Below are positions 1-64,000 of a stretch of 64,000 nt of DNA, one piece after another. The notes beneath the pieces were generated by a model. That model was not told the origin of the DNA and searched no databases. It saw only the letters and a list, made by a program, of their open reading frames with translations. The translations under genes and the position numbers were made by a program. Source of the stretch: Acrocarpospora catenulata (GTDB lineage: Bacteria; Actinomycetota; Actinomycetes; Streptosporangiales; Streptosporangiaceae); assembly GCF_018476525.1 (NCBI RefSeq), contig NZ_JAHCST010000010.1, positions 186,001 through 250,000 on the forward strand. The letters run 5' to 3'. The first letter of the stretch is position 1; each line of letters opens with the position of its first letter.

Positions 1-1920
1 CAGGGTTCCGCCGAGCTCGGCGGCGCGCTCGCGCATGCTCCCCGAGCCCACCCCTTCGACCAGTGGCTCCGGCAGCCCGCGTCCGTCGTCGCGTACCTGG
101 AGCACCAGTCGGCGCGGCCCGGCCTGCACCAGGATCTCGATTCTCGACGCCTCCGCGTGACGAAGCGCGTTGGCCAGGGCCTCCTGTGCGATCCGGTACG
201 CGGCGACCTCCACCGCGGCGGGCAGTTCGGGCAGGCGGTCCGGCGAGGACACGGCGATCTCAGGGGACCCCTCGGCGTCCAGGGCCAGATCCTCCAGGGC
301 TCCGGCCAGGCCGAGTTCGTCCAGCGCGGGGGGCCGCAGGTCGTGCACGATCCGCCGTACGTGGCCCATCAGGCCCTGGGTCAGCTCGCGCACGTCGGCC
401 AGCGGTTCCCGCAACGCCTCGGGAGCCTTCGCCTCGATCAGATCCAGGCGTACGCCGATCGCGGCGAGCCCGGGGCCGAGACCGTCGTGCAGATCGCGGC
501 GGAGCCGCCACCGCTCCTCCTCCCTGGCGATCACCAGCCCTTCCCTGGACGCCTGGACTTCCCGGGTGAGCCGTACGGCGGCGACGGCCACGGCGAGGTG
601 GCGGGCCAGATCGTCGAGGACGGCCAGGTCGGCGCGGGACAGGGCTTCTCCCGGCGACCGCGGTGCGGCCAGGAGTTCTCCCTCGCGCCGGCCGCCGGCC
701 ATCAGCGGGAGCCGTACGCCGTCGACCGGCACGGCGCCCACGACGGAGAGCGGAGCGCCGTCGGCGGCCAGCACGGCGACGGCGGGCAGCCGCAGGGTGC
801 GGGCGATCGTGTCGGCGGCGCCGTCGAGCAGGCGGGTGGGGTCGGCGGAGGCCTCCAGCCGCTGGCCGAGCCGGGAGAGCGCGGCGGCCGGGTCGCTGCG
901 GTTGCCGAACAGGAGCCGCCCGACGGCGCGCTGCGCCAGATCGCGGACGGGGGCGAACGCGATGGCCACCACGGCCGTCCCGAGCACGGGTTCCAGGGCG
1001 CCCTCGCCGAGCCGGAACAGTTCGTGCGCGGTGGCCACCACGCCCACGTACACGGCGAGCAGGACGGCGGTGACCAGGGCGTAGACGACGGTCCGCCGGA
1101 TCAGCACCTCGATCTCGAAGAGGCGGTAGCGGAAGATCGAGATCGCGGTCGCGGCCGGGAGCAGCGGCAGCGCGACACCCATCAGCCAGACGCCGACCGG
1201 CGACTCCGGCGGCATCGAGGAGTCGGCGACCAGTGCGGCGGCGATGGCGGCGGCGGCGCCGAACACCGGGATCAGCCGACGGCGCTGGTCGCCGTCCGGA
1301 TCGGCCTTCTTCAGCCGTACGGCGAGCGCGGCCACCCCGGCCACGCCGAGCACGACGATCACCGCGGCGAAGACGACCGCGGCCAGTTCCGTGGGCACGA
1401 AGCCGATCGGGTTGGGCCGCTCGCGACCCCAGACCCAGACGCGGTCACGGAACATCAGCAGCAGTTCCAGTACGGCCATCCCGCCGGCCAGCACGATGAT
1501 CACCGGCCGCCAGCGGGGGGAGGGCAGCCGCCCGTCGGGCAGGAGCAACGGCAGCAGCAGGAGCGGTCCGAAACCGGTGAAGAACACCCAGTTGATCGTC
1601 CACGCGCTGAAATCGGTGCCCGGCCAGCCGCGCGGCTCGCCATAGGCCGCGTACCCGCCGGCGAGAGCCTGGAGCGCCATCCCGGCGCCCCCCACGCAGA
1701 ACAGCCAGCCCACCGGATGCTTCGGCAGCCGGGTCACGATCAACGCTCCGATGAGCGGATACGTCAGGCCCACCACGACATCGAGGCTGAGGTAGGCCAG
1801 GTCGGCACCGGGCACCTGGAGAGTCAACACGACACCACCGGCCACTGCGGCGGCGCAGAGCAGGGGGATCGCCCACGTCCACCGAGAGCCCGTACTACGC
1901 ATTACGACATCATGAGACAT
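1..1920 (-). CDS. Sensor histidine kinase, NarL/DesK type (3' end outside window)
   Basis: Reading leftward from ATG 1920 the frame is open to the window edge, so the C-terminus is missing. The N-terminal half has several hydrophobic, membrane-spanning segments (for example around nt 1500-1850), as in multi-pass actinobacterial sensors. The HisKA_3 phosphoacceptor box with RRDLHDGLGP lies near nt 480-510. The HATPase G1 box VRDDGRGLP and a following GSGSMRERA lie in the last 120 nt. Such kinases autophosphorylate on His and pass the phosphate to a LuxR-type regulator, which here would lie left of the window. An alternative start is ATG 1902; no strong ribosome binding site separates them. Large antisense frames on the plus strand are shadows of the GC-rich codons. 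Confidence in family is high; the signal is unknown. Confidence 0.9.
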   Translation of the reverse strand, partial: MSHDVVMRSTGSRWTWAIPLLCAAAVAGGVVLTLQVPGADLAYLSLDVVVGLTYPLIGALIVTRLPKHPVGWLFCVGGAGMALQALAGGYAAYGEPRGWPGTDFSAWTINWVFFTGFGPLLLLPLLLPDGRLPSPRWRPVIIVLAGGMAVLELLLMFRDRVWVWGRERPNPIGFVPTELAAVVFAAVIVVLGVAGVAALAVRLKKADPDGDQRRRLIPVFGAAAAIAAALVADSSMPPESPVGVWLMGVALPLLPAATAISIFRYRLFEIEVLIRRTVVYALVTAVLLAVYVGVVATAHELFRLGEGALEPVLGTAVVAIAFAPVRDLAQRAVGRLLFGNRSDPAAALSRLGQRLEASADPTRLLDGAADTIARTLRLPAVAVLAADGAPLSVVGAVPVDGVRLPLMAGGRREGELLAAPRSPGEALSRADLAVLDDLARHLAVAVAAVRLTREVQASREGLVIAREEERWRLRRDLHDGLGPGLAAIGVRLDLIEAKAPEALREPLADVRELTQGLMGHVRRIVHDLRPPALDELGLAGALEDLALDAEGSPEIAVSSPDRLPELPAAVEVAAYRIAQEALANALRHAEASRIEILVQAGPRRLVLQVRDDGRGLPEPLVEGVGSGSMRERAAELGGTL

Positions 1921-2239
1921 TTCATGACACGAGAAGAATAGGACTGGAGTCCCCTCTCCTCGGGACCGTCCTCGATCGCGGCGATGTTGTCGGCGCCACC
2001 CAGCTGGAAATCCCCTTATTTCCCGACCCACCTCGGCCGGCCGGAGCGCGCTCGGCACCAGGCCCGGCAAGCCGAGTGTCAGGTGGACCCGGCCAGGTGG
2101 CGCCGGGCCCGCTTTCCGGCCGTGAGATTCTCCGGCGGCCCGGGCCGGTTGGACGGCAACGAGCGGAGCCCGTGGCCAAGGACCGGATCAGGACTTCGTG
2201 ATCAGGCGGTCGGGACCTCTCGGCCGCTGGACTACCGGC
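1921..2239. other. Intergenic region between kinase and CPBP gene
   Basis: This is a 319-bp divergent spacer between the kinase gene (minus) and the CPBP gene (plus). I see no gene, hairpin or convincing promoter hexamers, but both genes must be transcribed from within it. Confidence 0.5.
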
Positions 2240-3091
2240 ATGAACACCACCTATTCGGTACATCGTCAACTCGTCGTCTTCGCCGTGCTCCTCACCGGCC
2301 TGGTCCTGCCTGCCCTCGCCTACGCGGTGGCCCAGGGGCTGGACCTCAACCACCTGAACGATGCCCCGGTCGGCGCCCAGATCGCCGTCTACAGCCAGGC
2401 GTTGGCACCCCTGATCGCCGGCCTGGGCGCCTACCTTGCGGGAGGCAGGGGCCTGCGCGGGTTCGACTGGGGACTGCGCCGGGTACCGTGGCGCGTCATC
2501 GCGACCGCCTGGGCGGTGCCCGTCGTCGGTATCGCCCTCGGGTACGGCACCGCCTGGCTGACCGGCCTGGCCGACTTCGCCCCGGGCAACCTGACCGACA
2601 CGACCGGCCTCCGCCCGGCCCTGGCGGTCGTCCTCGGCCTGGTGCCGGGAATCATCCCCTATATCCTGCTGGCCTTCGGCGAGCAGATCGGCTGGAGTTC
2701 TTTCCTGGCGACCCGCCTGGCGACCACCCGGAGCACCGACGCCACCGCCCTGATCGTCGGCCTGGCCTGGGGCGCGTTCCACATCCCCCTGATGCTCTTC
2801 GTCCCTGGCGCCGTGGACGAGGGAATCCCCGTCCCGTACGCGCTGACCATGTTCCTGCTCCAGACGGTGACCCTGGCCTTCCCTCTGGTCTGGCTGCGGA
2901 TCAGAACGGGCAGCATCTGGCCGGTCCTCGTCCTGCACGCCACCGTCAACGCCGCGATCTACTTCGTGGCCGGCGCGATGACAGCCCCGACCACCACCGG
3001 ATCCTGGTTCGTCGGCGAGGGCGGCGCACTGACCACAGCGGGCCTCCTGGTGGCCGTCGCCGCCACCCGCAGACTGTGGCGCGGCCGTTGA
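2240..3091 (+). CDS. CPBP family intramembrane glutamic endopeptidase (CAAX/Abi)
   Basis: A 283-residue multi-pass membrane protein. ATG 2240 is preferred to an upstream ATG at 2198 because the protein then begins just before the first hydrophobic helix. Family motifs are visible in order: GEQIGWSSF (a variant of the EExxxR motif 1), FHIP (motif 2) and HATVNA (motif 3). Members are integral-membrane proteases or immunity/modification factors for peptides. Motif 1 departs from consensus: the second Glu is Gln and the Arg is Ser, so catalysis may be altered. It stands alone between a kinase and an SMI1-type gene. Substrate is unknown. Confidence 0.85.
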   Translation: MNTTYSVHRQLVVFAVLLTGLVLPALAYAVAQGLDLNHLNDAPVGAQIAVYSQALAPLIAGLGAYLAGGRGLRGFDWGLRRVPWRVIATAWAVPVVGIALGYGTAWLTGLADFAPGNLTDTTGLRPALAVVLGLVPGIIPYILLAFGEQIGWSSFLATRLATTRSTDATALIVGLAWGAFHIPLMLFVPGAVDEGIPVPYALTMFLLQTVTLAFPLVWLRIRTGSIWPVLVLHATVNAAIYFVAGAMTAPTTTGSWFVGEGGALTTAGLLVAVAATRRLWRGR

Positions 3092-3245
3092 GCTCCCAGA
3101 ACCGCCGGGGGCACCCAGCCCCTGCCGGCCTTCTGACCCACCTCACGGCGGTGAAGTGATCCGTAACGATGCTGGTCAGGCCTGACCGCCATCTTGCGGC
3201 AGACAAGGTGCCAGGCCGCTTGGACCCTGGGAGCCCAGCACGGCC

Positions 3246-3767
3246 TCAATCGAGATACTCCTGCAAAACGCGCTCGGCGAATTCAAAGAATGTCTCGATC
3301 TGGCCCGTCTCGTCGTTGAATTCAGGGGTCCACCCCAGGTCCCAGTACGACCAGACCGTGCCCTGGAGTGCTCCGCTCAGCACCAGGCACTTGAATTCGC
3401 CGTCCGAACCACCGTAGATCGGCAGCACACCGTCGCGCGGCCCGTCGAGGGCGCGGATCTCGCCCACGCGGATACGTTTCACCAGGTCCTCGGCTTGCTG
3501 CGGGGAGAAGGGAAACGGCGCACTCGGCCGGTCCTGGTCCGGTGTCAGCAGCAGGAGTCCATCCGCCGGAGGCCACAGCGGCTCATAACCCGTGTCTTCC
3601 TCACCGCGGGTCACCGAGGTGAGGAACATCCGGTAGTCCGCAGGCAGCCGCACCCCGAGCTGTTCTTCGACCTCACCGACCTCCGCTTCACTCATCGGAG
3701 CCAGAAAGACGAAGTCGTTATCAGCGGCCTTGATTTCGTCCACGGCCTGCCGGATTCTCTCAAGCAA
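3246..3767 (-). CDS. SMI1/KNR4 family protein
   Basis: About 173 residues. It is recognised by the SMI1/KNR4 pattern: AEVGEVEEQLGVRLPADYRMFL near the N-terminus, then GVLPIYGGSDGEF and a C-terminal ETFFEFAERVLQEYLD. In bacteria this fold is common among immunity proteins of polymorphic toxins and in orphan genes. The open frame reaches back to an ATG at 3881, but that part lies over a decayed VOC gene in another frame. TTG 3767, six bases after GGGGGCG, is therefore the likely start. No toxin gene is adjacent, so its role is open. Confidence 0.72.
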   Translation of the reverse strand: MLERIRQAVDEIKAADNDFVFLAPMSEAEVGEVEEQLGVRLPADYRMFLTSVTRGEEDTGYEPLWPPADGLLLLTPDQDRPSAPFPFSPQQAEDLVKRIRVGEIRALDGPRDGVLPIYGGSDGEFKCLVLSGALQGTVWSYWDLGWTPEFNDETGQIETFFEFAERVLQEYLD

Positions 3768-3786
3768 TTTGCGCCCCCAAACTGAT

Positions 3787-3960
3787 TCAGCTGAACTTCT
3801 CGACCAGTGCGACAATAGTGCCCTCGGGGCTGCGGATGTAGCAGAGCCGATAGCTGTCCTCGTACTGATCCAGGCATGCACCTGCCGATAATTCCATCCA
3901 CCCAGGTCACGGCCTTGCAGGGCTTCTCCGGTACGCAGACTTCGATTCCTGAAGAGGAGC
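3787..3960 (-). pseudogene. Decayed VOC (glyoxalase/bleomycin-resistance) family 3' fragment
   Basis: The last codons read YIRSPEGTIVALVEKFS then stop, the characteristic C-terminal strand of VOC-fold proteins. The preceding sequence EKPCKAVTWVDGII continues the family pattern only in a different frame, so there is a frameshift near 3865. No 5' half is present. It abuts the SMI1/KNR4 gene, whose in-frame 5' extension runs over it. Confidence 0.6.
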
Positions 3961-3972
3961 CGGTACGGCAGG

Positions 3973-4272
3973 ATGACCGGTCGTGCTCCTTCGCCTGGCC
4001 TATCTGACCGTCACGAACGCTCTCGCCTCGCCACCCTCGCGATCTCCCGCTTCATTTCCCAGCGAATAGCGCTGGCAGAAGCCCTCAAGTACCCCAGCCC
4101 CAAACAGAACCTTCAGACGTTGAGCGCATTCCTGAACGACAGACGGGGAATCCCGATGATCGACCGTCACTATCCCTTCGAGGAAATCCCAAAGGTAATC
4201 ACGTATCGGGAAAAAAGCCACGCCCCCGGAAAATTGGTTATCACCTTTAGCGCGGATCAGCCCGGCTGGTAG
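3973..4272 (+). pseudogene. C-terminal fragment of an MDR-type quinone oxidoreductase/alcohol dehydrogenase
   Basis: The frame ends with IPMIDRHYPFEEIPKVITY and AHAPGK/LVITF-like sequence (here HAPGKLVITF), the C-terminal signature of zinc-type MDR oxidoreductases. The catalytic and Rossmann domains are absent, so it is a truncated remnant. The intact gene at 13465 belongs to the same superfamily and shows the equivalent ending (MKPAIDGRYPL). The first 20 codons do not look like the family. Confidence 0.65.
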
Positions 4273-4324
4273 GTGCTCTCTTTGTCCGGGAGGGCATCAG
4301 CCCCCCGAACTGCCCGGACGCGGG

Positions 4325-4346
4325 GCCCAGGCTGCCTCGGCTGGGC
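4325..4346 (-). terminator. Hairpin downstream of phzF
   Basis: A perfect six-base inverted repeat, GCCCAG/CTGGGC, with a ten-base loop just beyond the phzF stop codon. No T-tract follows, as is usual in actinomycetes. Placement supports a terminator, but the evidence is only the hairpin. Confidence 0.4.
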
Positions 4347-4353
4347 ACGCCGG

Positions 4354-5208
4354 TCACGAGCCGTTCGCCGCGCCCTTGAGGAGGAACTCGCCTCTGGCGA
4401 TGATGACGGCCTGCCCGGACACCTCCACCGAGGACACCTGGTCGCCCTTGCCTCGGGCGGTGACGAACATGGACGACAGCCGCCCGATTTCGACACCCTG
4501 CCGGATCTCGATCTCCTCGCCGTAGCGGACGACGGAGTGCCGGGCGAGGTGTACGCCGAGGGCGCCCGCCCCCGATCCGGTCGCGGCGTCCTCCTCCACG
4601 CCATAGGCCGGCGAGAACATCCTGGCCCGCCAATGCGTGTTCGCCGGCGCGAAACAGAACGCGCTCATGTCCGGCAAGGTGGCGAGCACGCGCAGGTCCG
4701 GCCTGATGGCCGAGAGAGCGGCGGTGTCCGCCACCCGCACCAGGACATGCCGGGGTCCGTTGCGGTACGCCAGCACCGGCTCGACAGCCGTCACGCCCAG
4801 CGCGGAGACGAGGGTTTCCGCGTGCTCGTACGGTTCCCACGTCGGCACAGGTTGGTCCATCGTCGCTGCGATCGTCCCCGATGCATCGCGGCGGAACGTG
4901 AAGCGGATCAACCCCTGCTCGGTCTCCATGCCCAGGGTCTGGCAGGCCTGCTCGTGGGCGAGGACGACGGCGGTGCCCAGCAGTGGGTGGCCGGCGAAGG
5001 GCAGTTCGACGGTGGGCGTGAAGACCCGGACGCGTATATCGCCTCCATCGCTCGGGGGGAACACGAAGGTCGTCTCGGACAGATGCGTCTCCCGGGCCAA
5101 AAGCTGCATCTGCTCGACGGACAGCCCGGTCGCGTCCAGCACGACAGCCACCGGGTTTCCCCGCAAGGGGGTGTCGGTGAAGACGTCCGCCACCACATAG
5201 CGATACAT
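4354..5208 (-). CDS. phzF: PhzF-family isomerase (trans-2,3-dihydro-3-hydroxyanthranilate isomerase)
   Basis: 284 residues, the usual length. The start at ATG 5208 has GGAGA six bases upstream. In known PhzF enzymes isomerisation of DHHA uses Glu45, with His74 and Asp208 nearby. Here E45 (HLSET), H74 (PFAGHP) and D207 (EEDAATGSG) occupy these positions, and the DAATGSGAG signature is complete, so the enzyme should be active. The product, a reactive ketone, condenses in pairs to the phenazine tricycle. The gene is divergent from phzB and lies with phzE and phzD. Many PhzF homologues act outside phenazine pathways, but the neighbours here make the phenazine role likely. Confidence 0.9.
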   Translation of the reverse strand: MYRYVVADVFTDTPLRGNPVAVVLDATGLSVEQMQLLARETHLSETTFVFPPSDGGDIRVRVFTPTVELPFAGHPLLGTAVVLAHEQACQTLGMETEQGLIRFTFRRDASGTIAATMDQPVPTWEPYEHAETLVSALGVTAVEPVLAYRNGPRHVLVRVADTAALSAIRPDLRVLATLPDMSAFCFAPANTHWRARMFSPAYGVEEDAATGSGAGALGVHLARHSVVRYGEEIEIRQGVEIGRLSSMFVTARGKGDQVSSVEVSGQAVIIARGEFLLKGAANGS

Positions 5209-5352
5209 GCGTTCTCCAATCGAGGGAGTTATTCAGGCAACCATGTTTGGCCCTTTTTGGGCGAACCGAATCGTGATAGCGTCCAGCCTAGCCGCCCCGC
5301 TTTCGGCGGAGACCGATTCGGCGAGAGCGTAATCGAGAAAGGCAGGTCGAGG

Positions 5353-5847
5353 ATGTCCGCACCATCGGAGCGGAGCTACGATCCCACCTCCGAAGCCGAG
5401 TTGCGCAAGCGCAACCGGGCGGTTGTCGAGGAGTACCTCCGCGTCACTGAAGGGCCGTCCCGGCTTCAGCGCCACCGGCTGTACGCCGAGGACGCGACGG
5501 GTGGTTTGTGGACGACCGACACCGGTGAACCCGCTGCGGTCCAGGGCAGGGACAAGCTCGCCGAGATGGCGGCGTGGTCGTTGGAGTGCTTCCCGGACTG
5601 GAGGTGGACGAACATCCAGGTGTTCGAGACCCAGGACCCGAACCACTTCTGGGTCGAATGCGACGGTGAAGGACAGATCCTGTTCGCCGATTACCCGCCC
5701 GGCTACTACCGCAATCACTTCATTCACTCGTTCAAGCTGCGGGACGGCCTCGTCGTTGAAATGCGCGAATTCATGAATCCCTGTGAACAAATGCGCGCAC
5801 TCGGGATCGAGATTCCTGAGGTGAAGCGCAGCGGAATTCCGAAGTAA
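5353..5847 (+). CDS. phzB: PhzA/PhzB-family phenazine condensation protein
   Basis: 164 residues with an NTF2-like fold. Known PhzA/PhzB proteins catalyse condensation of two six-carbon ketones to the tricyclic phenazine precursor. The pattern is strong: RLYAEDATGGLWTT near residue 43, FPDWRW near 80 and the C-terminal EMREFMNPCEQ, whose Glu (E139) matches the catalytic Glu of the family. ATG 5353 follows GGTCGAGG; the open frame extends far upstream through phzF antisense, which is not coding. There is only one copy, as in most non-pseudomonad clusters. The flavoprotein gene follows after nine bases, so the two are co-transcribed. Confidence 0.9.
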   Translation: MSAPSERSYDPTSEAELRKRNRAVVEEYLRVTEGPSRLQRHRLYAEDATGGLWTTDTGEPAAVQGRDKLAEMAAWSLECFPDWRWTNIQVFETQDPNHFWVECDGEGQILFADYPPGYYRNHFIHSFKLRDGLVVEMREFMNPCEQMRALGIEIPEVKRSGIPK

Positions 5848-5856
5848 GGGATTGCC

Positions 5857-7392
5857 GTGCCGGTGAGAGTGGTCGTCCTCGGCTCTGGCGCGGCGGGTCT
5901 GAGCGCGGCGTTGGTGGCGCGGGCCGTGGGCGCGGAAGTGCTCGTCGCCGAGGCGACCACGACGATCGGCGGCACATCCGCCCTGTCCAGCGGCGCGGTC
6001 TGGGCGCCGAACAACGGAGCGTCCCCGCAGGCCGCTTCGGACAGCGCCGAACTCGCCCGCCGGTACCTGCGGTCGCTGGCGTACGGGGATGTCGCACCCG
6101 CGCTGCTGGACCGCTACCTCACGGAAGCGCCACGCGTCGTGACCTGGCTCGGCGAGCACGCTTCCCTGTGCTGGCAGCCGCTTCCCTTGCCGGACTGCTA
6201 CCGCGAGCTGCCAGGCGGCTCGAAGGCGGGCGTCCGATCGTTGGAACCAGCACCTGTGCGGGTCGACGTCGCCGTGTCGAGCAGGATGCGGGGGGCGTTG
6301 CCGAAGCGTCCGCCCTTCACCCTGGCCGAGCTCGCGGGCGGTGAGGCGTCGCCGGAACTCGCCGAGAACCGGGCCAGGACCGGCACCGTGGTCGGTGGTC
6401 AGGCGCTCATCGCCGCGCTGACCACCGCCGCGCTGGCCGCGGGTGTGGACATCCGCACCTCGACCAGAGTGCGGACCTTGTCCAGTGCGGAGGAACTCGC
6501 TGGTGGCCCGTCGAGGATCGTGCTTGCCACCGGTGGTTTCGAGCGTGACCCGGTACTCGTCCAGCGCTTTCTGGGCTCGCCGCTACCTGGTCTGATCGGC
6601 GCGCCAGGTGCCGTCGGTGACGGTCTGCGGATGGCCATGGCTGCGGGAGCTGAGCTGGGCAACATGGCCGAGGCGTGGTGGTGTCCCACCGTCCGCATGC
6701 CCGGTGAGGAGATCGAGGGCCATGTGCTGCACCGCATGTTGTTCACCGAACGTGCCCGGCCAGGCACGATCATGGTCGGCGCACACGGCCGGCGGTTCAC
6801 CAACGAGGCACGGAACTACAACGAGGTCGGGCGTGCCCTGCACGCGTTCTCGCCCGCGGGGTTCTTCCCCGGCGCCGATCCGGCCTGGCTGGTCTTCGAC
6901 GCCGCGGCCCGCCGCGGAGGTGCGATCGGCACACTCGCACCGCAGGCGCCCGATCCATCCTGGCTGATCCGCGCTGACACGGTACGCGAGCTGGCCGGGC
7001 ACCTGGGCGTGCCTGCCGAGGTGCTGGAACATACCGTGCGTGATTTCAACCAAGGCGCCGAGTCCGGAACGGACCCCGAGTTCGGCCGCGGCACCGGTGC
7101 CTACGACCGGGCGATCGCCGCACTCAGCGGGACGACGGCGATCCTGCGGCCGCTGGAGGCTCCCTACTACGCGGTGCCGGTGCACGCCGGTGCCGGTGGG
7201 ACCAAAGGCGGACCGCGTACAGATGACGAAGGCCGCATGCTCGATCTCAGGGGCCGGCATCTTCCCGGCCTTTATGCCGCCGGTAATGCGGCCGCCAGTC
7301 CCTTCGGCATGGCCTATCCCGGTACGGGCACCACACTGGGGCAGGCCCTCGTCTTCGGTCATCTGGCCGGGCGGGCTGCCGCGACCGACTGA
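5857..7392 (+). CDS. KstD-like FAD-dependent oxidoreductase in the phenazine locus
   Basis: 511 residues, GTG start preceded by AAGGG. The N-terminal dinucleotide-binding motif is GSGAAG (residues 9-14). The C-terminal half has YYAVPVHAG, GTKGG and AYPGTGTTLG, the arrangement found in 3-ketosteroid delta1-dehydrogenases, including the conserved Tyr/Gly pair near the C-terminus. Known relatives remove hydride and proton from saturated rings. Co-transcription with phzB and the lack of phzG suggest it could oxidise (aromatise) the unstable reduced phenazine, but that is inference. Alternatively it tailors the product. Its last 34 bases overlap the 3' end of phzE on the other strand. Confidence 0.82.
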   Translation: MPVRVVVLGSGAAGLSAALVARAVGAEVLVAEATTTIGGTSALSSGAVWAPNNGASPQAASDSAELARRYLRSLAYGDVAPALLDRYLTEAPRVVTWLGEHASLCWQPLPLPDCYRELPGGSKAGVRSLEPAPVRVDVAVSSRMRGALPKRPPFTLAELAGGEASPELAENRARTGTVVGGQALIAALTTAALAAGVDIRTSTRVRTLSSAEELAGGPSRIVLATGGFERDPVLVQRFLGSPLPGLIGAPGAVGDGLRMAMAAGAELGNMAEAWWCPTVRMPGEEIEGHVLHRMLFTERARPGTIMVGAHGRRFTNEARNYNEVGRALHAFSPAGFFPGADPAWLVFDAAARRGGAIGTLAPQAPDPSWLIRADTVRELAGHLGVPAEVLEHTVRDFNQGAESGTDPEFGRGTGAYDRAIAALSGTTAILRPLEAPYYAVPVHAGAGGTKGGPRTDDEGRMLDLRGRHLPGLYAAGNAAASPFGMAYPGTGTTLGQALVFGHLAGRAAATD

Positions 7393-9263
7393 GCCGGGGC
7401 CGCGGACGCGGTGAGAAACCGACGGGCCGGTAACAGTGGTGCGAGGACGTCCCCGAGCAGGCGTGGTCCGTCCAGGGAGAGCACCGACTCCGGGTGGAAC
7501 TGGAGCGAGGCGAACGCCGGGCCCAGCAGTGCATGGACTTCGTCGCTGTCGTCGTCGCGAACGACTTGTACGAGCTCGGGTTCCTGCGTCCGTGGACAGC
7601 GTGCGACGAAGCTGTTGTAGAACGCCACGGTGTGCTCGGCGCCGAGCAGTTTGATCGTGCGCTGTCGGCCTTGGTTGGGCTCCGACATGCGAATGACGGG
7701 GAGTCCGAGCACGGACGCGAGGATCTGGTGGCTCAGGCACACGGCGAGCATCGGCTTCGCCGACCTCAGCAGCTCATTCGTCAGGTCGTGCAGAACCGCG
7801 ATCCTCGGGTCGGTCCGGTCGAGGGGATCTCCGGGGCCGGGGCCCAGCACGACGAGGTCGTAGTCGGCCACGGGGAGGTGGTCGGTGTGGTCCCGGACGG
7901 TCACGCGCAGTCCAAGCGCCGAGAGTTGCTGCCCGAGCATCAGGGCGAAATCGTCCTCGGCGTTGACGATCAGCACACGGTGACCGGGGAAGCGCGGAGC
8001 AACACTCCTGTGCTGATCCATTCGCCAGAACGGCGAAAGCCGCTGGGAGCGTTTGCCGAGGGCCTGTCGTACGGACGGTTCGGCGGACAGAGACGGGACC
8101 GGACCTCTCACGTGTGGACGGTCGGCGTCGAAGGCGGAGAGCAGGCCTGCGAGCTTGGTCTTGGTCTCCGCCACCTCGGAGTCCGGATCGGAATGCCGCA
8201 CCAGTGTCGCGCCGACTCCGACGCGGAGGTTACCGCCGCGATCGATCTCGGCGCACCGGATGAGGATTGTCGAATCCATCGTGGGCCTGCCGTGCTCATC
8301 GTCGCCGATCAGGGCGAGAACCCCCGAATAGTAGCTGCGACCGCCTGGCTCGTACCGTGCGACGACCTCGCATGCGCTCTCCAGCGGACTGCCGACGACG
8401 GTCGGTGCGAACAGGCTTTGCCGCAGCACCTCGAGTGGCCTCAACGGGGTGATACCGGACAGGAGATATTCGGTGTGCGCCAGCTTCGCCATCTCCCGGA
8501 TCCTGGGACCGATCACCCTGCCGCCAGACGGGCAGATCCGGGCCATGGTCTTCAGCTCTTCGTCCAGGACCATCGACAGCTCGTCGGACTCCTTCTGATC
8601 GGCAAGGAAGTCCAGGACTCCGCGCACGTCCGGCCCCTGGCGCGGGTAGCGATACGTGCCGCTGATCGGGTTCATCGTGACCACGCCGGCGCGCAGGCCG
8701 ATGTGCAGTTCCGGGCTGGCGCCGACGAGGGTGAGATCGCCGGTGTGCACGAGGAAGGTCCAGTACGCTCCCTGCTCCACTTTGAGGAGCTTGGCGAAGA
8801 TCGACAGCGCGGAGCGGAGCGAGTAATCCGGAATGCGGGCTTGGAACACCCGTTTGATGACGAAGTTCGCGCCTCTGCCGCGCCCGATCTCGTAGGTCAG
8901 TACGGAACGCACGACGCCGGCATAGTCCGGGTCGGACAGGTCGAAGCCACCGTCGGTCAGCGGGACTTCGTCGGCGGGCAGCTCACGCAGCGCGTCGGCG
9001 ACGGGCACGGTCGCGCGTTGGTGTATGCGCAGTGCGAGGAGCGGGGCACCATCGTCCGGGCAGGGCAGCGCTCGTTCGGTGAGCTGACGGTAGGGCACGG
9101 AGACCAGGACGTTTCCGTCGGGGATGTCCGCCAGGGACGGCACCGCCATCGATTCGCCCAGCAGGACTTCGACGTCGGTGTTCGATGTGGGCCGGTACAG
9201 CATCGCGAAAGGTGATGCCGCGGCGTCGGCTAAGCGCTCCATCACGAACGGGGTGGCTGGCAC
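7359..9263 (-). CDS. phzE: PhzE: 2-amino-2-desoxyisochorismate (ADIC) synthase
   Basis: About 634 residues: a chorismate-binding anthranilate synthase I-like domain (roughly 110-375, with TYRYPRQG and KESDELSMVLDEE) fused to a class I glutamine amidotransferase (roughly 430-610). The triad is visible as C509 in AVCLSHQ and H590/E592 in QFHPES. The chorismate-to-ADIC reaction starts the phenazine pathway. The motif AGGAGG sits five bases before GTG 9263, which makes this start better than GTG 9269, whose codon overlaps the same motif. It is divergent from phzD. The fused order and length match PhzE rather than primary-metabolism TrpEG. Confidence 0.93.
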   Translation of the reverse strand: MPATPFVMERLADAAASPFAMLYRPTSNTDVEVLLGESMAVPSLADIPDGNVLVSVPYRQLTERALPCPDDGAPLLALRIHQRATVPVADALRELPADEVPLTDGGFDLSDPDYAGVVRSVLTYEIGRGRGANFVIKRVFQARIPDYSLRSALSIFAKLLKVEQGAYWTFLVHTGDLTLVGASPELHIGLRAGVVTMNPISGTYRYPRQGPDVRGVLDFLADQKESDELSMVLDEELKTMARICPSGGRVIGPRIREMAKLAHTEYLLSGITPLRPLEVLRQSLFAPTVVGSPLESACEVVARYEPGGRSYYSGVLALIGDDEHGRPTMDSTILIRCAEIDRGGNLRVGVGATLVRHSDPDSEVAETKTKLAGLLSAFDADRPHVRGPVPSLSAEPSVRQALGKRSQRLSPFWRMDQHRSVAPRFPGHRVLIVNAEDDFALMLGQQLSALGLRVTVRDHTDHLPVADYDLVVLGPGPGDPLDRTDPRIAVLHDLTNELLRSAKPMLAVCLSHQILASVLGLPVIRMSEPNQGRQRTIKLLGAEHTVAFYNSFVARCPRTQEPELVQVVRDDDSDEVHALLGPAFASLQFHPESVLSLDGPRLLGDVLAPLLPARRFLTASAAPAQSVAAARPAR

Positions 9264-9444
9264 GGACACCTCCTGGAGGATCTGGTGTTTATCGGGAATC
9301 GGGAGATGTCCGAGAGGTTCCGACGTGTTGTCGGTCCATCATTATTCCTTGTTATGGTACGCACGCTATATCGCCTCTGTGGGCGCAATAGCACGTATCA
9401 CACCCTTTGCCCCCATTGGTCTCACCCATCTTGAGAGGGAGCGG
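9264..9444. promoter_or_regulatory. Divergent phzE/phzD promoter region with small palindrome
   Basis: This spacer must drive phzE leftward and phzD rightward. It contains a perfect inverted repeat CCGAC-N5-GTCGG at 9320-9334, a possible operator, and AT-rich stretches around 9345-9375 (TTATGGTA, GCTATAT) that could be -10 elements. No regulator gene is linked. GAGAGGGAGCGG precedes the phzD ATG. Confidence 0.45.
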
Positions 9445-10080
9445 ATGAGTATCCCTGCCATCGCCCCGTACCCCATGCCGGTCCGTGCCGAGCTTCCCCC
9501 CGACACGGTGTCCTGGCGGCTGGTCCCCGAACGTGCGGCCTTGCTCGTGCACGACATGCAGAACTATTTTTTGGGTTTCTTCCCCGAGGGCAGCTCACCG
9601 CGGGTTGAGCTGGTGAGCAACGTGGCCGCTCTGCGTACCCGCTGTGCCGAGCTCGGGATCCCGGTCTTCTACACGGCTCAGCCCGGCAGGATGACCGAAC
9701 AACAGCGTGGCCTGCTCATGGATGTGTGGGGACCAGGCATGACGGACAGCCCACAGGACCGGGACATCATCACGGAGCTGACCCCCGTCGACGCAGATCA
9801 GGTGCTCGTCAAGTGGCGATACAGCGCCTTTCACCACTCGAGGCTGCTCGACCAGCTGACGTCGCTCGGCCGGGACCAGTTGGTCGTCTGTGGTGTCTAC
9901 GCGCACGTCGGCTGCCTGGTGACCGCCAACGACGCTTTCAGTAACGGCGTGCAACCGTTCCTCGTCGCCGACGCGATTGCCGACTTCACGCGCGAATACC
10001 ACCTGCTCGCGCTGGACTACGCGCGGCGCCTGTGCGCGGCGACGCCGGACACGGCAACGGTGCTCACCTGGCTTTCCTGA
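9445..10080 (+). CDS. phzD: PhzD: isochorismatase-fold hydrolase producing DHHA
   Basis: 211 residues, ATG 9445 behind a good ribosome binding site. Known PhzD hydrolyses the vinyl ether of ADIC to DHHA plus pyruvate. The catalytic Asp is D37 (VHDMQNYF) and the Lys is K123 (LVKWRYSAF). The usual nucleophilic Cys of cysteine hydrolases is replaced in the CGVYAHVG segment, which is diagnostic for the isochorismatase/PhzD branch. It pairs with phzE across a divergent promoter. Together phzE, phzD and phzF supply the phenazine precursor. Confidence 0.93.
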
Positions 10081-10164
10081 GAAAGAACGACGACTTGGCC
10101 GACGAGCCGGACCTGTCCATCTTCAGACGCCGCTGTAAGAGCCTGCGCGAATAGGTCACGCTGC

Positions 10165-10187
10165 GGTCGCGGCGGGGTGTCGCGACC
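10165..10187 (+). terminator. Hairpin downstream of phzD
   Basis: A perfect seven-base stem GGTCGCG/CGCGACC with a nine-base loop, 85 bases after the phzD stop. It is a plausible intrinsic terminator without a T-tract. Confidence 0.45.
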
Positions 10188-10247
10188 GGGGTGCGGGCGC
10201 GGTTCTGTCGATCAGTGGATGGGTTGGTTGTGAAGCCGGCTTGGCGA

Positions 10248-10455
10248 GATCCTTTAGTGTTTGCGACGTGTCAGTCGGTATCAGTCCGTCCCGTTTGGGC
10301 GGGTTTAGGTGTCCGCCTGTGACGCGTCCTGACGCCCCGTTCCGGGACGGACGAGCACGGACCGAGCACGGCTGCCCTACCTGTTCGGGATTCGACCGTA
10401 GTCGTCGGGCGTCGATGGGGTTGGTTCTGGGAGGCGGTCTACATGGGTGGACGCG
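10248..10455. repeat. Repeat arm copy A (element end, no tRNA fragment)
   Basis: It starts GATCCTTTAGTGTTTGCGAC and runs through GACGCCCCGTTCCGGGACGG. The same sequence, with scattered differences, follows the tRNA fragments at 18367 and 33843. Copy A continues past the end of copy B and matches copy C up to about 10455, including the last codons of the pPIWI-RE gene. It lacks the tRNA-Arg fragment. The spacer 10081-10247 otherwise shows only the phzD hairpin, and 10456-10544 shows nothing I recognise. Confidence 0.75.
10377..10455 (-). pseudogene. C-terminal remnant of a second pPIWI-RE gene
   Basis: Read leftward, the 79 bases end in RLPEPTPSTPDDYGRIPNR and a TAG stop. This is nearly identical to the end of the intact pPIWI-RE protein at 33972 (GLPEPTPPMPHDYGRIPNR). 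Similarity stops abruptly at about 10455. It shows that another copy of the module once stood here, or that its end was moved with the repeat arm. Confidence 0.72.
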
Positions 10456-10544
10456 TCGAACCCCGGCGCCACTTACGGGACACCGAACATGTTCCACCCT
10501 CTCCCGCATCCACAGCGTCACGCCCGGCAGGGCAAGATGGTATC

Positions 10545-10571
10545 GGTATCGATAGTATCTCTATCGATACC
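10545..10571. promoter_or_regulatory. Perfect 11-bp inverted repeat upstream of the ATPase gene
   Basis: GGTATCGATAG, five bases (TATCT), then CTATCGATACC. This AT-rich palindrome in GC-rich DNA ends 20 bases before the ATPase start codon. It has the size and symmetry of a dimeric repressor site; no matching repressor gene is adjacent. Confidence 0.6.
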
Positions 10572-10591
10572 ATCATTACGGGGGTGTGGTC

Positions 10592-12013
10592 ATGCGCCGT
10601 TTCATCGGGCGGGACCGGGAGCTGAACGTGCTCCGTAACGCCTTCCAAGCAGTTCACGATGCCGCCGGGTCGGCCAGACCGGGTCAATGCATCCTCATTC
10701 GGGGGAGGCGGCGGGTCGGCAAGTCGAGCCTCGTGGAGGAGTTCCTCCGGCGCACAGAGACGCCGAATCTCTTCTTCACCGCGGCGGGTGGCACGGCGGA
10801 GAACGAACTGACGGAGTTGCTCGACGCCGTCGCCAGATCCACGCTGCCGGAGCGAGAACTGTTCTCGGAGGAGACCCCGGAGCAGTGGAATGCGGCATTC
10901 AGGCTGCTTGCGGAGATCCTGCCCGATGACAGCCCGAGCGTGGTCGTCATTGATGAGGTTCCGTATCTCATGGACCGCATCGACGCCTTCGAGGGCATGC
11001 TCCAGCGGGCATGGGACCGTCTGCTGAGCCGCAAGCCGGTACTTCTCCTCCTGGTCGGATCCGACCTGTCGATGATGGAGGCGCTGAACAGCTACGACCG
11101 GCCCTTCCATCAGCGGGGCCGGGAAATGGTTGTGGGGCCGCTGAACCCGGCCGACATCGGTGAGATGCTCGGCCTTCCGCCGGCGGCCGCCTTCGACGCC
11201 GCCCTGATCACGGGCGGTCTCCCGCTGATCTGCGCGGAGTGGCAGGCCGGAGCAGACGTCTGGGAGTTCCTCCGCGACTCGCTGGACAACCCCATCTCGG
11301 CGCTACTGGTCTCCGCCGAGCGCTCACTGGCCGCGGAGTTCCCACCGCAGGCGATGAGCAGGGAAGTCCTGCGGGCCATCGGAGCCGGGGAGCGCACCTT
11401 CACCAACATCGCGCGCGCCGCCGGCGGCATCGCCCACACCACTCTCACCCGAGCCACAGATGTCCTGACCGAGAAACGGGTGGTGGCAGCCGAACTGCCA
11501 CTCTCACTGCGGCCGTCGAAGGAACGCCGCTACCGAGTGGCCGATCCTTACCTGCGGTTCTGGCTCGCGTTCCTGGATCCGCACATGGCGGAGATCGAGC
11601 GGATGCGGGGAGATCTCACGCTGAGCCGGATCAAGGAGCAGTGGACGAGCTGGCGGGGCCGCGCTATCGAGCCCCTCGTCCGAGAATCCCTCGCCCGTCT
11701 CCTGCCGGACGGGCTCCTGCCCGCCGCCCCCGCGGTCGGCGGGTACTGGACCCGTAGCAATGACGTCGAAATCGACTTGGTGGGTGCCGACCGGCAACCG
11801 GTGGCCAGGCAGTTGCTCTTCCTCGGCTCGATCAAGTGGCTGGAGAATTCCGCGTTCGACAGCCACGACCTGGCCGCGCTGCAGAAGCACCGAGCGGCGA
11901 TCACCGACGAGCCCGTACCGCTGGTAGCGGTCTCCCGAAACGGGACCACCTGTTCCGGGCTCCAGGCGGCATACGGCCCCGAGGAACTGCTCAGCGCCTG
12001 GCGCAGGGCGTGA
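10592..12013 (+). CDS. AAA ATPase with C-terminal DUF234 domain
   Basis: About 473 residues. It begins [11 protein letters not shown], typical of the archaeal-type/SSO-like ATPase family, followed by Walker [10 protein letters not shown], Walker [11 protein letters not shown], a winged-helix region and a C-terminal DUF234 segment with [17 protein letters not shown]234 resembles a PD-(D/E)XK fold, and the tail has the [13 protein letters not shown] arrangement expected of such a core. ATG 10592 lies seven bases after GGGGG; GTG 10586 in the same frame is possible. Function in bacteria is unclear; an NTPase-nuclease role in conflict is inference. It appears monocistronic under the palindrome just upstream. 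Confidence 0.82.
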
Positions 12014-12028
12014 GCGGGGCCGGGCTCC

Positions 12029-12238
12029 TGTGGTTGCAGTGCTGTTTGTGAGGGAAGTCGCCACCCGCCACGTACACATCCTCGGCGTCACCGCCAACCC
12101 GACCGACGCCTGGACATCCCTACAGGACCGCAACCTGCTCATGAATCTCGGTGACCGGATCAGTTCCTCACCGACCGCCTGCTGATCTACGGCGAGCGGC
12201 ATCTGCGCTCGATGCTGGTCGAGTATGTCGATCAATAA
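12029..12238 (+). pseudogene. rve-type integrase/transposase remnant with internal deletion
   Basis: The frame reads [19 protein letters not shown] and [13 protein letters not shown], then, after a deletion and frame change, [23 protein letters not shown] and stop. Both parts are familiar from actinobacterial rve-domain transposases (IS481-like). The middle of the catalytic core is gone. The rest of the spacer up to 12417 shows no gene. Confidence 0.65.
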
Positions 12239-12417
12239 GAACGGTCATCGGCCGCCACGGTCCCGTCGGCAGCAACCACCCGATCAGGATGAACGGACCG
12301 TTGTGCCGTTGGAATGACTGCCCTGTCGAGGCTGACCGAGTCGGCGCCGCTAAGTGTAGCGGGACCTGTTTTGACCTGCGGAAATAGCTTCCGGATGATT
12401 AGTCAAGTTAAGAATAG

Positions 12418-12446
12418 TTGACACCAGGTTCGCTGTGCTTTACGTT
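12418..12446 (+). promoter_or_regulatory. Sigma70-like promoter of the membrane protein/HTH operon
   Basis: A perfect -35 TTGACA (12418-12423), a 17-base spacer and a partial -10 TACGTT (12441-12446), 34 bases upstream of ATG 12481. Confidence 0.45.
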
Positions 12447-12480
12447 GAGCGTGTTAAAGATTCTGTACACGGGAGACGGG

Positions 12481-12894
12481 ATGTCGTATGAAGAGAAGCG
12501 GGCATGGGTCTACGCGGCGGTCGCGGTCGTGGTGCCGGTGGTCTATGCGGTGACCATGTTCGGGCGGTTGGCCGGCACCGACGTCGCGCAGATCTCCTAC
12601 GCGCTGCCGCTGCTGATCGCCGCCGGAGTGGGGATCGTCGCGAACATACTGACCACCATGCTGATCGGCGCGCCAAAGGGGGCGCGACACAGTGACGAAC
12701 GGGACGCCGACATCTTCCGGTACGGCACGCACGTCGGATACTTCGTCCTGGCGACGGGTGTCGGCGGGGCGTTTCTGCTAACGCTGGCAGGGGTGACACA
12801 CTTCTGGATTGCCAACGCGCTGTATCTGGCCTTCGTGCTGGATGCGCTGGTCTCCTCGATCGTCAAGATCGTCGCCTATCGCCGGGGTTTCTGA
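12481..12894 (+). CDS. Four-helix membrane protein, partner of a small HTH regulator
   Basis: 137 residues with four hydrophobic segments (roughly 10-30, 40-60, 85-105 and 110-130). ATG 12481 follows GGGAGACGG. I recognise the arrangement, a DUF2178-like membrane protein directly upstream of a 70-75 residue XRE-type regulator, but not a biochemical function. The next gene starts two bases after the stop, so they are one operon. A role as membrane sensor controlling the regulator is inference from gene order. Confidence 0.75.
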   Translation: MSYEEKRAWVYAAVAVVVPVVYAVTMFGRLAGTDVAQISYALPLLIAAGVGIVANILTTMLIGAPKGARHSDERDADIFRYGTHVGYFVLATGVGGAFLLTLAGVTHFWIANALYLAFVLDALVSSIVKIVAYRRGF

Positions 12895-12896
12895 CC

Positions 12897-13121
12897 ATGC
12901 CCAAGCCCACTAAGATCGCCAACTCGCTTCGCTACCTGCGGTTCACCTCCGGCGAGATGACCCAGGCGGATCTGGCGGCCCGCGTCGGCGTCACCCGGCA
13001 GACGATCATCGCCATCGAACAGGGGCGTTACTCACCCTCGCTGGAAATGGCCTTCCAGCTGGCTCGGGTGTTCGGGGTACCTCTCGAAGAGGTCTTCCAG
13101 TACCCCGACGCCGAAAACTGA
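12897..13121 (+). CDS. Small XRE-family transcriptional regulator
   Basis: 74 residues, almost all one helix-turn-helix: MTQADLAARVGVTRQTIIAIEQGRYSPS, then LARVFGVPLEEVFQY. This is the compact YgzD-like type often encoded with a membrane protein. It probably binds its own promoter. The spacing of two bases from the upstream gene implies translational coupling. Confidence 0.88.
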   Translation: MPKPTKIANSLRYLRFTSGEMTQADLAARVGVTRQTIIAIEQGRYSPSLEMAFQLARVFGVPLEEVFQYPDAEN

Positions 13122-13464
13122 CCGCCGCGACGCCCGCCGGCGATCATCACCACCCCACCGCCACCGCATACCCGCCACCGCGCGCTGCACCTCCGAGCGC
13201 TGCGTGCGGGTGACCCGACCCGGAGCCCTGACGAGGGCCGTGCAGTTCCCAAGCCCGGCGCTGACGCGACCCGCCGCCCGGTTCCCCCAGTAAACGCTGT
13301 GCAGGCCCGAGAGCAATAGCCGTACCGGCCCCGAAGCAAGGCCGTGTCGAGGTCCGCAAGCGAATCGAATCAGTTCTGGCCGCGGCGTGAGCGTGCCGGC
13401 CGTACCGCCGCCGGTGACGTCGAAGACTCCCCGCCACCGAACTCCACTGAGAAGGGACACCCCC
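13122..13464. other. Intergenic region, no gene seen
   Basis: 343 bp of GC-rich sequence between the HTH gene and the MDR gene. Open frames here are antisense or out-of-phase shadows with no family resemblance. The promoter of the downstream gene is probably within the last 100 bases; GAGAAGGGACA precedes its ATG. Confidence 0.4.
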
Positions 13465-14451
13465 ATGAAGGCAGTGACTTACTACAAGTACGGCACCCCT
13501 GAGGTCCTGGGCATCGAGGACGTGCAGACCCCCACTCCCGGCGACAAAGACGTACTGGTGAAGATCCACGCTACGGTGGTGACGGCGACCGACGCCATCT
13601 TCCGTGCCGGTGACCTCTTCTTCTCGCGGATGTTCACCGGTCCCATCAAACCGAAGGCCAAGACACTGGGCGGCGAGTTCGCCGGTGAGATCGTGGCGGT
13701 CGGCAAGGACGTGACCCGCTTCTCAGTGGGCGATCGAGTCTTCGGGGACACGGGTCCGGCGCTCGGTGCCCACGCCGAGTACGTGTGTGTGGGCGAGGAC
13801 GGGGCACTGGCGGTCATGCCAACCGGCGTGGACTACGCCGAGGCCGTCGCCGTACTGGACGGCGTGCTGACGGCCCTGCCCTTCCTCCGAGACAACGCAC
13901 GTCTGCAGGAGGGCCAGGAGATCCTCATCAACGGCGCCGCCGGCAGTGTCGGCGCGGCCGCGGTGCAACTCGCCAAGCACTTCGGAGCGCGGGTCACCGG
14001 GGTGTGCAGCACCGCCAAGCTGGAGCTGGTCAAAGCGCTGGGCGCCGACGAGGTCATCGACTACACCAAGGAAGACTTCACCCGCCCCGGCCGCACCTAC
14101 GACGTCGTCTTCGACGCCGCAGGCAAGAGCTCGTTCTCCCGGAGCAAGCGCGTGCTGAAGAGCGGCGGCGTCTATCTTTCCACCGCCCCCTCGCCCGGCA
14201 TCTTGCTGCAGTCGTTCTGGACGCGGCGATTCGGTGACAAGCGAGCGGTCATCGCCTTCACCGGTCTGCGCCCCACCACCGACAAGGCCATGGACCTGCG
14301 TTTCCTCACCCAGCTCACCGAAGCCGGCCAGATGAAGCCCGCCATCGACGGGCGCTACCCGCTAACGGAAGCCGCCGAGGCGCACCGACGCGTCGATTCC
14401 GGCCGTAAGCAGGGCAGCGTCCTCATCACCATGGACCACAATGCCAACTGA
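13465..14451 (+). CDS. NAD(P)-dependent MDR oxidoreductase (quinone reductase-like)
   Basis: 328 residues. ATG 13465 is behind GAAGGGAC; the frame extends upstream to 13387 without family similarity. The GroES-like N-terminal domain is followed by the nucleotide-binding core INGAAGSVGAAAVQLAKHFGA and ADEVIDYTKEDF. The C-terminal strand is GSVLITM. Catalytic-zinc cysteines are absent, which fits the quinone reductase/enoyl reductase side of the MDR superfamily. Substrate is unknown. It stands alone. The fragment at 3973-4272 is a distant relative. Confidence 0.88.
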   Translation: MKAVTYYKYGTPEVLGIEDVQTPTPGDKDVLVKIHATVVTATDAIFRAGDLFFSRMFTGPIKPKAKTLGGEFAGEIVAVGKDVTRFSVGDRVFGDTGPALGAHAEYVCVGEDGALAVMPTGVDYAEAVAVLDGVLTALPFLRDNARLQEGQEILINGAAGSVGAAAVQLAKHFGARVTGVCSTAKLELVKALGADEVIDYTKEDFTRPGRTYDVVFDAAGKSSFSRSKRVLKSGGVYLSTAPSPGILLQSFWTRRFGDKRAVIAFTGLRPTTDKAMDLRFLTQLTEAGQMKPAIDGRYPLTEAAEAHRRVDSGRKQGSVLITMDHNAN

Positions 14452-14933
14452 CCTCGGTTCAGCTCCCCGCCAACACCGCCTGCGACACCAGACGCGGGCG
14501 GTGAACCGCGTCGGGGGAGGGGCGGGGTAAAGCATGGGCGGCATGCGGACGCTGACGCGGACATTGGTCTTGAGCTGGGAGTTCTCGAGCTTCGCCGACT
14601 GTTGATCTTCGTCGCTGTGGTTCGTGCCGGCCCTGATCCCTCCGTGCGGGTTGGCTGCCCCGAGAGGTGGGGCAGGCCCCACTCCCAAGTGTCCGGCGCA
14701 CCCCCATGACCGGGCGACCGCCGGTGCGGAATGGTGATCGGAGTGACAACAACATCACCACTCACCAGCGCGTACGAACGATCCCGAACGCGACCCGCTC
14801 ACCGCCGACGCCGTAACCGCCTCAGGATAGCGGCGGCCCTCCTGGCTGCGGCCCGACCCTGCTGCACCGAACTCCTCAACCGGCGGACCCGCAGGTCGGC
14901 GCGCCGTCTACACAGTTGATCGAAGGAATCTCC
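14452..14933. other. Intergenic region, no gene seen
   Basis: 482 bp with several overlapping short frames on both strands, none with recognisable similarity or codon bias. GAAGGA sits seven bases before the ATG at 14934, so the promoter for that gene should be in the right-hand part. Confidence 0.4.
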
Positions 14934-15796
14934 ATGCGCAGTCCCGCAGCCCCGTCGCGATCCGCAGGTATCTCCGGTCGCACCCTCTCTGTGCTCGTCG
15001 CCCTCGCTGTGGCCCTTGCCGCCGCCTTCGTCGTCGCCCCGCGCACGCTGGCGGCGAGCAGGCTGGACGGCGGCTTCGCCGATGAACGCGACATCATCGA
15101 AGCTCTCCGCGCGGCGTTCGTCGAGTATTGGAATTCCGGCGACCGGGATTTCTCCCACGGCTTGGAGAGGGTTGTCGATTACTGGTTCCGTTACCACGCG
15201 GCCAAGGCCGTTATCGCTGCGATCTTGCTGATCGTGCTCGTTGCGCTCGGCGTTCTTCTCTGGAAGGCGTTTCTGAGGGCCGGCGGTCTCGGAACGGGAA
15301 GGAGGGCCGCCCTCGCGTCGGCCCGCGTTCTTGTCACGATGCTCGCGCTGTTCTCGTTGGTGATGGTGATGGCCAACGTCCAGGGCACAGTAGCGCCCTT
15401 CGCCTCGCTGCTGCCGATGCTGGTGATCGGCGCAACCGACGGAGAACTCGCCGATACGCTCGATCAAATCAGGCAGCGACTTGCTGACTCCCTGAGCGCG
15501 GGTGACCGAACCCCGCCTGCCCTCGAGGTGATGATCAGCGACTTTTCTCGATATCACGTCGCGATGGCCGTGGTTGCTGCGACCGTGGCGGTCGTCCTCA
15601 TCGGCACGAGCGTGGTGGGTGGAAGAGGTTTGCGAGAACGGGGTCGTCCGACAGGCGAACAAAGCGTGCGTTGGGGTCGTCGGGCGTTCTCTTGGCGTTG
15701 TTGTCGCTGGTCGTGATCGTTGTCGCGTGGGCGAACACGACCAACGCGGCAGACCCGGCGCCGGCACTCCTTGCCTTCTTCGAAGGCGGATGGTGA
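14934..15796 (+). pseudogene. Membrane protein gene of unknown family with a frameshift
   Basis: It starts at ATG 14934 with GAAGGA upstream. The protein has an N-terminal hydrophobic signal/anchor and further membrane segments around residues 85-105, 125-150 and 205-225. After GTSVV (near nt 15612) the frame turns to low-complexity Arg/Trp and stops at about 15716. In the -1 frame the sequence resumes as WKRFARTGSSDRRTKR, followed by a clear transmembrane helix LLALLSLVVIVVAW, and stops at 15796. A one-base deletion explains this: either a natural mutation or a sequence error. Full length would be about 287 residues. I do not recognise the family. Confidence 0.6.
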
Positions 15797-15911
15797 CGCA
15801 CCTCGTGGGCGATCAGCCGCACGCTCTCCGGCGAGAACACCCGTGGCGGTCGATGGCCTGCACGCTTCCGGGGTCCGGGCCCGTCCTGGGGCTCCGGATT
15901 AGGCTGGGGCC

Positions 15912-17252
15912 ATGACCGAGTCGTTGCCCTCCGCGGTTCGGGGTTGGTGGCGGTCGGGTGCCGGGTTCTGCTTCCGCGTGGTGCGTCGTACGGTCGTGGA
16001 GTCGCTGTACCTGCTCACTGCGCCGGTGACCGCCGCGGCTGGGCTGCTACTGGTGCTCGGTGGTCTGTGCGCTGGAACGGTCGGTTTGCTGTTGCCAGGC
16101 GGGTCGCCGGTCGTGGCCGGCGCTCTGGCACCGGTGCGGTGGTTCGCCGACGTGGAACGGTGGCGAATCGCCAAGGTGCGCTCCCTGACCGCCGGGGCGG
16201 AGGATGGAGGCCGGCGGCCGAGACCGAGGGAGACAGCCGACGCGTCCGACCCGGGGTTGTGGCTCGGCGTGGCGCACGCGGTGGTGGCGTTCCCTGTCGC
16301 GCTGGTCACCTCAGTGGTGACGGTGCTGTGGTGGTTCGTCGGCCTCGCTGCCGGCACGTCCGCCCTGCGCAACCTCTACTCGTCCGCTGGGGCGATGCGG
16401 CCCATGACTCTGACCGTGGGCAGCGCCCAGTCCCACATCGCCTTTAGCCTGGGACTGACGTCGCCGACCGAGCGGCTCGCCTTCGGGACCGCGGTCGGCC
16501 TGCTGCTGTTGTACACCCTGCCACTGGTGACCCGGGCGTGCGTCGCCGCGCAGGCCGGGCTGGGGCAGATGCTGCTGTCTGAGGCATCCGCGTTGCACCG
16601 CAGGATCAGCGGACTGGAGCAGGAGCGGGACACCGCCCGCGCGCAGACCGCCGCCGCGGTGACGGCCGAGGCGACCGCACTGCGTCGGCTCGAACGCGAC
16701 ATCCACGACGGGCCCCAGCAGCGGCTGGTCCGCCTGGCGATGGAACTGGGCCGCGCCCAGCATCACTTCGACAGCAGACCGGAGGCCGTCCGCGCGGCGC
16801 TCGCCGACGCGATCGTCCAGACCGAGGAGGCGCTGGACGAGCTACGGGCCCTATCGCGTGGCATCGCCCCGCCGATCCTCGTCGACCGCGGCCTGCGCGA
16901 AGCGCTCACCGCCCTGGCCGCGCACTCGACCGTACCCGTTGAGCTCGATGCCGACCCCCTGAACCGCCGGCTGGACGCCGCCGTCGAGACGGCCGCGTAT
17001 TTCGTGATCGCCGAGGCCCTGACCAACGTGGCCAAGCACAGCCGCGCCGACCGGTGTGCGATCATACTGCGCCACAGGGAGGGAACCTTGCGGATCTCGG
17101 TGACGGACGACGGAGTGGGCGGCGCGGCAATGGCCAAGGGACACGGACTGCGAGGGCTGGACGACCGGCTGTACGCGGTCGGCGGCCGACCGCGGGTCAC
17201 CAGTCCTCACGACGGCCCGACGACGATCACCGCGGAACTGCCGTGCTGCTGA
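15912..17252 (+). CDS. Sensor histidine kinase, NarL/DesK type
   Basis: 446 residues. Hydrophobic segments lie at roughly 30-75, 115-150 and 185-210, then a coiled-coil linker (SGLEQERDTARAQTAAAV). The HisKA_3 box has LERDIHDGPQQRL, and the HATPase has ALTNVAKHSRA (N box), DDGVGG (G1) and GHGLRGLDDR (G2). All catalytic boxes are present. The downstream response regulator starts inside its last codons, so the two form a cognate pair. The signal is unknown. Confidence 0.92.
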   Translation: MTESLPSAVRGWWRSGAGFCFRVVRRTVVESLYLLTAPVTAAAGLLLVLGGLCAGTVGLLLPGGSPVVAGALAPVRWFADVERWRIAKVRSLTAGAEDGGRRPRPRETADASDPGLWLGVAHAVVAFPVALVTSVVTVLWWFVGLAAGTSALRNLYSSAGAMRPMTLTVGSAQSHIAFSLGLTSPTERLAFGTAVGLLLLYTLPLVTRACVAAQAGLGQMLLSEASALHRRISGLEQERDTARAQTAAAVTAEATALRRLERDIHDGPQQRLVRLAMELGRAQHHFDSRPEAVRAALADAIVQTEEALDELRALSRGIAPPILVDRGLREALTALAAHSTVPVELDADPLNRRLDAAVETAAYFVIAEALTNVAKHSRADRCAIILRHREGTLRISVTDDGVGGAAMAKGHGLRGLDDRLYAVGGRPRVTSPHDGPTTITAELPCC

Positions 17253-17923
17253 ACCCGCACGGAACAGCGCGTAGTCCGTTGCGGATCGTCGTGGCCGACG
17301 ACGCGGTACTGCTGCGCGAGGGCTTGGTCCGCCTGCTCGCCGAGGACGGTCATCAGGTGGTGGCCGCTGTCGGTGATGGCCTGGCCCTGGTCGAGGCGGT
17401 GCTCAGCTACCGCCCGGACGTATCGGTCGTCGATGTGCGGATGCCGCCGAGCTACACGGACGAGGGCTTGCGCGCGGCGATCACGGCTCGCTCGCGGTTG
17501 CCCGGGACCCCCATGCTGGTGCTCAGTCAGTATGTGGAGGCGTCCTACGCCGGCGATCTCCTCGCGGACGGCTCTGGCGCGGTCGGATACCTGCTGAAGA
17601 ACCGGGTCGCCAGGGTCGAGGAGTTTCTGGATGCCCTGGATCAGGTCGCCCGGGGCGCGACGGTGCTCGACCCGCAGGTTGTCGCGCAGTTGTTGGCCGG
17701 GCAGCGCCGAGACAACGCCTTGGGGACGCTGACCGCGCGTGAACGGCAACTCCTAACCCTGATGGCCGAGGGCCACTCCAACACGGCCATCGCCGAGCGG
17801 TTGGTGGTCTCCGCCAGCACGGTGGAAAAGCACATTGGCAATGTTTTCGCCAAGCTCGGCCTACCGCCTGATGACGCCCACCATCGTCGGGTGCTCGCTG
17901 TCCTCACCTACCTCAAGGCCTGA
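17243..17923 (+). CDS. LuxR/NarL-family response regulator
   Basis: 226 residues from GTG 17243, overlapping the kinase gene by ten bases. The receiver domain has IVVADDAVLLREGL, the phospho-acceptor Asp in SVVDVRMPP and the Lys in YLLKNRV. A LuxR-type HTH follows with LTARERQLLTLMAEGHSN and STVEKHIGNVFAKLGL. Phosphorylation by the upstream kinase should control DNA binding. TTG 17279 is an alternative start. Targets are unknown. Confidence 0.92.
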   Translation: MLLNPHGTARSPLRIVVADDAVLLREGLVRLLAEDGHQVVAAVGDGLALVEAVLSYRPDVSVVDVRMPPSYTDEGLRAAITARSRLPGTPMLVLSQYVEASYAGDLLADGSGAVGYLLKNRVARVEEFLDALDQVARGATVLDPQVVAQLLAGQRRDNALGTLTARERQLLTLMAEGHSNTAIAERLVVSASTVEKHIGNVFAKLGLPPDDAHHRRVLAVLTYLKA

Positions 17924-17943
17924 CAGCTGCCCGTCTGCGAAGT

Positions 17944-18267
17944 TCACGGCTTCCCTGCGACGTACCGATGGTTACCCTCGGGTTTGCAGTGTCTCGCCGC
18001 CAGGTGGAGGGCTTCTTCGATCAACCGGCCGACGTGGATGTCGTCGAGGCGGACGCGGTGCCGGACGAAGAGGTCCTGCTTGAGGTAGTAGGTGCTGACC
18101 GGCCCGGTCTCGATGGCGGTTACGCGAGAGATGAGCAGGTGTCGGTTGGCGGTGTGCGGCCAGCGGGCGAGGCTCGTCGAGCCAGTCCAGCAGGAGACGG
18201 TGGGTGAACTCGCCCAGTGGTCGCTGGTGCCCGGCGATGGTGAGTGATGCGCAGCACATCCCAGCAT
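17944..18267 (-). pseudogene. Decayed tyrosine-recombinase-like C-terminal fragment
   Basis: The segment RWPHTANRHLLISRVTAIE with following GPVSTYYLK resembles the C-terminal part of actinobacterial site-specific recombinases. The preceding part GEFTHRLLLDWLDEPRPL is readable only in a second frame, so the gene is frameshifted as well as truncated. It lies next to the first tRNA-Arg fragment, where an integrase gene would be expected. Confidence 0.45.
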
Positions 18268-18322
18268 GCGAAGAGTGGGCGTAGCTCCAGTTCAGAGGGG
18301 AGATAAGCCTGACCGTAAAAGC

Positions 18323-18367
18323 GCGCCCTGAGGGATTCGAACCCCCGACCGTCGGATTAGAAGCAAG
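18323..18367 (-). other. 3' fragment of tRNA-Arg(UCU), attachment-site-like (left)
   Basis: Reading leftward, the 45 bases start CTTGCTTCTAATCCG (3' side of an anticodon loop with UCU), continue through a T-arm with GGTTCGAATCC and end with the acceptor strand GGGCGC. There is no 5' half, so it cannot be a functional tRNA. The anticodon-loop-to-3'-end span is the usual crossover target of tyrosine integrases. An almost identical copy lies at 33799-33843 in the same orientation. Confidence 0.72.
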
Positions 18368-18490
18368 ATCCTTTAGTGTTGCGACGTGTCAGTTCGTGTT
18401 AGCCCGTTCAGTGTGGGGCTGGTTTAGGTGTCCGCTTGTGACGCGTCCTGACGCCCCGTTCCGGGACGGACGAGCACGGACCAAGCACAG
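18367..18490. repeat. Repeat arm copy B
   Basis: It directly follows the tRNA fragment: GATCCTTTAGTGTTGCGACG through GACGCCCCGTTCCGGGACGG and GAGCACGGACCAAGCAC. It matches copies A (10248) and C (33843). Similarity ends near 18490, before the pPIWI-RE codons that copies A and C share. Confidence 0.75.
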
Positions 18491-18504
18491 CTAACCTATC
18501 AGTT

Positions 18505-18795
18505 TCATGATACAGTGCGTGCCTTCACCCCCTGGATCAGCCCGTCGCCGTCGTACCGCCACGCGGTGGCCACCGACGCTCCGAAACCTTCCTCGACCTC
18601 GGTGAATGTTTCGCCCTTGCGCAGATAGGCGAGCACCAGCAGGGCTGTCGGCGCGCTCTTGCCGGGCGTGGCCGAACCGAGCCGCCCTCTGGTGGCGGCC
18701 AGGACCGCGTCGTATCCTTGCCCGCTGCACAAGGCCAGATTCAGCACTGCCGCCATGCTCGCCGACGACCTGCTCGCCTGGCTGCGCCTGCTCAT
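18505..18795 (-). pseudogene. N-terminal fragment of an IS5-type transposase
   Basis: The segment ALLVLAYLRKGETFTEVEEG followed by FGASVATAWRY matches the N-terminal helix-turn-helix of actinobacterial DDE transposases (IS5/IS1647-like). The DDE core is absent; the frame becomes unrelated at the junction with repeat arm B. Confidence 0.55.
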
Positions 18796-18907
18796 CCTCC
18801 AACGTCACCCGACACTGCGCACCACCACCCCCGCCCTCCTGCGCCTACCCTCCGATCATCCCCACACCGCCGACCTGATCACAGCAGGATTCGCCCCCTG
18901 GCCCTAA
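18731..18907 (+). pseudogene. C-terminal transposase fragment (IS1380-like)
   Basis: The frame reads MLADDLLAWLRLLILQRHP and LRTTTPALLRLPSD, which resembles the end of IS1380-family transposases (a LLAW-type helix followed by an R-L-R segment). It is only about 58 codons and overlaps the opposite-strand IS5-type fragment. Assignment is tentative. From 18908 to 19084 I see only the leader of the next gene. Confidence 0.4.
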
Positions 18908-19084
18908 TGTGAGTCACAGAAGAATATTTTGTCCCCAAGTTTCACGAGAGTCCGACAGGAGGGTTGTACCGACCCGCAAGCCCTTGGCGATCAGTCGCAC
19001 ATTCGTTCCCATTGTCGATTGAGCATCCGAGAGTCATAGTCCAGAAGAGAAGGACATTTCAGAGGCTAAGAGACAGGAGCTTCG

Positions 19085-19522
19085 ATGGCTTACGCCCGAA
19101 GCGGGAAGCAACTGTCGGGCGGTATCGATCTGGACGCCATTATGGCGTACGGGATGGATGAGAGCGGGAAGCTCGAAAGAAGCGGCGCGCAAGAGGACCA
19201 AATCCGTAGACCTTGCAAAGTGCTGCTGACACGCGTCGCTACCAGGTTCGGCCTCGATGCCGTCGCTTATGGCGAGGTTCATCTCAAAGAGACACATGCC
19301 CGCCCCGCCTATGCTGACGAGGTCGGTAGCGGCAGGATCGCCCATCTAGAAGTCAAAGCTCCGAATCGGAATGCCCAGGAGGCTCCATATTGGCGACCGG
19401 GCAAGCGGGAACGTGGGCGATGGGAACACATGTCAGTACTACCCGACCTGGTCAACACCGATAACACGTCCCGGGTGTGGGTGCTAAAGGTTACGTCTGA
19501 CGGTTATACGAGCCCACGATGA
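19085..19522 (+). CDS. Truncated N-terminal nuclease region of a type ISP-like enzyme
   Basis: 145 residues, ATG 19085 eight bases after ACAGGAG. The centre reads ARPAYADEVGSG then AHLEVKAPN, the D...ExK pattern of PD-(D/E)XK nucleases. It is followed by RWEHMSVLPDLVNTD, the segment that comes next in the N-terminal nuclease of type ISP restriction-modification enzymes. The rest of such an enzyme is missing; instead the stop codon overlaps the start of a complete type ISP-like gene (ATGA). It may be a relic, or a separately encoded nuclease subunit. Codons are less GC-biased than in the flanking chromosome. Confidence 0.6.
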   Translation: MAYARSGKQLSGGIDLDAIMAYGMDESGKLERSGAQEDQIRRPCKVLLTRVATRFGLDAVAYGEVHLKETHARPAYADEVGSGRIAHLEVKAPNRNAQEAPYWRPGKRERGRWEHMSVLPDLVNTDNTSRVWVLKVTSDGYTSPR

Positions 19523-22500
19523 CTGCCTTACGCACCTACCTTGAAGGTATGCAGGCCATCCACGCGACGGGCGAGGCTGTCAAGGAAACTTCTTACTATG
19601 GGCAACTCGAAGGGCTGCTCAATCAGGTCGGCAAGTCTCTCTCTCCCGCAATTACCTGCGTGTTGACCACTAAGAACCGGGGCGCAGGGCTGCCTGACGG
19701 TGGCCTGTTCATCGCTGGCCAGGCAGTCGCCGAGGCTGGTGATAGCGCGCTTCTCGCGCGAGCTCCTGAGCGCGGTGTTGTTGAGGCCAAGGGACCGTCC
19801 CATGACATCATCCGCGTCTCCCACTCCGCCCAGATCAAGCGCTACTTAGAGCGCTACGGCAAAATCCTTGTCTGCACTTACCGCGACTTCCTCATCCTTC
19901 GCTTGGACTCCAACGGCGTGGCCCAGGCGAGTGAGCGTTTCACGTTAGCGGCTGACGAAGAGTCCTTTTGGGCGCTCGATCCCCGAAAGACCGACAACGA
20001 ACGAGGCGCCGACTTTGTCGGCTATCTGGAGCGCATGCTCTGGAGCGACGCACCACTGAGTTCCCCCGCCGACCTCGCAGGGTTTTTAGCTGCCTACGCT
20101 CGCACAGGCTTGAAACGCGTCGAGGCAACAGGCGACATGCAGAGCCTCTCGTTCTTGCAGAGCACACTGGAGGAAGCCCTAGGTCTGCGTTTCGAGGATA
20201 AGCACGGTGACCATTTCTTCCGATCGGCCCTCGTGCAAACGCTGTTCTACGGCGTCTTCGCCGCATGGGTCTTCTGGGCAGAAAAGCAGCCTGAGCAGAC
20301 CACCGAGCGCTTCGCCTGGCGGCAGGCCCAGTGGACGTTGCCTGTGCCGATGGTTCGCGTGCTCTTCCAGCAACTAACCACGCCTGCGAACCTACCGGTT
20401 GGCCTTGACGAGGTACTCGACTGGACTGACGACGTCCTTGCACGAGTGGACCGAAAGCTGTTTTTCCAGCGCTTCGAAGCCGCTGAAGCCGTCCAGTCCT
20501 TTTACGAACCGTTCCTACAGGCATACGATCCCGGACTTCGGCGAGAACTTGGTGTCTGGTATACCCCTCCAGAAGTCGTCCACTACATGGTCGCCAGTGT
20601 CGACCAAGCTCTGCGCACACGCTTCGGCTTACCTTTAGGGCTTGCCGACCCAAGAGTTCACGTACTTGATCCGTGTACGGGAACGGGGTCTTACCTGACC
20701 GCCATCCTCGAAAAGATCGTCACTACTTTGAAGGCGTGCGGCGATGATGGGCTTATCGCGGCAGACGTCAAGGAGGCAGCGCTCTCACGAATCCATGGCT
20801 TCGAGTTGTTGCCTGCGCCGTTCGTGATCGCGCATTTGCAACTCGGGCTTGCTTTGCAGCGCCTCGGCGTGCCACTCGATGCAAAGGCTGGAGAGCGTGC
20901 CAGTGTGTATCTGACAAACGCCCTGACCGGTTGGGTCGAAGATAGTGATAGCGCAAAGCTGCCGTTCCCCGAATTTCTGCTATTCCCTGAATTTGCCGCG
21001 GAGCGGAATGCGGCTCGAGCAGTCAAGCGTAACCAACCGATCCTCGTCGTTCTAGGCAACCCTCCCTATAACGGCTTCGCGGGTGTGTCCGGAAAGGAAG
21101 AAGGCGGCCTAATCGAACCCTACAAAGAAGGACTAGCTCACGACTGGAATGTGACCAAGAACAAGCTTGACGATCTTTACATCCGCTTTTTTCGCATCGC
21201 AGAGCGCCGCATCGCAGAGCAGACCGGAAAGGGTATTATCTGCTTCGTCACTAATTCCTCGTGGCTAGGCGATCCGTCCGCAGTTGTTATGCGCAAGCGA
21301 CTCCTTACGGAGTTCGACGACATCACCATCGACCATCTCAACGGCGATAGCCGCGAAACTGGCAAGAAGACACCGGCCGGGGATCCGGACCCCTCCATCT
21401 TCTCTACGAAGCTTAACCCTGCTGGGATCACACGAGGCGTCGCCATCAGCACCCTTATCCGTGTTGCGGCTCATACCGACGAGCCAGCCACGATCCGGTA
21501 TCGCGATTTTTGGGGGCAAGACAAGCGCGAACAGCTCGCCGCCACCACCGCCCAACCCGAGGTCGGACCAGCTTACGAGCCCCTTGCGCCTGATCAATCT
21601 AACTGGTTCCGTCTGCTGCGCTGGCGCACGGGCGAGGGTTACACCAATTGGCCGGCGATCAACGAACTGTGTTCCGAAGCTCCTATGCTCGGCCTCAACG
21701 AGAACCGCCAATTCGCCCTCATCGACAGCGATCGTGACGCCCTGGCCACCCGTATCCGTACCTACCTGAATCCCAACGTCCCAATGGAGCAGGTTGACCC
21801 TCGACTGAGCAGAACCTTCGCGGGCTTCGATCCCGAGAAGGTTCGCAGGCGCCTGCTAACCGCACGGCCCTTCGACGAGCAGCGCATCCAGCGCTTCCAG
21901 TTCCGTCCGCTCGACATGCGATATGCCTACGTTGAGACCGTGGCGCCCTTGTGGAACCGGTCGCGACCACTGCTCGTCGCCGCTGCCGAGGCTTCCTCTG
22001 GCTTTCTTCTAGTGCGCCGCCGCGCCCCACGGGTGCTCGACGGCGCGACCTTACATTTCTCCGACTCCCTCGTAGACCAAAAGGTTCTGTTTACCGACGC
22101 ATACGCCATCCCGTTCTGGCTGTCAGCTGGACAAGACAGGAACGACAACGGGGTTGCCTCACTATTTGACTTGGATACAGAGGAATCGGCGGAGCCATGG
22201 AGACCTAACCTCTCCGATAAGGCATTGACCTATCTGCGGCAACTGGGAATCGACGACGCGAAATCCGCCCAAGACAGCGCAACCCTCATTTGGTTCCATG
22301 CGCTTGCTATCGGCGTTTCGCCCCTCTACGGGGAACAAAACGGCGAGGCCGTGCGTTCCGACTGGCCCCGCATCCCCCTGCCCAACTCGGAAGCAGCGTT
22401 GCGGGCATCAGCAGCCATCGGCCGGCAGGTCGCGGCGCTGCTTAACCTTGACGAACCCTCGAGCGATGTCGCTTCAACTCGCTTGAAGCCGTTCCTGCGG

Positions 22501-22962
22501 ACAGTAGCCGTCATTGAGCGGATCGACGGCAAGCCCTTGGACCCAGGCAAGGGAGACCTAGCCGTCACCGCTGGCTGGGGAATCGTCCAGCAGCGCGCAG
22601 TCATGCCGGGCGCCGGCAAGTTCGACGTACGTGAACGGGACACACTCCAGAGCGAGGGGGCCACCGAAGAAGAGAGCGACGTCCTCGGCACACAGACACT
22701 CGACATCTATCTCAACGTGATAGCGCGCTGGCGCGGGGTGCCAGCGGCAGTTTGGGACTACAAGATCGGCGGCTTCCAGGTGCTGCGCAAGTGGCTAAGC
22801 TACCGAGACAAGCGTGTCCTCGGTCGCGATCTCACCCTTGCGGAAGCCCGCGAGTTCACCAACACCGTGCGTCGACTCACGGCGCTCGTGCTTCTCGCGC
22901 CTGAACTCGACGCAAACTATCGTGCGGCTCTAACCGTGCCAGGCGAGCGGCTGAGACGCTGA
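19519..22962 (+). CDS. Type ISP/IIG-like restriction-modification enzyme (nuclease plus N6-adenine methyltransferase)
   Basis: 1147 residues. The N-terminus carries a PD-(D/E)XK core: P59-D60 in GLPDGGLF and E89-A-K91 in GVVEAKG. A helical connector runs to about 340. The methyltransferase has motif I DPCTGTGSYL (384-393) and motif IV LGNPPYNGF (NPPY at 514-517), so N6-adenine methylation is expected. The region after about 700, ending in an ISP-like YKIGGFQVLRKWLSYR block, would recognise the DNA target. No ATP-dependent translocase motif is present in this polypeptide, unlike classical type ISP. It is translationally coupled to the 145-residue frame upstream. An IS3 element begins two bases after the stop. 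DNA is visibly less GC-rich than the left flank, suggesting transfer. Confidence 0.85.
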   Translation: MTALRTYLEGMQAIHATGEAVKETSYYGQLEGLLNQVGKSLSPAITCVLTTKNRGAGLPDGGLFIAGQAVAEAGDSALLARAPERGVVEAKGPSHDIIRVSHSAQIKRYLERYGKILVCTYRDFLILRLDSNGVAQASERFTLAADEESFWALDPRKTDNERGADFVGYLERMLWSDAPLSSPADLAGFLAAYARTGLKRVEATGDMQSLSFLQSTLEEALGLRFEDKHGDHFFRSALVQTLFYGVFAAWVFWAEKQPEQTTERFAWRQAQWTLPVPMVRVLFQQLTTPANLPVGLDEVLDWTDDVLARVDRKLFFQRFEAAEAVQSFYEPFLQAYDPGLRRELGVWYTPPEVVHYMVASVDQALRTRFGLPLGLADPRVHVLDPCTGTGSYLTAILEKIVTTLKACGDDGLIAADVKEAALSRIHGFELLPAPFVIAHLQLGLALQRLGVPLDAKAGERASVYLTNALTGWVEDSDSAKLPFPEFLLFPEFAAERNAARAVKRNQPILVVLGNPPYNGFAGVSGKEEGGLIEPYKEGLAHDWNVTKNKLDDLYIRFFRIAERRIAEQTGKGIICFVTNSSWLGDPSAVVMRKRLLTEFDDITIDHLNGDSRETGKKTPAGDPDPSIFSTKLNPAGITRGVAISTLIRVAAHTDEPATIRYRDFWGQDKREQLAATTAQPEVGPAYEPLAPDQSNWFRLLRWRTGEGYTNWPAINELCSEAPMLGLNENRQFALIDSDRDALATRIRTYLNPNVPMEQVDPRLSRTFAGFDPEKVRRRLLTARPFDEQRIQRFQFRPLDMRYAYVETVAPLWNRSRPLLVAAAEASSGFLLVRRRAPRVLDGATLHFSDSLVDQKVLFTDAYAIPFWLSAGQDRNDNGVASLFDLDTEESAEPWRPNLSDKALTYLRQLGIDDAKSAQDSATLIWFHALAIGVSPLYGEQNGEAVRSDWPRIPLPNSEAALRASAAIGRQVAALLNLDEPSSDVASTRLKPFLRTVAVIERIDGKPLDPGKGDLAVTAGWGIVQQRAVMPGAGKFDVRERDTLQSEGATEEESDVLGTQTLDIYLNVIARWRGVPAAVWDYKIGGFQVLRKWLSYRDKRVLGRDLTLAEAREFTNTVRRLTALVLLAPELDANYRAALTVPGERLRR

Positions 22963-23002
22963 GTGATGTGCCCTGTGTTGCGTAGAGTCGCGTTGCTGGA
23001 CT

Positions 23003-23890
23003 TCATGCCGGTTGGCGGGCTGGGTAAAGCATCTCGTATTCGATGGGTGTGCGCATCCCGAGAGCGCTGTGGCGGCGTTGCCGGTTGTGGAAGATCTCAA
23101 GGTAGTCGAAGATCGCGTTGGCGAGTTCGATGCGGGTCTTCCACCGTTGTCGGTTGAGTAATTCGACCTGCATACGCCCCCAGAACGACTCGATGACCGC
23201 GTTATCGAAGCAGTCGCCGATCGACCCCATCGACGGCACCAGGCCGGACTCCTGGGCGCGGCGGGTGAACGCCCAGGAGGTGAACTGCACCCCGTGATCG
23301 GAGTGGATCAGGCCGTCCGGCTCTGGGGCCCGGTTCTGGATGGCCATACCGAGCGCGTTGGTGACCAGCGTCGCGGTCTGGGTTGAGTCGATCGACCAGC
23401 CGACGACACGGCGAGAATAGACGTCCAGCACGACACAGCAGTAGACCTTGCCCTCCCGAGTGGGATGTTCGGTGATGTCGGTAACCCATAACTTGTTGGG
23501 CGCATCTCGGTGGAAGTCCCGGTCGACCAGGTCAGCGGCGGTCGGCATCTGCGGGATCGGGCGGCGGCGCCGATTGCCGGGCAGGCCGCAGATCCCGTGG
23601 CGCCGCATGAGCATCTCACAGTGCAGTGAGCGACGATCAGGCCGCTTCCCAAGGTGAGCTCAGCATGGACGCGGCGAGCACCGTAGGTGCCACGGGAGGC
23701 GGCGTGGATCTGCTTGATCCGTTCGGTCAGCCAGGCATGCCGCAGCGAGCGGGGCGAGGGCGATCGGCCGCGCCAGGCGAAGTAGCCCGACTCTGAGACG
23801 CCCAGCACCCGGCAGGCGACCTGGACGGGCATGCCTTCGCCGGCCATCACCGCGATGGCTTCGAACCGTCTTTTGGGGGCACCACCCCTC
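23003..23890 (-). pseudogene. IS3-family transposase OrfB, frameshifted
   Basis: The upstream part (about 23890-23622) reads RRFEAIAVMAG, VLGVSESGYFAWRGR and RGTYGARRVHAEL, typical of OrfB. After IVAHCTV the frame is lost. It resumes one frame over as MLMRRHGICGLPGNRRRR and continues through the DDE core, with LWVTDITEH, GLIHSDHGVQFTS and DNAVIESFWGRMQVE. A single missing G in ACTGTGAGATG near 23613-23622 explains the break. The element is therefore probably immobile. Confidence 0.82.
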
Positions 23891-24152
23891 GCACAAGCTC
23901 GATCGCCCGCTTGGTGACGGCCAGTTCGGTCTCCAGCTCGTGGATCCGCTTGCGGGCGGCCAGCAACTCGACCTGTTCGCTCGAAGTGACGCCGGGCAAC
24001 TGGCCCTTGTCGATCAGGTCCTGCTTGCGCCACGCATAGACGGTCTGCTCACTGATCCCCAGATCACGAGCGACGTCCCGGACGGGACGCCCCGCCTCGA
24101 CCAGATCCAACACCTTGCGACGGAACTCCGGAGGGTAGCCCCTGCGTGGCAT
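23847..24152 (-). CDS. IS3-family transposase OrfA
   Basis: 101 residues: an HTH with RDVARDLGISEQTVYAWRKQ, then a leucine-zipper-like helix (ELLAARKRIHELETELAVTK). ATG 24152 gives the normal start MPRRGYPPEFR. At the 3' end a CCCCCAAAAGA stretch is a likely -1 slippage site for making OrfAB. OrfA itself looks intact. Confidence 0.85.
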   Translation of the reverse strand: MPRRGYPPEFRRKVLDLVEAGRPVRDVARDLGISEQTVYAWRKQDLIDKGQLPGVTSSEQVELLAARKRIHELETELAVTKRAIELVRGVVPPKDGSKPSR

Positions 24153-24402
24153 GCCGACCTCTTCTCCTGGGGTCAATGGCACACAAGTCAACCAAAGTGA
24201 CTCCACAGAGGACGGGGCACATCAGTGACTCCACGGAAGGCAGGGCACATCAGATTATGAGTTCCCTGGTTTCGTGTCGCGGTGTGGCTGCATGGGTTCG
24301 GTGTGCCGTTTGTCCGCGACTTCGCCGATTCTCGTGCCGGGCCGTACCGCGTGGTGATGGCCTGTGCCGGTGTTGCCGATCCTCGAACGAGCCCCGGCCT
24401 GA

Positions 24403-27400
24403 TCATCGACGGGATCGCTTCGGGCGGGCTGTGAGCTGTTCGACGATTAGCAGTGGGCTCCGCTCCGCGGTGAACCAGTCACTGACGATGACGCGCGAAG
24501 GGTCTCCCGCGTACTCCGCAGCCGCGTCAAGCGCGGATCGAAGACGAGGACTCGTCAGACTGACTTCGCACGCCTCCAGAGGGTGGCGGACCACGACTGC
24601 GTACGGCTTCCGCCGCACCTGAACTCCGAGTACGCCCGCATCCGGTTGAAGGAATTCGCCCTCGAACAAGGCCTGGACACCGCCCAACGAGGTCCGCTCC
24701 CGCGCAAGCGTGGCTTGCGTGTGCTGGAGTTTCTCGCCCGACAGCACCCTGAAAAGGTCCGCTCCGAGACGCCAGTCGAGCAAGGGGTGATAGACCATGT
24801 TCTCGTAGTCGCGAAGACAGCCGTAGCAGGAAGTCTGGCACAAGTCCGCATGCTTGCTCTCAGCCAATCCGCCCAGGAACTGCTCGACGTGCTGGGCAAA
24901 CGCAGGGGCGACCTCCCCGAGGTGGGTGCTGAATCCGGCGCCGTTCTCCAAGGCGTCCGATAGAAAGGCGTAGAACGCAGTGCCATCCGCATGTGGAGCT
25001 GGGTGGACTCCGGCGATCAGCTCTCGCGGGTCGACATCCAAAAACTCTGCGGCTGCAGTCCGCAAGAGGAATGCCAGCGAATACCACGCTGCCCGGCGGC
25101 CTTGATGAAGATCGGCGGCGAAGCGTGGCGTGGGGTTTTCCAACCCCAAGCGCAGCCCCTGGACTTCGTCGATTGTGGTGCGAGGTCCGATGAAGAGGAA
25201 ATCTGTGGGGAGGACCGCACCGATGGCTGCTGTCAGGGCTTCGCCGAAACCCTTCGCCGTGGGATCTACGTCGGTCGGAACGACATAGCCGCCCCAACTA
25301 CCGGTAGCACGGCGGAAGACGAAGCCGTTGCCAGCGTTGTCGTTGATGACGTAGCGCTTACCCGGGCCCGAGTACAACTCGGCCGCCCGCAACGAGGTGT
25401 GAGTCAGCTTGTCGAAGGTAGTGGTTGCTCGCGCGGCCACCATCCGTGCTGACCAGGAAAAGTTACCGTCGAAGTCATCGGGCGGGCTCGCGCGGAAGCC
25501 CGCCGGCTCCCGAAGATCTACAACTCGGAAGTCGGTGAAACCACAGAGCGGGCAGGCGCTCCTGGTGCCGTCCTCGCTGAGGTGGCTGCACTGCGGGCAC
25601 AACCCGATCGTCCGCGGATTTTCTAGAGGGTCGGGTACGGGTGTGGGCTTGCCACGTGTGCTTGGTATGAAGTCGGTCACGCCCACCACGGTGAAGACCT
25701 GGCCATCCTTAACGATCTCGCTGCCGGGAGCGAAGGACGATACAGCCAGAGCGAGGTCTCGGTCGATGGTCTCGTCGGGAGGCCATGGGTAGGAGCGCTT
25801 CGGCTCTTCCAGGTAGAGCTGGCGTACTCGTGTAGGGAAGCCGAACATCGGCAGAACTCCCAGATGAGCAAGGCGCTCACCGAGATCTTCGGTCTCTCCG
25901 GCCAACCCGGCAAGTTCCGTCACGCGATCGATGCGCTGCTGCACCCAGCGCGCATCGAAACGATCAGAGGTGAACTTCGTGAAGGCCGTAAGAGCCTGGA
26001 CAGCCGAGACGATCCGATCGTGATGGTCGCGGCACCACTGGCGAATGGCTGGTTCCGCATCCGGCCAATCAGCAGCAGCCCCGAACTGGCCATGGACACC
26101 CGACCTCTTGGGATTGGCGAGCCCTGTTCCAGCGAAAGCCAGACGCAACATCTCACTCGTGACGGTTCGCTCCAAGATCTCCGGCCGATTGAGCGCCAGG
26201 TACGGAGCAGGGACTGGATCGTTGGTCACCGCATGAGGGTTGCGGAAGTAGTGCTCATCGTGGCTTCGGCCTCGGCAGACGGTCAGGGCGATGGCGACGG
26301 GTGAGGACCGGCGTCCCGCGCGGCCAACGCGTTGCTGGTAGTTGAAGCGGGTCGGGGGCATGTTGGCCATCACGACAGCGGAAAGAGGGCCGATGTCCAC
26401 TCCGGCCTCCATCGTGGTGGTGACCGATAGGAGGTCCAGCTCGTGAACGAGCGGTTCCTCGCTCTCTTCGAGAAAGACTCGTTGGAAGCGAGCCTGGCGT
26501 CGCTGCGCCTCGATACGCCCAGTTTGGCCCGTTAGTTCCGCGCAGTTGAGGCGGAAGGCCCCTGCGCCGGTGGCGGCTTTCCACGCATAGTAGTCGTCTC
26601 CGGCATCCCTTAGTGGCTGGGGCTCTTGAGACAGGCGGGCGTAGCACCCGGTGCAGATGCTGGCGCTTGGGGAGAGATGCTGGCGGGCGCAAGTCTCACA
26701 GCGCCAGGCTTGATCGCTGGCGGGGCGGATTGCAACCTGCGTCGGATTGATGAGGAACTCGGTGACGATTCCGCGCCAATAGGCCTCGGCTTGGTCTTGA
26801 ATGTCACCTGTATCGAGACCGTGCTCACGGGCGACTCGCTTCCAGTAGGCGTTGAGCCGCTTGGGCGCCTTCGTGTACGGGTCGCGAAGGCTGGGGAAGC
26901 GCCTTAGCTCGGCGAGGATTCGGAGACTTCCCTGACCGAGACCCGGGATTTTTGTATCGGGGCGAGCATCCGCTGCGTCGACCCAGCCCATGCCGAGTGA
27001 CTCAAAGTCTCGGTTCGATCCGGAGAACAGGGCTTCGATAGCGTTCTCGAGTAGGTCTTCTTCGGCCGTGAGAACGGTGTCGCGCATCGCGTCGGAGAGC
27101 TGAGGAATGAGCCGGGGCGGGTTGACCTTCCAGTCATAGAGGCTGTGCCAGTCCTGACCGCCTGGTTGCTGCACCGATCGCCGGGGGCCGGCGGGGTTGA
27201 CGCCGAGTGCCATCAGGCGCCGATGGATGATCGTCCTTGCCAGGAGATCGAGTCGTAGCGGCGCGGTGAGCTTGGCGCGGGCTGCCAGCGCCGCCTGCTC
27301 GTCGCCGTCGAGCCAGGCGAGCCGGAGATCTCTGAGTGCTTCTCGGTCCTTGGCTTCGAGACGTTTCAGATCCGCGGGGTTTCCCGAGGTCTGGGCGCGG

Positions 27401-29511
27401 GCGATGTCCTCCTCGCTGATGGTCTGCTCATGGGTGCCTTGCAGTGCGAAGATTCGGACCAGGTCCTGATAGTGACGGAGTGCCAACCCTGCCGAGAGCT
27501 TTGCCGCGTTCTGGCGGCTGTCGGAGAAGATGATGAGCTTTCGCTCAGCCTCGTCCTCGAACTGGGCGGCGAGCTCGGTCGAGAGGACTTGATTCACCTT
27601 CTCAAAACCGGTCCGCATCGGGCTGATCGGCGACAGCTGGCGATCCGGATGCGTTAGGGGGAGCGGTGTCGACCGATGACGAGTGCGCTCCCAATCGGCT
27701 GAGCATGCGGGACAGCGGGTCGGGAACGGCGACAGCTTGTCGAGGTCAACACCAGGCTTACCCTGCGAGTTCTTGTTTGCCTCGATGTGGAAGCTCCAGC
27801 CCGTGGCCCCTTCTTCCTGATTGGTCAGCGTTCCCGCCCGCGGGTCAAGGAGGGAGCGGCGGAACGAGAACGTGGCTGCGCCGTGATCGCGGTCGTAGGA
27901 GTTCTTATCATGCGCCTGCTGCTGGACGGTGCGCGGCCAGTACACGACGTAGTTGTGTGCCGTCCGGTCGGGACGGGCAAGATCTGGGATCCGCGATAGG
28001 TCGGGGGTGTCGGGAAGGAGATGGACGTCCTTGAAAGTGGGGTTCTCGAAGGATTCCCAGGGTGCGTAACCGCCGAGGAAGACGTCGCCGCACGACCGAC
28101 AGAACAAAAGTTCGAGAACGCGTGCGCCGCATTTGCAGAAGGTTCGTGGGCGAGCGTAGAGGCGGCCGATTCCACGTCCTTCCCGTTCAGCCTCGGGGAT
28201 TGTCGAACATGCGGAATCCGCACAGGCCCACAAACCCGCGACGTTCCGGAAGAACAGGTGGGTGCGGATCTTCTGTCCTGCCGTGATCGTTGCCTGCTCC
28301 AATGGGACGGTAGGGCCGCCTCCGGCCGTGAGCTCGCCGGAGATGTAGTCGAACGAGTCCTGACTGACCGCAAAGAATTCCTGAGGGAAGAGCCGGTCCC
28401 GGTCAGGATCCAAGGACGCCGTGGTCGCAACGATCCGAAGCTGGTCCGGGCGATCCATGATCCCCAGTCGCTGGCGGAGGTTACGGATGAGGTAGGCGAC
28501 CTCGGTTCCGGCCGTCCCGCGGTGGATGTGTAGCTCGTCGACCACCAGCGTGAATCGTGCCCCAGGAGTCTCGGCCAGCCAGCGCCGAGTCTCGCTGAAG
28601 AAGCCCTGGTCACGGTCTCGAAGCAGCATGATGTTCAGCATCGAGTGGTTGGTGATGAGGATGTCTGGGGGCGCGTCGTACATGTCCCAGCGTGACAGCA
28701 TCTCCGCGCCACCAGGACGAGGAGCGAAGTAGCGAATAAATTCGTCCTTCGCCAGTGCGGCCTGGCGGCTCCGTTTCTCGCACTCGCGCAAGTACTCACG
28801 CAGTTGGGTCACAGCTCCTGCCTGATCAGGCGTACCCAGTACCGGTGTTGCGCCCGTGTAGCGACCGAAATAAAAGCGGTGTCCACCGCGATTGCGGTCC
28901 AGCCACGCGTGAGCGGCCTCGCTGTCCAGGGCACGCCGAAGCCGCACCAACTGATCGTCAACGAGAGCGTTCGTCGGGTAAAGAATCATGGCCCGGACTG
29001 CTCGCGGGCGATTCTCCTCGTTGGCCCGATGCGGCGTATACGGACTTTGAGATCGCTTCCACCACTGTTCAGCCTTGCCAGGAATCCCATACCAGGAACG
29101 GGATTCCTTGAGGAGATCGGCCACAATGGGGAGCAAGAACGCTTCGGTCTTGCCTGAGCCAGTACCGGCCGTAACGACCACGTTCTTGGCCGGCACGAGA
29201 GCCGAGATGAGGGCCCGCTCCTGGTGGGTGTAAAGCTGTCGGCTCGGGTCAAGCAGCCCGCACTCGGCGAACTTGGCCAGCTCTGCCGGAGCACCAGCTC
29301 GGGCGATTGACTCAGCCAGGGTCCGGCCGCTGAGCCTGTACTCGGGCCTGGTCTCGACGTATGGCTCGGCGTACATGCCGCCCGGCGTGTCCAAGAGCGC
29401 CCGGCGCTCAGCCGCCAGCCGCTGATCACGAAGCCGGAACGCGGTGTCGTAGTAGCGGAGGTACGCCTCGCGAAGGGCGTCGAACGCCTGCTTAACATCG
29501 AGCTCAGTCAT
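24403..29511 (-). CDS. Large DEAD-box helicase with C-terminal DUF1998/MZB zinc domain
   Basis: 1702 residues. Walker A is TAGTGSGKTEAF (K121), the DEAH-like box is VVDELHIHRG, and the second RecA domain has SDSRQNAAKLS, TTTMEAGVDIG and QRVGRAGRR. Cys clusters occur in the middle (CKCGARVLELLFCRSCGD and two CxxC pairs) and at the end (CQTSCYGCLRDYEN), the last being the MZB signature of DUF1998 helicases. Proteins of this size and layout are the core of Druantia (DruE) and relate to DrmA/B of DISARM. Its start overlaps the upstream frameshifted gene by four bases (ATGA), so it is the third gene of a three-gene unit. Subtype cannot be fixed by eye. Confidence 0.85.
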   Translation of the reverse strand: MTELDVKQAFDALREAYLRYYDTAFRLRDQRLAAERRALLDTPGGMYAEPYVETRPEYRLSGRTLAESIARAGAPAELAKFAECGLLDPSRQLYTHQERALISALVPAKNVVVTAGTGSGKTEAFLLPIVADLLKESRSWYGIPGKAEQWWKRSQSPYTPHRANEENRPRAVRAMILYPTNALVDDQLVRLRRALDSEAAHAWLDRNRGGHRFYFGRYTGATPVLGTPDQAGAVTQLREYLRECEKRSRQAALAKDEFIRYFAPRPGGAEMLSRWDMYDAPPDILITNHSMLNIMLLRDRDQGFFSETRRWLAETPGARFTLVVDELHIHRGTAGTEVAYLIRNLRQRLGIMDRPDQLRIVATTASLDPDRDRLFPQEFFAVSQDSFDYISGELTAGGGPTVPLEQATITAGQKIRTHLFFRNVAGLWACADSACSTIPEAEREGRGIGRLYARPRTFCKCGARVLELLFCRSCGDVFLGGYAPWESFENPTFKDVHLLPDTPDLSRIPDLARPDRTAHNYVVYWPRTVQQQAHDKNSYDRDHGAATFSFRRSLLDPRAGTLTNQEEGATGWSFHIEANKNSQGKPGVDLDKLSPFPTRCPACSADWERTRHRSTPLPLTHPDRQLSPISPMRTGFEKVNQVLSTELAAQFEDEAERKLIIFSDSRQNAAKLSAGLALRHYQDLVRIFALQGTHEQTISEEDIARAQTSGNPADLKRLEAKDREALRDLRLAWLDGDEQAALAARAKLTAPLRLDLLARTIIHRRLMALGVNPAGPRRSVQQPGGQDWHSLYDWKVNPPRLIPQLSDAMRDTVLTAEEDLLENAIEALFSGSNRDFESLGMGWVDAADARPDTKIPGLGQGSLRILAELRRFPSLRDPYTKAPKRLNAYWKRVAREHGLDTGDIQDQAEAYWRGIVTEFLINPTQVAIRPASDQAWRCETCARQHLSPSASICTGCYARLSQEPQPLRDAGDDYYAWKAATGAGAFRLNCAELTGQTGRIEAQRRQARFQRVFLEESEEPLVHELDLLSVTTTMEAGVDIGPLSAVVMANMPPTRFNYQQRVGRAGRRSSPVAIALTVCRGRSHDEHYFRNPHAVTNDPVPAPYLALNRPEILERTVTSEMLRLAFAGTGLANPKRSGVHGQFGAAADWPDAEPAIRQWCRDHHDRIVSAVQALTAFTKFTSDRFDARWVQQRIDRVTELAGLAGETEDLGERLAHLGVLPMFGFPTRVRQLYLEEPKRSYPWPPDETIDRDLALAVSSFAPGSEIVKDGQVFTVVGVTDFIPSTRGKPTPVPDPLENPRTIGLCPQCSHLSEDGTRSACPLCGFTDFRVVDLREPAGFRASPPDDFDGNFSWSARMVAARATTTFDKLTHTSLRAAELYSGPGKRYVINDNAGNGFVFRRATGSWGGYVVPTDVDPTAKGFGEALTAAIGAVLPTDFLFIGPRTTIDEVQGLRLGLENPTPRFAADLHQGRRAAWYSLAFLLRTAAAEFLDVDPRELIAGVHPAPHADGTAFYAFLSDALENGAGFSTHLGEVAPAFAQHVEQFLGGLAESKHADLCQTSCYGCLRDYENMVYHPLLDWRLGADLFRVLSGEKLQHTQATLARERTSLGGVQALFEGEFLQPDAGVLGVQVRRKPYAVVVRHPLEACEVSLTSPRLRSALDAAAEYAGDPSRVIVSDWFTAERSPLLIVEQLTARPKRSRR

Positions 29512-30561
29512 CGGACTTCCAGCCTCCGTCGCAACGACACCGAGATCTTCTCTGCGATCCAGCGCGGCACACCGTCGTACGCCAGGCCTTCGGTGGTCCT
29601 GAGCGGCGGAAGGCCGGTGGACAGGATGGCCGCTCTTTGATGTGCGCGCGGTAAAGGTGTCCGTTGATCCACTACGAGTTGCCCATACGCTGATTTCGCA
29701 CGTGATGCGACTCGGTCGGCGTGCCAGCGGAGCGGAAACTCGCCGGGTGCGAGGACAAGGTGAATGCCCTCTCGACGATCAACCTCATACCATTCCCCGC
29801 GACGGTATATCGCATACCGATTGATCTGGCCATGAAGCCAGATACTGATAGAGGCCATCGTCTGGAGTTGAAACGCGTCGGGCGAGTCCGAAGACTGCAG
29901 AGCGCTTATCGAACGGCGCCAATGGAGTATGCCGGGACGGGCCGGGGGAAGGCGACTCCAATGTCAAGAATTGAAGGGATCGTGCTGCGAGTTCTGCGAT
30001 ACTCTCTGAGACCGACATTCCGAAGACGTTTTCTCCTGTCTCGACCCCCTCAAACCATACTGTGGAAGGAATTGGGATGCCTCGGTCGGTGGGAGACTTA
30101 TGGGCCACGACGCCGGGCATATTCAGCCAAGAAGACAGTGTCGGACGTGCTCCTGTCATGAGCGCAACCTTGGTTCTCCCAGGCAAACTGGTCACGCCCA
30201 CAGGCTCGGCAGACCATCGCCGGATGGCCCAGTCGATCTTAAGGCAACCAAGATCCTCTAGTAAGGAGATCCAGTTCGACGCATCCTCGGTCGTCGTATC
30301 GGCGGCCCAGGCGACATCACTGCGGAGTCGATCAATGCTGCCGGACTCCGTCTCTGCAAGCCAGGCGACGAAGAGATCAGGATCGAAATCGGGTGCTGGC
30401 TGCGATGCTGCAGTGCCTGCTGGTCTCGAGTTGGCGGACGCACGTGGGGCCTCGTTTGCCTTCCGCGCCTCAGCAGCCAGTCGGCGAAGCTCATCCGGAC
30501 TCAAACGTCGGCTCTTCCGCTCTCGACGGATCATTGGGCTGATGCCGCGCAGGTCAGACAC
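29508..30561 (-). pseudogene. Middle gene of the DUF1998 helicase module, broken by a frameshift
   Basis: From GTG 30561 the frame encodes a basic N-terminus (RRERKSRRLSPDELRRLAAE), a linker and a domain up to DDGLYQY near nt 29850. It then runs into an unrelated tail and stops at 29785. One frame over, WLHGQINRYAIYRRGEWYEV continues naturally to a stop at 29508 that overlaps the helicase start. A single extra base between about 29840 and 29858 explains the break; a sequence error or programmed shift is possible. The upstream gene overlaps by eight bases. Full length would be about 350 residues. I do not recognise the family. Confidence 0.65.
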
Positions 30562-32431
30562 GCCCTCGTCCCTTCTGCAGAGCTGCTTCGCAGTATCGGC
30601 GCCAGAGCTTCGCTTCGGCCGGAGGGTGTTCTATGAGGATCATCTGACTCCAGAAACTGCGCATTCTTGGTGTCATCTGAGTTATGCACGGCTCTTTGGT
30701 GCGAAGAAGGCGGACTTCGATGGTCCCGTCCGGCCTATCGATAACAAGCCATACTGCATCTTCGGGGATCTCCGTCCGTGCAGAACCTCCGAGGCCAGTT
30801 CCGCGGGTGCTCCACCATGTCGGTTGGTTGGCTGGAGCGAGATCGGTGAAGTGTCCGTCAGCATAAATGACTGTGGCGCCCTCTATAGTCGGCGAGGTCG
30901 GGTGTTGAAACGCGTTACTCATGTCGGCAACGAGCGACTGCGGCTCATGTAGGTAGAAGATCTTCTGTGTCGATCCATGCTTGAGGACATGCTTGCCGCC
31001 GCTGAGTCCGCGGCCGCGCAGTCGCGTCCTTCCGCCGCTCGTCGAGATGGATCGGCCATCCAGCAGTACCGCGGCAACCCCAGGAGGCGTCACGATATCC
31101 GGTTCGCCGCCGATGAGATAGTGCTGCCGCTCACTCTTGGCCTGGACACGTAGTCCTCCGAGGAGACGGAGTGCGCTCCCCGGCTCGCTGGGGCTATCCC
31201 CAAATTCCAGTTCCGACGCCACGAACCAGCCTTCGACCGAGCTCTCCTCAGGCTCGAGCCAGTCGAAGTGGTTCTCCTTTACAAGAGCCTTTGCCTGCGC
31301 TTCTCGCGGTGCGTCGAAGAGAAGAAGGGAGGGAACGCCCGGCTCCTGCCTATCTACCACGGCCCACTCGACGCGCGTGTCGGCTTGGAGGATGAGGGGT
31401 TTGAGCTGCGGTTCGAAATCGATTCGGAGGTGCTTGCCTTGCGCATGCAGCCCTCGCTCTAGGGCTCTCTTGATGTCGGGCACATCGCCGGAGAGCCCAT
31501 AGAGCGTTCCAACTCCACCGGTTACGACGAGCCGCCCGCCCGGATACTCCAGTTCGTCGTGCTCAATCCCAGGGATGCGCTCCGCGTACCACTTCAGAGT
31601 CCAGCCGTTCCGAAGGTCGTCAGTAATGCTGAAGCGGAGACGTAGTGGCACCAAGCCCGAGGGCCGCCTGTGGGTCGCGGGCGCGGTGTCGGCGGCCGAT
31701 AGGGCCGTTAGGAGCTCTTGGAGGAGGACGTCTTGAGCACCACTGGTTAGCGCGTTCTGCAACGATCGAGAAAGCCGTGACTGCCCGGTCCACTTCCCGA
31801 GCTTTTTCAAGAGAGTGCCAGCATCCTGCCCGCGGTGATCACGAAAGAAGGGAATAAGCCGGTCGTGGTCTGCCGCACAGATGATTGCCTGCGACTGCGC
31901 GTACCCGATCAGCTCACGGCCCTTGCTAGCACCGAGTGTGCTGACGCCCCGAGCACCGGCCTGCTCCTTGAGCCACTCGTCAAGATTCACCCAGAACTGA
32001 CGGATCCGTTCGAAATCACCCTGAAGATACTTTTGGCGGACATCTACAGCAATACCCTCACGGGTGAGGAGCTCGGCAAAACGAAGGTAGAAGCCGTGGG
32101 CACCTCGTCCGCCGGATCCCTTCATCCTGGTCGCAGCGAGAACAGCAACCGCGAGGAGAGGAAGACAGGGCAGTGGGTCCTCGCGCTCAGTTTTACGCCA
32201 GGACACCACCTGTCGATAGATTCCGTCGTAAGCGCCACGCCCCCAATGGATCGCACTTGCCACCGTCATACAGAGATCATGGATTTGCTCGTCTCCAGAG
32301 GCCTCGCGATGCAGGCGCGCAGCCTCGTCGTCATCCACGAAGAAGAGGAGCGGACGGCCAGCCTGGTTAGACCCGAAGAACCGCTCCGCAAGTCGATCCT
32401 GCCACCATGAGTACGAACGCACCGACGTCAT
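30554..32431 (-). CDS. Unknown protein, first gene of the DUF1998 helicase module
   Basis: 625 residues, soluble, with no membrane segment and no nuclease or NTPase motif that I can name. The N-terminal third is helical; the middle (about 240-500) is predicted beta-rich with repeated hydrophobic strands, and HFTDLAPANQPTWW and PDGTIEVRLL lie near the end. It overlaps the next gene by eight bases, and that gene overlaps the helicase by four. The three therefore form one coupled operon, like the accessory-plus-DruE layout of Druantia. A recognition or loading role is inference. The 165-bp leader up to the IS5 element should hold the promoter. Confidence 0.7.
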   Translation of the reverse strand: MTSVRSYSWWQDRLAERFFGSNQAGRPLLFFVDDDEAARLHREASGDEQIHDLCMTVASAIHWGRGAYDGIYRQVVSWRKTEREDPLPCLPLLAVAVLAATRMKGSGGRGAHGFYLRFAELLTREGIAVDVRQKYLQGDFERIRQFWVNLDEWLKEQAGARGVSTLGASKGRELIGYAQSQAIICAADHDRLIPFFRDHRGQDAGTLLKKLGKWTGQSRLSRSLQNALTSGAQDVLLQELLTALSAADTAPATHRRPSGLVPLRLRFSITDDLRNGWTLKWYAERIPGIEHDELEYPGGRLVVTGGVGTLYGLSGDVPDIKRALERGLHAQGKHLRIDFEPQLKPLILQADTRVEWAVVDRQEPGVPSLLLFDAPREAQAKALVKENHFDWLEPEESSVEGWFVASELEFGDSPSEPGSALRLLGGLRVQAKSERQHYLIGGEPDIVTPPGVAAVLLDGRSISTSGGRTRLRGRGLSGGKHVLKHGSTQKIFYLHEPQSLVADMSNAFQHPTSPTIEGATVIYADGHFTDLAPANQPTWWSTRGTGLGGSARTEIPEDAVWLVIDRPDGTIEVRLLRTKEPCITQMTPRMRSFWSQMILIEHPPAEAKLWRRYCEAALQKGRGRV

Positions 32432-32596
32432 CCATGAGAATACTGGGCAATGTGATGCATATGCTCTATGAGGACATCGAACGATGCAATAGAGGCGGCA
32501 ATTGAGATTCAGCTACAACAAGAGCACAACTGGACACCCTGGCCCCATTAGCTGCGATGCGGGAGCGTCCGCCGGAATGATCTTGCCGACTTCTTA

Positions 32597-33528
32597 GTGA
32601 GTGTTTGAGAAGATCACGTTGACGGGTTGAGCGTCAGCTTTTGCTGGCGTCTGGCGGCATGTCCGCGGGTGAGACGGCGTGCCATACCGGAGATCGCGGC
32701 CCAGCGGATCATCGCCTCGGACGTGGCCGGATGACGTTCGTAGTCGCGGGCCAGACGGCGGTGAGCGGTCAGCCAGGCCAGCGAGCGTTCCACCACCCAG
32801 CGGCGGGCGATCACGGCGAACCCGACCTGGCCTGGCGCTTTGCGGACGATGTGCAGCGTGGTCCGCAAGATCCGCTGCGCCCAATCCACCAGCATCCCGG
32901 CGAAGCCGGCGTCGGCGTAGACGAACCGGACCGGCGTGACCAGGTACAGCGACAGCAAGGTGGTCTTGGCCCCGTCGCGGTCCTGCACCGAGGCGGCCAT
33001 CACGCAGACCACCAGCAGCAAGCCCAGGGTGTCGGTGACGATGAACCGCTTCCGCCCGTTGATCTTCTTGTTCGCGTCGTAGCCGCGCGAGTCGAGGCCG
33101 ACGGTGTCGGCACCCTTCACGCTCTGGGAGTCGATGATGGCGGCCGAGGGTTCGTCTTCCCGGCCCTGCTGCGCGCGGACGCGGCGGCGTAGCACAGCGA
33201 GGATCTGCTCGGTGACCTTGGCCTCCTCCCAGCGGGCGAAGTACCAGTACACGGTCTGCCAGGGCGGGAAGTCGAAGGGCAGTTGCCGCCAGGCGCAGCC
33301 GGTGCGCACCACGTACAAGATGGCGTCGACGATGTCGCGGCGGGGGTGCTTCTCTGGCCGTCCGCCGCTGTTGGGCGCGGGTAACAGCGGCTCGATCAGC
33401 GCCCACTGGGCGTCGGTCAGATCGGAGGGATAGCGGCGATCACGCGGCACCCTGCCATGATCGCCCGGCATCGGTCCGGGGTGGTGACCGAATGTCCGGA
33501 CCGTTATCCACCCTTCTCAAACACTCAG
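32597..33528 (-). mobile_element. IS5-family insertion sequence, apparently intact
   Basis: 932 bp bounded by inverted repeats sharing TGAGTGTTTGAGAAG and flanked on both sides by TTA (32594-32596 and 33529-33531). This is a three-base TNA-type target duplication as expected of the ISL2/IS1031-like groups of IS5. It contains one transposase gene. Confidence 0.85.
32614..33471 (-). CDS. IS5-family DDE transposase
   Basis: 285 residues. The N-terminal DUF4096-type segment has RRYPSDLTDAQWALIEPLLP, followed by WRQLPFDFPPWQTVYWYF. The DDE residues are visible: Asp in AAIIDSQSVKG, Asp in FVYADAGFAG and Glu in VVERSLAWL. Length and motifs indicate an intact enzyme. A long frame on the same strand one phase over is a shadow. 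Confidence 0.92.
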   Translation of the reverse strand: MPGDHGRVPRDRRYPSDLTDAQWALIEPLLPAPNSGGRPEKHPRRDIVDAILYVVRTGCAWRQLPFDFPPWQTVYWYFARWEEAKVTEQILAVLRRRVRAQQGREDEPSAAIIDSQSVKGADTVGLDSRGYDANKKINGRKRFIVTDTLGLLLVVCVMAASVQDRDGAKTTLLSLYLVTPVRFVYADAGFAGMLVDWAQRILRTTLHIVRKAPGQVGFAVIARRWVVERSLAWLTAHRRLARDYERHPATSEAMIRWAAISGMARRLTRGHAARRQQKLTLNPST

Positions 33529-33798
33529 TTATGCCTCGCCACCGCCCAATAGTCACGGTCGTTCCAAGATCACTAAGTGGGGTGCGAGAGGCACCGTGAT
33601 GTTGATCGGGATGTGATCACGTACGGCGTGTTCGTCGAAAATAGGCTGAAGCACCAGCCGTCGTTGATCAGCGACGCTGATGATCATGGTGTGTGCGGGG
33701 TAGGTGCGGGCGAGCACGGCGCGAGCACGACCCGACTAGAATAATATTCTAAGTGTGATTGCGGCGCACGTTTCGCAGGTCAACGCCATGATCTAAGC
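33529..33798. other. Spacer with AT-rich palindrome, no gene
   Basis: 270 bp between the IS5 element and the second tRNA fragment. It contains a perfect palindrome TAGAATA-A-TATTCTA at 33737-33751 in otherwise GC-rich DNA, preceded by GAGCACGGCGCGAGCACGAC, which resembles the repeat-arm motif GAGCACGGACCGAGCACGGC. No coding potential is seen. Confidence 0.5.
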
Positions 33799-33843
33799 GC
33801 GCCCTGAGGGATTCGACCCCCCGACCGTCGGATTAGAAGCAAG
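33799..33843 (-). other. 3' fragment of tRNA-Arg(UCU), attachment-site-like (right)
   Basis: The same 45-base fragment as at 18323-18367 and in the same orientation. It differs by one substitution that changes the TTCGAAT of the T-loop to GTCGAAT. It is followed by repeat arm C and then by the 3' end of the pPIWI-RE gene. Confidence 0.72.
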
Positions 33844-33971
33844 ATCTTTTAGTGTTGCGACGTGTCAGTTGGTGTCAGTCCGTCCCGTGTAGGGCATGTT
33901 TAGGTGTCCGCCTGTGACGCCTCCTGACGCCCCGTTCCGGGACGGACGAGCACGGACCGAGCACGGCTGAC
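33843..33971. repeat. Repeat arm copy C, adjoining the pPIWI-RE gene
   Basis: It starts GATCTTTTAGTGTTGCGACG and carries GACGCCCCGTTCCGGGACGG and GAGCACGGACCGAGCACGGC. It matches copies A and B. Similarity with copy A continues into the pPIWI-RE coding sequence to about 34050. Copy C looks like the parental arrangement. Confidence 0.75.
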
Positions 33972-36900
33972 CTACCTGTTCGGGATTCGACCGTAGTCGT
34001 GGGGCATCGGTGGGGTCGGTTCTGGGAGGCCGTCTACACGGGTGGACTCGTGATCCTCCTCGGGATCTTGCTCCGTAAAGAGTCCTGCCGCCATAGCTGG
34101 GTCCGGGTCGCCGTCACCCGCTGAAACCACGCTGGCATCTATGGAATGCAGATCCGCGACAGCGGTAGCTTCGTCCTCAACCTCCTCCGCGAGCGTCGGC
34201 AGGACGTACTCCTGGCCAAGCCCTGCCAGATGTAGCGGAAGGGGTAGAGCGAGGGCCTGCGGGTAGTCCGGTGGTTGACGCAGCTGATGCACGGCGAGTG
34301 CCAGCGATTCTGGATCGTCGCCGTCGTTCTTGTGACAGCCGAGAACAGCGATCTCCACGAGACCGGGATTCCAGCCCGGGATGTTGGTGTCGATCGTGGT
34401 CTCGCCCTTGCGCTCTCCAGCGCGACGGGGGCGTGGGGCGAGTTTGTCGGCCTCTATGGCTGACGTCTTGAACTGCGCAGGCTTGGGCGTGGTGCTATAG
34501 AAGACGCGGCTGACGCCGCCGCTCTCTGGGACCCACAGGTGGGACGGCAGTCCGTTCGCCTCTTCTTTCGGGTTGAGCCCCCACCACTGAGCCGTCTCTC
34601 GGTCCCGCCCAGTTCTCACACGAACAAGCCTCAGATCGGGGTGCAGCCTGCGAGCCAGCGCATGCCCGTCACGGATGCGGTCTGCTTCCACGCGGCCGTC
34701 CTGAAGCCACGTCCAGTGTGAGCGGGCGTTCTGTCCATGGGCGAGGAGCAGCGTTGGGGTGCCACGTAGGGAGCGCAGCATCTTCTGCAGCCACTCTTCC
34801 GTGTTGCGCCGCTGCTCGTTCATGTCGCGGTAGTAGCTGCCTCGTCCGCCATTATCGGCGTCGGCGACGGAGACCTCCGCGAGCCGCGTCAGCTTTAGCA
34901 GCAACGCAGGGTATGGAATCCATTTGTTCGCCTCGGGGTCCCATCCCTGAACTCTGGCGATGCCGCTGCCGAAGTCCTGCGGTGTCACCAGCACAGCGAT
35001 CGGAACGTACGCCGCCCACCGGTTGCGTGCTGTGCGGTTCTTCCTGACGAGCCAGACGGCGGCGTACCGCAGCCCGGCGGGAATCTTGTCGCCGAGGCTG
35101 TGCGTGGGATGCACACGGATGCCGAGCTGACGCAGACCATCGTCCCAAGCCATCGAGACACGGTGGTCGAGGTTCTTCAATGAGTCGTATCGCCCGTCCT
35201 TCTTGGGAACCGTCGCGAACTGGGTAATCGCGCCGGCGTCCGCGAAGCCGAGCCTGAGCGCGAATTTGGGGTCATGATCGCCAGTTTCGAAGTCGGCCCG
35301 CCGGTCGAGTTCCACCACTGCCAGCGTGGGGGCTTTGTCTGTGATGTCTTGCGCGAGCCAGGAGCGGGCGTTGGTACGCCGATCATGCACGGCAGCGCTG
35401 ATCGCCGATGACGTGCGCCGAGTGCCCTTCGGAGGAAGAGAGAGGCCCTCTCCGAGGCCGGCCGTCAGCTTGATGCAGCGAAGCCGTACGGTGAGCTCCG
35501 CGCACTGCCACTCCAGGACCACCGGGTCGCCGGGACGCGCGGCCTCATACTGCGCCTCAGTGAAGGCGCCGCCATCGCCCTTCAGCCCAAGATGTTCGAC
35601 GAGCTGAGAGACCCCGGCCTCCCGTAGCTCCCGGGTCTGCCAGAGAAGCCGTGCCTCCAGCGTGGGAAGCGTTTCCGGATCCGCGTCCGGGGTCAGGCAG
35701 GAGACCGCGTAGGCAGCGCCGGCCCGGCGTTCCGCCGCCCTGCGGGCGCTCTCTTCTGGCTTGTCCTCCTTCTTCACGCTGGCGGGAGGAGCATTGAGGG
35801 GCTTCGAAGACTTCGACCGCCGGGTGCGGACGAGGGCAGGGGTCGCCCGCAGTTCGGCGGGCAGGGCCTGCTCGGCCCACTCGGTGAGCTTAGAACGCTG
35901 ATGTGACATGAGGCCCGCCTTGACCTCGTGACCACCCATGGCCGTGCTGTACACGATGCCCGCCCGGAGCCCCTGCTCCAGCCACTCCTCCGGGCTGGAG
36001 AGGATTTCGTCCGCGCCAGGAAGGGTCTCGGCCAGGGAGATGCCTCGCAGGATGCTGGCCGGGCCACCGTTCACCCAGTCGGTCGTCCACTCCTCCTTCT
36101 CCCTGTCCCATCGGCGTTCCATCCTCGCCAATGCGTAGCGCTCGCTGAGCGGTGCACCGGGCAGGTACGGCACCCGGGGCCGCAACACCACAGTCGCCTT
36201 CCGCCGGTACGGCAGGCGGACCTTGCCGGTCGTCGAGCTGACACGAGTCGCCCAGCGGCGGATGCCGAAGTGCAGATGGAAGCGGGGGAGAGGGTCGAAG
36301 GGGACGGTGTGGAGGGTGATATTGAGGACGACTGAATACCACCAGGTCCGCGTGCCGGACGGGAACGGCAGCGGTTGAGAGACCAACTCGGCGCCCTTGT
36401 CGCGAGGACCGCGGGGCACGGCACGGAAATGGAGCCGCCCGGCGGCATGCTCATACGGGCCGAGGGCCAGCACGCGCCTGGCAAGCCAGTCGGGGCTGAG
36501 TGGGAACTGGTGCTCAAAGGGTGCGGCCGTGCCACCCCCCAGCGTCGTGGGGCAGCGGAGCAGCTCCGCTTCGACCCGCTCCCAGACGGGCGGGGATGTC
36601 GACAGCTCGGCGCGGACATCCTTGAGAAAGGCACGGTGCTCTGGCTCCGGCCGCAGATCTCCCAGCCACCGGTCCACCAGGGAGCGGAGCACGGGGCCGG
36701 GCAGCGGATCCGCGACCTCCTCGGGCACATACAGCCAGTGCTCCGATGGGCGGGGAAGCACCAGGAGATCGGGAGCGAAGGCCTGGATCACCTGCTCGAA
36801 GCGGTAGGTGGGCACCGTGCGGTAGGGCTCGGCCCCGTCGGGGCGGCCCAGGTTGCAGAGCGCGAGAATCGCCTCGCGCCACGCCTCGGGGAAGCGCAGC

Positions 36901-36983
36901 GCGCGGTAGTGGGCTACCACGGTGGCGTCTTGCGAGACGGGTTGCCAGGAGGCTGTGCGGATGAACTCGTAACTGACGGGCAC
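33972..36983 (-). CDS. pPIWI-RE family protein (prokaryotic PIWI, R-E type)
   Basis: 1003 residues. GTG 36983 follows GAGGA. The protein has the family's N-terminal X region, a MID-like middle and an RNase H-fold PIWI module from about 560 to 940. The family is named for a conserved Arg and Glu in the PIWI domain; R754 in GQNARSHWTW and E877 in PGLVEIAVLG fit these positions. The ALPLPLHLAGLGQEYV end of the domain is also typical. A 60-residue acidic tail follows. Known pPIWI-RE proteins occur with a DinG-type helicase and a REase-fold protein and are predicted to target R-loops or invading DNA using nucleic-acid guides. All three partners are here, nine bases upstream and coupled. Assignment is by pattern, not by search. 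Confidence 0.82.
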   Translation of the reverse strand: MPVSYEFIRTASWQPVSQDATVVAHYRALRFPEAWREAILALCNLGRPDGAEPYRTVPTYRFEQVIQAFAPDLLVLPRPSEHWLYVPEEVADPLPGPVLRSLVDRWLGDLRPEPEHRAFLKDVRAELSTSPPVWERVEAELLRCPTTLGGGTAAPFEHQFPLSPDWLARRVLALGPYEHAAGRLHFRAVPRGPRDKGAELVSQPLPFPSGTRTWWYSVVLNITLHTVPFDPLPRFHLHFGIRRWATRVSSTTGKVRLPYRRKATVVLRPRVPYLPGAPLSERYALARMERRWDREKEEWTTDWVNGGPASILRGISLAETLPGADEILSSPEEWLEQGLRAGIVYSTAMGGHEVKAGLMSHQRSKLTEWAEQALPAELRATPALVRTRRSKSSKPLNAPPASVKKEDKPEESARRAAERRAGAAYAVSCLTPDADPETLPTLEARLLWQTRELREAGVSQLVEHLGLKGDGGAFTEAQYEAARPGDPVVLEWQCAELTVRLRCIKLTAGLGEGLSLPPKGTRRTSSAISAAVHDRRTNARSWLAQDITDKAPTLAVVELDRRADFETGDHDPKFALRLGFADAGAITQFATVPKKDGRYDSLKNLDHRVSMAWDDGLRQLGIRVHPTHSLGDKIPAGLRYAAVWLVRKNRTARNRWAAYVPIAVLVTPQDFGSGIARVQGWDPEANKWIPYPALLLKLTRLAEVSVADADNGGRGSYYRDMNEQRRNTEEWLQKMLRSLRGTPTLLLAHGQNARSHWTWLQDGRVEADRIRDGHALARRLHPDLRLVRVRTGRDRETAQWWGLNPKEEANGLPSHLWVPESGGVSRVFYSTTPKPAQFKTSAIEADKLAPRPRRAGERKGETTIDTNIPGWNPGLVEIAVLGCHKNDGDDPESLALAVHQLRQPPDYPQALALPLPLHLAGLGQEYVLPTLAEEVEDEATAVADLHSIDASVVSAGDGDPDPAMAAGLFTEQDPEEDHESTRVDGLPEPTPPMPHDYGRIPNR

Positions 36984-36992
36984 GGGTAGTCC

Positions 36993-39900
36993 TCAGCGGT
37001 GGTGTTCGAGATTGGACAGAGCGTTGTACAGCGGCTTGTAGAGCAGCTGGGCAAGGGCCGGGTCCGCCGGGTCCGGGAAGCTCGCCGGGTCGGCTCCGGT
37101 AGCGAAGTAGGGGACGAGGATGGAGCGGAGGGCGGCCAGGAGGCCGTCTTCGAGGGGAGCAGGTCCTGCGGAGCCGGGGGACAGCGCGCGGGCCAGCCGC
37201 GGGGCGAAGCTGGCGTCGACGAAGACGACCCGGGCAGGCACCCCGCCCCGGACGAGTCGGCCGATGACCTGCCACATGGTGACCAGCTGATCCCAGGCGA
37301 AGGCGTGCTTCTCCCAGGGTGACAGCCGTGAGTAGACGTAGCGCCGGGATAGTAGGCGGCGCCACTCCTGCCGTGCCTCGTGGCGGAAGTCGAGCCCAGC
37401 CCGGTCGAGTCCGGTGGCCTTGGCGACGAGTTCGCTGAACGTGGCCGGACCCTCGCGGTTGTCGGGCCGCTTCTGGTCGCGGACGAAGCGGCAGACCCAG
37501 TCGTTCACAGCGAAGATCGCCAGTGTCAGGTCATCGGGACGAGGATGCGGCCGGGCCAGGAACAGGGCGGTGCCAAAAGCCGCGTTGCGTTCGATATTGA
37601 GGATGTTGTGCCCGCGCTCGACTGCCAGTAACGGCGCCACCAGCAGTTCGGCATCTGGGTCCTCGGCGAACATGGCGAGGTCACCCCGCCGCAACGTAAC
37701 GGCGTGCTCCGCGCCCGCCGCATCCGTGCCGCGTACGGAATGGTCGAGATCGGCGTCGTCGGCGGCCAGCACGCGCACCCTGCCCCGCCAGCGGTCCAGA
37801 CCGTGCAAGGTGTCGGCGACGGTGTTCGCCTCCTTGTAGCTGCCGACGAGCAGGATCGCCCGGCGCCGGTTGTCGTCCCTGACGAGGGCAAGCTCCTCCT
37901 CCAACGGGCTCGCGCCGCCGCCTCGTCCAGGGCTGCCCAAGCGCATGGCGAGAGCTCTGGCGGCTGCGGGCCTGACCCTGGGGTCGGTGCCGGAGAGCCT
38001 CATCGGAGCCCCGTCGGCGTCGTAGAGAAAGCGTGTGGCGAACCGTGACTTCCCAACCGCATTGAGCGAACGTTCCGACGGCATGAGTACGGCGGCCACC
38101 GATGCCAAGACGTGAGCCCGAGTAGACGCTCCGGACCAGCTGGTACCCGACATCAGCACTACATGCGGGCCCGGCCGTCCCTGGCCCGGGTCCGCGCCCA
38201 GTTCGTGGAGGGAGAGCAGCAACTCCCGGCCCACGCCAGCGCACCGGAAGAAGCGCAGGGTGCCGCTGTTGTTGCCGTCCTCGTCGCGCTCCCGCTCATC
38301 GGGCAGGTACTGGAAGCCAAGGACGTTGCCCATCGGCGCCTCGGGAATGAGCGGTGCGTAGTCGAGCGGCGGCCGCCGGGCCAGTTCGTTACCGGTGGAG
38401 TCCAGCCGCAGGGCCGCCTCCACCTGAGGCCAGAGGAATGTCAGGCGTTCCAGCCGCTGGTGGAGAGCCGACAGCACGAGCAGGAACTCGAGCCGCCGGC
38501 AGGTCAGGTCACGCCAGCGGTCGTCCTTGGCGGAGGCGGGCGTGCCCTCGATCAGCTTGTCCAGCAAAGCCCTGACTCGAGCACGGGTACGTGCGGTGTG
38601 GAGGGTGTGTAGAAGGTCTCGCGTGGTGTCGACCAAGTCATCGGTCATCGTGTCGTACGGGCCTGAGTCGCCCAGCGGATCGTCGCGGAAGGTGTCCAGG
38701 AGTTCCCTGAGCCTTGAACGCAGGGAGTCCAGGGACGTCGAACTTTCGTCAACCTCTGGGGGATCGCCGTCGTACGGCTCGTACAGTTGCCGCTCGTCGG
38801 GCACGCCTTCGGCGCCCAAGTGCTGTTCGTCGAACCAGTCCCCGAGCAGTTTCTCTTGCAGAGTCCACGGGCTGAAGTATTCGATGTCCGCCCAGTCGCG
38901 CAGCTCCTCTTCCGCGATCAGCAGCCGGTAGAGCCGGTCGGTGGCGGCGGAGACGACGGTCAGTGCCGAGTTCCACCGCTCGATCTCCTGGTCCGTAAGG
39001 GGTAGTCGGCCCCGTCTGGAGAGCTCCTCGATCTTGTGGGTGTGCAATTGGTCGAGCCAGGATTCGGGACCCGGGCGGACAAGCGTCGCCGAGGGGGCGA
39101 AGATCTCGTCCAGCTTCATCTGGACCGAATCGGCCTCGTCGACGATGACGATGTCGCTGAGCAGGCAGGCGAGCTCGAGATAGCGCAGCTGCTCCTCGTT
39201 CAGGTGCTGCGGGACGGCGCTTTGGACGAGACTCGCCGGGTTGGCGACCCAGATCAGCCCTTGCACGAGATTGCGCGCCGCGCGGTGGCGCGGACATCTC
39301 GCCCACACCGGGCAGCCGTGCTGGGCGCCCCGGAGCTCATCGGCCGCCCGCTCCTGCGCGGCCTCACCCGGCTGGTACGGCTCGGGAAGGGCGATTTCCG
39401 CACCGCGCTGGACCTTTCGCTTTTCCGGATAGAGAGCGGTGCATGGCGCGTCGGCGTACCGGAGGGGCTGAATCGCCTCCGTGCTCCGTAGCGCATCGAC
39501 CACGCACGCCGTGCTGAGGTCGTCGAAGCCCGTCGCGTCATGGTCGAGGAGATTGTCCAGACCGCGCGAGGCGAGCCGGCGGTGCAGCCGCTGTACGTGG
39601 GTTTCGCGTGTGGTGGGACCCAGGACCGGCACGGCGGGCAGATCCAGATTGCTCAGCAGTTCGCAGAGCCGCAGCTGCTCGGCGACGTCGCCGACGACGA
39701 GGGTGACGCGCAGGTCTCGCCGGGCGGCGTAGACCGCCACGAGCACCATCAGTGTGCTCTTGCCCGCGCCCACCATGCCGACCAGGTGCATGAGCCCGTT
39801 CAGGTGGATGTCGTCGCGTTCGCTGAAGTTCCGGCCGTCGGCGTCGCGAGGCGCGAAGCGTAGCTCGCTGAGCCTGTCCTCCCAGTTACCCGGCCGTTCC

Positions 39901-40565
39901 ACATCCAGCTCGCGTTCTCGCTGATCCATCCAGATGGCGGTGGCGAGCAGCTCGGCACGTTCGATCGTCAGCGGGGCACTCCCACCCGGCCGTCCCTTCG
40001 CCAGGTCGTGACCAGTGGCGGGATCGAAGATCAGCTCCTCGGGGATCGTGACGGAGGTCGGGCGGCGGCGATCCATGAAGCCGCTCCGCCCGGCGGGGGC
40101 GAGGGGAAGCGGCTTACGCGCGTGCTGCGGCAACCGGGCGAGCGCGTCATCGTAGAACGCGATGCGGTCGGATGCGACCGTTGGGGTCAGCGCGAGGACC
40201 GGGCTGTTGTCCTCCGGGACCTCGTAGGCGCGCAACCTCGCCGGCACCTGGCGATACAGCTCCAGCGCCTGGTGCCAGGCACGGCGCCGGCGCAGCGTCC
40301 AGAGCAGGTGACGGGCGGCGATGAGCATCGTGTCGTGCTCAATGGTTCGCACCAGGCCGGCGGCGCGGGCGAAGGGATAGCCGCCGAGCAGAGTGTGGGC
40401 GCCCTCGGCCGGCTCCCTCGGGGCCAGGCGCTGCAAGAGCCGTATGGCGAGTTCGACCTGGCACAGGTGGATCGGCTTCATGCCTTGCAACGCGGCAGGG
40501 AGGCCGTTCCAGACCCGCCCGAGCTCGCGGCTGACCGGGCGGTGCCAGCTCTCGCGGTCACGCAC
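36993..40565 (-). CDS. DinG-type superfamily 2 helicase of the pPIWI-RE system
   Basis: 1190 residues from GTG 40565, seven bases after AAGGGG; this start overlaps the REase stop by eight bases and is better than an in-frame ATG at 40649. An N-terminal family-specific region (about 1-250) precedes Walker A VGMVGAGKSTL (K269). Cysteines in DAPCTA, HGCPVWARCP and nearby suggest the iron-sulphur cluster of the XPD/DinG group. The box IVIVDEAD follows. The C-terminal RecA domain ends with WDQLVTMWQVIGRLVRGGVP, a motif VI-like region. It should unwind DNA or R-loops for the PIWI protein encoded next. Confidence 0.82.
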   Translation of the reverse strand: MRDRESWHRPVSRELGRVWNGLPAALQGMKPIHLCQVELAIRLLQRLAPREPAEGAHTLLGGYPFARAAGLVRTIEHDTMLIAARHLLWTLRRRRAWHQALELYRQVPARLRAYEVPEDNSPVLALTPTVASDRIAFYDDALARLPQHARKPLPLAPAGRSGFMDRRRPTSVTIPEELIFDPATGHDLAKGRPGGSAPLTIERAELLATAIWMDQRERELDVERPGNWEDRLSELRFAPRDADGRNFSERDDIHLNGLMHLVGMVGAGKSTLMVLVAVYAARRDLRVTLVVGDVAEQLRLCELLSNLDLPAVPVLGPTTRETHVQRLHRRLASRGLDNLLDHDATGFDDLSTACVVDALRSTEAIQPLRYADAPCTALYPEKRKVQRGAEIALPEPYQPGEAAQERAADELRGAQHGCPVWARCPRHRAARNLVQGLIWVANPASLVQSAVPQHLNEEQLRYLELACLLSDIVIVDEADSVQMKLDEIFAPSATLVRPGPESWLDQLHTHKIEELSRRGRLPLTDQEIERWNSALTVVSAATDRLYRLLIAEEELRDWADIEYFSPWTLQEKLLGDWFDEQHLGAEGVPDERQLYEPYDGDPPEVDESSTSLDSLRSRLRELLDTFRDDPLGDSGPYDTMTDDLVDTTRDLLHTLHTARTRARVRALLDKLIEGTPASAKDDRWRDLTCRRLEFLLVLSALHQRLERLTFLWPQVEAALRLDSTGNELARRPPLDYAPLIPEAPMGNVLGFQYLPDERERDEDGNNSGTLRFFRCAGVGRELLLSLHELGADPGQGRPGPHVVLMSGTSWSGASTRAHVLASVAAVLMPSERSLNAVGKSRFATRFLYDADGAPMRLSGTDPRVRPAAARALAMRLGSPGRGGGASPLEEELALVRDDNRRRAILLVGSYKEANTVADTLHGLDRWRGRVRVLAADDADLDHSVRGTDAAGAEHAVTLRRGDLAMFAEDPDAELLVAPLLAVERGHNILNIERNAAFGTALFLARPHPRPDDLTLAIFAVNDWVCRFVRDQKRPDNREGPATFSELVAKATGLDRAGLDFRHEARQEWRRLLSRRYVYSRLSPWEKHAFAWDQLVTMWQVIGRLVRGGVPARVVFVDASFAPRLARALSPGSAGPAPLEDGLLAALRSILVPYFATGADPASFPDPADPALAQLLYKPLYNALSNLEHHR

Positions 40566-41706
40566 GTTTATTCCCCTTCTGCTTGCGGATCCGGGCCTTG
40601 ACCCGTCCGACCAGTTCGGTGTCGGTGAGGAGGGGCAGATCGCGGGCATGGGGCGGGCGGTTGCGCTCGTACACCGAGATGTAGTCCTGCCTGGCCGCCA
40701 CCCGATGGTGCGGAACGACCCAGAAGGCCTCGTCGTATTGAGGCTCCTGAGGCACGGAGCGGGCCGAACGGCCGAGGAAGAGCGGGCTCGCCCAGTCCTT
40801 CACGTCGATCGCCCAGCGCTGGCCGCCGGGGAAGGTGACGAGCAGGTCGTAAGAGTCATAGCCGGGCCACATCTGCACGGTCAGCCCCAACACCGACAAA
40901 TCCTGCTCAAGCGCCGCTTCGGCACGTCCCGGACCCGTAACGAACTGCCGTAGCGGCCGTTCGACCTGGTGCACCTCGCCCGTGTCCTCCAAGCGCAGGC
41001 GTCTGCCCAGGGGAGCCGGCCCTTGGCGGCGGCAGCGGTCGCGCTCGCACCACCACTCCCCGTCATGTACGGGGGTGAGCAGCGTGAGACAACGCCCGCA
41101 GCAGACGTATTCACCGTCGTACAGATAACTGTCGGGAACCGGGAGGTAGATGCGGCGGATCAGTTCGTGCACCGGCTCCAGCATCAGGTCGTTGAGGACC
41201 TCGAAGCTTTCCGCTGCGGTCAGGACCGGGCGGTTGACGAGGAGCCCGCGGAAGGCCGTGTAGGCGTCCTCCTCGCCGAACGCCCGGCACAGGCTTAGGG
41301 CCGTGTGGATGATCTCGCGGTCGCGGAAGACCAGCGCACTGTCGCGGGTGCGCTCGGCCCATTCGTGGCACAGCTCGGTCGGTCGCCCGGAGTCCGCGTC
41401 CAGCAGCCGGTCCTCCGGGCCGACCACGTCCGCGGGCAGGTCGACCGGCCAGTCGACGAGCGGGACATCCTTGCACCACGTCACGAGTTCGGGCAGGCTC
41501 GCCGGGGGCGTGGCTTCCTTTAGCAGGCAGGCGAGGACCGTGCGGTCCAGAGCCCGCTGAGCCTCCGGCGGATAGGGCAGGGTGAACGCGTCGAGGCGGG
41601 TCTGCGCGTCGAGTGCGAGCATGGCGCCGGCCAGGGTGCGGACCAGCGGGACTCCCTTGTGGGCGGCCCAGTCCGAAGCGGCGTCAGGCAGCGTGCCGGT
41701 GGTCAT
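40558..41706 (-). CDS. REase-fold protein of the pPIWI-RE system
   Basis: 382 residues from ATG 41706, overlapping the upstream stop (ATGA). The N-terminal half is helical. The middle has a zinc-ribbon-like set CCGRCLTLL and WWCERDRC. The C-terminal domain carries the restriction-endonuclease core: Asp in GYDSYDLLVTF and D-x-K in RWAIDVKDWA. This order is that of the REase component known from pPIWI-RE neighbourhoods. The Lys-rich C-terminus (KARIRKQKGNKRA) may bind nucleic acid. It probably cleaves the target that the PIWI and helicase proteins expose. Confidence 0.8.
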   Translation of the reverse strand: MTTGTLPDAASDWAAHKGVPLVRTLAGAMLALDAQTRLDAFTLPYPPEAQRALDRTVLACLLKEATPPASLPELVTWCKDVPLVDWPVDLPADVVGPEDRLLDADSGRPTELCHEWAERTRDSALVFRDREIIHTALSLCRAFGEEDAYTAFRGLLVNRPVLTAAESFEVLNDLMLEPVHELIRRIYLPVPDSYLYDGEYVCCGRCLTLLTPVHDGEWWCERDRCRRQGPAPLGRRLRLEDTGEVHQVERPLRQFVTGPGRAEAALEQDLSVLGLTVQMWPGYDSYDLLVTFPGGQRWAIDVKDWASPLFLGRSARSVPQEPQYDEAFWVVPHHRVAARQDYISVYERNRPPHARDLPLLTDTELVGRVKARIRKQKGNKRA

Positions 41707-43319
41707 CGGGACTCTCCTGAGACGGCGCACCAGCGGCGGACTTCGCAATCAGCACAATGGTCGCCGGGATTGGGGGAGTACGTCTCATCGTTCGCCCATC
41801 GGGAGGCGAGTCCGGCGACGATGTCACGCGCCTCGTCCCATGTCGCCTGGTCGAACGGGTCGATCTCCTCGCAGGCCGATCCGCTCTCCCGGAGAATCTC
41901 CAGTTCGATCCGCGAGCGGCGCGGATCGCCTGCAGGGACACCGGCAGCCATCAGCAGGACGGCCAGCGCGAGCTGGGGAAATTCGCGAAGTAGGGAGCGG
42001 CCTTCCCAGGTGCGCCGCGATGCGGTCTTCGTCTCACGCCACACCCAGCCGTCCGCGTCGGTATAGAGCAGGTCGGGGTCGGCGATGACGACCACGTCCA
42101 CGACCGGGTCGTAGGCGGCCAAGCGCCACTGGGAGCGGAGGAGTTCGGTCTCCGGCAGCCCGTCGAGCGGGCAGATGGTGTGATGCTTTTTCACCATGCG
42201 GACGGCGGGCCCCAGTTCATCCCCGGTCAACCCCGGCAGCTCGGTTGGCAGCGGAACGTTCCCACAAGGGATTCGGGGATGACTGCTGTGCCGGTCGTTC
42301 AGCCAGGCGTCCACGGCGCGGCCACGACGGATCGCCTCGCTCTCGGCCCGGCCGTCCTTGATCCACAGCGTCCGGGTCAAATGGAATCGCGCCGGACAGG
42401 ACGCGTAGACACGCAGGTCGCTGATGGAGACACTGCGTCGCTTGCGGGGACGGTGGGGAGCGGGCACACCGAGCAGCCCTGGGATGCTGGGAAGCGCGGT
42501 GCAGCCGAGAAGCCCTTCACAGGCGGTGCAGTCCGTGCCCGGGCGCAGCCCCCGGCCGTCGAGGACGGCGGCGTACCGCTTCTTCGCGTGCTCCTCGAAC
42601 CGCCGCACTGCCTCTTCAGCGTCCCAGTCCGCTAGGACGCGGGGTTCGCCGTCGCCGAGGCCGACACCGATGACACGGACTCGCTGCGGCTTGACCGCAT
42701 CGGCTTCGACCTTCCGGTATGGCTCGCCGAACGCCGCCCGTGCCGGGACGCCGGTCGCAGCAATCGCGGCGGCGGCCGCGATCTCTGCCTCTGAGCGGTC
42801 CTTCTTGGCCGAGCCGATGGAGGGAATCCAAATTTCCCGCACCAAACCGTCTTTGGTGGCGTACCGTCGGCCCCAGGCGGTTTGTTCGTATTGCTCGACC
42901 CCCCTCGCGTCAGGCTGACGCAACCGGTTGATACTCACCCACTCGGTCTCCACGGGAACCGTGGGCGGATATCCGGCAGCCTGGTGCCGTGCCCGGGCGG
43001 CGAGGTAGACCGGCACGGCCTCGAGCGCCCACGCCCGGTGCGTGGGATGACAGTTACGGGTGTGCCAGCTGTTCGCCAGCGCGGCCTGCATGGTCCTGCC
43101 ACCGTGCTCGATCGCGTTGAGCATGCTCTCCACCGGTTTGAAGAAGAAGTCCTGCACAGGCTTCCTGCGGGAGCGCTCGGGGGCTTGCGCGAGAAGAGGG
43201 CGTGCCCGTAGCGCGCGCCCTTGGGCGCAGGCGTCTGCCTCATCGCGCAGCAAGGGCAGGCCGATCCTGGCCACGTCGGATCGGCCGGCGAGGCCGGGAG
43301 GCAACGGAAGAGTGCTCAC
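41703..43319 (-). CDS. Cas4/AddB-like PD-(D/E)XK nuclease with predicted Fe-S cluster
   Basis: 538 residues from GTG 43319, five bases after TGGAG; the open frame upstream to 44159 is antisense to the kinase gene and non-coding. Nuclease motifs: SISDLRVYASCPARF (C308), D414-P-D416, E429-T-K431 and QLALAVLLM (Q449). With C308, C522, C525 and C531 make the four-cysteine Fe-S arrangement of Cas4 and AddB nucleases. A further CTACEGLLGC lies near 264-273. It is the first gene of the pPIWI-RE operon and is coupled to the REase gene. A 5' processing or guide-generating nuclease role is inference. Confidence 0.85.
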   Translation of the reverse strand: MSTLPLPPGLAGRSDVARIGLPLLRDEADACAQGRALRARPLLAQAPERSRRKPVQDFFFKPVESMLNAIEHGGRTMQAALANSWHTRNCHPTHRAWALEAVPVYLAARARHQAAGYPPTVPVETEWVSINRLRQPDARGVEQYEQTAWGRRYATKDGLVREIWIPSIGSAKKDRSEAEIAAAAAIAATGVPARAAFGEPYRKVEADAVKPQRVRVIGVGLGDGEPRVLADWDAEEAVRRFEEHAKKRYAAVLDGRGLRPGTDCTACEGLLGCTALPSIPGLLGVPAPHRPRKRRSVSISDLRVYASCPARFHLTRTLWIKDGRAESEAIRRGRAVDAWLNDRHSSHPRIPCGNVPLPTELPGLTGDELGPAVRMVKKHHTICPLDGLPETELLRSQWRLAAYDPVVDVVVIADPDLLYTDADGWVWRETKTASRRTWEGRSLLREFPQLALAVLLMAAGVPAGDPRRSRIELEILRESGSACEEIDPFDQATWDEARDIVAGLASRWANDETYSPNPGDHCADCEVRRWCAVSGESR

Positions 43320-43418
43320 GACTCCAGAGAACCGGAATGTGTGAACTAAGTCAAGCGAGTCTCTGTATTCTGTTGTGGAAACACCAAGGGTGTGATTGCC
43401 ACGCAATGGGGAGACGCA
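43320..43418. promoter_or_regulatory. Divergent promoter region between pPIWI-RE operon and kinase
   Basis: This 99-bp spacer must drive the operon leftward and the kinase rightward. It contains a short palindrome ACACC-AAG-GGTGT at 43381-43393. GGGGAG (43408-43413) is the likely ribosome binding site for the kinase. Confidence 0.45.
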
Positions 43419-44879
43419 GTGCGGCCAGGAGAGGTGCTCTTCGACAGGTTCCGGATCAGCGCCAGTCTGAAGACAGGCGGCATGGCGCGGGTGTGGCTGG
43501 CCGAAGATTCGATCACCGGAGAGCAGGTGGCGGTCAAAGTGCTCGGGCGCGAGGACTGGTTCCCTTCGTACGACGCCGAGGACCGAAGCGTCCGTAGCGA
43601 GGCGCTCAAGCGCTTCGAGCGGGAGCGGCAGCTCCTGGAGAAGTTCCACGGCCCGGGCATCCCCCGCCTGCTGGACTACGGCTTCCACCGAGGTGATCCG
43701 TGCTTGGTCATGGAGCGCATCCAGGGAAAGAACCTGCGGGACTTCCTCTCGTTCCACCGGCCGCCGCTGGTCGCGACTGCCGCGATCGGTGTGCAGATCC
43801 TGGAGATCCTCGACAGGGTCCACAAGGCCGGCGTCGTGCATCGCGACCTGAAGCCGCAGAACGTGTTGCTCGCGGAGAACGGGGCCGTCTACATCATCGA
43901 CTTCGGCATCGCCCTGCCCACCCATCCGCAGGCAACCCGCTACACCCGGCACGGTCACACGCCGGGCAGCACCGGTTATATGGCGCCGGAGATCATCCGA
44001 GGGGTCAAGAACCCGACCCCCGCTGCCGACATCTACGGCTTCGGCTGCATGTTGTACGAGTTCGTCACCGCGAAGCAGGTGTTCAGCGAGCTTTCCGACC
44101 GGAGCATTGAGGATCAGCACCGCAACGATCCTCCGCCGCGCCTGGACCCCGAGAAGCACTCCGTGCCCGCCGACCTGGCCGACCTGACCTGGTGGATGCT
44201 TCAGAAGGAGCCCGCGATCAGGCCTGCCCTGGCCGATGGGCTGGAGGTGTTGCGCCGCTACCTTCCCCGGCTTGGCGACCCTGCCCCCTCGCCCCGGCTG
44301 GACCCCGACCCCACCCTGATCTTCAGGGCAGTCCGCGACTCATCGTCTACGCCGGCACCACCGGCGCCCGCACAGCGGAGCCGTCCTTCCGTGCGGCGCC
44401 GCCCCATGCCGAGCCGCCGCGAGTTCGGCGACCTGCTCGACGCCGCCGATCAAGAGATGGAGGAGAAGGGGCCCGGTGCCCAGGCGGAGCGGGTCGCGAC
44501 GCGGCTGAGGGAGGTGACCGAGGCATGGGGGCCGCGCGATCACCTTGTCCTACGGGCCCAGCTGGTTTGCGCGGACCGCGCCCGGCTCGAAGGGGACTGG
44601 CCCGGAGCCGGCGCGCTGTATCGCGCCGTGGAGCGCGTGGCCCGCGACATCGAGGACGTGCAGCTCTTCCTCGAGGCCCGCGTCGGCATCGCCGAGTGTC
44701 GGGTGCCGGAGGAGGACGACACGGCAGCAGCCTTCAGCGCCTGGAAGTCGGTGGTCGACGAGCTGCGCGGCATGCCGCAGCCGTATCCGCGCGTGCTTCG
44801 CCGCTGCCGCGACCTTGCCGCGGAGCTCAGTGAATGGGGCCACCGCGATGAAGTAGAGATGATCCTCAGCTTCTTTTGA
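43419..44879 (+). CDS. Hanks-type Ser/Thr protein kinase next to the pPIWI-RE operon
   Basis: About 486 residues from GTG 43419, which follows GGGGAG; GTG 43392 in frame is an alternative. All catalytic elements are visible: the glycine loop KTGGMARVW, VAVKVLG, HRDLKPQNVLL, the DFG motif and YMAPEI. A proline-rich linker follows the kinase domain, then an all-helical C-terminal region of about 150 residues without membrane helices. The kinase is therefore cytosolic, unlike most PASTA kinases. It is divergent from the operon and convergent with the next methyltransferase gene, overlapping it by 14 bases. Kinases of this type occur in Pgl/BREX type 2 and other defence loci; a trigger or switch role here is inference. 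Confidence 0.9.
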   Translation: MRPGEVLFDRFRISASLKTGGMARVWLAEDSITGEQVAVKVLGREDWFPSYDAEDRSVRSEALKRFERERQLLEKFHGPGIPRLLDYGFHRGDPCLVMERIQGKNLRDFLSFHRPPLVATAAIGVQILEILDRVHKAGVVHRDLKPQNVLLAENGAVYIIDFGIALPTHPQATRYTRHGHTPGSTGYMAPEIIRGVKNPTPAADIYGFGCMLYEFVTAKQVFSELSDRSIEDQHRNDPPPRLDPEKHSVPADLADLTWWMLQKEPAIRPALADGLEVLRRYLPRLGDPAPSPRLDPDPTLIFRAVRDSSSTPAPPAPAQRSRPSVRRRPMPSRREFGDLLDAADQEMEEKGPGAQAERVATRLREVTEAWGPRDHLVLRAQLVCADRARLEGDWPGAGALYRAVERVARDIEDVQLFLEARVGIAECRVPEEDDTAAAFSAWKSVVDELRGMPQPYPRVLRRCRDLAAELSEWGHRDEVEMILSFF

Positions 44880-46824
44880 GCCGTCCGGCGGCCAGCAACT
44901 CCGTCAGCGTCCGGCTCAGCGTCACGCCCACGTCGCCCAGATCCGCGATCACATGCTCGAAGCCCACCAGCCGTCGGTGGATGTCGCCATATCGACGCTG
45001 TTCGTCGATGGCGAGACGCGGCACCAAGAGGCGCCGCGCATCTATCCGGGATGCGGTCGTGGCGTGCGTGCCGGCTTGCCGGGCGTTGGAGTGGGCACGT
45101 AGGCACGCGGCCAGGAACCATGGGTCGAGACGTTCGGTGTCCGGCCGGAGCCGGTGGATGTGCGGGCCGAGAACCGTCGGGGCCTCAACGTCCACCCATG
45201 CGCTGAACTCGGCTGACGGGACGACCACCACCACGTCGTTGGAGGACGTCACGGTGATGGCCTTGTCCTGTTCGAGTTGCTCGACGTCTTCAGCGGTCAT
45301 CCAGAGCTGGGGCGGCTGTCCCTCCCGGACATCCGCGAGCGTGAGCACCGGTACCCCGTCATCGGGCCGCTCACCCCGGCGCAGGCATCCCTCCGGAATC
45401 GCCTGCCCGGGAGTGAGCTGGAGCGCTCCGGCTTGCTCCAGGTCGGCGACCGAGGCGGGGAGAGCGTCCGCCGCTTCTCGTGCTATGTCAAGATCGCGGA
45501 GAGATCTTCCTAGATCATGAGCCGCCTGCAAGCTTGAGTCGAATTGCCGCCATGTTCGGCGAAGATTGACGATCGAGACCGACACGTCGGCCGGTACATG
45601 CCGGGCAGGGGTCAGGTCGGTCTCCTCGCCCAGCAAGTCCATGACCGGAATCTCGATGCTGTTCTGTGGCGCCCTGCCTCTCATCGCGCTGAGGGTCTGA
45701 TCCCGGACGGCCTCCCAGTCCACCGTCTGGACTCGGACGGTCGGGGTGGTCCGGCAGTCGGCCGCATCCACCAAGAGGACCGAGGGAACCGTTGTCCGCT
45801 GAGCCGGCGGCCGCAGCACCCATAGGTGCAGGCCGACCCCGAAGGGTGGAGCCGCCCCGGGCGGCAGGGCTATGACGGCCCGGAGCGATCCGGCCCGGAG
45901 CATCGCAGCCCTGATGCGACGGCCCGCGCGGCGCGAGGCCACGGCAGGTGGCAGGAGCACCACTGCGACGCCGTCCTCAGCCAGTGAGGAGACGATGTGC
46001 TGGACCCAGGCGAGCTCGGACTCGGTCCGTGGAGGCAGGCCGAACAGCCATCTTTGATCAGTGGCCAGCTCCGCATGTCCCCAGTCACGCTCGTTGGTCG
46101 GCGGACTGCAGAGGATTACATCGGCGGATTGGAGATCGCTCCGCAAGGTGTCGGCCGTTCTGATGTCGATCTCGGGTGCCTCGATCGTCATCAATAGCCT
46201 TGACTCCGCCAACATGGCGAGAACAGGATCTCGTTCGTACCCGAGGAGACGGCGTGCGCTGTCCCACCGTTCCGCGCCGGCCAGCAGCAGGCCGCCGACA
46301 CCACAGGCCGGGTCCAGAAATGTGGTGACTTTCCCGGGCTTGGCCTGCGCCGCCACCTCTGCCATGAGTGTGGCGAGTGGTGCCGGTGTCGTGGTGATCT
46401 GGCGGATATGTGTGCCAAGCCACCGGTCGAGCAGGTATTGAAAGGTTTCCCGGACGCCTTCGCGCTGGGAGAGATCGAGAGCCTGCTCTACCAGGGCCTC
46501 TTCGTCGGGCCGCAGCTTCCGCTGGGAGGTACCTCGCAGCCGGGTGCCGACTTCGGCGATGACGCGTCCCATATGATCGCGGTCGCCCAGTGCCTCATAA
46601 GCTGGCCAGAGGCGCTCCAGCGAACCGGTGGCGGACTTGAGCTTGTCGTGTTTACGCAGCCACTCCTCTATTTGCGTCAAAGAGAACTGCGGGCTGGAGT
46701 CCGTCCCGCTGATCGGGGAGGGAAAGGTATCGTGACGCCTCCGCCAGTTGCTGACGGCGGCCCTTCCGACCCCAGCGATTCGGGCGATCTCGGCGAGTGT
46801 CACCACGACAGGGCGCTCGCCCAT
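44866..46824 (-). CDS. HTH-N6-methyltransferase-specificity fusion (paralogue 1)
   Basis: 652 residues from ATG 46824. An N-terminal HTH (LAEIARIAGVGRAAVSNW) precedes a class I methyltransferase core with motif I LDPACGVGGLLL. The motif IV position reads CSPPT, with Thr instead of the usual Tyr/Phe/Trp. The C-terminal 200 residues resemble one type I HsdS target-recognition half-domain, ending RIDARRLLVPRL and DEQRRYGDIHRRL. Layout is therefore regulator-methylase-specificity in one chain. The altered motif IV raises doubt about catalysis. It is a paralogue of the protein starting at 47280. Its 3' end overlaps the kinase gene. Confidence 0.82.
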   Translation of the reverse strand: MGERPVVVTLAEIARIAGVGRAAVSNWRRRHDTFPSPISGTDSSPQFSLTQIEEWLRKHDKLKSATGSLERLWPAYEALGDRDHMGRVIAEVGTRLRGTSQRKLRPDEEALVEQALDLSQREGVRETFQYLLDRWLGTHIRQITTTPAPLATLMAEVAAQAKPGKVTTFLDPACGVGGLLLAGAERWDSARRLLGYERDPVLAMLAESRLLMTIEAPEIDIRTADTLRSDLQSADVILCSPPTNERDWGHAELATDQRWLFGLPPRTESELAWVQHIVSSLAEDGVAVVLLPPAVASRRAGRRIRAAMLRAGSLRAVIALPPGAAPPFGVGLHLWVLRPPAQRTTVPSVLLVDAADCRTTPTVRVQTVDWEAVRDQTLSAMRGRAPQNSIEIPVMDLLGEETDLTPARHVPADVSVSIVNLRRTWRQFDSSLQAAHDLGRSLRDLDIAREAADALPASVADLEQAGALQLTPGQAIPEGCLRRGERPDDGVPVLTLADVREGQPPQLWMTAEDVEQLEQDKAITVTSSNDVVVVVPSAEFSAWVDVEAPTVLGPHIHRLRPDTERLDPWFLAACLRAHSNARQAGTHATTASRIDARRLLVPRLAIDEQRRYGDIHRRLVGFEHVIADLGDVGVTLSRTLTELLAAGRLKRS

Positions 46825-46926
46825 GACTATCAAGCCCTTCCTGAAACCCGAGCCGCTCAGATCTCCATCGGGCCTGAGCAACTATGTTGACGCAGTTTTC
46901 ATCATACCCTTCGGTCATGGAAGTAA

Positions 46927-47092
46927 TCAGAAAGTGCATACATGTGTTCGAGATATGCGGGTGGATCTCTTGAACGATGAACGGCTGGGTGTGCCGCTCC
47001 ACGACACGTAGAACGCCTCGCGCGCCCGCGTGCATGCGGCGAAGAGGACGCAGCGCTCCCGCAGCATGTCGCTGTCATGCTAGAGGCTGTAG
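46927..47092 (-). pseudogene. 3' remnant of a second UvrD-like helicase gene
   Basis: Read leftward it encodes SDMLRERCVLF, ACTRAREAF and VSWSGTPS, nearly the same as the C-terminus of the intact helicase ending at 48865 (SDMLRERCVLF, ACTRAREAL, VSWSGTAS). It stops at 46927. Upstream codons run into a stop, so only about 50 codons survive. The rest of 46825-47219 shows no gene. Confidence 0.78.
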
Positions 47093-47219
47093 GGCTCAAG
47101 AACTCGATTCACTTCCAGCGCGGGGCTGACATCACCGAGAACGGGCAGGTCAGGCATCGAATCTCACTATTGAGCCCCCGCGTCCGGCCGAGAGAGCGCA
47201 AGCCGTAGATCGCTCCACG

Positions 47220-47232
47220 TTGACAATGTCAA
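47220..47232. promoter_or_regulatory. Perfect palindrome upstream of methyltransferase paralogue 2
   Basis: TTGAC-AAT-GTCAA, 47 bases before ATG 47280. It contains a consensus -35 hexamer TTGACA, so a bound protein would block a promoter there. The encoded protein has an N-terminal HTH and may be the binder. No ribosome binding site precedes the ATG. Confidence 0.5.
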
Positions 47233-47279
47233 TACACCCTACCTTGGGGGCCTTCAATCATCCGTGTACTGTTACATCC

Positions 47280-48905
47280 ATGAACGCCGATTCCCGGCCC
47301 GCCGCCGACACGCTCGTCCCGGCTACCGAGATCGCGAGATTGGCCGGAGTGACGAGAGCCGCGGTCTCCAACTGGCGAAAGCGATACCCCGACTTCCCCG
47401 CCCCAGTTGGCGGTGGTCCACGTAACGCGCTCTTCGCTCTCCCCGAGGTGCGGGCGTGGCTCGATCGGCATCATCGGGGTGGCGATGTCTCCGTCGAAGT
47501 ACAGCTCTGGCAGGCGCTACGCGGTGTGTACGGCGACGACATGATGCGCGGAATCGCCGATGTGACCGAGATGCTCTCCGGCGGAGCTGCTAACCGGCTG
47601 GACGCCAGGGTTGTAGCGATCGCGAAAGACCTGGCCGGGGAGAGTTCCCCTACGGAAGTCGTCGAGGCGCTAGTGGAAGGATTCGTCGATTCGGCGGGTC
47701 GGGTAGGTGCTGATCAGGTGACCTCCCCCCGCCTCGTCCGCGCGGTGCGACACTTCGCCGGCACGCCGAGTGGAACGATCTTTGATCCCGCCTGTGGCAT
47801 CGGATCGTTGCTCCTGTCATTCGAAGGCACCCCAGACGTCACCCTGGCGGGACAGGAAATGGACGCATCGGCCGTCAGGCTGGCGGGCCGATCCGGCGCG
47901 ACGATCAAAGAGGGCGACTCCCTGCGCGAGGACGGTTGGCCGGACCTTCGAGCTGAGCTGGTGGTCTGCGACCCGCCGGTAAACATGCCCGACTGGGGCC
48001 GGGACGACTTGCTGCTGGACGCCCGCTGGGAGTTCGGCGTTCCGCCCCGGGCCGAAAGCGAACTGACCTGGCTGCAGCACTGTTACGCGCATGTCGCTCC
48101 CGGCGGCCAAGCGATCGTCGTCATGCCCGCTTCAGCCGCCTACCGCAAAGCCGGACGCCGGATCCGCGCCGAACTCGTCCGACGGGGCATCCTTACCCAG
48201 GTCATCGGGTTGCCGCCGGGCATGGTGGCCTCTCATGCTCAGCCGGTACACCTATGGCTGCTAGCCCGCCCGGTCGCTACAGGCGCGGTTGGGTCCTCGG
48301 TTCGTATGGTCGACCTCACGGCATACGACCCTGAAGGTCCGTTCGACCTGCACCCGAAGCAGGTAGTGGACGTGCCGCTGATCGAACTCCTCGACGAAGC
48401 GGTGGACCTGACACCTGCGTACCATGTCGCGACCAGCCGCTCCGACCATCTCGTCGAATACCTGTCCGCACGAGAAGCCCTGTTGCGGCGGCTTGATGAG
48501 ATGCGGGACCTGCTCCCATCATTGGGGTCCGGACCCGGATCCCTCGAGGGAGCCGCCGTTCGGATCGCGGACCTAGCCCGCGCGGGTCTTGTGGATATCA
48601 GCACTGGTGTGGCTGTCTCGACCAGCGACCAGCTCGACACCGACTACCTGAACGGGTTCGCGCGCAGCACCGCCAACACACGGCGCTCGACGAGCGGTAG
48701 CGGCGGCTTCCGCACCGACCTGCGCAGCTCGCGGATTCCACAGATGGGCATCGAGGATCAGCGCCGGTACGGCGAGGCCTTCCGCACCATCGATGCGTTC
48801 GAACAGGCCACCGTGGATCTCACGACTTTGATCGAGCGAGCCGTCACGCTGGCCCGGGAAGGTCTCACCGGTGGTGCCCTGCGCCCGGGGGAGTCCTCTG
48901 AGTGA
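47280..48905 (+). CDS. HTH-N6-methyltransferase-like protein (paralogue 2)
   Basis: 541 residues. The N-terminal HTH is TEIARLAGVTRAAVSNWRKR. The methyltransferase core has motif I FDPACGIGSLLLS and a motif IV position reading CDPPV (Val instead of an aromatic residue). It aligns with paralogue 1 through the core, including DWG and AGRRIRAELVRRG, but is about 110 residues shorter because the central part of the C-terminal specificity region is missing. The tail resumes at GIEDQRRYGEAFRTI. ATG 47280 has no leader ribosome binding site, and a leaderless transcript is possible. Its last 41 bases overlap the helicase gene on the other strand. Confidence 0.8.
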   Translation: MNADSRPAADTLVPATEIARLAGVTRAAVSNWRKRYPDFPAPVGGGPRNALFALPEVRAWLDRHHRGGDVSVEVQLWQALRGVYGDDMMRGIADVTEMLSGGAANRLDARVVAIAKDLAGESSPTEVVEALVEGFVDSAGRVGADQVTSPRLVRAVRHFAGTPSGTIFDPACGIGSLLLSFEGTPDVTLAGQEMDASAVRLAGRSGATIKEGDSLREDGWPDLRAELVVCDPPVNMPDWGRDDLLLDARWEFGVPPRAESELTWLQHCYAHVAPGGQAIVVMPASAAYRKAGRRIRAELVRRGILTQVIGLPPGMVASHAQPVHLWLLARPVATGAVGSSVRMVDLTAYDPEGPFDLHPKQVVDVPLIELLDEAVDLTPAYHVATSRSDHLVEYLSAREALLRRLDEMRDLLPSLGSGPGSLEGAAVRIADLARAGLVDISTGVAVSTSDQLDTDYLNGFARSTANTRRSTSGSGGFRTDLRSSRIPQMGIEDQRRYGEAFRTIDAFEQATVDLTTLIERAVTLAREGLTGGALRPGESSE

Positions 48906-51024
48906 GGAACGGACTGGCCGTGCCGCTCCACGACACGTGCAGCGCCTCGCGCGCCCGAGTGCACGCGACGAAGAGCACGCACCGCTCCCGTAGCATGTCG
49001 CTCTCGTGCTGAATCTGGTCCACCTCCTCCGGCGTGACCTCCTTGGTGAACGGGAAGGCTCGAGCGGTCACCCCGGCTACCGCGACACAGCGGAACTCCA
49101 ACCCCTTCATCGCATGCATGCTCGCCAGCCGTACCCCGTCGGCATCAGAGCGGTCTTTCACCCGGACCGCAGTAATACCCGCGGCAGTCAGCCGGTCCGC
49201 GATCTTGTCCAACAGGACGTTGAACCGGGTGCACACTGCGATCTCGCTTGGCCATACCCCCTGCCCCAGCCACTGCTTCACCTGTACAACGACCGCTGAG
49301 ACCTCGTCCTGCTCTGAGGGATAACCGACTGCGGACGGCCGCTTGCCATGCAGCAGAGAGCGGTAACCGGACAGGCTGTCGGTGCCGCAGCCGCTGATGT
49401 CCTCGATAACCGCACCTTCGAGGACACCGGTCGCCCAGGTGAGGATCTCCTCGGTGCTTCGATAGTTGATCCGCAGGCGGGTGCTACGGCCCGCCACGGA
49501 GATGCCGAGGGCACTCAGCGACACCCGCGAGTCGTAGATCCGCTGATGCGGATCGCCCGTGATAAACAGGTCGTCCGGCCCTTCAGCCACTGCTGCCCGC
49601 AGCACCCGCCACTGTGCCGGATGCAGGTCCTGCGCCTCATCGACGACGACATGGTCGAAACCGTGGATGGCAAGATCGGCTCCAGCGAGGAGTTCAGCCG
49701 CTCGCGCGCACACCTGTAGGTGCGTGGTGGCGCCCGCTTTCTGGAGTTCCGCGGTGAAGGTCTCCATTGCCTGCCAGACGCGCTCACGTTGGCGTGGCCC
49801 GAGGGGTGTTCCCCGGCCGCGCCGGTTGACCTGCTGGTACGCCTCCAGATCGCGGGTCCGTTGGGCCAGGACGACGTGCCGGAACTCCTGGGCCAGGAAC
49901 TGCTCGGTCCAGGGCAGGGCCAGCAGGCGGCGTACCCTCCGCCAGATCTGCCGTTCGTCGGCGTCGCCCATCACCGCGGGAACCCGTCCGGCCAGGTCGC
50001 GCACCGTCCGGTGGGCGAAGGCGTCTACCGTGGTGACCTCCACTCGGGCGAGAAGCCGCTCATCGTCCAGGAGTTGAACGAGGTAGTCGCGCAGCATGCT
50101 GGCCAGGGCGTTGGTGTAGGTCGTCAGCAGCACCCGGCTGTCCGAAGACCGGGACAGCAGGTGCTTGACCCGGTGCAATGCCACCACCGTCTTACCTGTC
50201 CCAGGGCCGCCGGTGACCTGTACCGGGCCGTTATAGGAGACCCGGTAGGCGACCCGGCGCTGCGACGGGTGAAGGAACACCCGCCAGGCGGCGAACGGCT
50301 TGTCCAGGATGTCGGCGAGCTCATCCGGTCCAGTGATCAGGGTGATTCGGCTGGTCGTGTTGGCGATCGCCTGCGCCAGGCTCTCCGAAGGATCGTCGGG
50401 TGCGTCGGCCGGCCGCCGCTCAGCCACGATGTCCCGGTAAACTTCCTCTGGCGAGAAGCCCTCGGCCAGATACTGCAGGACCTCGAACTGGTCCTCGGGG
50501 AGCAGTGCGCCGAACGCCTCCAGCTGCTGCTTGTCGATAATCGTCCGTACGGCACGCAACACCTGGTCGTCGATGCCGAGGTCGCGCAGGACGGTGTTGG
50601 AGTGGGCGGCGAACAACAGGGCTGGCGCGTCGGCGGCGGCTCGCTCCAGCGCCGGGGTGAGCTGTTCGAGCGCGGCGACGTTCCGCACCTCCAGGGCACG
50701 TGTGGCGGTGTTCACCGTGTACAGGCGCTTCGCGGCCCAGGTGTAGGCGTCATCGTGCGGGACAACGTTCAGCAACAGGAAGGTGTCGCTGCCATCATCA
50801 GGGGCGAGCACGACACCGCGCCAGAAGTCGTTGATCCTGATGGTCCGCATCCGTGGATCGCGCGCCTTGTCCACCGACTCCAGGTGGAGGCCCTTATCGG
50901 CGTACAGCTCGGCGATCGTGAGCTGCTGGAACTTGGCCATGGCCTTGCGCACCCCGGCCTTGACGGGCTTGTCCAGGACGTCGTAGCTCTCCCAGAAGCT
51001 GTTGGCGAAGGCGAGCTGCGGCAC
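48865..51024 (-). CDS. UvrD/Rep-type helicase with RelE-like N-terminal domain
   Basis: 719 residues, GTG start with GGGGG upstream. Residues 1-100 resemble the RelE/ParE fold (RDPRMRTIRINDFWRGVVL, then VVPHDDAYTWA). The helicase has Walker A TGGPGTGKTVVAL (K278), VVDEAQDLHP, GDPHQRIYD, LRINYRSTEEIL, MHAMKGLEF and CTRAREAL, a full superfamily 1A set. Relatives with this N-terminus are found beside restriction and toxin genes. It follows the 1488-residue methyltransferase gene after 94 bases on the same strand and may be the last gene of that operon. A remnant of a second copy lies at 46927. Confidence 0.88.
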   Translation of the reverse strand: MPQLAFANSFWESYDVLDKPVKAGVRKAMAKFQQLTIAELYADKGLHLESVDKARDPRMRTIRINDFWRGVVLAPDDGSDTFLLLNVVPHDDAYTWAAKRLYTVNTATRALEVRNVAALEQLTPALERAAADAPALLFAAHSNTVLRDLGIDDQVLRAVRTIIDKQQLEAFGALLPEDQFEVLQYLAEGFSPEEVYRDIVAERRPADAPDDPSESLAQAIANTTSRITLITGPDELADILDKPFAAWRVFLHPSQRRVAYRVSYNGPVQVTGGPGTGKTVVALHRVKHLLSRSSDSRVLLTTYTNALASMLRDYLVQLLDDERLLARVEVTTVDAFAHRTVRDLAGRVPAVMGDADERQIWRRVRRLLALPWTEQFLAQEFRHVVLAQRTRDLEAYQQVNRRGRGTPLGPRQRERVWQAMETFTAELQKAGATTHLQVCARAAELLAGADLAIHGFDHVVVDEAQDLHPAQWRVLRAAVAEGPDDLFITGDPHQRIYDSRVSLSALGISVAGRSTRLRINYRSTEEILTWATGVLEGAVIEDISGCGTDSLSGYRSLLHGKRPSAVGYPSEQDEVSAVVVQVKQWLGQGVWPSEIAVCTRFNVLLDKIADRLTAAGITAVRVKDRSDADGVRLASMHAMKGLEFRCVAVAGVTARAFPFTKEVTPEEVDQIQHESDMLRERCVLFVACTRAREALHVSWSGTASPFLTQRTPPGAGHHR

Positions 51025-51118
51025 GTCGGACCCCCAGTGCGAAGGTGATGAATGGCCAGGATAGAGCTGTGATCAGGTCAGGTACGCCCAGATCACAAGA
51101 GATGCGCGCTGTCCGCGA

Positions 51119-54100
51119 TCAACGTGATCCCCGCGGCCTGTGTGGGTTGAGGATGGCGCTGCCGCCCGACCACTGCGCCCCGCAGACATGACACCGTACG
51201 TGCCACTCCTCCCATCCATCCCGGAACTCCAACCGCCCCTCCTGGCCACTGCCCGGACAAAGGTCAGGGTCCGGCGTTGGCTCGGAGTCCTCTTCGAGCT
51301 CGCGCATTAGCTGGTCCTGGAAGTCCCGCCACTCTTTGGAACCGTTACGCGGACGCGTTTCCCGAACCGGATGCTCCTCAGCGACCTGGCCGTCCTCCGC
51401 TTCCGCTTTGAGCTGTTCGGTCCGGTCGGCTCCTTCGGGCAACGAATTCTCCGGCGCATCCACGACCCAGGCCGCCGGGCGTTCGGGGTGCCGGGGGCCG
51501 TGGCCGGGAGGCGGAGTAAGAGTTGAGGTGTAGTTTTTGCCATCGATGAGTGGAGCGGACAGGCTGACGCCGCTCCGATCCATACGGTCGTATTCGGCAA
51601 GGACGAGGTCCTTGGTGCGGTAGGTGCCGTACTTGGCGATCTCGTTGTGCTTCAGGCCTCCGGTCTCGGTCTGGAAGGACTCCAGGATGTAGTCGACATC
51701 TTCCCTGGCGATGCCGTAGAGGTGGAAGAAGTACGCGTCCAGCTCCGCGCGGATCTGAGTTCGACGGTCCTCGTCCCACTGGAAGGGCCCTCCGGAGTCG
51801 CTGAGGTCACGAGCCAGCCCGGTCATGTCGTACGCGGTGTAGACCAGTTCGAGAACGCGGGGCGTAAGGAATTCGGTGTGCGATTCGAGCGCTGCCGGGG
51901 TGGGAACAGGGAGCTGCTTCCAGGTCATGAGCGCCATGTGAATCCCGCCGATCTTCTGACGGCTCACGAAGTCGAAGACCAGAGAACTCTGAGTCGCGAT
52001 GAGTGCGGCGGCGAGCGGCGGTGTGACGCGCGGCAGCATGAGTGGAACGGTATGGCCGACTGCGGTGCGTGGAAGGAATGCTGGGATTGCCGTCCGCTCA
52101 TCTGTAGATCGGGCCACATCGCGCCAGCCGATGAGCCAGGTGCAATCCCAGTCAACTTCCTCCAGTCGAAGGGCGACGCCGGGTATTTCGACTTCCTTGC
52201 TCTTCCGGACGGTTGAGACAAGGCCCCCATCTGCGACCCAATAGCGGGGATAGGGAACAACGGTGGGATCCTGTTTCTCCTTTAGTTCTAGACGACGGTG
52301 GTCCGAATCACCATTATTGAAATAGGAGTTCCAGCGATGATCGAATTGGTGGATCATCTTTCCTTCATAGAGGGGTAGCGTCTGCTCCTCACCTCGGATG
52401 AAGACATTGCCATGTAGCTCCCAGCCGTCGGCCTCCAGTTCCTCCCGGGTCCGGAACAGGTCGGAGTCATCGGTCATGTTGAAGTGGTTCTTGAAGACGA
52501 TGCCCCATGGGTTGGCCCTTGTAGTCTCGTTCCACAGCACCGGGATCCGGCGGTGGATCGCCAGGGTGAGGTCGGCATCGCGCCGGGAACGGAAGATAGG
52601 CAGGGTCCCTGTATTGGGATTGATGAGGGTGATCTCTTCGGGGCTGAGAGCGAACGCCCGGCTGGAATCGTCCAGTTCGACGCTGTCCTCGAGGAAGAAG
52701 GCGAACTTCGCCGCCGGTTCGCGCAGCCCTCGGCCGGTCAGGGAGAGCAGGCAGAACTTGTAGCTCGAATGGACTCCGGGGAAAAGCTTCTTACGGTTTT
52801 CGAAGTCATACAGGGCCGCGATGGCGCCGCGGCTGGCGAGGCCGCTGAAGAGGTGCTGAGCTCCTGCCCCCGTCGCGATTGCCGTTGGAATGATGCAACC
52901 GACGCGCCCCTTGGGGGCAACGATGGCGGCGAACCTTTCGGTGAACAGTTGGTCGGTCTGGAGAGAGTTGACGCCCTTTACCGTCAGGCCCTTGCCGCAC
53001 CGCGGGTATGCTCCTGAACTTCCGGCGAACAGAAACGTCGACTTTACCTTGCGGCGCTCGGCATAGTACCTCTCGCCCGCCTCTGGGTTCTCCCGCGCCC
53101 ACTCGGCGATCCGGTTCCGGCGGTTCAACCCGGAGATCTCGGCAATGGACCGTTCGACCACGCTGAAATACTTCTTGTCCTCGAAGTCGACCTTGTCCCA
53201 TGGCGGGTTGCCCAGGACGCAGGAGAAGCCACCTGCCCAGCCCGTCTCGGGGTCCACGCCGGGGCCAGTGTCCTCGGGAACGGTGAAGACGTCGGGGAAC
53301 TCCAGGTGCCAGTGGAAGAATCGGTATTGGTCGCGGAGTCGGTCGATCTCTTGGAGGGTCCGCTCGGACGCGGCTGATGCGGTTGGGTCCTGGAGGGCGT
53401 GGAAGACCTCCTGGGTGATCGCGGGCGGTGCGTCCTTGGTCTTGTGCCACATGAACGCCGCGCACCAAGCGTCCGCGACGCGCTTGGTGTGAACGTAGTC
53501 AGCCGCGGCGGCCCACTCGCCGTAGGCGGCGGCCTGGCGCCGAACCTCGGTCAACAAGTCGGAGGGGGCGTCGGCGATTCTGCGCAGTCCAGCGGCGAAC
53601 GCGGTGTTGGCCACCTTCGGCTCGGCGCCGAGGTCGAACAGCCCGACCTGCCCGGCGCGCTCCTGCTCGTTCTGCTTTTCCAGGAACCTGGCGTAGGCCT
53701 CGTCGTCACCTTCAACGGCCTTGAACGCCTTGTTGGGGATACCCTCGCGGATCAACGCGGGCGTTGCGCCGATGAGGCCGTTTCCGTGCTTGATGTGCGC
53801 GTCGAGGAAGCTGAGCGCTTTGCCCGGCTCCATCGCCTCAAGCCACAGTGACACCTTGGCCAGTTCGACAGCCATCGGGTTGAGGTCCACGCCGTATACG
53901 CAACGGGCGATCACTTCGTGCAGCGCGTGCCGTACCGCATGCACGGGAGGTTCGGGGTTGCCTTCGCGGACGGCCGCGACGCGCTTGGCGATCCGGCGGG
54001 CGGCGGCGACGAGGAAGTGGCCCGAGCCGCAGGCGGGGTCGCAGATCGTCAGCGAGAGCAACTCGGCGACGATGTGCTCAGCAGGGCTCGGGACACCCTC

Positions 54101-55585
54101 CGCGGCGGCGCGCTGTTCACCGCGCTTTTGTGCGTCGTCGATGACCGGGTCGAGGGAGGAGTCGAGCAAGGTCTCGATCAGGGAGCTAGGTGTGTAGTAG
54201 GAACCCGTCTTCTTTCTGTCGTTGCCCAGGCGGCGGTCGACCAGCTCGAATGTGGTGTCGACTGCACTGTGCTGGGGAACCAGCTCAAGGAGTGACTCGT
54301 AGATCGAGCCGAGCTCCTCCGCTCCCATGTTGCGGTAGTCGGCGCGCCGCCAGCGGGACGCGTCTTCGTCCCAGACCCGGTCGAGGTGGCGGACGGCTCC
54401 CAGGAGGTGTGAGTTGGCCAGCGACAGACCGTGGAGTGGGGCGTCGGCATCGGTTTCGTCGAAGATGCCGCCCAGGCCACGTAGACCAAGCGGTGGATAC
54501 CCGTCTTCCTTGCCGAGAGCGTCCAAGATGATGCAGACAGCCCGGTACAGGTCACCATGGGAGGTGCCGCGGCGGCGGCTCGCGTGTCGGCGTAGCCGAG
54601 AGGAGGAGAAGTACTCCTTGAACCGCCGGCGGGTCTCCGCATCGGTTTCCGGCGGGTGGAGCAGGTCGCGGTCCTCGATCACGAACAGGAAGAGCAGCCG
54701 GTAGACCAGCCGGAGCAGCGCCGCGTGGAACGTGTGAACATCAATGGTCTTGCGCAGCTTGTCGTTGGCGGGGTGCCGAAGGAAGCCCGTGCCGAGTTCG
54801 GTGATGGCCTTCTGGACGCCTTCGCGGTAGGCCTCGAGCGCCCGAGCGCCGGATGCGATCGCCTCGGTCCGCCACTTCTCGAGCCAGCACGCCGACGGCG
54901 CTTCGCCTTCGTCGATGCGGAAGCGGGTCACGTGCAGCAGCCGATACAGCAGGACGAATTCGCTGAACAGCTCACCGTCGAAGATGGCCTCCAGATCGAA
55001 TTCCACGTAGGAGGCCGTGGCCAGGGCGCTGGAGTCGCGCAGCAGGCGCAGGCGGCGCCCGTTGGTGAGGACGCCCCACAGCAGGGCTTCGGTCCGGTTC
55101 AGACACTCCTGGACCAGCGACTGTGGAGGAACGGTGCCCGTGCCGACAGGCCGTCTGTCCAGGTCGGCGTTCCAGGCGGCGAGGTGGACGGGGACGTGGT
55201 TCCATCGGTGGCTGATCGCGAAGGGTTTGCCGCCGTCGTCGTCGGCGATGCCCGCCGGGCCGACCGCAGGCAGTTCGCCGAAGCCCAGCTCGGCGAAGAG
55301 TGGTTCGAGCCACTGCGAGATCGCCAGGCCCGTCGGGTCGGCCGGGGTCACGGCCTCGGGGACGCGCGGCAGCTTGAGCCGCAGCTCAGCCCAGACCGAC
55401 TTGAGGTAGTCCCAGTGGCGTTCGGCGTCGTCGCGGACCGAGCGGGAGCCGATCACCTTGTAGTCGGCGGGCCGTGAGCCTTTGACGTCCTTGCCCTCGG
55501 AGATGCGGGTCAGCATGTCGGCGGGCAGCAGGCCCCCGACGGTGTGGACGGCGGAGAAGACCTGGTTGCGGGCGACGGCGGACAT
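51119..55585 (-). CDS. Large Eco57I-type N6-adenine DNA methyltransferase
   Basis: 1488 residues, ATG 55585 overlapping the stop of the SNF2 gene (TGATG). The helical N-terminal region (1-450) lacks a clear PD-(D/E)XK motif. The core has GSYYTP (461-466), motif I DPACGSGHFL (516-525) and motif IV LGNPPWD (NPPW 793-796). A specificity-like region follows to about 1330. The tail is acidic, with a CxxC pair (RCHVCGAQW) near the end. Length and partner (SNF2 helicase) recall DrmMI of class 1 DISARM, PglX of BREX and DISARM-like systems. It probably marks self DNA by N6-adenine methylation. Confidence 0.88.
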   Translation of the reverse strand: MSAVARNQVFSAVHTVGGLLPADMLTRISEGKDVKGSRPADYKVIGSRSVRDDAERHWDYLKSVWAELRLKLPRVPEAVTPADPTGLAISQWLEPLFAELGFGELPAVGPAGIADDDGGKPFAISHRWNHVPVHLAAWNADLDRRPVGTGTVPPQSLVQECLNRTEALLWGVLTNGRRLRLLRDSSALATASYVEFDLEAIFDGELFSEFVLLYRLLHVTRFRIDEGEAPSACWLEKWRTEAIASGARALEAYREGVQKAITELGTGFLRHPANDKLRKTIDVHTFHAALLRLVYRLLFLFVIEDRDLLHPPETDAETRRRFKEYFSSSRLRRHASRRRGTSHGDLYRAVCIILDALGKEDGYPPLGLRGLGGIFDETDADAPLHGLSLANSHLLGAVRHLDRVWDEDASRWRRADYRNMGAEELGSIYESLLELVPQHSAVDTTFELVDRRLGNDRKKTGSYYTPSSLIETLLDSSLDPVIDDAQKRGEQRAAAEGVPSPAEHIVAELLSLTICDPACGSGHFLVAAARRIAKRVAAVREGNPEPPVHAVRHALHEVIARCVYGVDLNPMAVELAKVSLWLEAMEPGKALSFLDAHIKHGNGLIGATPALIREGIPNKAFKAVEGDDEAYARFLEKQNEQERAGQVGLFDLGAEPKVANTAFAAGLRRIADAPSDLLTEVRRQAAAYGEWAAAADYVHTKRVADAWCAAFMWHKTKDAPPAITQEVFHALQDPTASAASERTLQEIDRLRDQYRFFHWHLEFPDVFTVPEDTGPGVDPETGWAGGFSCVLGNPPWDKVDFEDKKYFSVVERSIAEISGLNRRNRIAEWARENPEAGERYYAERRKVKSTFLFAGSSGAYPRCGKGLTVKGVNSLQTDQLFTERFAAIVAPKGRVGCIIPTAIATGAGAQHLFSGLASRGAIAALYDFENRKKLFPGVHSSYKFCLLSLTGRGLREPAAKFAFFLEDSVELDDSSRAFALSPEEITLINPNTGTLPIFRSRRDADLTLAIHRRIPVLWNETTRANPWGIVFKNHFNMTDDSDLFRTREELEADGWELHGNVFIRGEEQTLPLYEGKMIHQFDHRWNSYFNNGDSDHRRLELKEKQDPTVVPYPRYWVADGGLVSTVRKSKEVEIPGVALRLEEVDWDCTWLIGWRDVARSTDERTAIPAFLPRTAVGHTVPLMLPRVTPPLAAALIATQSSLVFDFVSRQKIGGIHMALMTWKQLPVPTPAALESHTEFLTPRVLELVYTAYDMTGLARDLSDSGGPFQWDEDRRTQIRAELDAYFFHLYGIAREDVDYILESFQTETGGLKHNEIAKYGTYRTKDLVLAEYDRMDRSGVSLSAPLIDGKNYTSTLTPPPGHGPRHPERPAAWVVDAPENSLPEGADRTEQLKAEAEDGQVAEEHPVRETRPRNGSKEWRDFQDQLMRELEEDSEPTPDPDLCPGSGQEGRLEFRDGWEEWHVRCHVCGAQWSGGSAILNPHRPRGSR

Positions 55586-58500
55586 CAGGCGTTCCCTCCG
55601 GCGGCAGAGTCCGAGACAGGCAGGTAGACGTAGGTGCCGAGGATGTCGGCGGGTTTGTGGGTGACGACGTCCAAGCCTCGGACGATCTCGCCGGAGGCGC
55701 TGCGGACCCGGCGGTGGGAGTCGAGCAGCTCGGCGCGCAGCCGCTCGCCGTACTCCTCCAGATGCCCGGCGGTAGCGGGCAGTCCGTCGAGGACGCGGGC
55801 CATGGTGCGCTCGCCGAAGACGCGGTCGATGTTGTCGTCGGCGGTCGCGTCCAGCAGCTTCAGCGCCTCCACGGGCGGCAGCCAGACGGCGTTCGCAGGG
55901 GAGCCTTGGAAGGCGAGCAGGCGGGCGTCCTCGGCGACGAGCTCGCGAGTGCCGGAGCGGGAGGGCAGCGTGAGGTGGAAGCGGTAGCGGACCAGTAGCA
56001 GTGTGGTGCGAGTGGCGACGGCCTTGGTGCTGATGACTCCGCAGCGGCTGGCCGGGCGTTCCCTGCCGGGCTGCTCATGCCGACCGTCCAGGGCGACGCC
56101 CAGGACGTAAGAGGCGAGAGCGCCCACCACCGGATCGGTGCGGACCAGGGCGGCCTCGCCACGGGCGACCGCAGGTTGCCTGCGGAACGGGACCGGCTGG
56201 CCCTTTTCCACGGCCTCGCCTCCGACCACGGGGGCCAGCGCGTCGCGCAGTCCGGCGGGAGTGCCGCTCACGTCCACCGTGAAGCCGCCGTCCGGCTCGT
56301 CGCGGACGATGCCGTCGAGGGAAGCCAGCGCCTGCCGTACGAAGGCGCGGACCTCACCGGACCGGCCCAGGGTGTCGCGAATCGCGGCGACCTCGCGGGC
56401 GACCTCTTGGGGGTGGATCGAGCGTTGGGCGAACCGGGAGCGGGAGGTTTTCTCGCGTTCGGCGGCGGAGTTCCACTCTGTCTCCAATTCGACCGCCTTG
56501 CCGCTGATCTCGTCGAAGCTGAACAGCGCCTCCTGCTGGCGGTTCTGCCCGCGCAGCAACAGCCACTCGACGATCGCGTCGGTCACCCGGGTGGAGGCGG
56601 CGTCCGGGACGGATACGGAGATCCCCAGGTCTTTTTGGATCTGGCGATGTTTCCTGATCAGGACCTCGAGAACCTTGCCGTCGATGCCGTTGTCTCCGCC
56701 GTAGAGAGTGACGACCTTGACGATGTCCTTCTTCTGGCCGTATCGGTCGACGCGCCCCTCGCGTTGGTCGTGCCGGGTGGGATTCCAGGCCAGGTCGTAG
56801 TGGACGACGGCGTCGAAATGGTGCTGGAGGTTGACGCCCTCCGACAGGCAGTCGGTGGCGATCAGAACGCGGCGGGCGCTCTCATCGTCACCGGCTTCCT
56901 CGGCCAGTTCCTCGATGCGCTGAATACGCTGCTGCGGGGACAGCGTGCCGGTGACAGCGCGGATCACAGTCCTTCTACCGAGCTTGCCCTCCAGATGCTC
57001 GGCTATGTATTCGGCGGTAGGGATGTAGCGGCAGAAGACGATCGGGTGGTAGCCGGTCTTCAGCAGGTCCTTCAGATGCTCGATCAAGGCCGCCAGCTTG
57101 CGGTCATCCGCCGTCCCTTCCAAGGCATGGGCACGATCGGCCAACTCCGCCAAGCGGGTGCCCGCGTCCTCGATCTCAGCGCCGGGGGCGACGTCGAGGC
57201 CTTCCATGACGTCGCTGTCGTAGGCGTCGCTGGTAAGTGGCGCGCCCAGGATGTCGGCTTCCTCGGCGGTTGCGGCGGCAGCGGCGGCTGAGCGGGTGCG
57301 CAGGGTTTGGGCGGCGGCGCGCGGTGAGGAGACCATCGAGCGCAGCAGTGCGATCGCCGACCACCAGGCGATCCGGGCCTCACGCTTACCGCGGTCGCCC
57401 GCGGCGCTTACACGTTCGCCCGCATATGCGATGGCGTCGTCGAGCAGGGCACGGTAGGCAGGAGAGAGCTTGTAGGTCTCGTCCTTGAAATAGCGGTCGG
57501 AGGGGAATGCGGTGGCCTCGGCCAGGCTGTTGTCGGCGAGGCCGTCGTTGACTGTGAGGAATTGGCGCACGTCCGCCCGCTTGCGTTGGACGAAGTGCTG
57601 GGCCAGGAGCCGGCGGTCCGCCTCTGAGTCGAGTTCGAGCTCGGCGAGCTCCGGCCGGACCAGGCCGAGGAGATTGCGGAAGGCGCTCTCCTTGCCGCTG
57701 TGCGGGGTGGCGGTCACCAGCAGGAGGTGGCGGTCGGCTGCGGGATCGGCGATGCGCTGGAGGAGCCCGTAGCGGAGCTGGTTCTGCCTGGAGGTGCTGT
57801 CGTCGGCGGCCACGCAGGTGTGGGCCTCGTCCACGATGACCAGGTCGGGGCAGTGCCTGACGAAGTCGTCGCGGTGACGGGTGGACTTGATGAAGTCCGT
57901 GGAGACGATCACGTTCGGATGCTTGTCGAACAGAGACTGCCCCAGGTCCAGGCCACGCTCCAGCTTGGAAACGGTCGAGGCCAAGACCAGCTCGGCGTCG
58001 ATGCCGAACTTCGTGCGCAGTTCCTCCTGCCATTGCTCGGCCAGCGCGGGTGAGCACAGTACGGCGAGTTTTCGCGCGCTGCCCTGGGCCAGCAGTTCAG
58101 CGGCGATGAGGCCTGCCTCGACGGTCTTGCCGATGCCGACGTCGTCGGAGATCAGCATGCGGACGGTCCGTTGCCGAAGTGCCATCATCAGCGGGACGAG
58201 TTGGTAAGCGCGAGGCTCCACGGCGATTCCGGCCAGCGACCGGAACGGGCCGGCCCCGGAGCGGAAACCGACGCGCAGCGCCGTGCGGAGCAGTCCCGCG
58301 GCCAGCGAATCGCCCAGGTCGGCGGGTGAAGGTGGCGCGAATTCCGCGCTGTGGACCTCCTCGAACGCCGGGAAGACGGCGGCGATATCGTCGTCCGCGC
58401 CGCCCAGCGGGCGCAGCACGAGCATGTCGGGGGCGCTTTCGGGGAGCACCACCCACTCCCGGCCGCGAGCGGAGACCAGGGAGCCGGCCGTGTAGGTCAT
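55585..58500 (-). CDS. SNF2/RapA-like superfamily 2 helicase (DrmD-like)
   Basis: 971 residues, ATG 58500 one base into the upstream stop (TGATG), so tightly coupled. Walker A region DDVGIGKTVEAGLI (K125), DEAH box VDEAHTC (224-227), LVTATPHSGK, then the second RecA domain with VLIATDCLSEGVNLQHHF and NPTRHDQREGRVDRYGQ. This is the layout of RapA/DrmD-type translocases. In class 1 DISARM such a helicase is encoded next to the methyltransferase gene, as here. It should use ATP to translocate on duplex DNA and may displace or load the partner proteins. Confidence 0.9.
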   Translation of the reverse strand: MTYTAGSLVSARGREWVVLPESAPDMLVLRPLGGADDDIAAVFPAFEEVHSAEFAPPSPADLGDSLAAGLLRTALRVGFRSGAGPFRSLAGIAVEPRAYQLVPLMMALRQRTVRMLISDDVGIGKTVEAGLIAAELLAQGSARKLAVLCSPALAEQWQEELRTKFGIDAELVLASTVSKLERGLDLGQSLFDKHPNVIVSTDFIKSTRHRDDFVRHCPDLVIVDEAHTCVAADDSTSRQNQLRYGLLQRIADPAADRHLLLVTATPHSGKESAFRNLLGLVRPELAELELDSEADRRLLAQHFVQRKRADVRQFLTVNDGLADNSLAEATAFPSDRYFKDETYKLSPAYRALLDDAIAYAGERVSAAGDRGKREARIAWWSAIALLRSMVSSPRAAAQTLRTRSAAAAAATAEEADILGAPLTSDAYDSDVMEGLDVAPGAEIEDAGTRLAELADRAHALEGTADDRKLAALIEHLKDLLKTGYHPIVFCRYIPTAEYIAEHLEGKLGRRTVIRAVTGTLSPQQRIQRIEELAEEAGDDESARRVLIATDCLSEGVNLQHHFDAVVHYDLAWNPTRHDQREGRVDRYGQKKDIVKVVTLYGGDNGIDGKVLEVLIRKHRQIQKDLGISVSVPDAASTRVTDAIVEWLLLRGQNRQQEALFSFDEISGKAVELETEWNSAAEREKTSRSRFAQRSIHPQEVAREVAAIRDTLGRSGEVRAFVRQALASLDGIVRDEPDGGFTVDVSGTPAGLRDALAPVVGGEAVEKGQPVPFRRQPAVARGEAALVRTDPVVGALASYVLGVALDGRHEQPGRERPASRCGVISTKAVATRTTLLLVRYRFHLTLPSRSGTRELVAEDARLLAFQGSPANAVWLPPVEALKLLDATADDNIDRVFGERTMARVLDGLPATAGHLEEYGERLRAELLDSHRRVRSASGEIVRGLDVVTHKPADILGTYVYLPVSDSAAGGNA

Positions 58501-61500
58501 CAGACGTTTCCTCGTGTCGCGGTGCCGAAGTAGCGGCTGAACTGGGTGGCGATGGCGGACCAGTCGCCGTCGTACGGGAAGCGGACCACGTCCCAGCCTT
58601 GGTCGTACAGCCGTTCTTCGGCGTCGCGATCGCGCTCGGCGACGACCGCGTGGTCGTGGACTGGGCCGTCGACGAAGACCGCGACCTTGACACCGGGCAG
58701 TCGGTAGACGTAGTCGGGGCGAGCCAGCGCTTCGGTGACGAAGGTCTGCGCCTCATCCGGCAGCCGCAAACCCTGCTCCTTTAGCCAGGCGACGAGCCTA
58801 CCCTCAAGAGCGGTGTCCGACTGCGCGGTCAATCGTGCCAACTGCTCGGTGCGGGTCTCTCCTCGGCCGGTGGCCAGAGCCGCGCCAGCGGCGAAGCGCA
58901 GCAGCGGTTCACGAACCGAGTGGCGGTCGATCGCGGCGTGGTTGTGCTGGTTGCCGTAGGTCAGCAGGCATTCGTAGCAGCCCAGCGCGCAAGGCCGATC
59001 GGGATGCGGGCCGAGCAGGTCGGTGCCGTCCGGGGCGAAGTGACAGATCAAGAGGGCCTCGGCGGCGGCTCGGGCCAGCGCGTCCGGCTCGGACTGCATC
59101 CGCCGGAGCACGCCCGCGCCGCCCTCGGCGGCCTCAGTGAACAGCATCCGATCGCGTGGACCCTCGTCCGGCGGCAGCAGTTCGCTGGTCAGCTCGGCGT
59201 CTTCCAGTTCGAAGGCGGCCTCGATGCCACGCTCCAGCGCATACATCAGCGACAGGGCCGCCGGTTTGTCCAGCGGTTCGTCGAGCTTCAGCACCAGGAT
59301 GTTGCGGGTGTCTTGAACGTAAGGAATGACCCGCTTGCGGCGGCGCTTCTCGTTGCCCTCGCCGTCGATGACGGGCATCTCGCCGGAGTCGCCTGACGCC
59401 TCCCCGGCCTCCCGCTCGTTCATCCAGCGCCCGTCCGCGGGGTCGAGCCAGAAGCCATCCGGCTCGCCCTCCTTGGCCCGGATCCGGCCCATGTTGGAGA
59501 TGCGGACGGTGGCCGAGTCGCCGAACGACAGGGTGGCGAATTGTCCGGCCGGGTCCGTGAGAACGGCGTCCCGGCGGCCGGGGCGCTTCCCGTGGTCATG
59601 GAAGCGGTAGGAGGTGACGAGGCGGAAGCCCGCGCGGCGCCGCTCCTCCTCATCGGAGGAGATCCGTTCGCGTCGCTTGGTGTAGACGGTGTGCAGCTGG
59701 AGCAGATTCGAGGTGATGTCGTTCAGCGGCTCGTCACACATCTGGCATCGATCGGCGCGCTCCTGCGCGTCGTGGTGGTAACCGCATGCCGCGCACCGCT
59801 TGGCGGTCGTGGTGACCACGTCGCCGGTGGCGTCCGGCGGCAGCTGAATGCGGGTGACCTGGTAACGGGCTCCCTCGTGGTAGATGAGTGCACCGGGCCC
59901 GAATTCGCGGATCGCCAGGAAGCGGGGCCGCTGCACGTAATCGCCGTTGCCGTGCCGCCGTCCGGTGGTGGGGATGTAGGCGGCCAGCGGCAACCGGGGG
60001 AAGGAGTAGCCGGGGAGGAAGCCCTCGCTGGCCAGGTAGCGGTAGGGGTTGAAGTCGCTCAGCAAGGAGCGGCTGTCGTCGCTCTCGTTCTTCAGCAGGT
60101 CGAGCTGGGTCTCGGCCTCCTTACGGCGGCCGACGGCGAGTTTCCGGTCCCGTTCGGTGAGCGTGTGATCCAGGACGCGCCGGTTCTGCTCGGCCTGGTC
60201 GACGAGGGCCGCCCGGAACAGGCCGCGCCACCGGTTCAGCGCCTGATCGAATTCCTCCGGAGCCTTGCGCACCGACTCCTCGATCCACTGTTCGTGCCAC
60301 CAGGTGGTGTCGGCGAACTCGGCCAGCAATTCGCCGAAGACCTGCTGCGCCGCCGCGACCGCACTCCGCTGCGCCGCGGCATCCCGCAGCTTGGCGACGA
60401 CGTCACTGTGCAACGGCAGCTCGGGGTCGGGGTAGCGGGCGTCCTCCTCGTAGCTGATGTCGATGATGTGCGGGATGGCGCTGCCCAGTTTCAGCTTCGA
60501 TTCCGCCAGCCAGATGGCCTGCACGTGAGATCGGACCAGGTCTTCGTTGCACAGGTCGAGCTTCGGCGGGGCGACCACGCCCGCGACCATTCGGTCGGAG
60601 CGCCGGAAGTAGTACTGGTCGTGGCTGTTGCCGGTGGCGCAGTAGGTGGTGACCAAGGCGGGCTGCCCGGATCGGCCGGCCCGGCCGCTGCGCTGCGCGT
60701 AGTTGGCCGGGGTGGGCGGCACGTTGCGCATCATGACCGCGTTGAGTTCCGCGATGTCGACACCGAGTTCCATGGTCGGCGAGCAGTACAGCAGTTTCAG
60801 CTCGGCTTTCGCGAACGCCTTCTCACGCCGTTGCCGCTCCTCAGGGGGGACCTGAGCGGTGTGCTCACGGGCCACCAGTCCGGCCAGCGCGTCGGCGGTG
60901 TCGCGGTAGAGGTCGCGGAAGAACGCGTTGACGCGAGGGCCTTGCCCGCTGGCGTAGGTCCTGGTCAGCGGGTCATGGCCGGCGGTTTCTCCGGTGCCGG
61001 CCCGCCAGATCAGGCATGCCGCCGAGATCTGGTAACCCGTGACGGCAGGGCTGGACGGTCCCCGGAACCGGCCGGTGCGCTGCGGTGCCGCGGAGGTCTT
61101 GCTGAGCAGCCCGGCCTTGGTGAGCACCTCGAGCAGGTTGACGATGATCAGCTGAAGATCGTCGGTGGGCAGCTTGGGGAAATGAACCCGTTTGAGATAC
61201 TTGCCGAACTTTCCGCGTCCGGAGAGGAACAGACCCGAGCGATCCATGCCGGGCCGCGACCCCTGCGGGTACGCGATCCCGACCTTGGGTTTGTCGCTCG
61301 ACGACAGCACCCATGGGTCGACCAGTCGCTCCTCGCTGGCGCGCTGCAGGGTGTCGAAGTCGTCACGGAAGTACTGCACGTCGATGGCCAGGCCGCGGCG
61401 CATCTCGTCGAGCAGCGCCCGCATGATCTCCGCGCGGCGACCGGGTTCGGCATCGCGCAACACGATGTGGGCGTTGATCTCGGGATCGGACCAGCGTTCC

Positions 61501-64000
61501 TCCTGGCCGGCCAGCCAGTCCAGATCTTCGTAGTCGATCTTGAGGAGGCCGGTCTGCTCCAGGTTGGGCATGGTGACCCGCCATCCGCGCTCAAGGTCCA
61601 TGTAGAGCCTGAAGGCGATGACATCCCGCAGAGTCTTGGCGGCGTTGCGGGTCAGCGACGGCGGCAGGTCTGCGACCCCGGTGTAGTCGGCCGGGGAAAG
61701 CCCCAGCGCGTCGGAAACGCGGGAAGCCAGCACCTCGTGATTGAGACCTTCCTCGCCCGCGTCGGAGACCGCCTGGTACAGCGCGCTGCGTAGCTGGGTG
61801 ACCTGCGCGAAGTCGTTGAAATGCCCGGCCTGCAGCGAGGCGTCCTGCCGGTTGTCGACGAAGGTGAGGAGCTTACGGGCCTCCGCCTTCAGGGCCTCGG
61901 GCGGCGCCTCCTTCAGCGAACGGACGATGGAAGCCGACACGAGTGAGGTCGCCGACGAACGGCCCTCCTGGTCAAGCCGGGCCAGTTTGGCGAAGTCCTT
62001 CCCCCTGACCTGCTCGTAGCTGACTCCGCAGTGGAGGCAGAACAGGAACGGTGAGGGGATGAAGGCCACCATCAACTCGCCGCGGTCCTGCATGCCATAC
62101 GGATCGACCCGGACGAGGCTCGGCACGCGGGACCGATAGGTGGAGCGGACAGTCTCGTTGCCCTGATCATCGCTCTCCAGCCAGGAGTCGGGCAAACGTC
62201 GCTCGGCAATCGCCTGCTCCATGTTGGGCGGCCAGGAACGGCTGGTGCTGACGTAGAGGTAACCGTCACCGGCGCGGCCGCCGGTGGCGGCGGTGTCGGG
62301 ACGTGGGCCGTAGGTTGTGACCCCGTTCTTCTCCTCACGCCACACCGTCAGATACTCCTGGCCGCAGTCACGGCAGAAGGCCAGCGGCAACAGCAGCTTG
62401 CCGTCCGAGCCGGGTTGAACGCGCTGGTAGTCGCGAGTCAGGTAGCGGGACTGCTCGTCTTCCAGCGTCACGTAGACGGTGTCGCCCTTGGACAGGAACT
62501 GGTGCAGCCGGAAGGCGAACAGAGGCCGGTCGGTGACCGGGTGGCGGGCCTCCGAACCGGCCTTCAGCGTGTCGCGAATAGCCTCGCCGCAGCTCTGCTC
62601 GTCGAGTCCGCTGCTCGTGGCCAGTTCCCGGGCCGCTTCCTCGATCTTGGCGGGCTTCTGCCGAACAAGCCGTCCCGTCTCGTCCGGCACGAGACCGAAA
62701 CGCGCCTCGATCCAGCGGGCCAGCGGATCAGACACCAGATCGGCGTACGCGCGCGGCGAGCGAGGCAGGCGGAGCCGCTCGGCCGGGACCACCGTCGGCG
62801 GCTCACCGGTAGCGCGTACCAGCGTCTCACCGATGACGTGTTCCGAGCGCACCTCGGTGCCGAAGAGGGTGGAGGCCACGCCGGCCACGGCTTCCCGCTG
62901 CCGCGCGAAGGTGCCTTCGCTGGACATGGTCGCCGAGGTGCCCACGCACTGGAGGTTCTCCGCCCGGCACGCCTCGCGGACACGGCGGATGAGCAACGCC
63001 ACATCAGCGCCTTGACGGCCGCGGTAGGTGTGGAGCTCGTCGAAGACGAGGAACTCCAGGCCGGCCGCCATCTTGATGAGGGAGCGGCGCTCCTCCGGAC
63101 GGGTGAGCATCAGCTCCAGCATCACGTAGTTGGTGAGCAGGATGTCCGGCGGGTTGTCGCGGATGACCTTGCGGTCATCATCGCTCTCCTGGCCGGTGTA
63201 GCGGGCGTAGGTGACCGGTTCGCGGCCCGCGCCGTAGCCGTCGGTGAGGTACTTCTTGAGCTCTTCGCGCTGACTGTTGGCCAGGGCGTTCATCGGATAC
63301 ACGATGATCGCGCGAACCCGCCTCGGAGCCCTCGGCCCCTCCTGCTCGCGGTCCTTGAGCACCTTGTCGACGATCGGCACGATGTAGGCGAGAGACTTAC
63401 CCGAGCCGGTGCCGGTGGTGAGGACGTAGGACTCACCGGACTGAGCCGTCTTGACCGCCTCGAGCTGGTGCTGATGGAGAGTCAGCGGGCGGCCGTCACA
63501 CACGGTGCCGTCCTTGGTCTTGCCCGCTTGGAAGATGCGCGCGCACTCCTCGTGCAGGATCCCGTCCTTGACCAGTTCCAGGACGGTACCGCCGGAAGCG
63601 AAGAAGGGGTTCAGCGACAGCCAGGGATCGGGCCACTGGGACTTGGCGTCTAAGTCGTCCTCGACGAAGCCCTTGATCCGGTCGTCACGGATGATCGTGC
63701 CACCCTCGGTGAAGGCCCGGTAGTCCTCGATGAGCTTGCGGTGCACGCCGAAGACGTCCATGCCGGACCCGACCGCGCGGAGCAGAGGGGCAGGGATGGC
63801 GGGCGGTTCTACAGGAGCGGACCCAAGGTGGCGCACCGGGTCGAAGTCGTCCCATCCAGAGAGGTCGACGCCACCGGTAGCGAGTGGCAGCAGCGCTTCG
63901 CGGACGATGACGGCGTCCTCGGGACGGTCAGCAGGCTCCTTTGCCAGCAACCGCTGAACGAGCCGGGCCAGATCGTCGGGGACCTCGGGGCGGATCAGCC
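58500..64000 (-). CDS. Kinase-DEAD helicase-DUF1998-nuclease fusion (5' end outside window)
   Basis: At least 1832 residues; the frame is open to the right edge. The first visible residues read LIRPEVPDDLARLVQRLLAK followed by EPADRPEDA, the end of a Hanks-kinase C-lobe including its conserved Arg. About 60 residues later a DUF1998-helicase N-terminal region begins (DVFGVHRKLIEDYRAF, WPDPWLSLNPFF). Then come Walker A TGTGSGKSLAY, VFDELHTYRG, TMELGVDIAELN and QRSGRAGRSG. Zinc motifs follow (CAACGYHHDAQERADRCQMC, CALGCYECLLTYGNQ). The last 110 residues look like a Vsr/DUF559-type endonuclease (ARPDYVYRLPGVKVAVFVDG). No stop or start separates these parts. It is the first visible gene of the coupled SNF2-methyltransferase operon. 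The kinase body must be checked beyond the edge. Confidence 0.82.
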   Translation of the reverse strand, partial: LIRPEVPDDLARLVQRLLAKEPADRPEDAVIVREALLPLATGGVDLSGWDDFDPVRHLGSAPVEPPAIPAPLLRAVGSGMDVFGVHRKLIEDYRAFTEGGTIIRDDRIKGFVEDDLDAKSQWPDPWLSLNPFFASGGTVLELVKDGILHEECARIFQAGKTKDGTVCDGRPLTLHQHQLEAVKTAQSGESYVLTTGTGSGKSLAYIVPIVDKVLKDREQEGPRAPRRVRAIIVYPMNALANSQREELKKYLTDGYGAGREPVTYARYTGQESDDDRKVIRDNPPDILLTNYVMLELMLTRPEERRSLIKMAAGLEFLVFDELHTYRGRQGADVALLIRRVREACRAENLQCVGTSATMSSEGTFARQREAVAGVASTLFGTEVRSEHVIGETLVRATGEPPTVVPAERLRLPRSPRAYADLVSDPLARWIEARFGLVPDETGRLVRQKPAKIEEAARELATSSGLDEQSCGEAIRDTLKAGSEARHPVTDRPLFAFRLHQFLSKGDTVYVTLEDEQSRYLTRDYQRVQPGSDGKLLLPLAFCRDCGQEYLTVWREEKNGVTTYGPRPDTAATGGRAGDGYLYVSTSRSWPPNMEQAIAERRLPDSWLESDDQGNETVRSTYRSRVPSLVRVDPYGMQDRGELMVAFIPSPFLFCLHCGVSYEQVRGKDFAKLARLDQEGRSSATSLVSASIVRSLKEAPPEALKAEARKLLTFVDNRQDASLQAGHFNDFAQVTQLRSALYQAVSDAGEEGLNHEVLASRVSDALGLSPADYTGVADLPPSLTRNAAKTLRDVIAFRLYMDLERGWRVTMPNLEQTGLLKIDYEDLDWLAGQEERWSDPEINAHIVLRDAEPGRRAEIMRALLDEMRRGLAIDVQYFRDDFDTLQRASEERLVDPWVLSSSDKPKVGIAYPQGSRPGMDRSGLFLSGRGKFGKYLKRVHFPKLPTDDLQLIIVNLLEVLTKAGLLSKTSAAPQRTGRFRGPSSPAVTGYQISAACLIWRAGTGETAGHDPLTRTYASGQGPRVNAFFRDLYRDTADALAGLVAREHTAQVPPEERQRREKAFAKAELKLLYCSPTMELGVDIAELNAVMMRNVPPTPANYAQRSGRAGRSGQPALVTTYCATGNSHDQYYFRRSDRMVAGVVAPPKLDLCNEDLVRSHVQAIWLAESKLKLGSAIPHIIDISYEEDARYPDPELPLHSDVVAKLRDAAAQRSAVAAAQQVFGELLAEFADTTWWHEQWIEESVRKAPEEFDQALNRWRGLFRAALVDQAEQNRRVLDHTLTERDRKLAVGRRKEAETQLDLLKNESDDSRSLLSDFNPYRYLASEGFLPGYSFPRLPLAAYIPTTGRRHGNGDYVQRPRFLAIREFGPGALIYHEGARYQVTRIQLPPDATGDVVTTTAKRCAACGYHHDAQERADRCQMCDEPLNDITSNLLQLHTVYTKRRERISSDEEERRRAGFRLVTSYRFHDHGKRPGRRDAVLTDPAGQFATLSFGDSATVRISNMGRIRAKEGEPDGFWLDPADGRWMNEREAGEASGDSGEMPVIDGEGNEKRRRKRVIPYVQDTRNILVLKLDEPLDKPAALSLMYALERGIEAAFELEDAELTSELLPPDEGPRDRMLFTEAAEGGAGVLRRMQSEPDALARAAAEALLICHFAPDGTDLLGPHPDRPCALGCYECLLTYGNQHNHAAIDRHSVREPLLRFAAGAALATGRGETRTEQLARLTAQSDTALEGRLVAWLKEQGLRLPDEAQTFVTEALARPDYVYRLPGVKVAVFVDGPVHDHAVVAERDRDAEERLYDQGWDVVRFPYDGDWSAIATQFSRYFGTATRGNV

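Follow-up and report, generated by a model that had tools for sequence, protein, structure and literature searches.

At the right edge of the analysed window, a stretch of 64,000 nucleotides corresponding to bases 186001–250000 of contig C2 in a 10.3 Mb genome, a minus-strand frame (58500–64000) starts within what resembles the end of a protein kinase domain and runs on into a helicase. The locus raises the question of whether a kinase, a helicase and a nuclease are truly joined in one protein, to which system such a protein belongs, and what the kinase might contribute to it.

The frame was open at the window edge, and contig C2 ends at base 252867, 2867 bp past the window. Beyond the edge the frame continued free of stops for 797 bp, up to a frame start at L003:10797, giving 2098 codons. 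A GTG codon at L003:10737, about 736–737 bp past the window, was taken as the likelier start, with GAGGAG, read directly, 5 bases upstream of it; the product would then comprise 2078 aa. The sequence-only reading had seen a kinase C-lobe continuing into the helicase and had named a stop/start or a frame break just past position 64000 as a refuting result. None was found, and the kinase N-lobe lies in the same frame, with the VAVK, HRD and DFG motifs looked for to the right as well as GKGNMGEV, HRDLKPSN and APE.

From N to C terminus, the single frame encodes a PknB-like Ser/Thr kinase, a flexible linker, a DEAD/Helicase_C helicase, an MZB (DUF1998) domain and a Vsr-like PD-(D/E)XK tail. These parts are located as follows:

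58500..64000, minus strand: in-window part of the kinase–ArmC fusion gene, residues 267–2098 (ORF list, extended frame, Pfam; for the ArmC assignment, see below)
L003:10000-10725, past the window: remaining kinase, residues 25–266, with VAVK K64, HRD D166, DFG D184 and APE E215
63888..63998, minus strand: C-terminal end of the kinase domain, residues 267–303 (frame, Pfam, alignment)
63762..63887, minus strand: linker, residues 304–345 (low conservation, predicted disorder)
62919..63473, minus strand: RecA1/DEAD, residues 442–626, with Walker A GTGSGKS and DELH (Pfam, alignment)
60666..60881, minus strand: RecA2/Helicase_C, residues 1306–1377 (Pfam)
58965..59249, minus strand: MZB/DUF1998 zinc-binding domain, residues 1850–1944 (Pfam, alignment, model)
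58524..58814, minus strand: Vsr-like PD-(D/E)XK tail, residues 1995–2091, with the putative active site D2028, D2043 and H2047 (AlphaFold2 model, alignment)

Matches above the Pfam cut-offs were obtained for PF00069 (145 bits, residues 32–293), DEAD (PF00270, 93 bits, residues 442–626), Helicase_C (PF00271, 47 bits, residues 1306–1377) and MZB (PF09369, 34 bits, residues 1850–1944). Within MZB, Cys1936, 1940 and 1943 were invariant and Cys1918 was present in 83 of 85 relatives. The cysteine pairs 808/811 and 920/923 were also invariant and would fit a zinc module.

Kinase-less ArmC proteins begin at the residue equivalent to Met346 of the fusion, and an internal start at this position might yield a separate ArmC. 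This was unsupported, as a Shine-Dalgarno-like motif was absent at the Met346 codon in 75 of 81 fused genes; the kinase start carried one in 55 of 84. Of the 80 best loci from a species-level scan of 84,980 species, 77 had the same uninterrupted fusion, which rules out an artefact of assembly or frame. That the kinase and helicase are made separately, or that the fusion is such an artefact, was accordingly rated highly improbable. The earlier proposal that kinase, DUF1998 helicase and Vsr-like nuclease are joined directly proved correct, and the arrangement is conserved.

The domain searches suggested in the sequence-only reading had thus succeeded for the kinase, DEAD and DUF1998 parts; they failed for the tail, where no Pfam family matched over the last 100 residues. 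Comparison of the tail sequence with solved structures returned a single match, which was not useful (E 0.2). Residues 1700–2098 were modelled by AlphaFold2 from 48 sequences, and folds were compared by VIA-align. The tail was modelled confidently (block mean pLDDT 84–96, model residues 291–390) and resembled the catalytic domain of I-Bth0305I (3r3p; Z 9.3, 89 of 97 residues, rmsd 2.8) best, followed by other PD-(D/E)XK nucleases, in agreement with the predicted Vsr-like nature of the tail. The DUF1998 part of the same model (model residues 15–270) matched MrfA (6znp, Z 12.2). Judging from the family pattern, D2028, D2043 and H2047, all of which are present in this protein, are putative catalytic residues.

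Regarding the system, the fusion protein is almost certainly the ArmC of an ARMADA Type I operon (order C-A-B, here with ArmD) extended by an N-terminal PknB-type kinase. The helicase–nuclease body is known; the kinase alone is new. Bell et al. 2025 (PMC12458937) described ARMADA Type I as a YprA helicase with a Vsr-type tail (ArmC) in first position, followed by ArmA and ArmB; its ArmC carries a BrxA-like insert after RecA1 and, in RecA2, a zinc beta-barrel insert. The earlier suspicion of an architecture not known from a named system consequently failed for the helicase–nuclease half. It stood for the kinase: the article text of PMC12458937 never uses the word "kinase", and no description of a kinase–YprA fusion was found in the literature searched, which covered the texts of openly accessible papers.

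Likeness to ARMADA Type I was observed at three levels, namely RecA1, RecA2, DUF1998/MZB and a C-terminal Vsr-type nuclease in one protein; the order ArmC, ArmA (SNF2/BrxHII-like), ArmB (PglX-like), which is the same in relatives; and the nesting of the fused clade among kinase-less Type I ArmC proteins (SH-aLRT 100). The locus differs from Type I in its complete N-terminal Hanks-type kinase and in the additional ArmD. With ARMADA Type II, represented by the E. coli plasmid NZ_CP091840.1 (L130), it shares an ArmD with a RelE-like N-terminus (PMC12458937) and a UvrD helicase, and homologous ArmA, ArmB and ArmC. However, Type II has the order A-B-C-D and no kinase, whereas the order here is C-A-B-D, and the ArmC tree places the two types on different branches.

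Other defence systems were compared in the same manner. BREX Type 2 PglW and kinase-bearing DndF likewise place a Ser/Thr kinase inside a large multidomain DNA-targeting defence protein (PMC12839542), but PglW consists of NERD nuclease, pseudokinase, kinase, wHTH and iSTAND parts and has no YprA helicase. Assignment to BREX-2 was ruled out, since PglZ (PF08665) had no match anywhere in the genome. DISARM and Dpd have SNF2 helicase and methyltransferase types in common with this locus, and PADLOC also reported DrmD and DrmMI; in DISARM, however, DrmA and DrmB are separate genes, while helicase and DUF1998 are fused here in one frame of 2098 codons, which excludes that assignment.

The PADLOC model PDLC02853, named DpdE, matched ArmA (55585–58500) over its full length with 1679 bits. 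A Dpd system was nevertheless ruled out, because no DpdA-type TGT domain (PF01702) was found in the 98%-complete genome, the same search being positive in 14 of 14 control genomes. Automatic annotation may therefore label an ARMADA locus as Dpd.

Druantia DruE combines a related YprA helicase with a C-terminal nuclease, and the top PADLOC match of the fusion was DruE3 (357 bits); this match was of partial length only, and DruE has other Druantia genes as partners and no kinase. By sequence, the closest structures to ArmC were large, recently solved YprA-family helicases (PDB 9tu7 and 9wae series, 2108 and 1970 aa). A second YprA-family helicase system was noted in the same island, a Druantia-like set at window positions 24403–32431 on the minus strand (PADLOC: DruE4 2112 bits, DruF4 269 bits, DruL4 76 bits).

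Downstream of the fusion gene, ArmA and ArmB each overlap their predecessor by a few bases, and the UvrD gene (ArmD) follows after about 95 bp. The neighbouring genes are:

55585..58500, minus strand: ArmA, SNF2/RapA-like helicase, overlapping the stop codon of the fusion gene
51119..55585, minus strand: ArmB, PglX-like Eco57I-type adenine methyltransferase, overlapping the stop codon of ArmA
48865..51024, minus strand: ArmD, RelE-like N-terminal domain and GajB-like UvrD helicase
47220..48905, plus strand: HTH and N6-adenine methyltransferase, convergent with ArmD and recurring beside kinase-ARMADA loci
44866..46881, minus strand: second HTH and N6-adenine methyltransferase, weakly matching Type I specificity subunits and likewise recurrent beside such loci

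ArmA and ArmB followed the fused gene in every relative whose contig extends far enough. ArmD was 33% identical to E. coli Type II ArmD over 99%, and the aligned N-terminal domains share the invariant residues R69, H90, D91 and Y94. It was also present in eight further kinase-bearing loci (L005, L033, L041, L058, L060, L073, L087 and L111) and, in L045 and L046, lies next to Type I genes without the kinase. McrB–McrC genes (NCBIfam) lie between ArmB and ArmD in L033, with the same order in L005 and L041. In about 15 Streptomyces loci, DISARM DrmA and DrmB were located divergently upstream of kinase-ARMADA (e.g., L085:1679-6648).

Several further genes were noted around the operon. Upstream of the fusion, a transposase-like sequence apparently interrupts a DNA methyltransferase gene (L003:11404-12400, by eye). 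The window also contains a complete three-gene pPIWI-RE set (PprPIWI, PprDinG, PprRE; 33972–41748, minus strand; Pfam, PADLOC), a related set being found near the fused locus L042, and a transposase-like ORF (32614–33471, minus strand, by eye) between the Druantia-like and pPIWI-RE genes. A second Hanks-type kinase stands beside a PD-(D/E)XK (PDDEXK_1) nuclease and the HTH methyltransferases (43392–44879, plus strand, and 41703–43157, minus strand), and a Type ISP/IIG restriction enzyme–methyltransferase (Type_ISP_C) was located at 19549–22962 on the plus strand.

The fused kinase is of the Hanks Ser/Thr type and is predicted to be active, as its catalytic residue set is complete. In the alignment of kinase-bearing sequences, K64 (85/85), D166 (86/86), D184 (85/85) and E215 (85/85) were present without exception. 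The closest solved kinase structures were those of mycobacterial PknB (E 2e-45), relative to which the activation loop is free of gaps between the TxT and APE motifs; Thr200 (85 of 85) and Thr202 (70 of 85) align with the PknB TxT. PknB autophosphorylates the TxT of its activation loop.

For 11 close pairs, dN/dS amounted to 0.05–0.24 in the kinase, 0.08–0.19 in ArmC and 0.15–1.07 in the linker, where computable. By these ratios the kinase is under purifying selection and evidently maintained. The linker was the least conserved part, with 31% identity over residues 304–343 compared to 66% in the kinase and 69–86% in the helicase segments. In a structure model of a close relative, the linker had very low pLDDT, and the two-domain model reached a pTM of 0.49. 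On account of this poor conservation, low pLDDT and pTM, the modelling suggests two folded bodies joined by a tether.

A gating role of the kinase may be proposed on this basis. ArmC would load onto foreign DNA, as related YprA-family helicase–nucleases do, and several copies assembling on the DNA would bring their tethered kinases together, raising the local concentration. The crowded kinases would trans-phosphorylate their activation loops at Thr200 and Thr202 and, once activated, could phosphorylate partners in reach, i.e., ArmA, ArmB, ArmD or ArmC itself, which would license the ARMADA complex for attack. The assembly step is extrapolated from DruE, a related helicase–nuclease of a different subfamily, which loads on 3' ssDNA and builds oligomers competent for nuclease action (PMC13192584). 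In E. coli ARMADA Type II, all four genes are required for defence, and the helicase and methyltransferase motifs matter (PMC12458937).

The phage assays in that study concerned E. coli Type II systems only. Phage defence by the kinase-bearing variant, DNA-dependent activation of its kinase and the candidate substrates are inferred. Gating by crowding on foreign DNA was held tentatively, at somewhat below an even chance, and the ArmC identity and the gating mechanism taken jointly were placed slightly above it. The coupling of phospho-signalling to DNA sensing in one protein, as first imagined, appears plausible.

The cleavage that had been added to this coupling was weakened by the variation of the putative active site. 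Among 85 kinase-bearing relatives, D2028 was kept in 84 and D2043 in 83, but H2047 in only 36, the histidine being deleted in the other 49, mostly Streptomyces-type; yet this putative catalytic His is present in the protein studied here. The same loss was seen in kinase-less Type I loci (L047–L049), and it is therefore not tied to the kinase.

These counts bear on an effector role of the kinase, in which ArmC would sense foreign DNA and the kinase would phosphorylate host or phage proteins, halting growth or phage replication, with the tail nuclease secondary or lost. The missing His2047 in nearly exclusively Streptomyces-type relatives that keep all catalytic residues of the kinase is in line with such a role, as are the backup effector function proposed for the kinase in BREX-2 PglW (PMC12839542) and known kinase-based phage defence such as KKP (PMC11341870). 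However, the nuclease site is intact here, kinase-less loci lose the histidine as well, and the tested E. coli ARMADA Type II acts directly and non-abortively (PMC12458937). The effector role was considered the main rival, less likely than gating. The same probability was assigned to a DNA-sensing kinase, whereby the helicase would detect foreign DNA, the attached kinase would be the main output, and nuclease-eroded lineages would defend by phosphorylation and not by DNA cutting. Gating was retained as the preferred role.

The distribution of the fusion was determined in several samples. In the species-level scan, its hosts belonged to 20 named actinobacterial genera, with one short contig labelled Melainabacteria that is possibly misbinned. 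Among 100 relatives searched, the full fusion was found in 9 genomes, the genome itself included. ArmC of this kind occurred in 26 of 297 genomes sampled evenly across the class, with a fused-length frame (at least 2088 codons) in 11 of the 26, a frame too short for the kinase in 13 and fragments in 2. On plasmids, 52 records matched most of the query; among the best 40 of these 52, only the one from Streptomyces sp. BHT-5-2 covered the kinase, and the others began at residues 296–347, without it.

The ArmC tree comprised 56 sequences, with types assigned by gene order, the reference sequences of PMC12458937 absent and some branches long. All fused proteins and three kinase-less ones formed one clade in it, inside actinobacterial Type I (SH-aLRT 100). 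In the kinase tree, a branch (99/97) separated the fused kinases from eight standalone kinases. Read from these phylogenies, the kinase was acquired a single time within actinobacterial Type I and lost once. In two kinase-ARMADA loci (L087:6287-7228 and L111:4831-5763), a standalone kinase of about 310 aa, 41–43% identical to the fused one, separates ArmD from the HTH methyltransferase.

The only certain loss, as judged from the sequences, is L126, since the other two kinase-less members of the clade (L107 and L120) stop at contig edges. Nested in the fused clade, L126 starts at the equivalent of the ArmC Met and is preceded by an adenylosuccinate-lyase-like gene, not by a kinase. It belongs to Streptomyces sp. 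AC1-42W, which also has a fused copy (L102). Because its ArmC–ArmA–ArmB set is intact, the kinase appears dispensable.

Such a lineage is compatible with the loss of a brake, i.e., with a kinase that would hold the helicase–nuclease inactive on self DNA, or tie it to the host PknB network, until relieved during infection. Actinobacteria possess large kinase networks, the fused kinase is PknB-like, and a helicase–nuclease operon needs restraint. On the other hand, the expected safeguard between self and non-self is the methyltransferase ArmB, and kinase-less Type I systems are common. No FHA or PP2C/phosphatase gene was found as a conserved partner around the kinase-ARMADA loci compared, and contig C2 carries no FHA or PP2C gene, the genome's own copies being located on other contigs. 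A brake was rated as rather improbable, below the effector role, and gating remains the reading followed here.

The maintenance of the fusion in dozens of species suggests that ARMADA is controlled or executed partly by protein phosphorylation. ARMADA was described only in 2025, and no counterpart is known in it of DruH, the probable sensor that Type III Druantia encodes separately; a maintained kinase fused to the helicase represents a concrete, mutable handle on its activation. Fused ArmC is widespread among actinobacteria, many of which produce antibiotics, and a natural kinase-less relative together with many nuclease-eroded ones would help to ask which activity matters.
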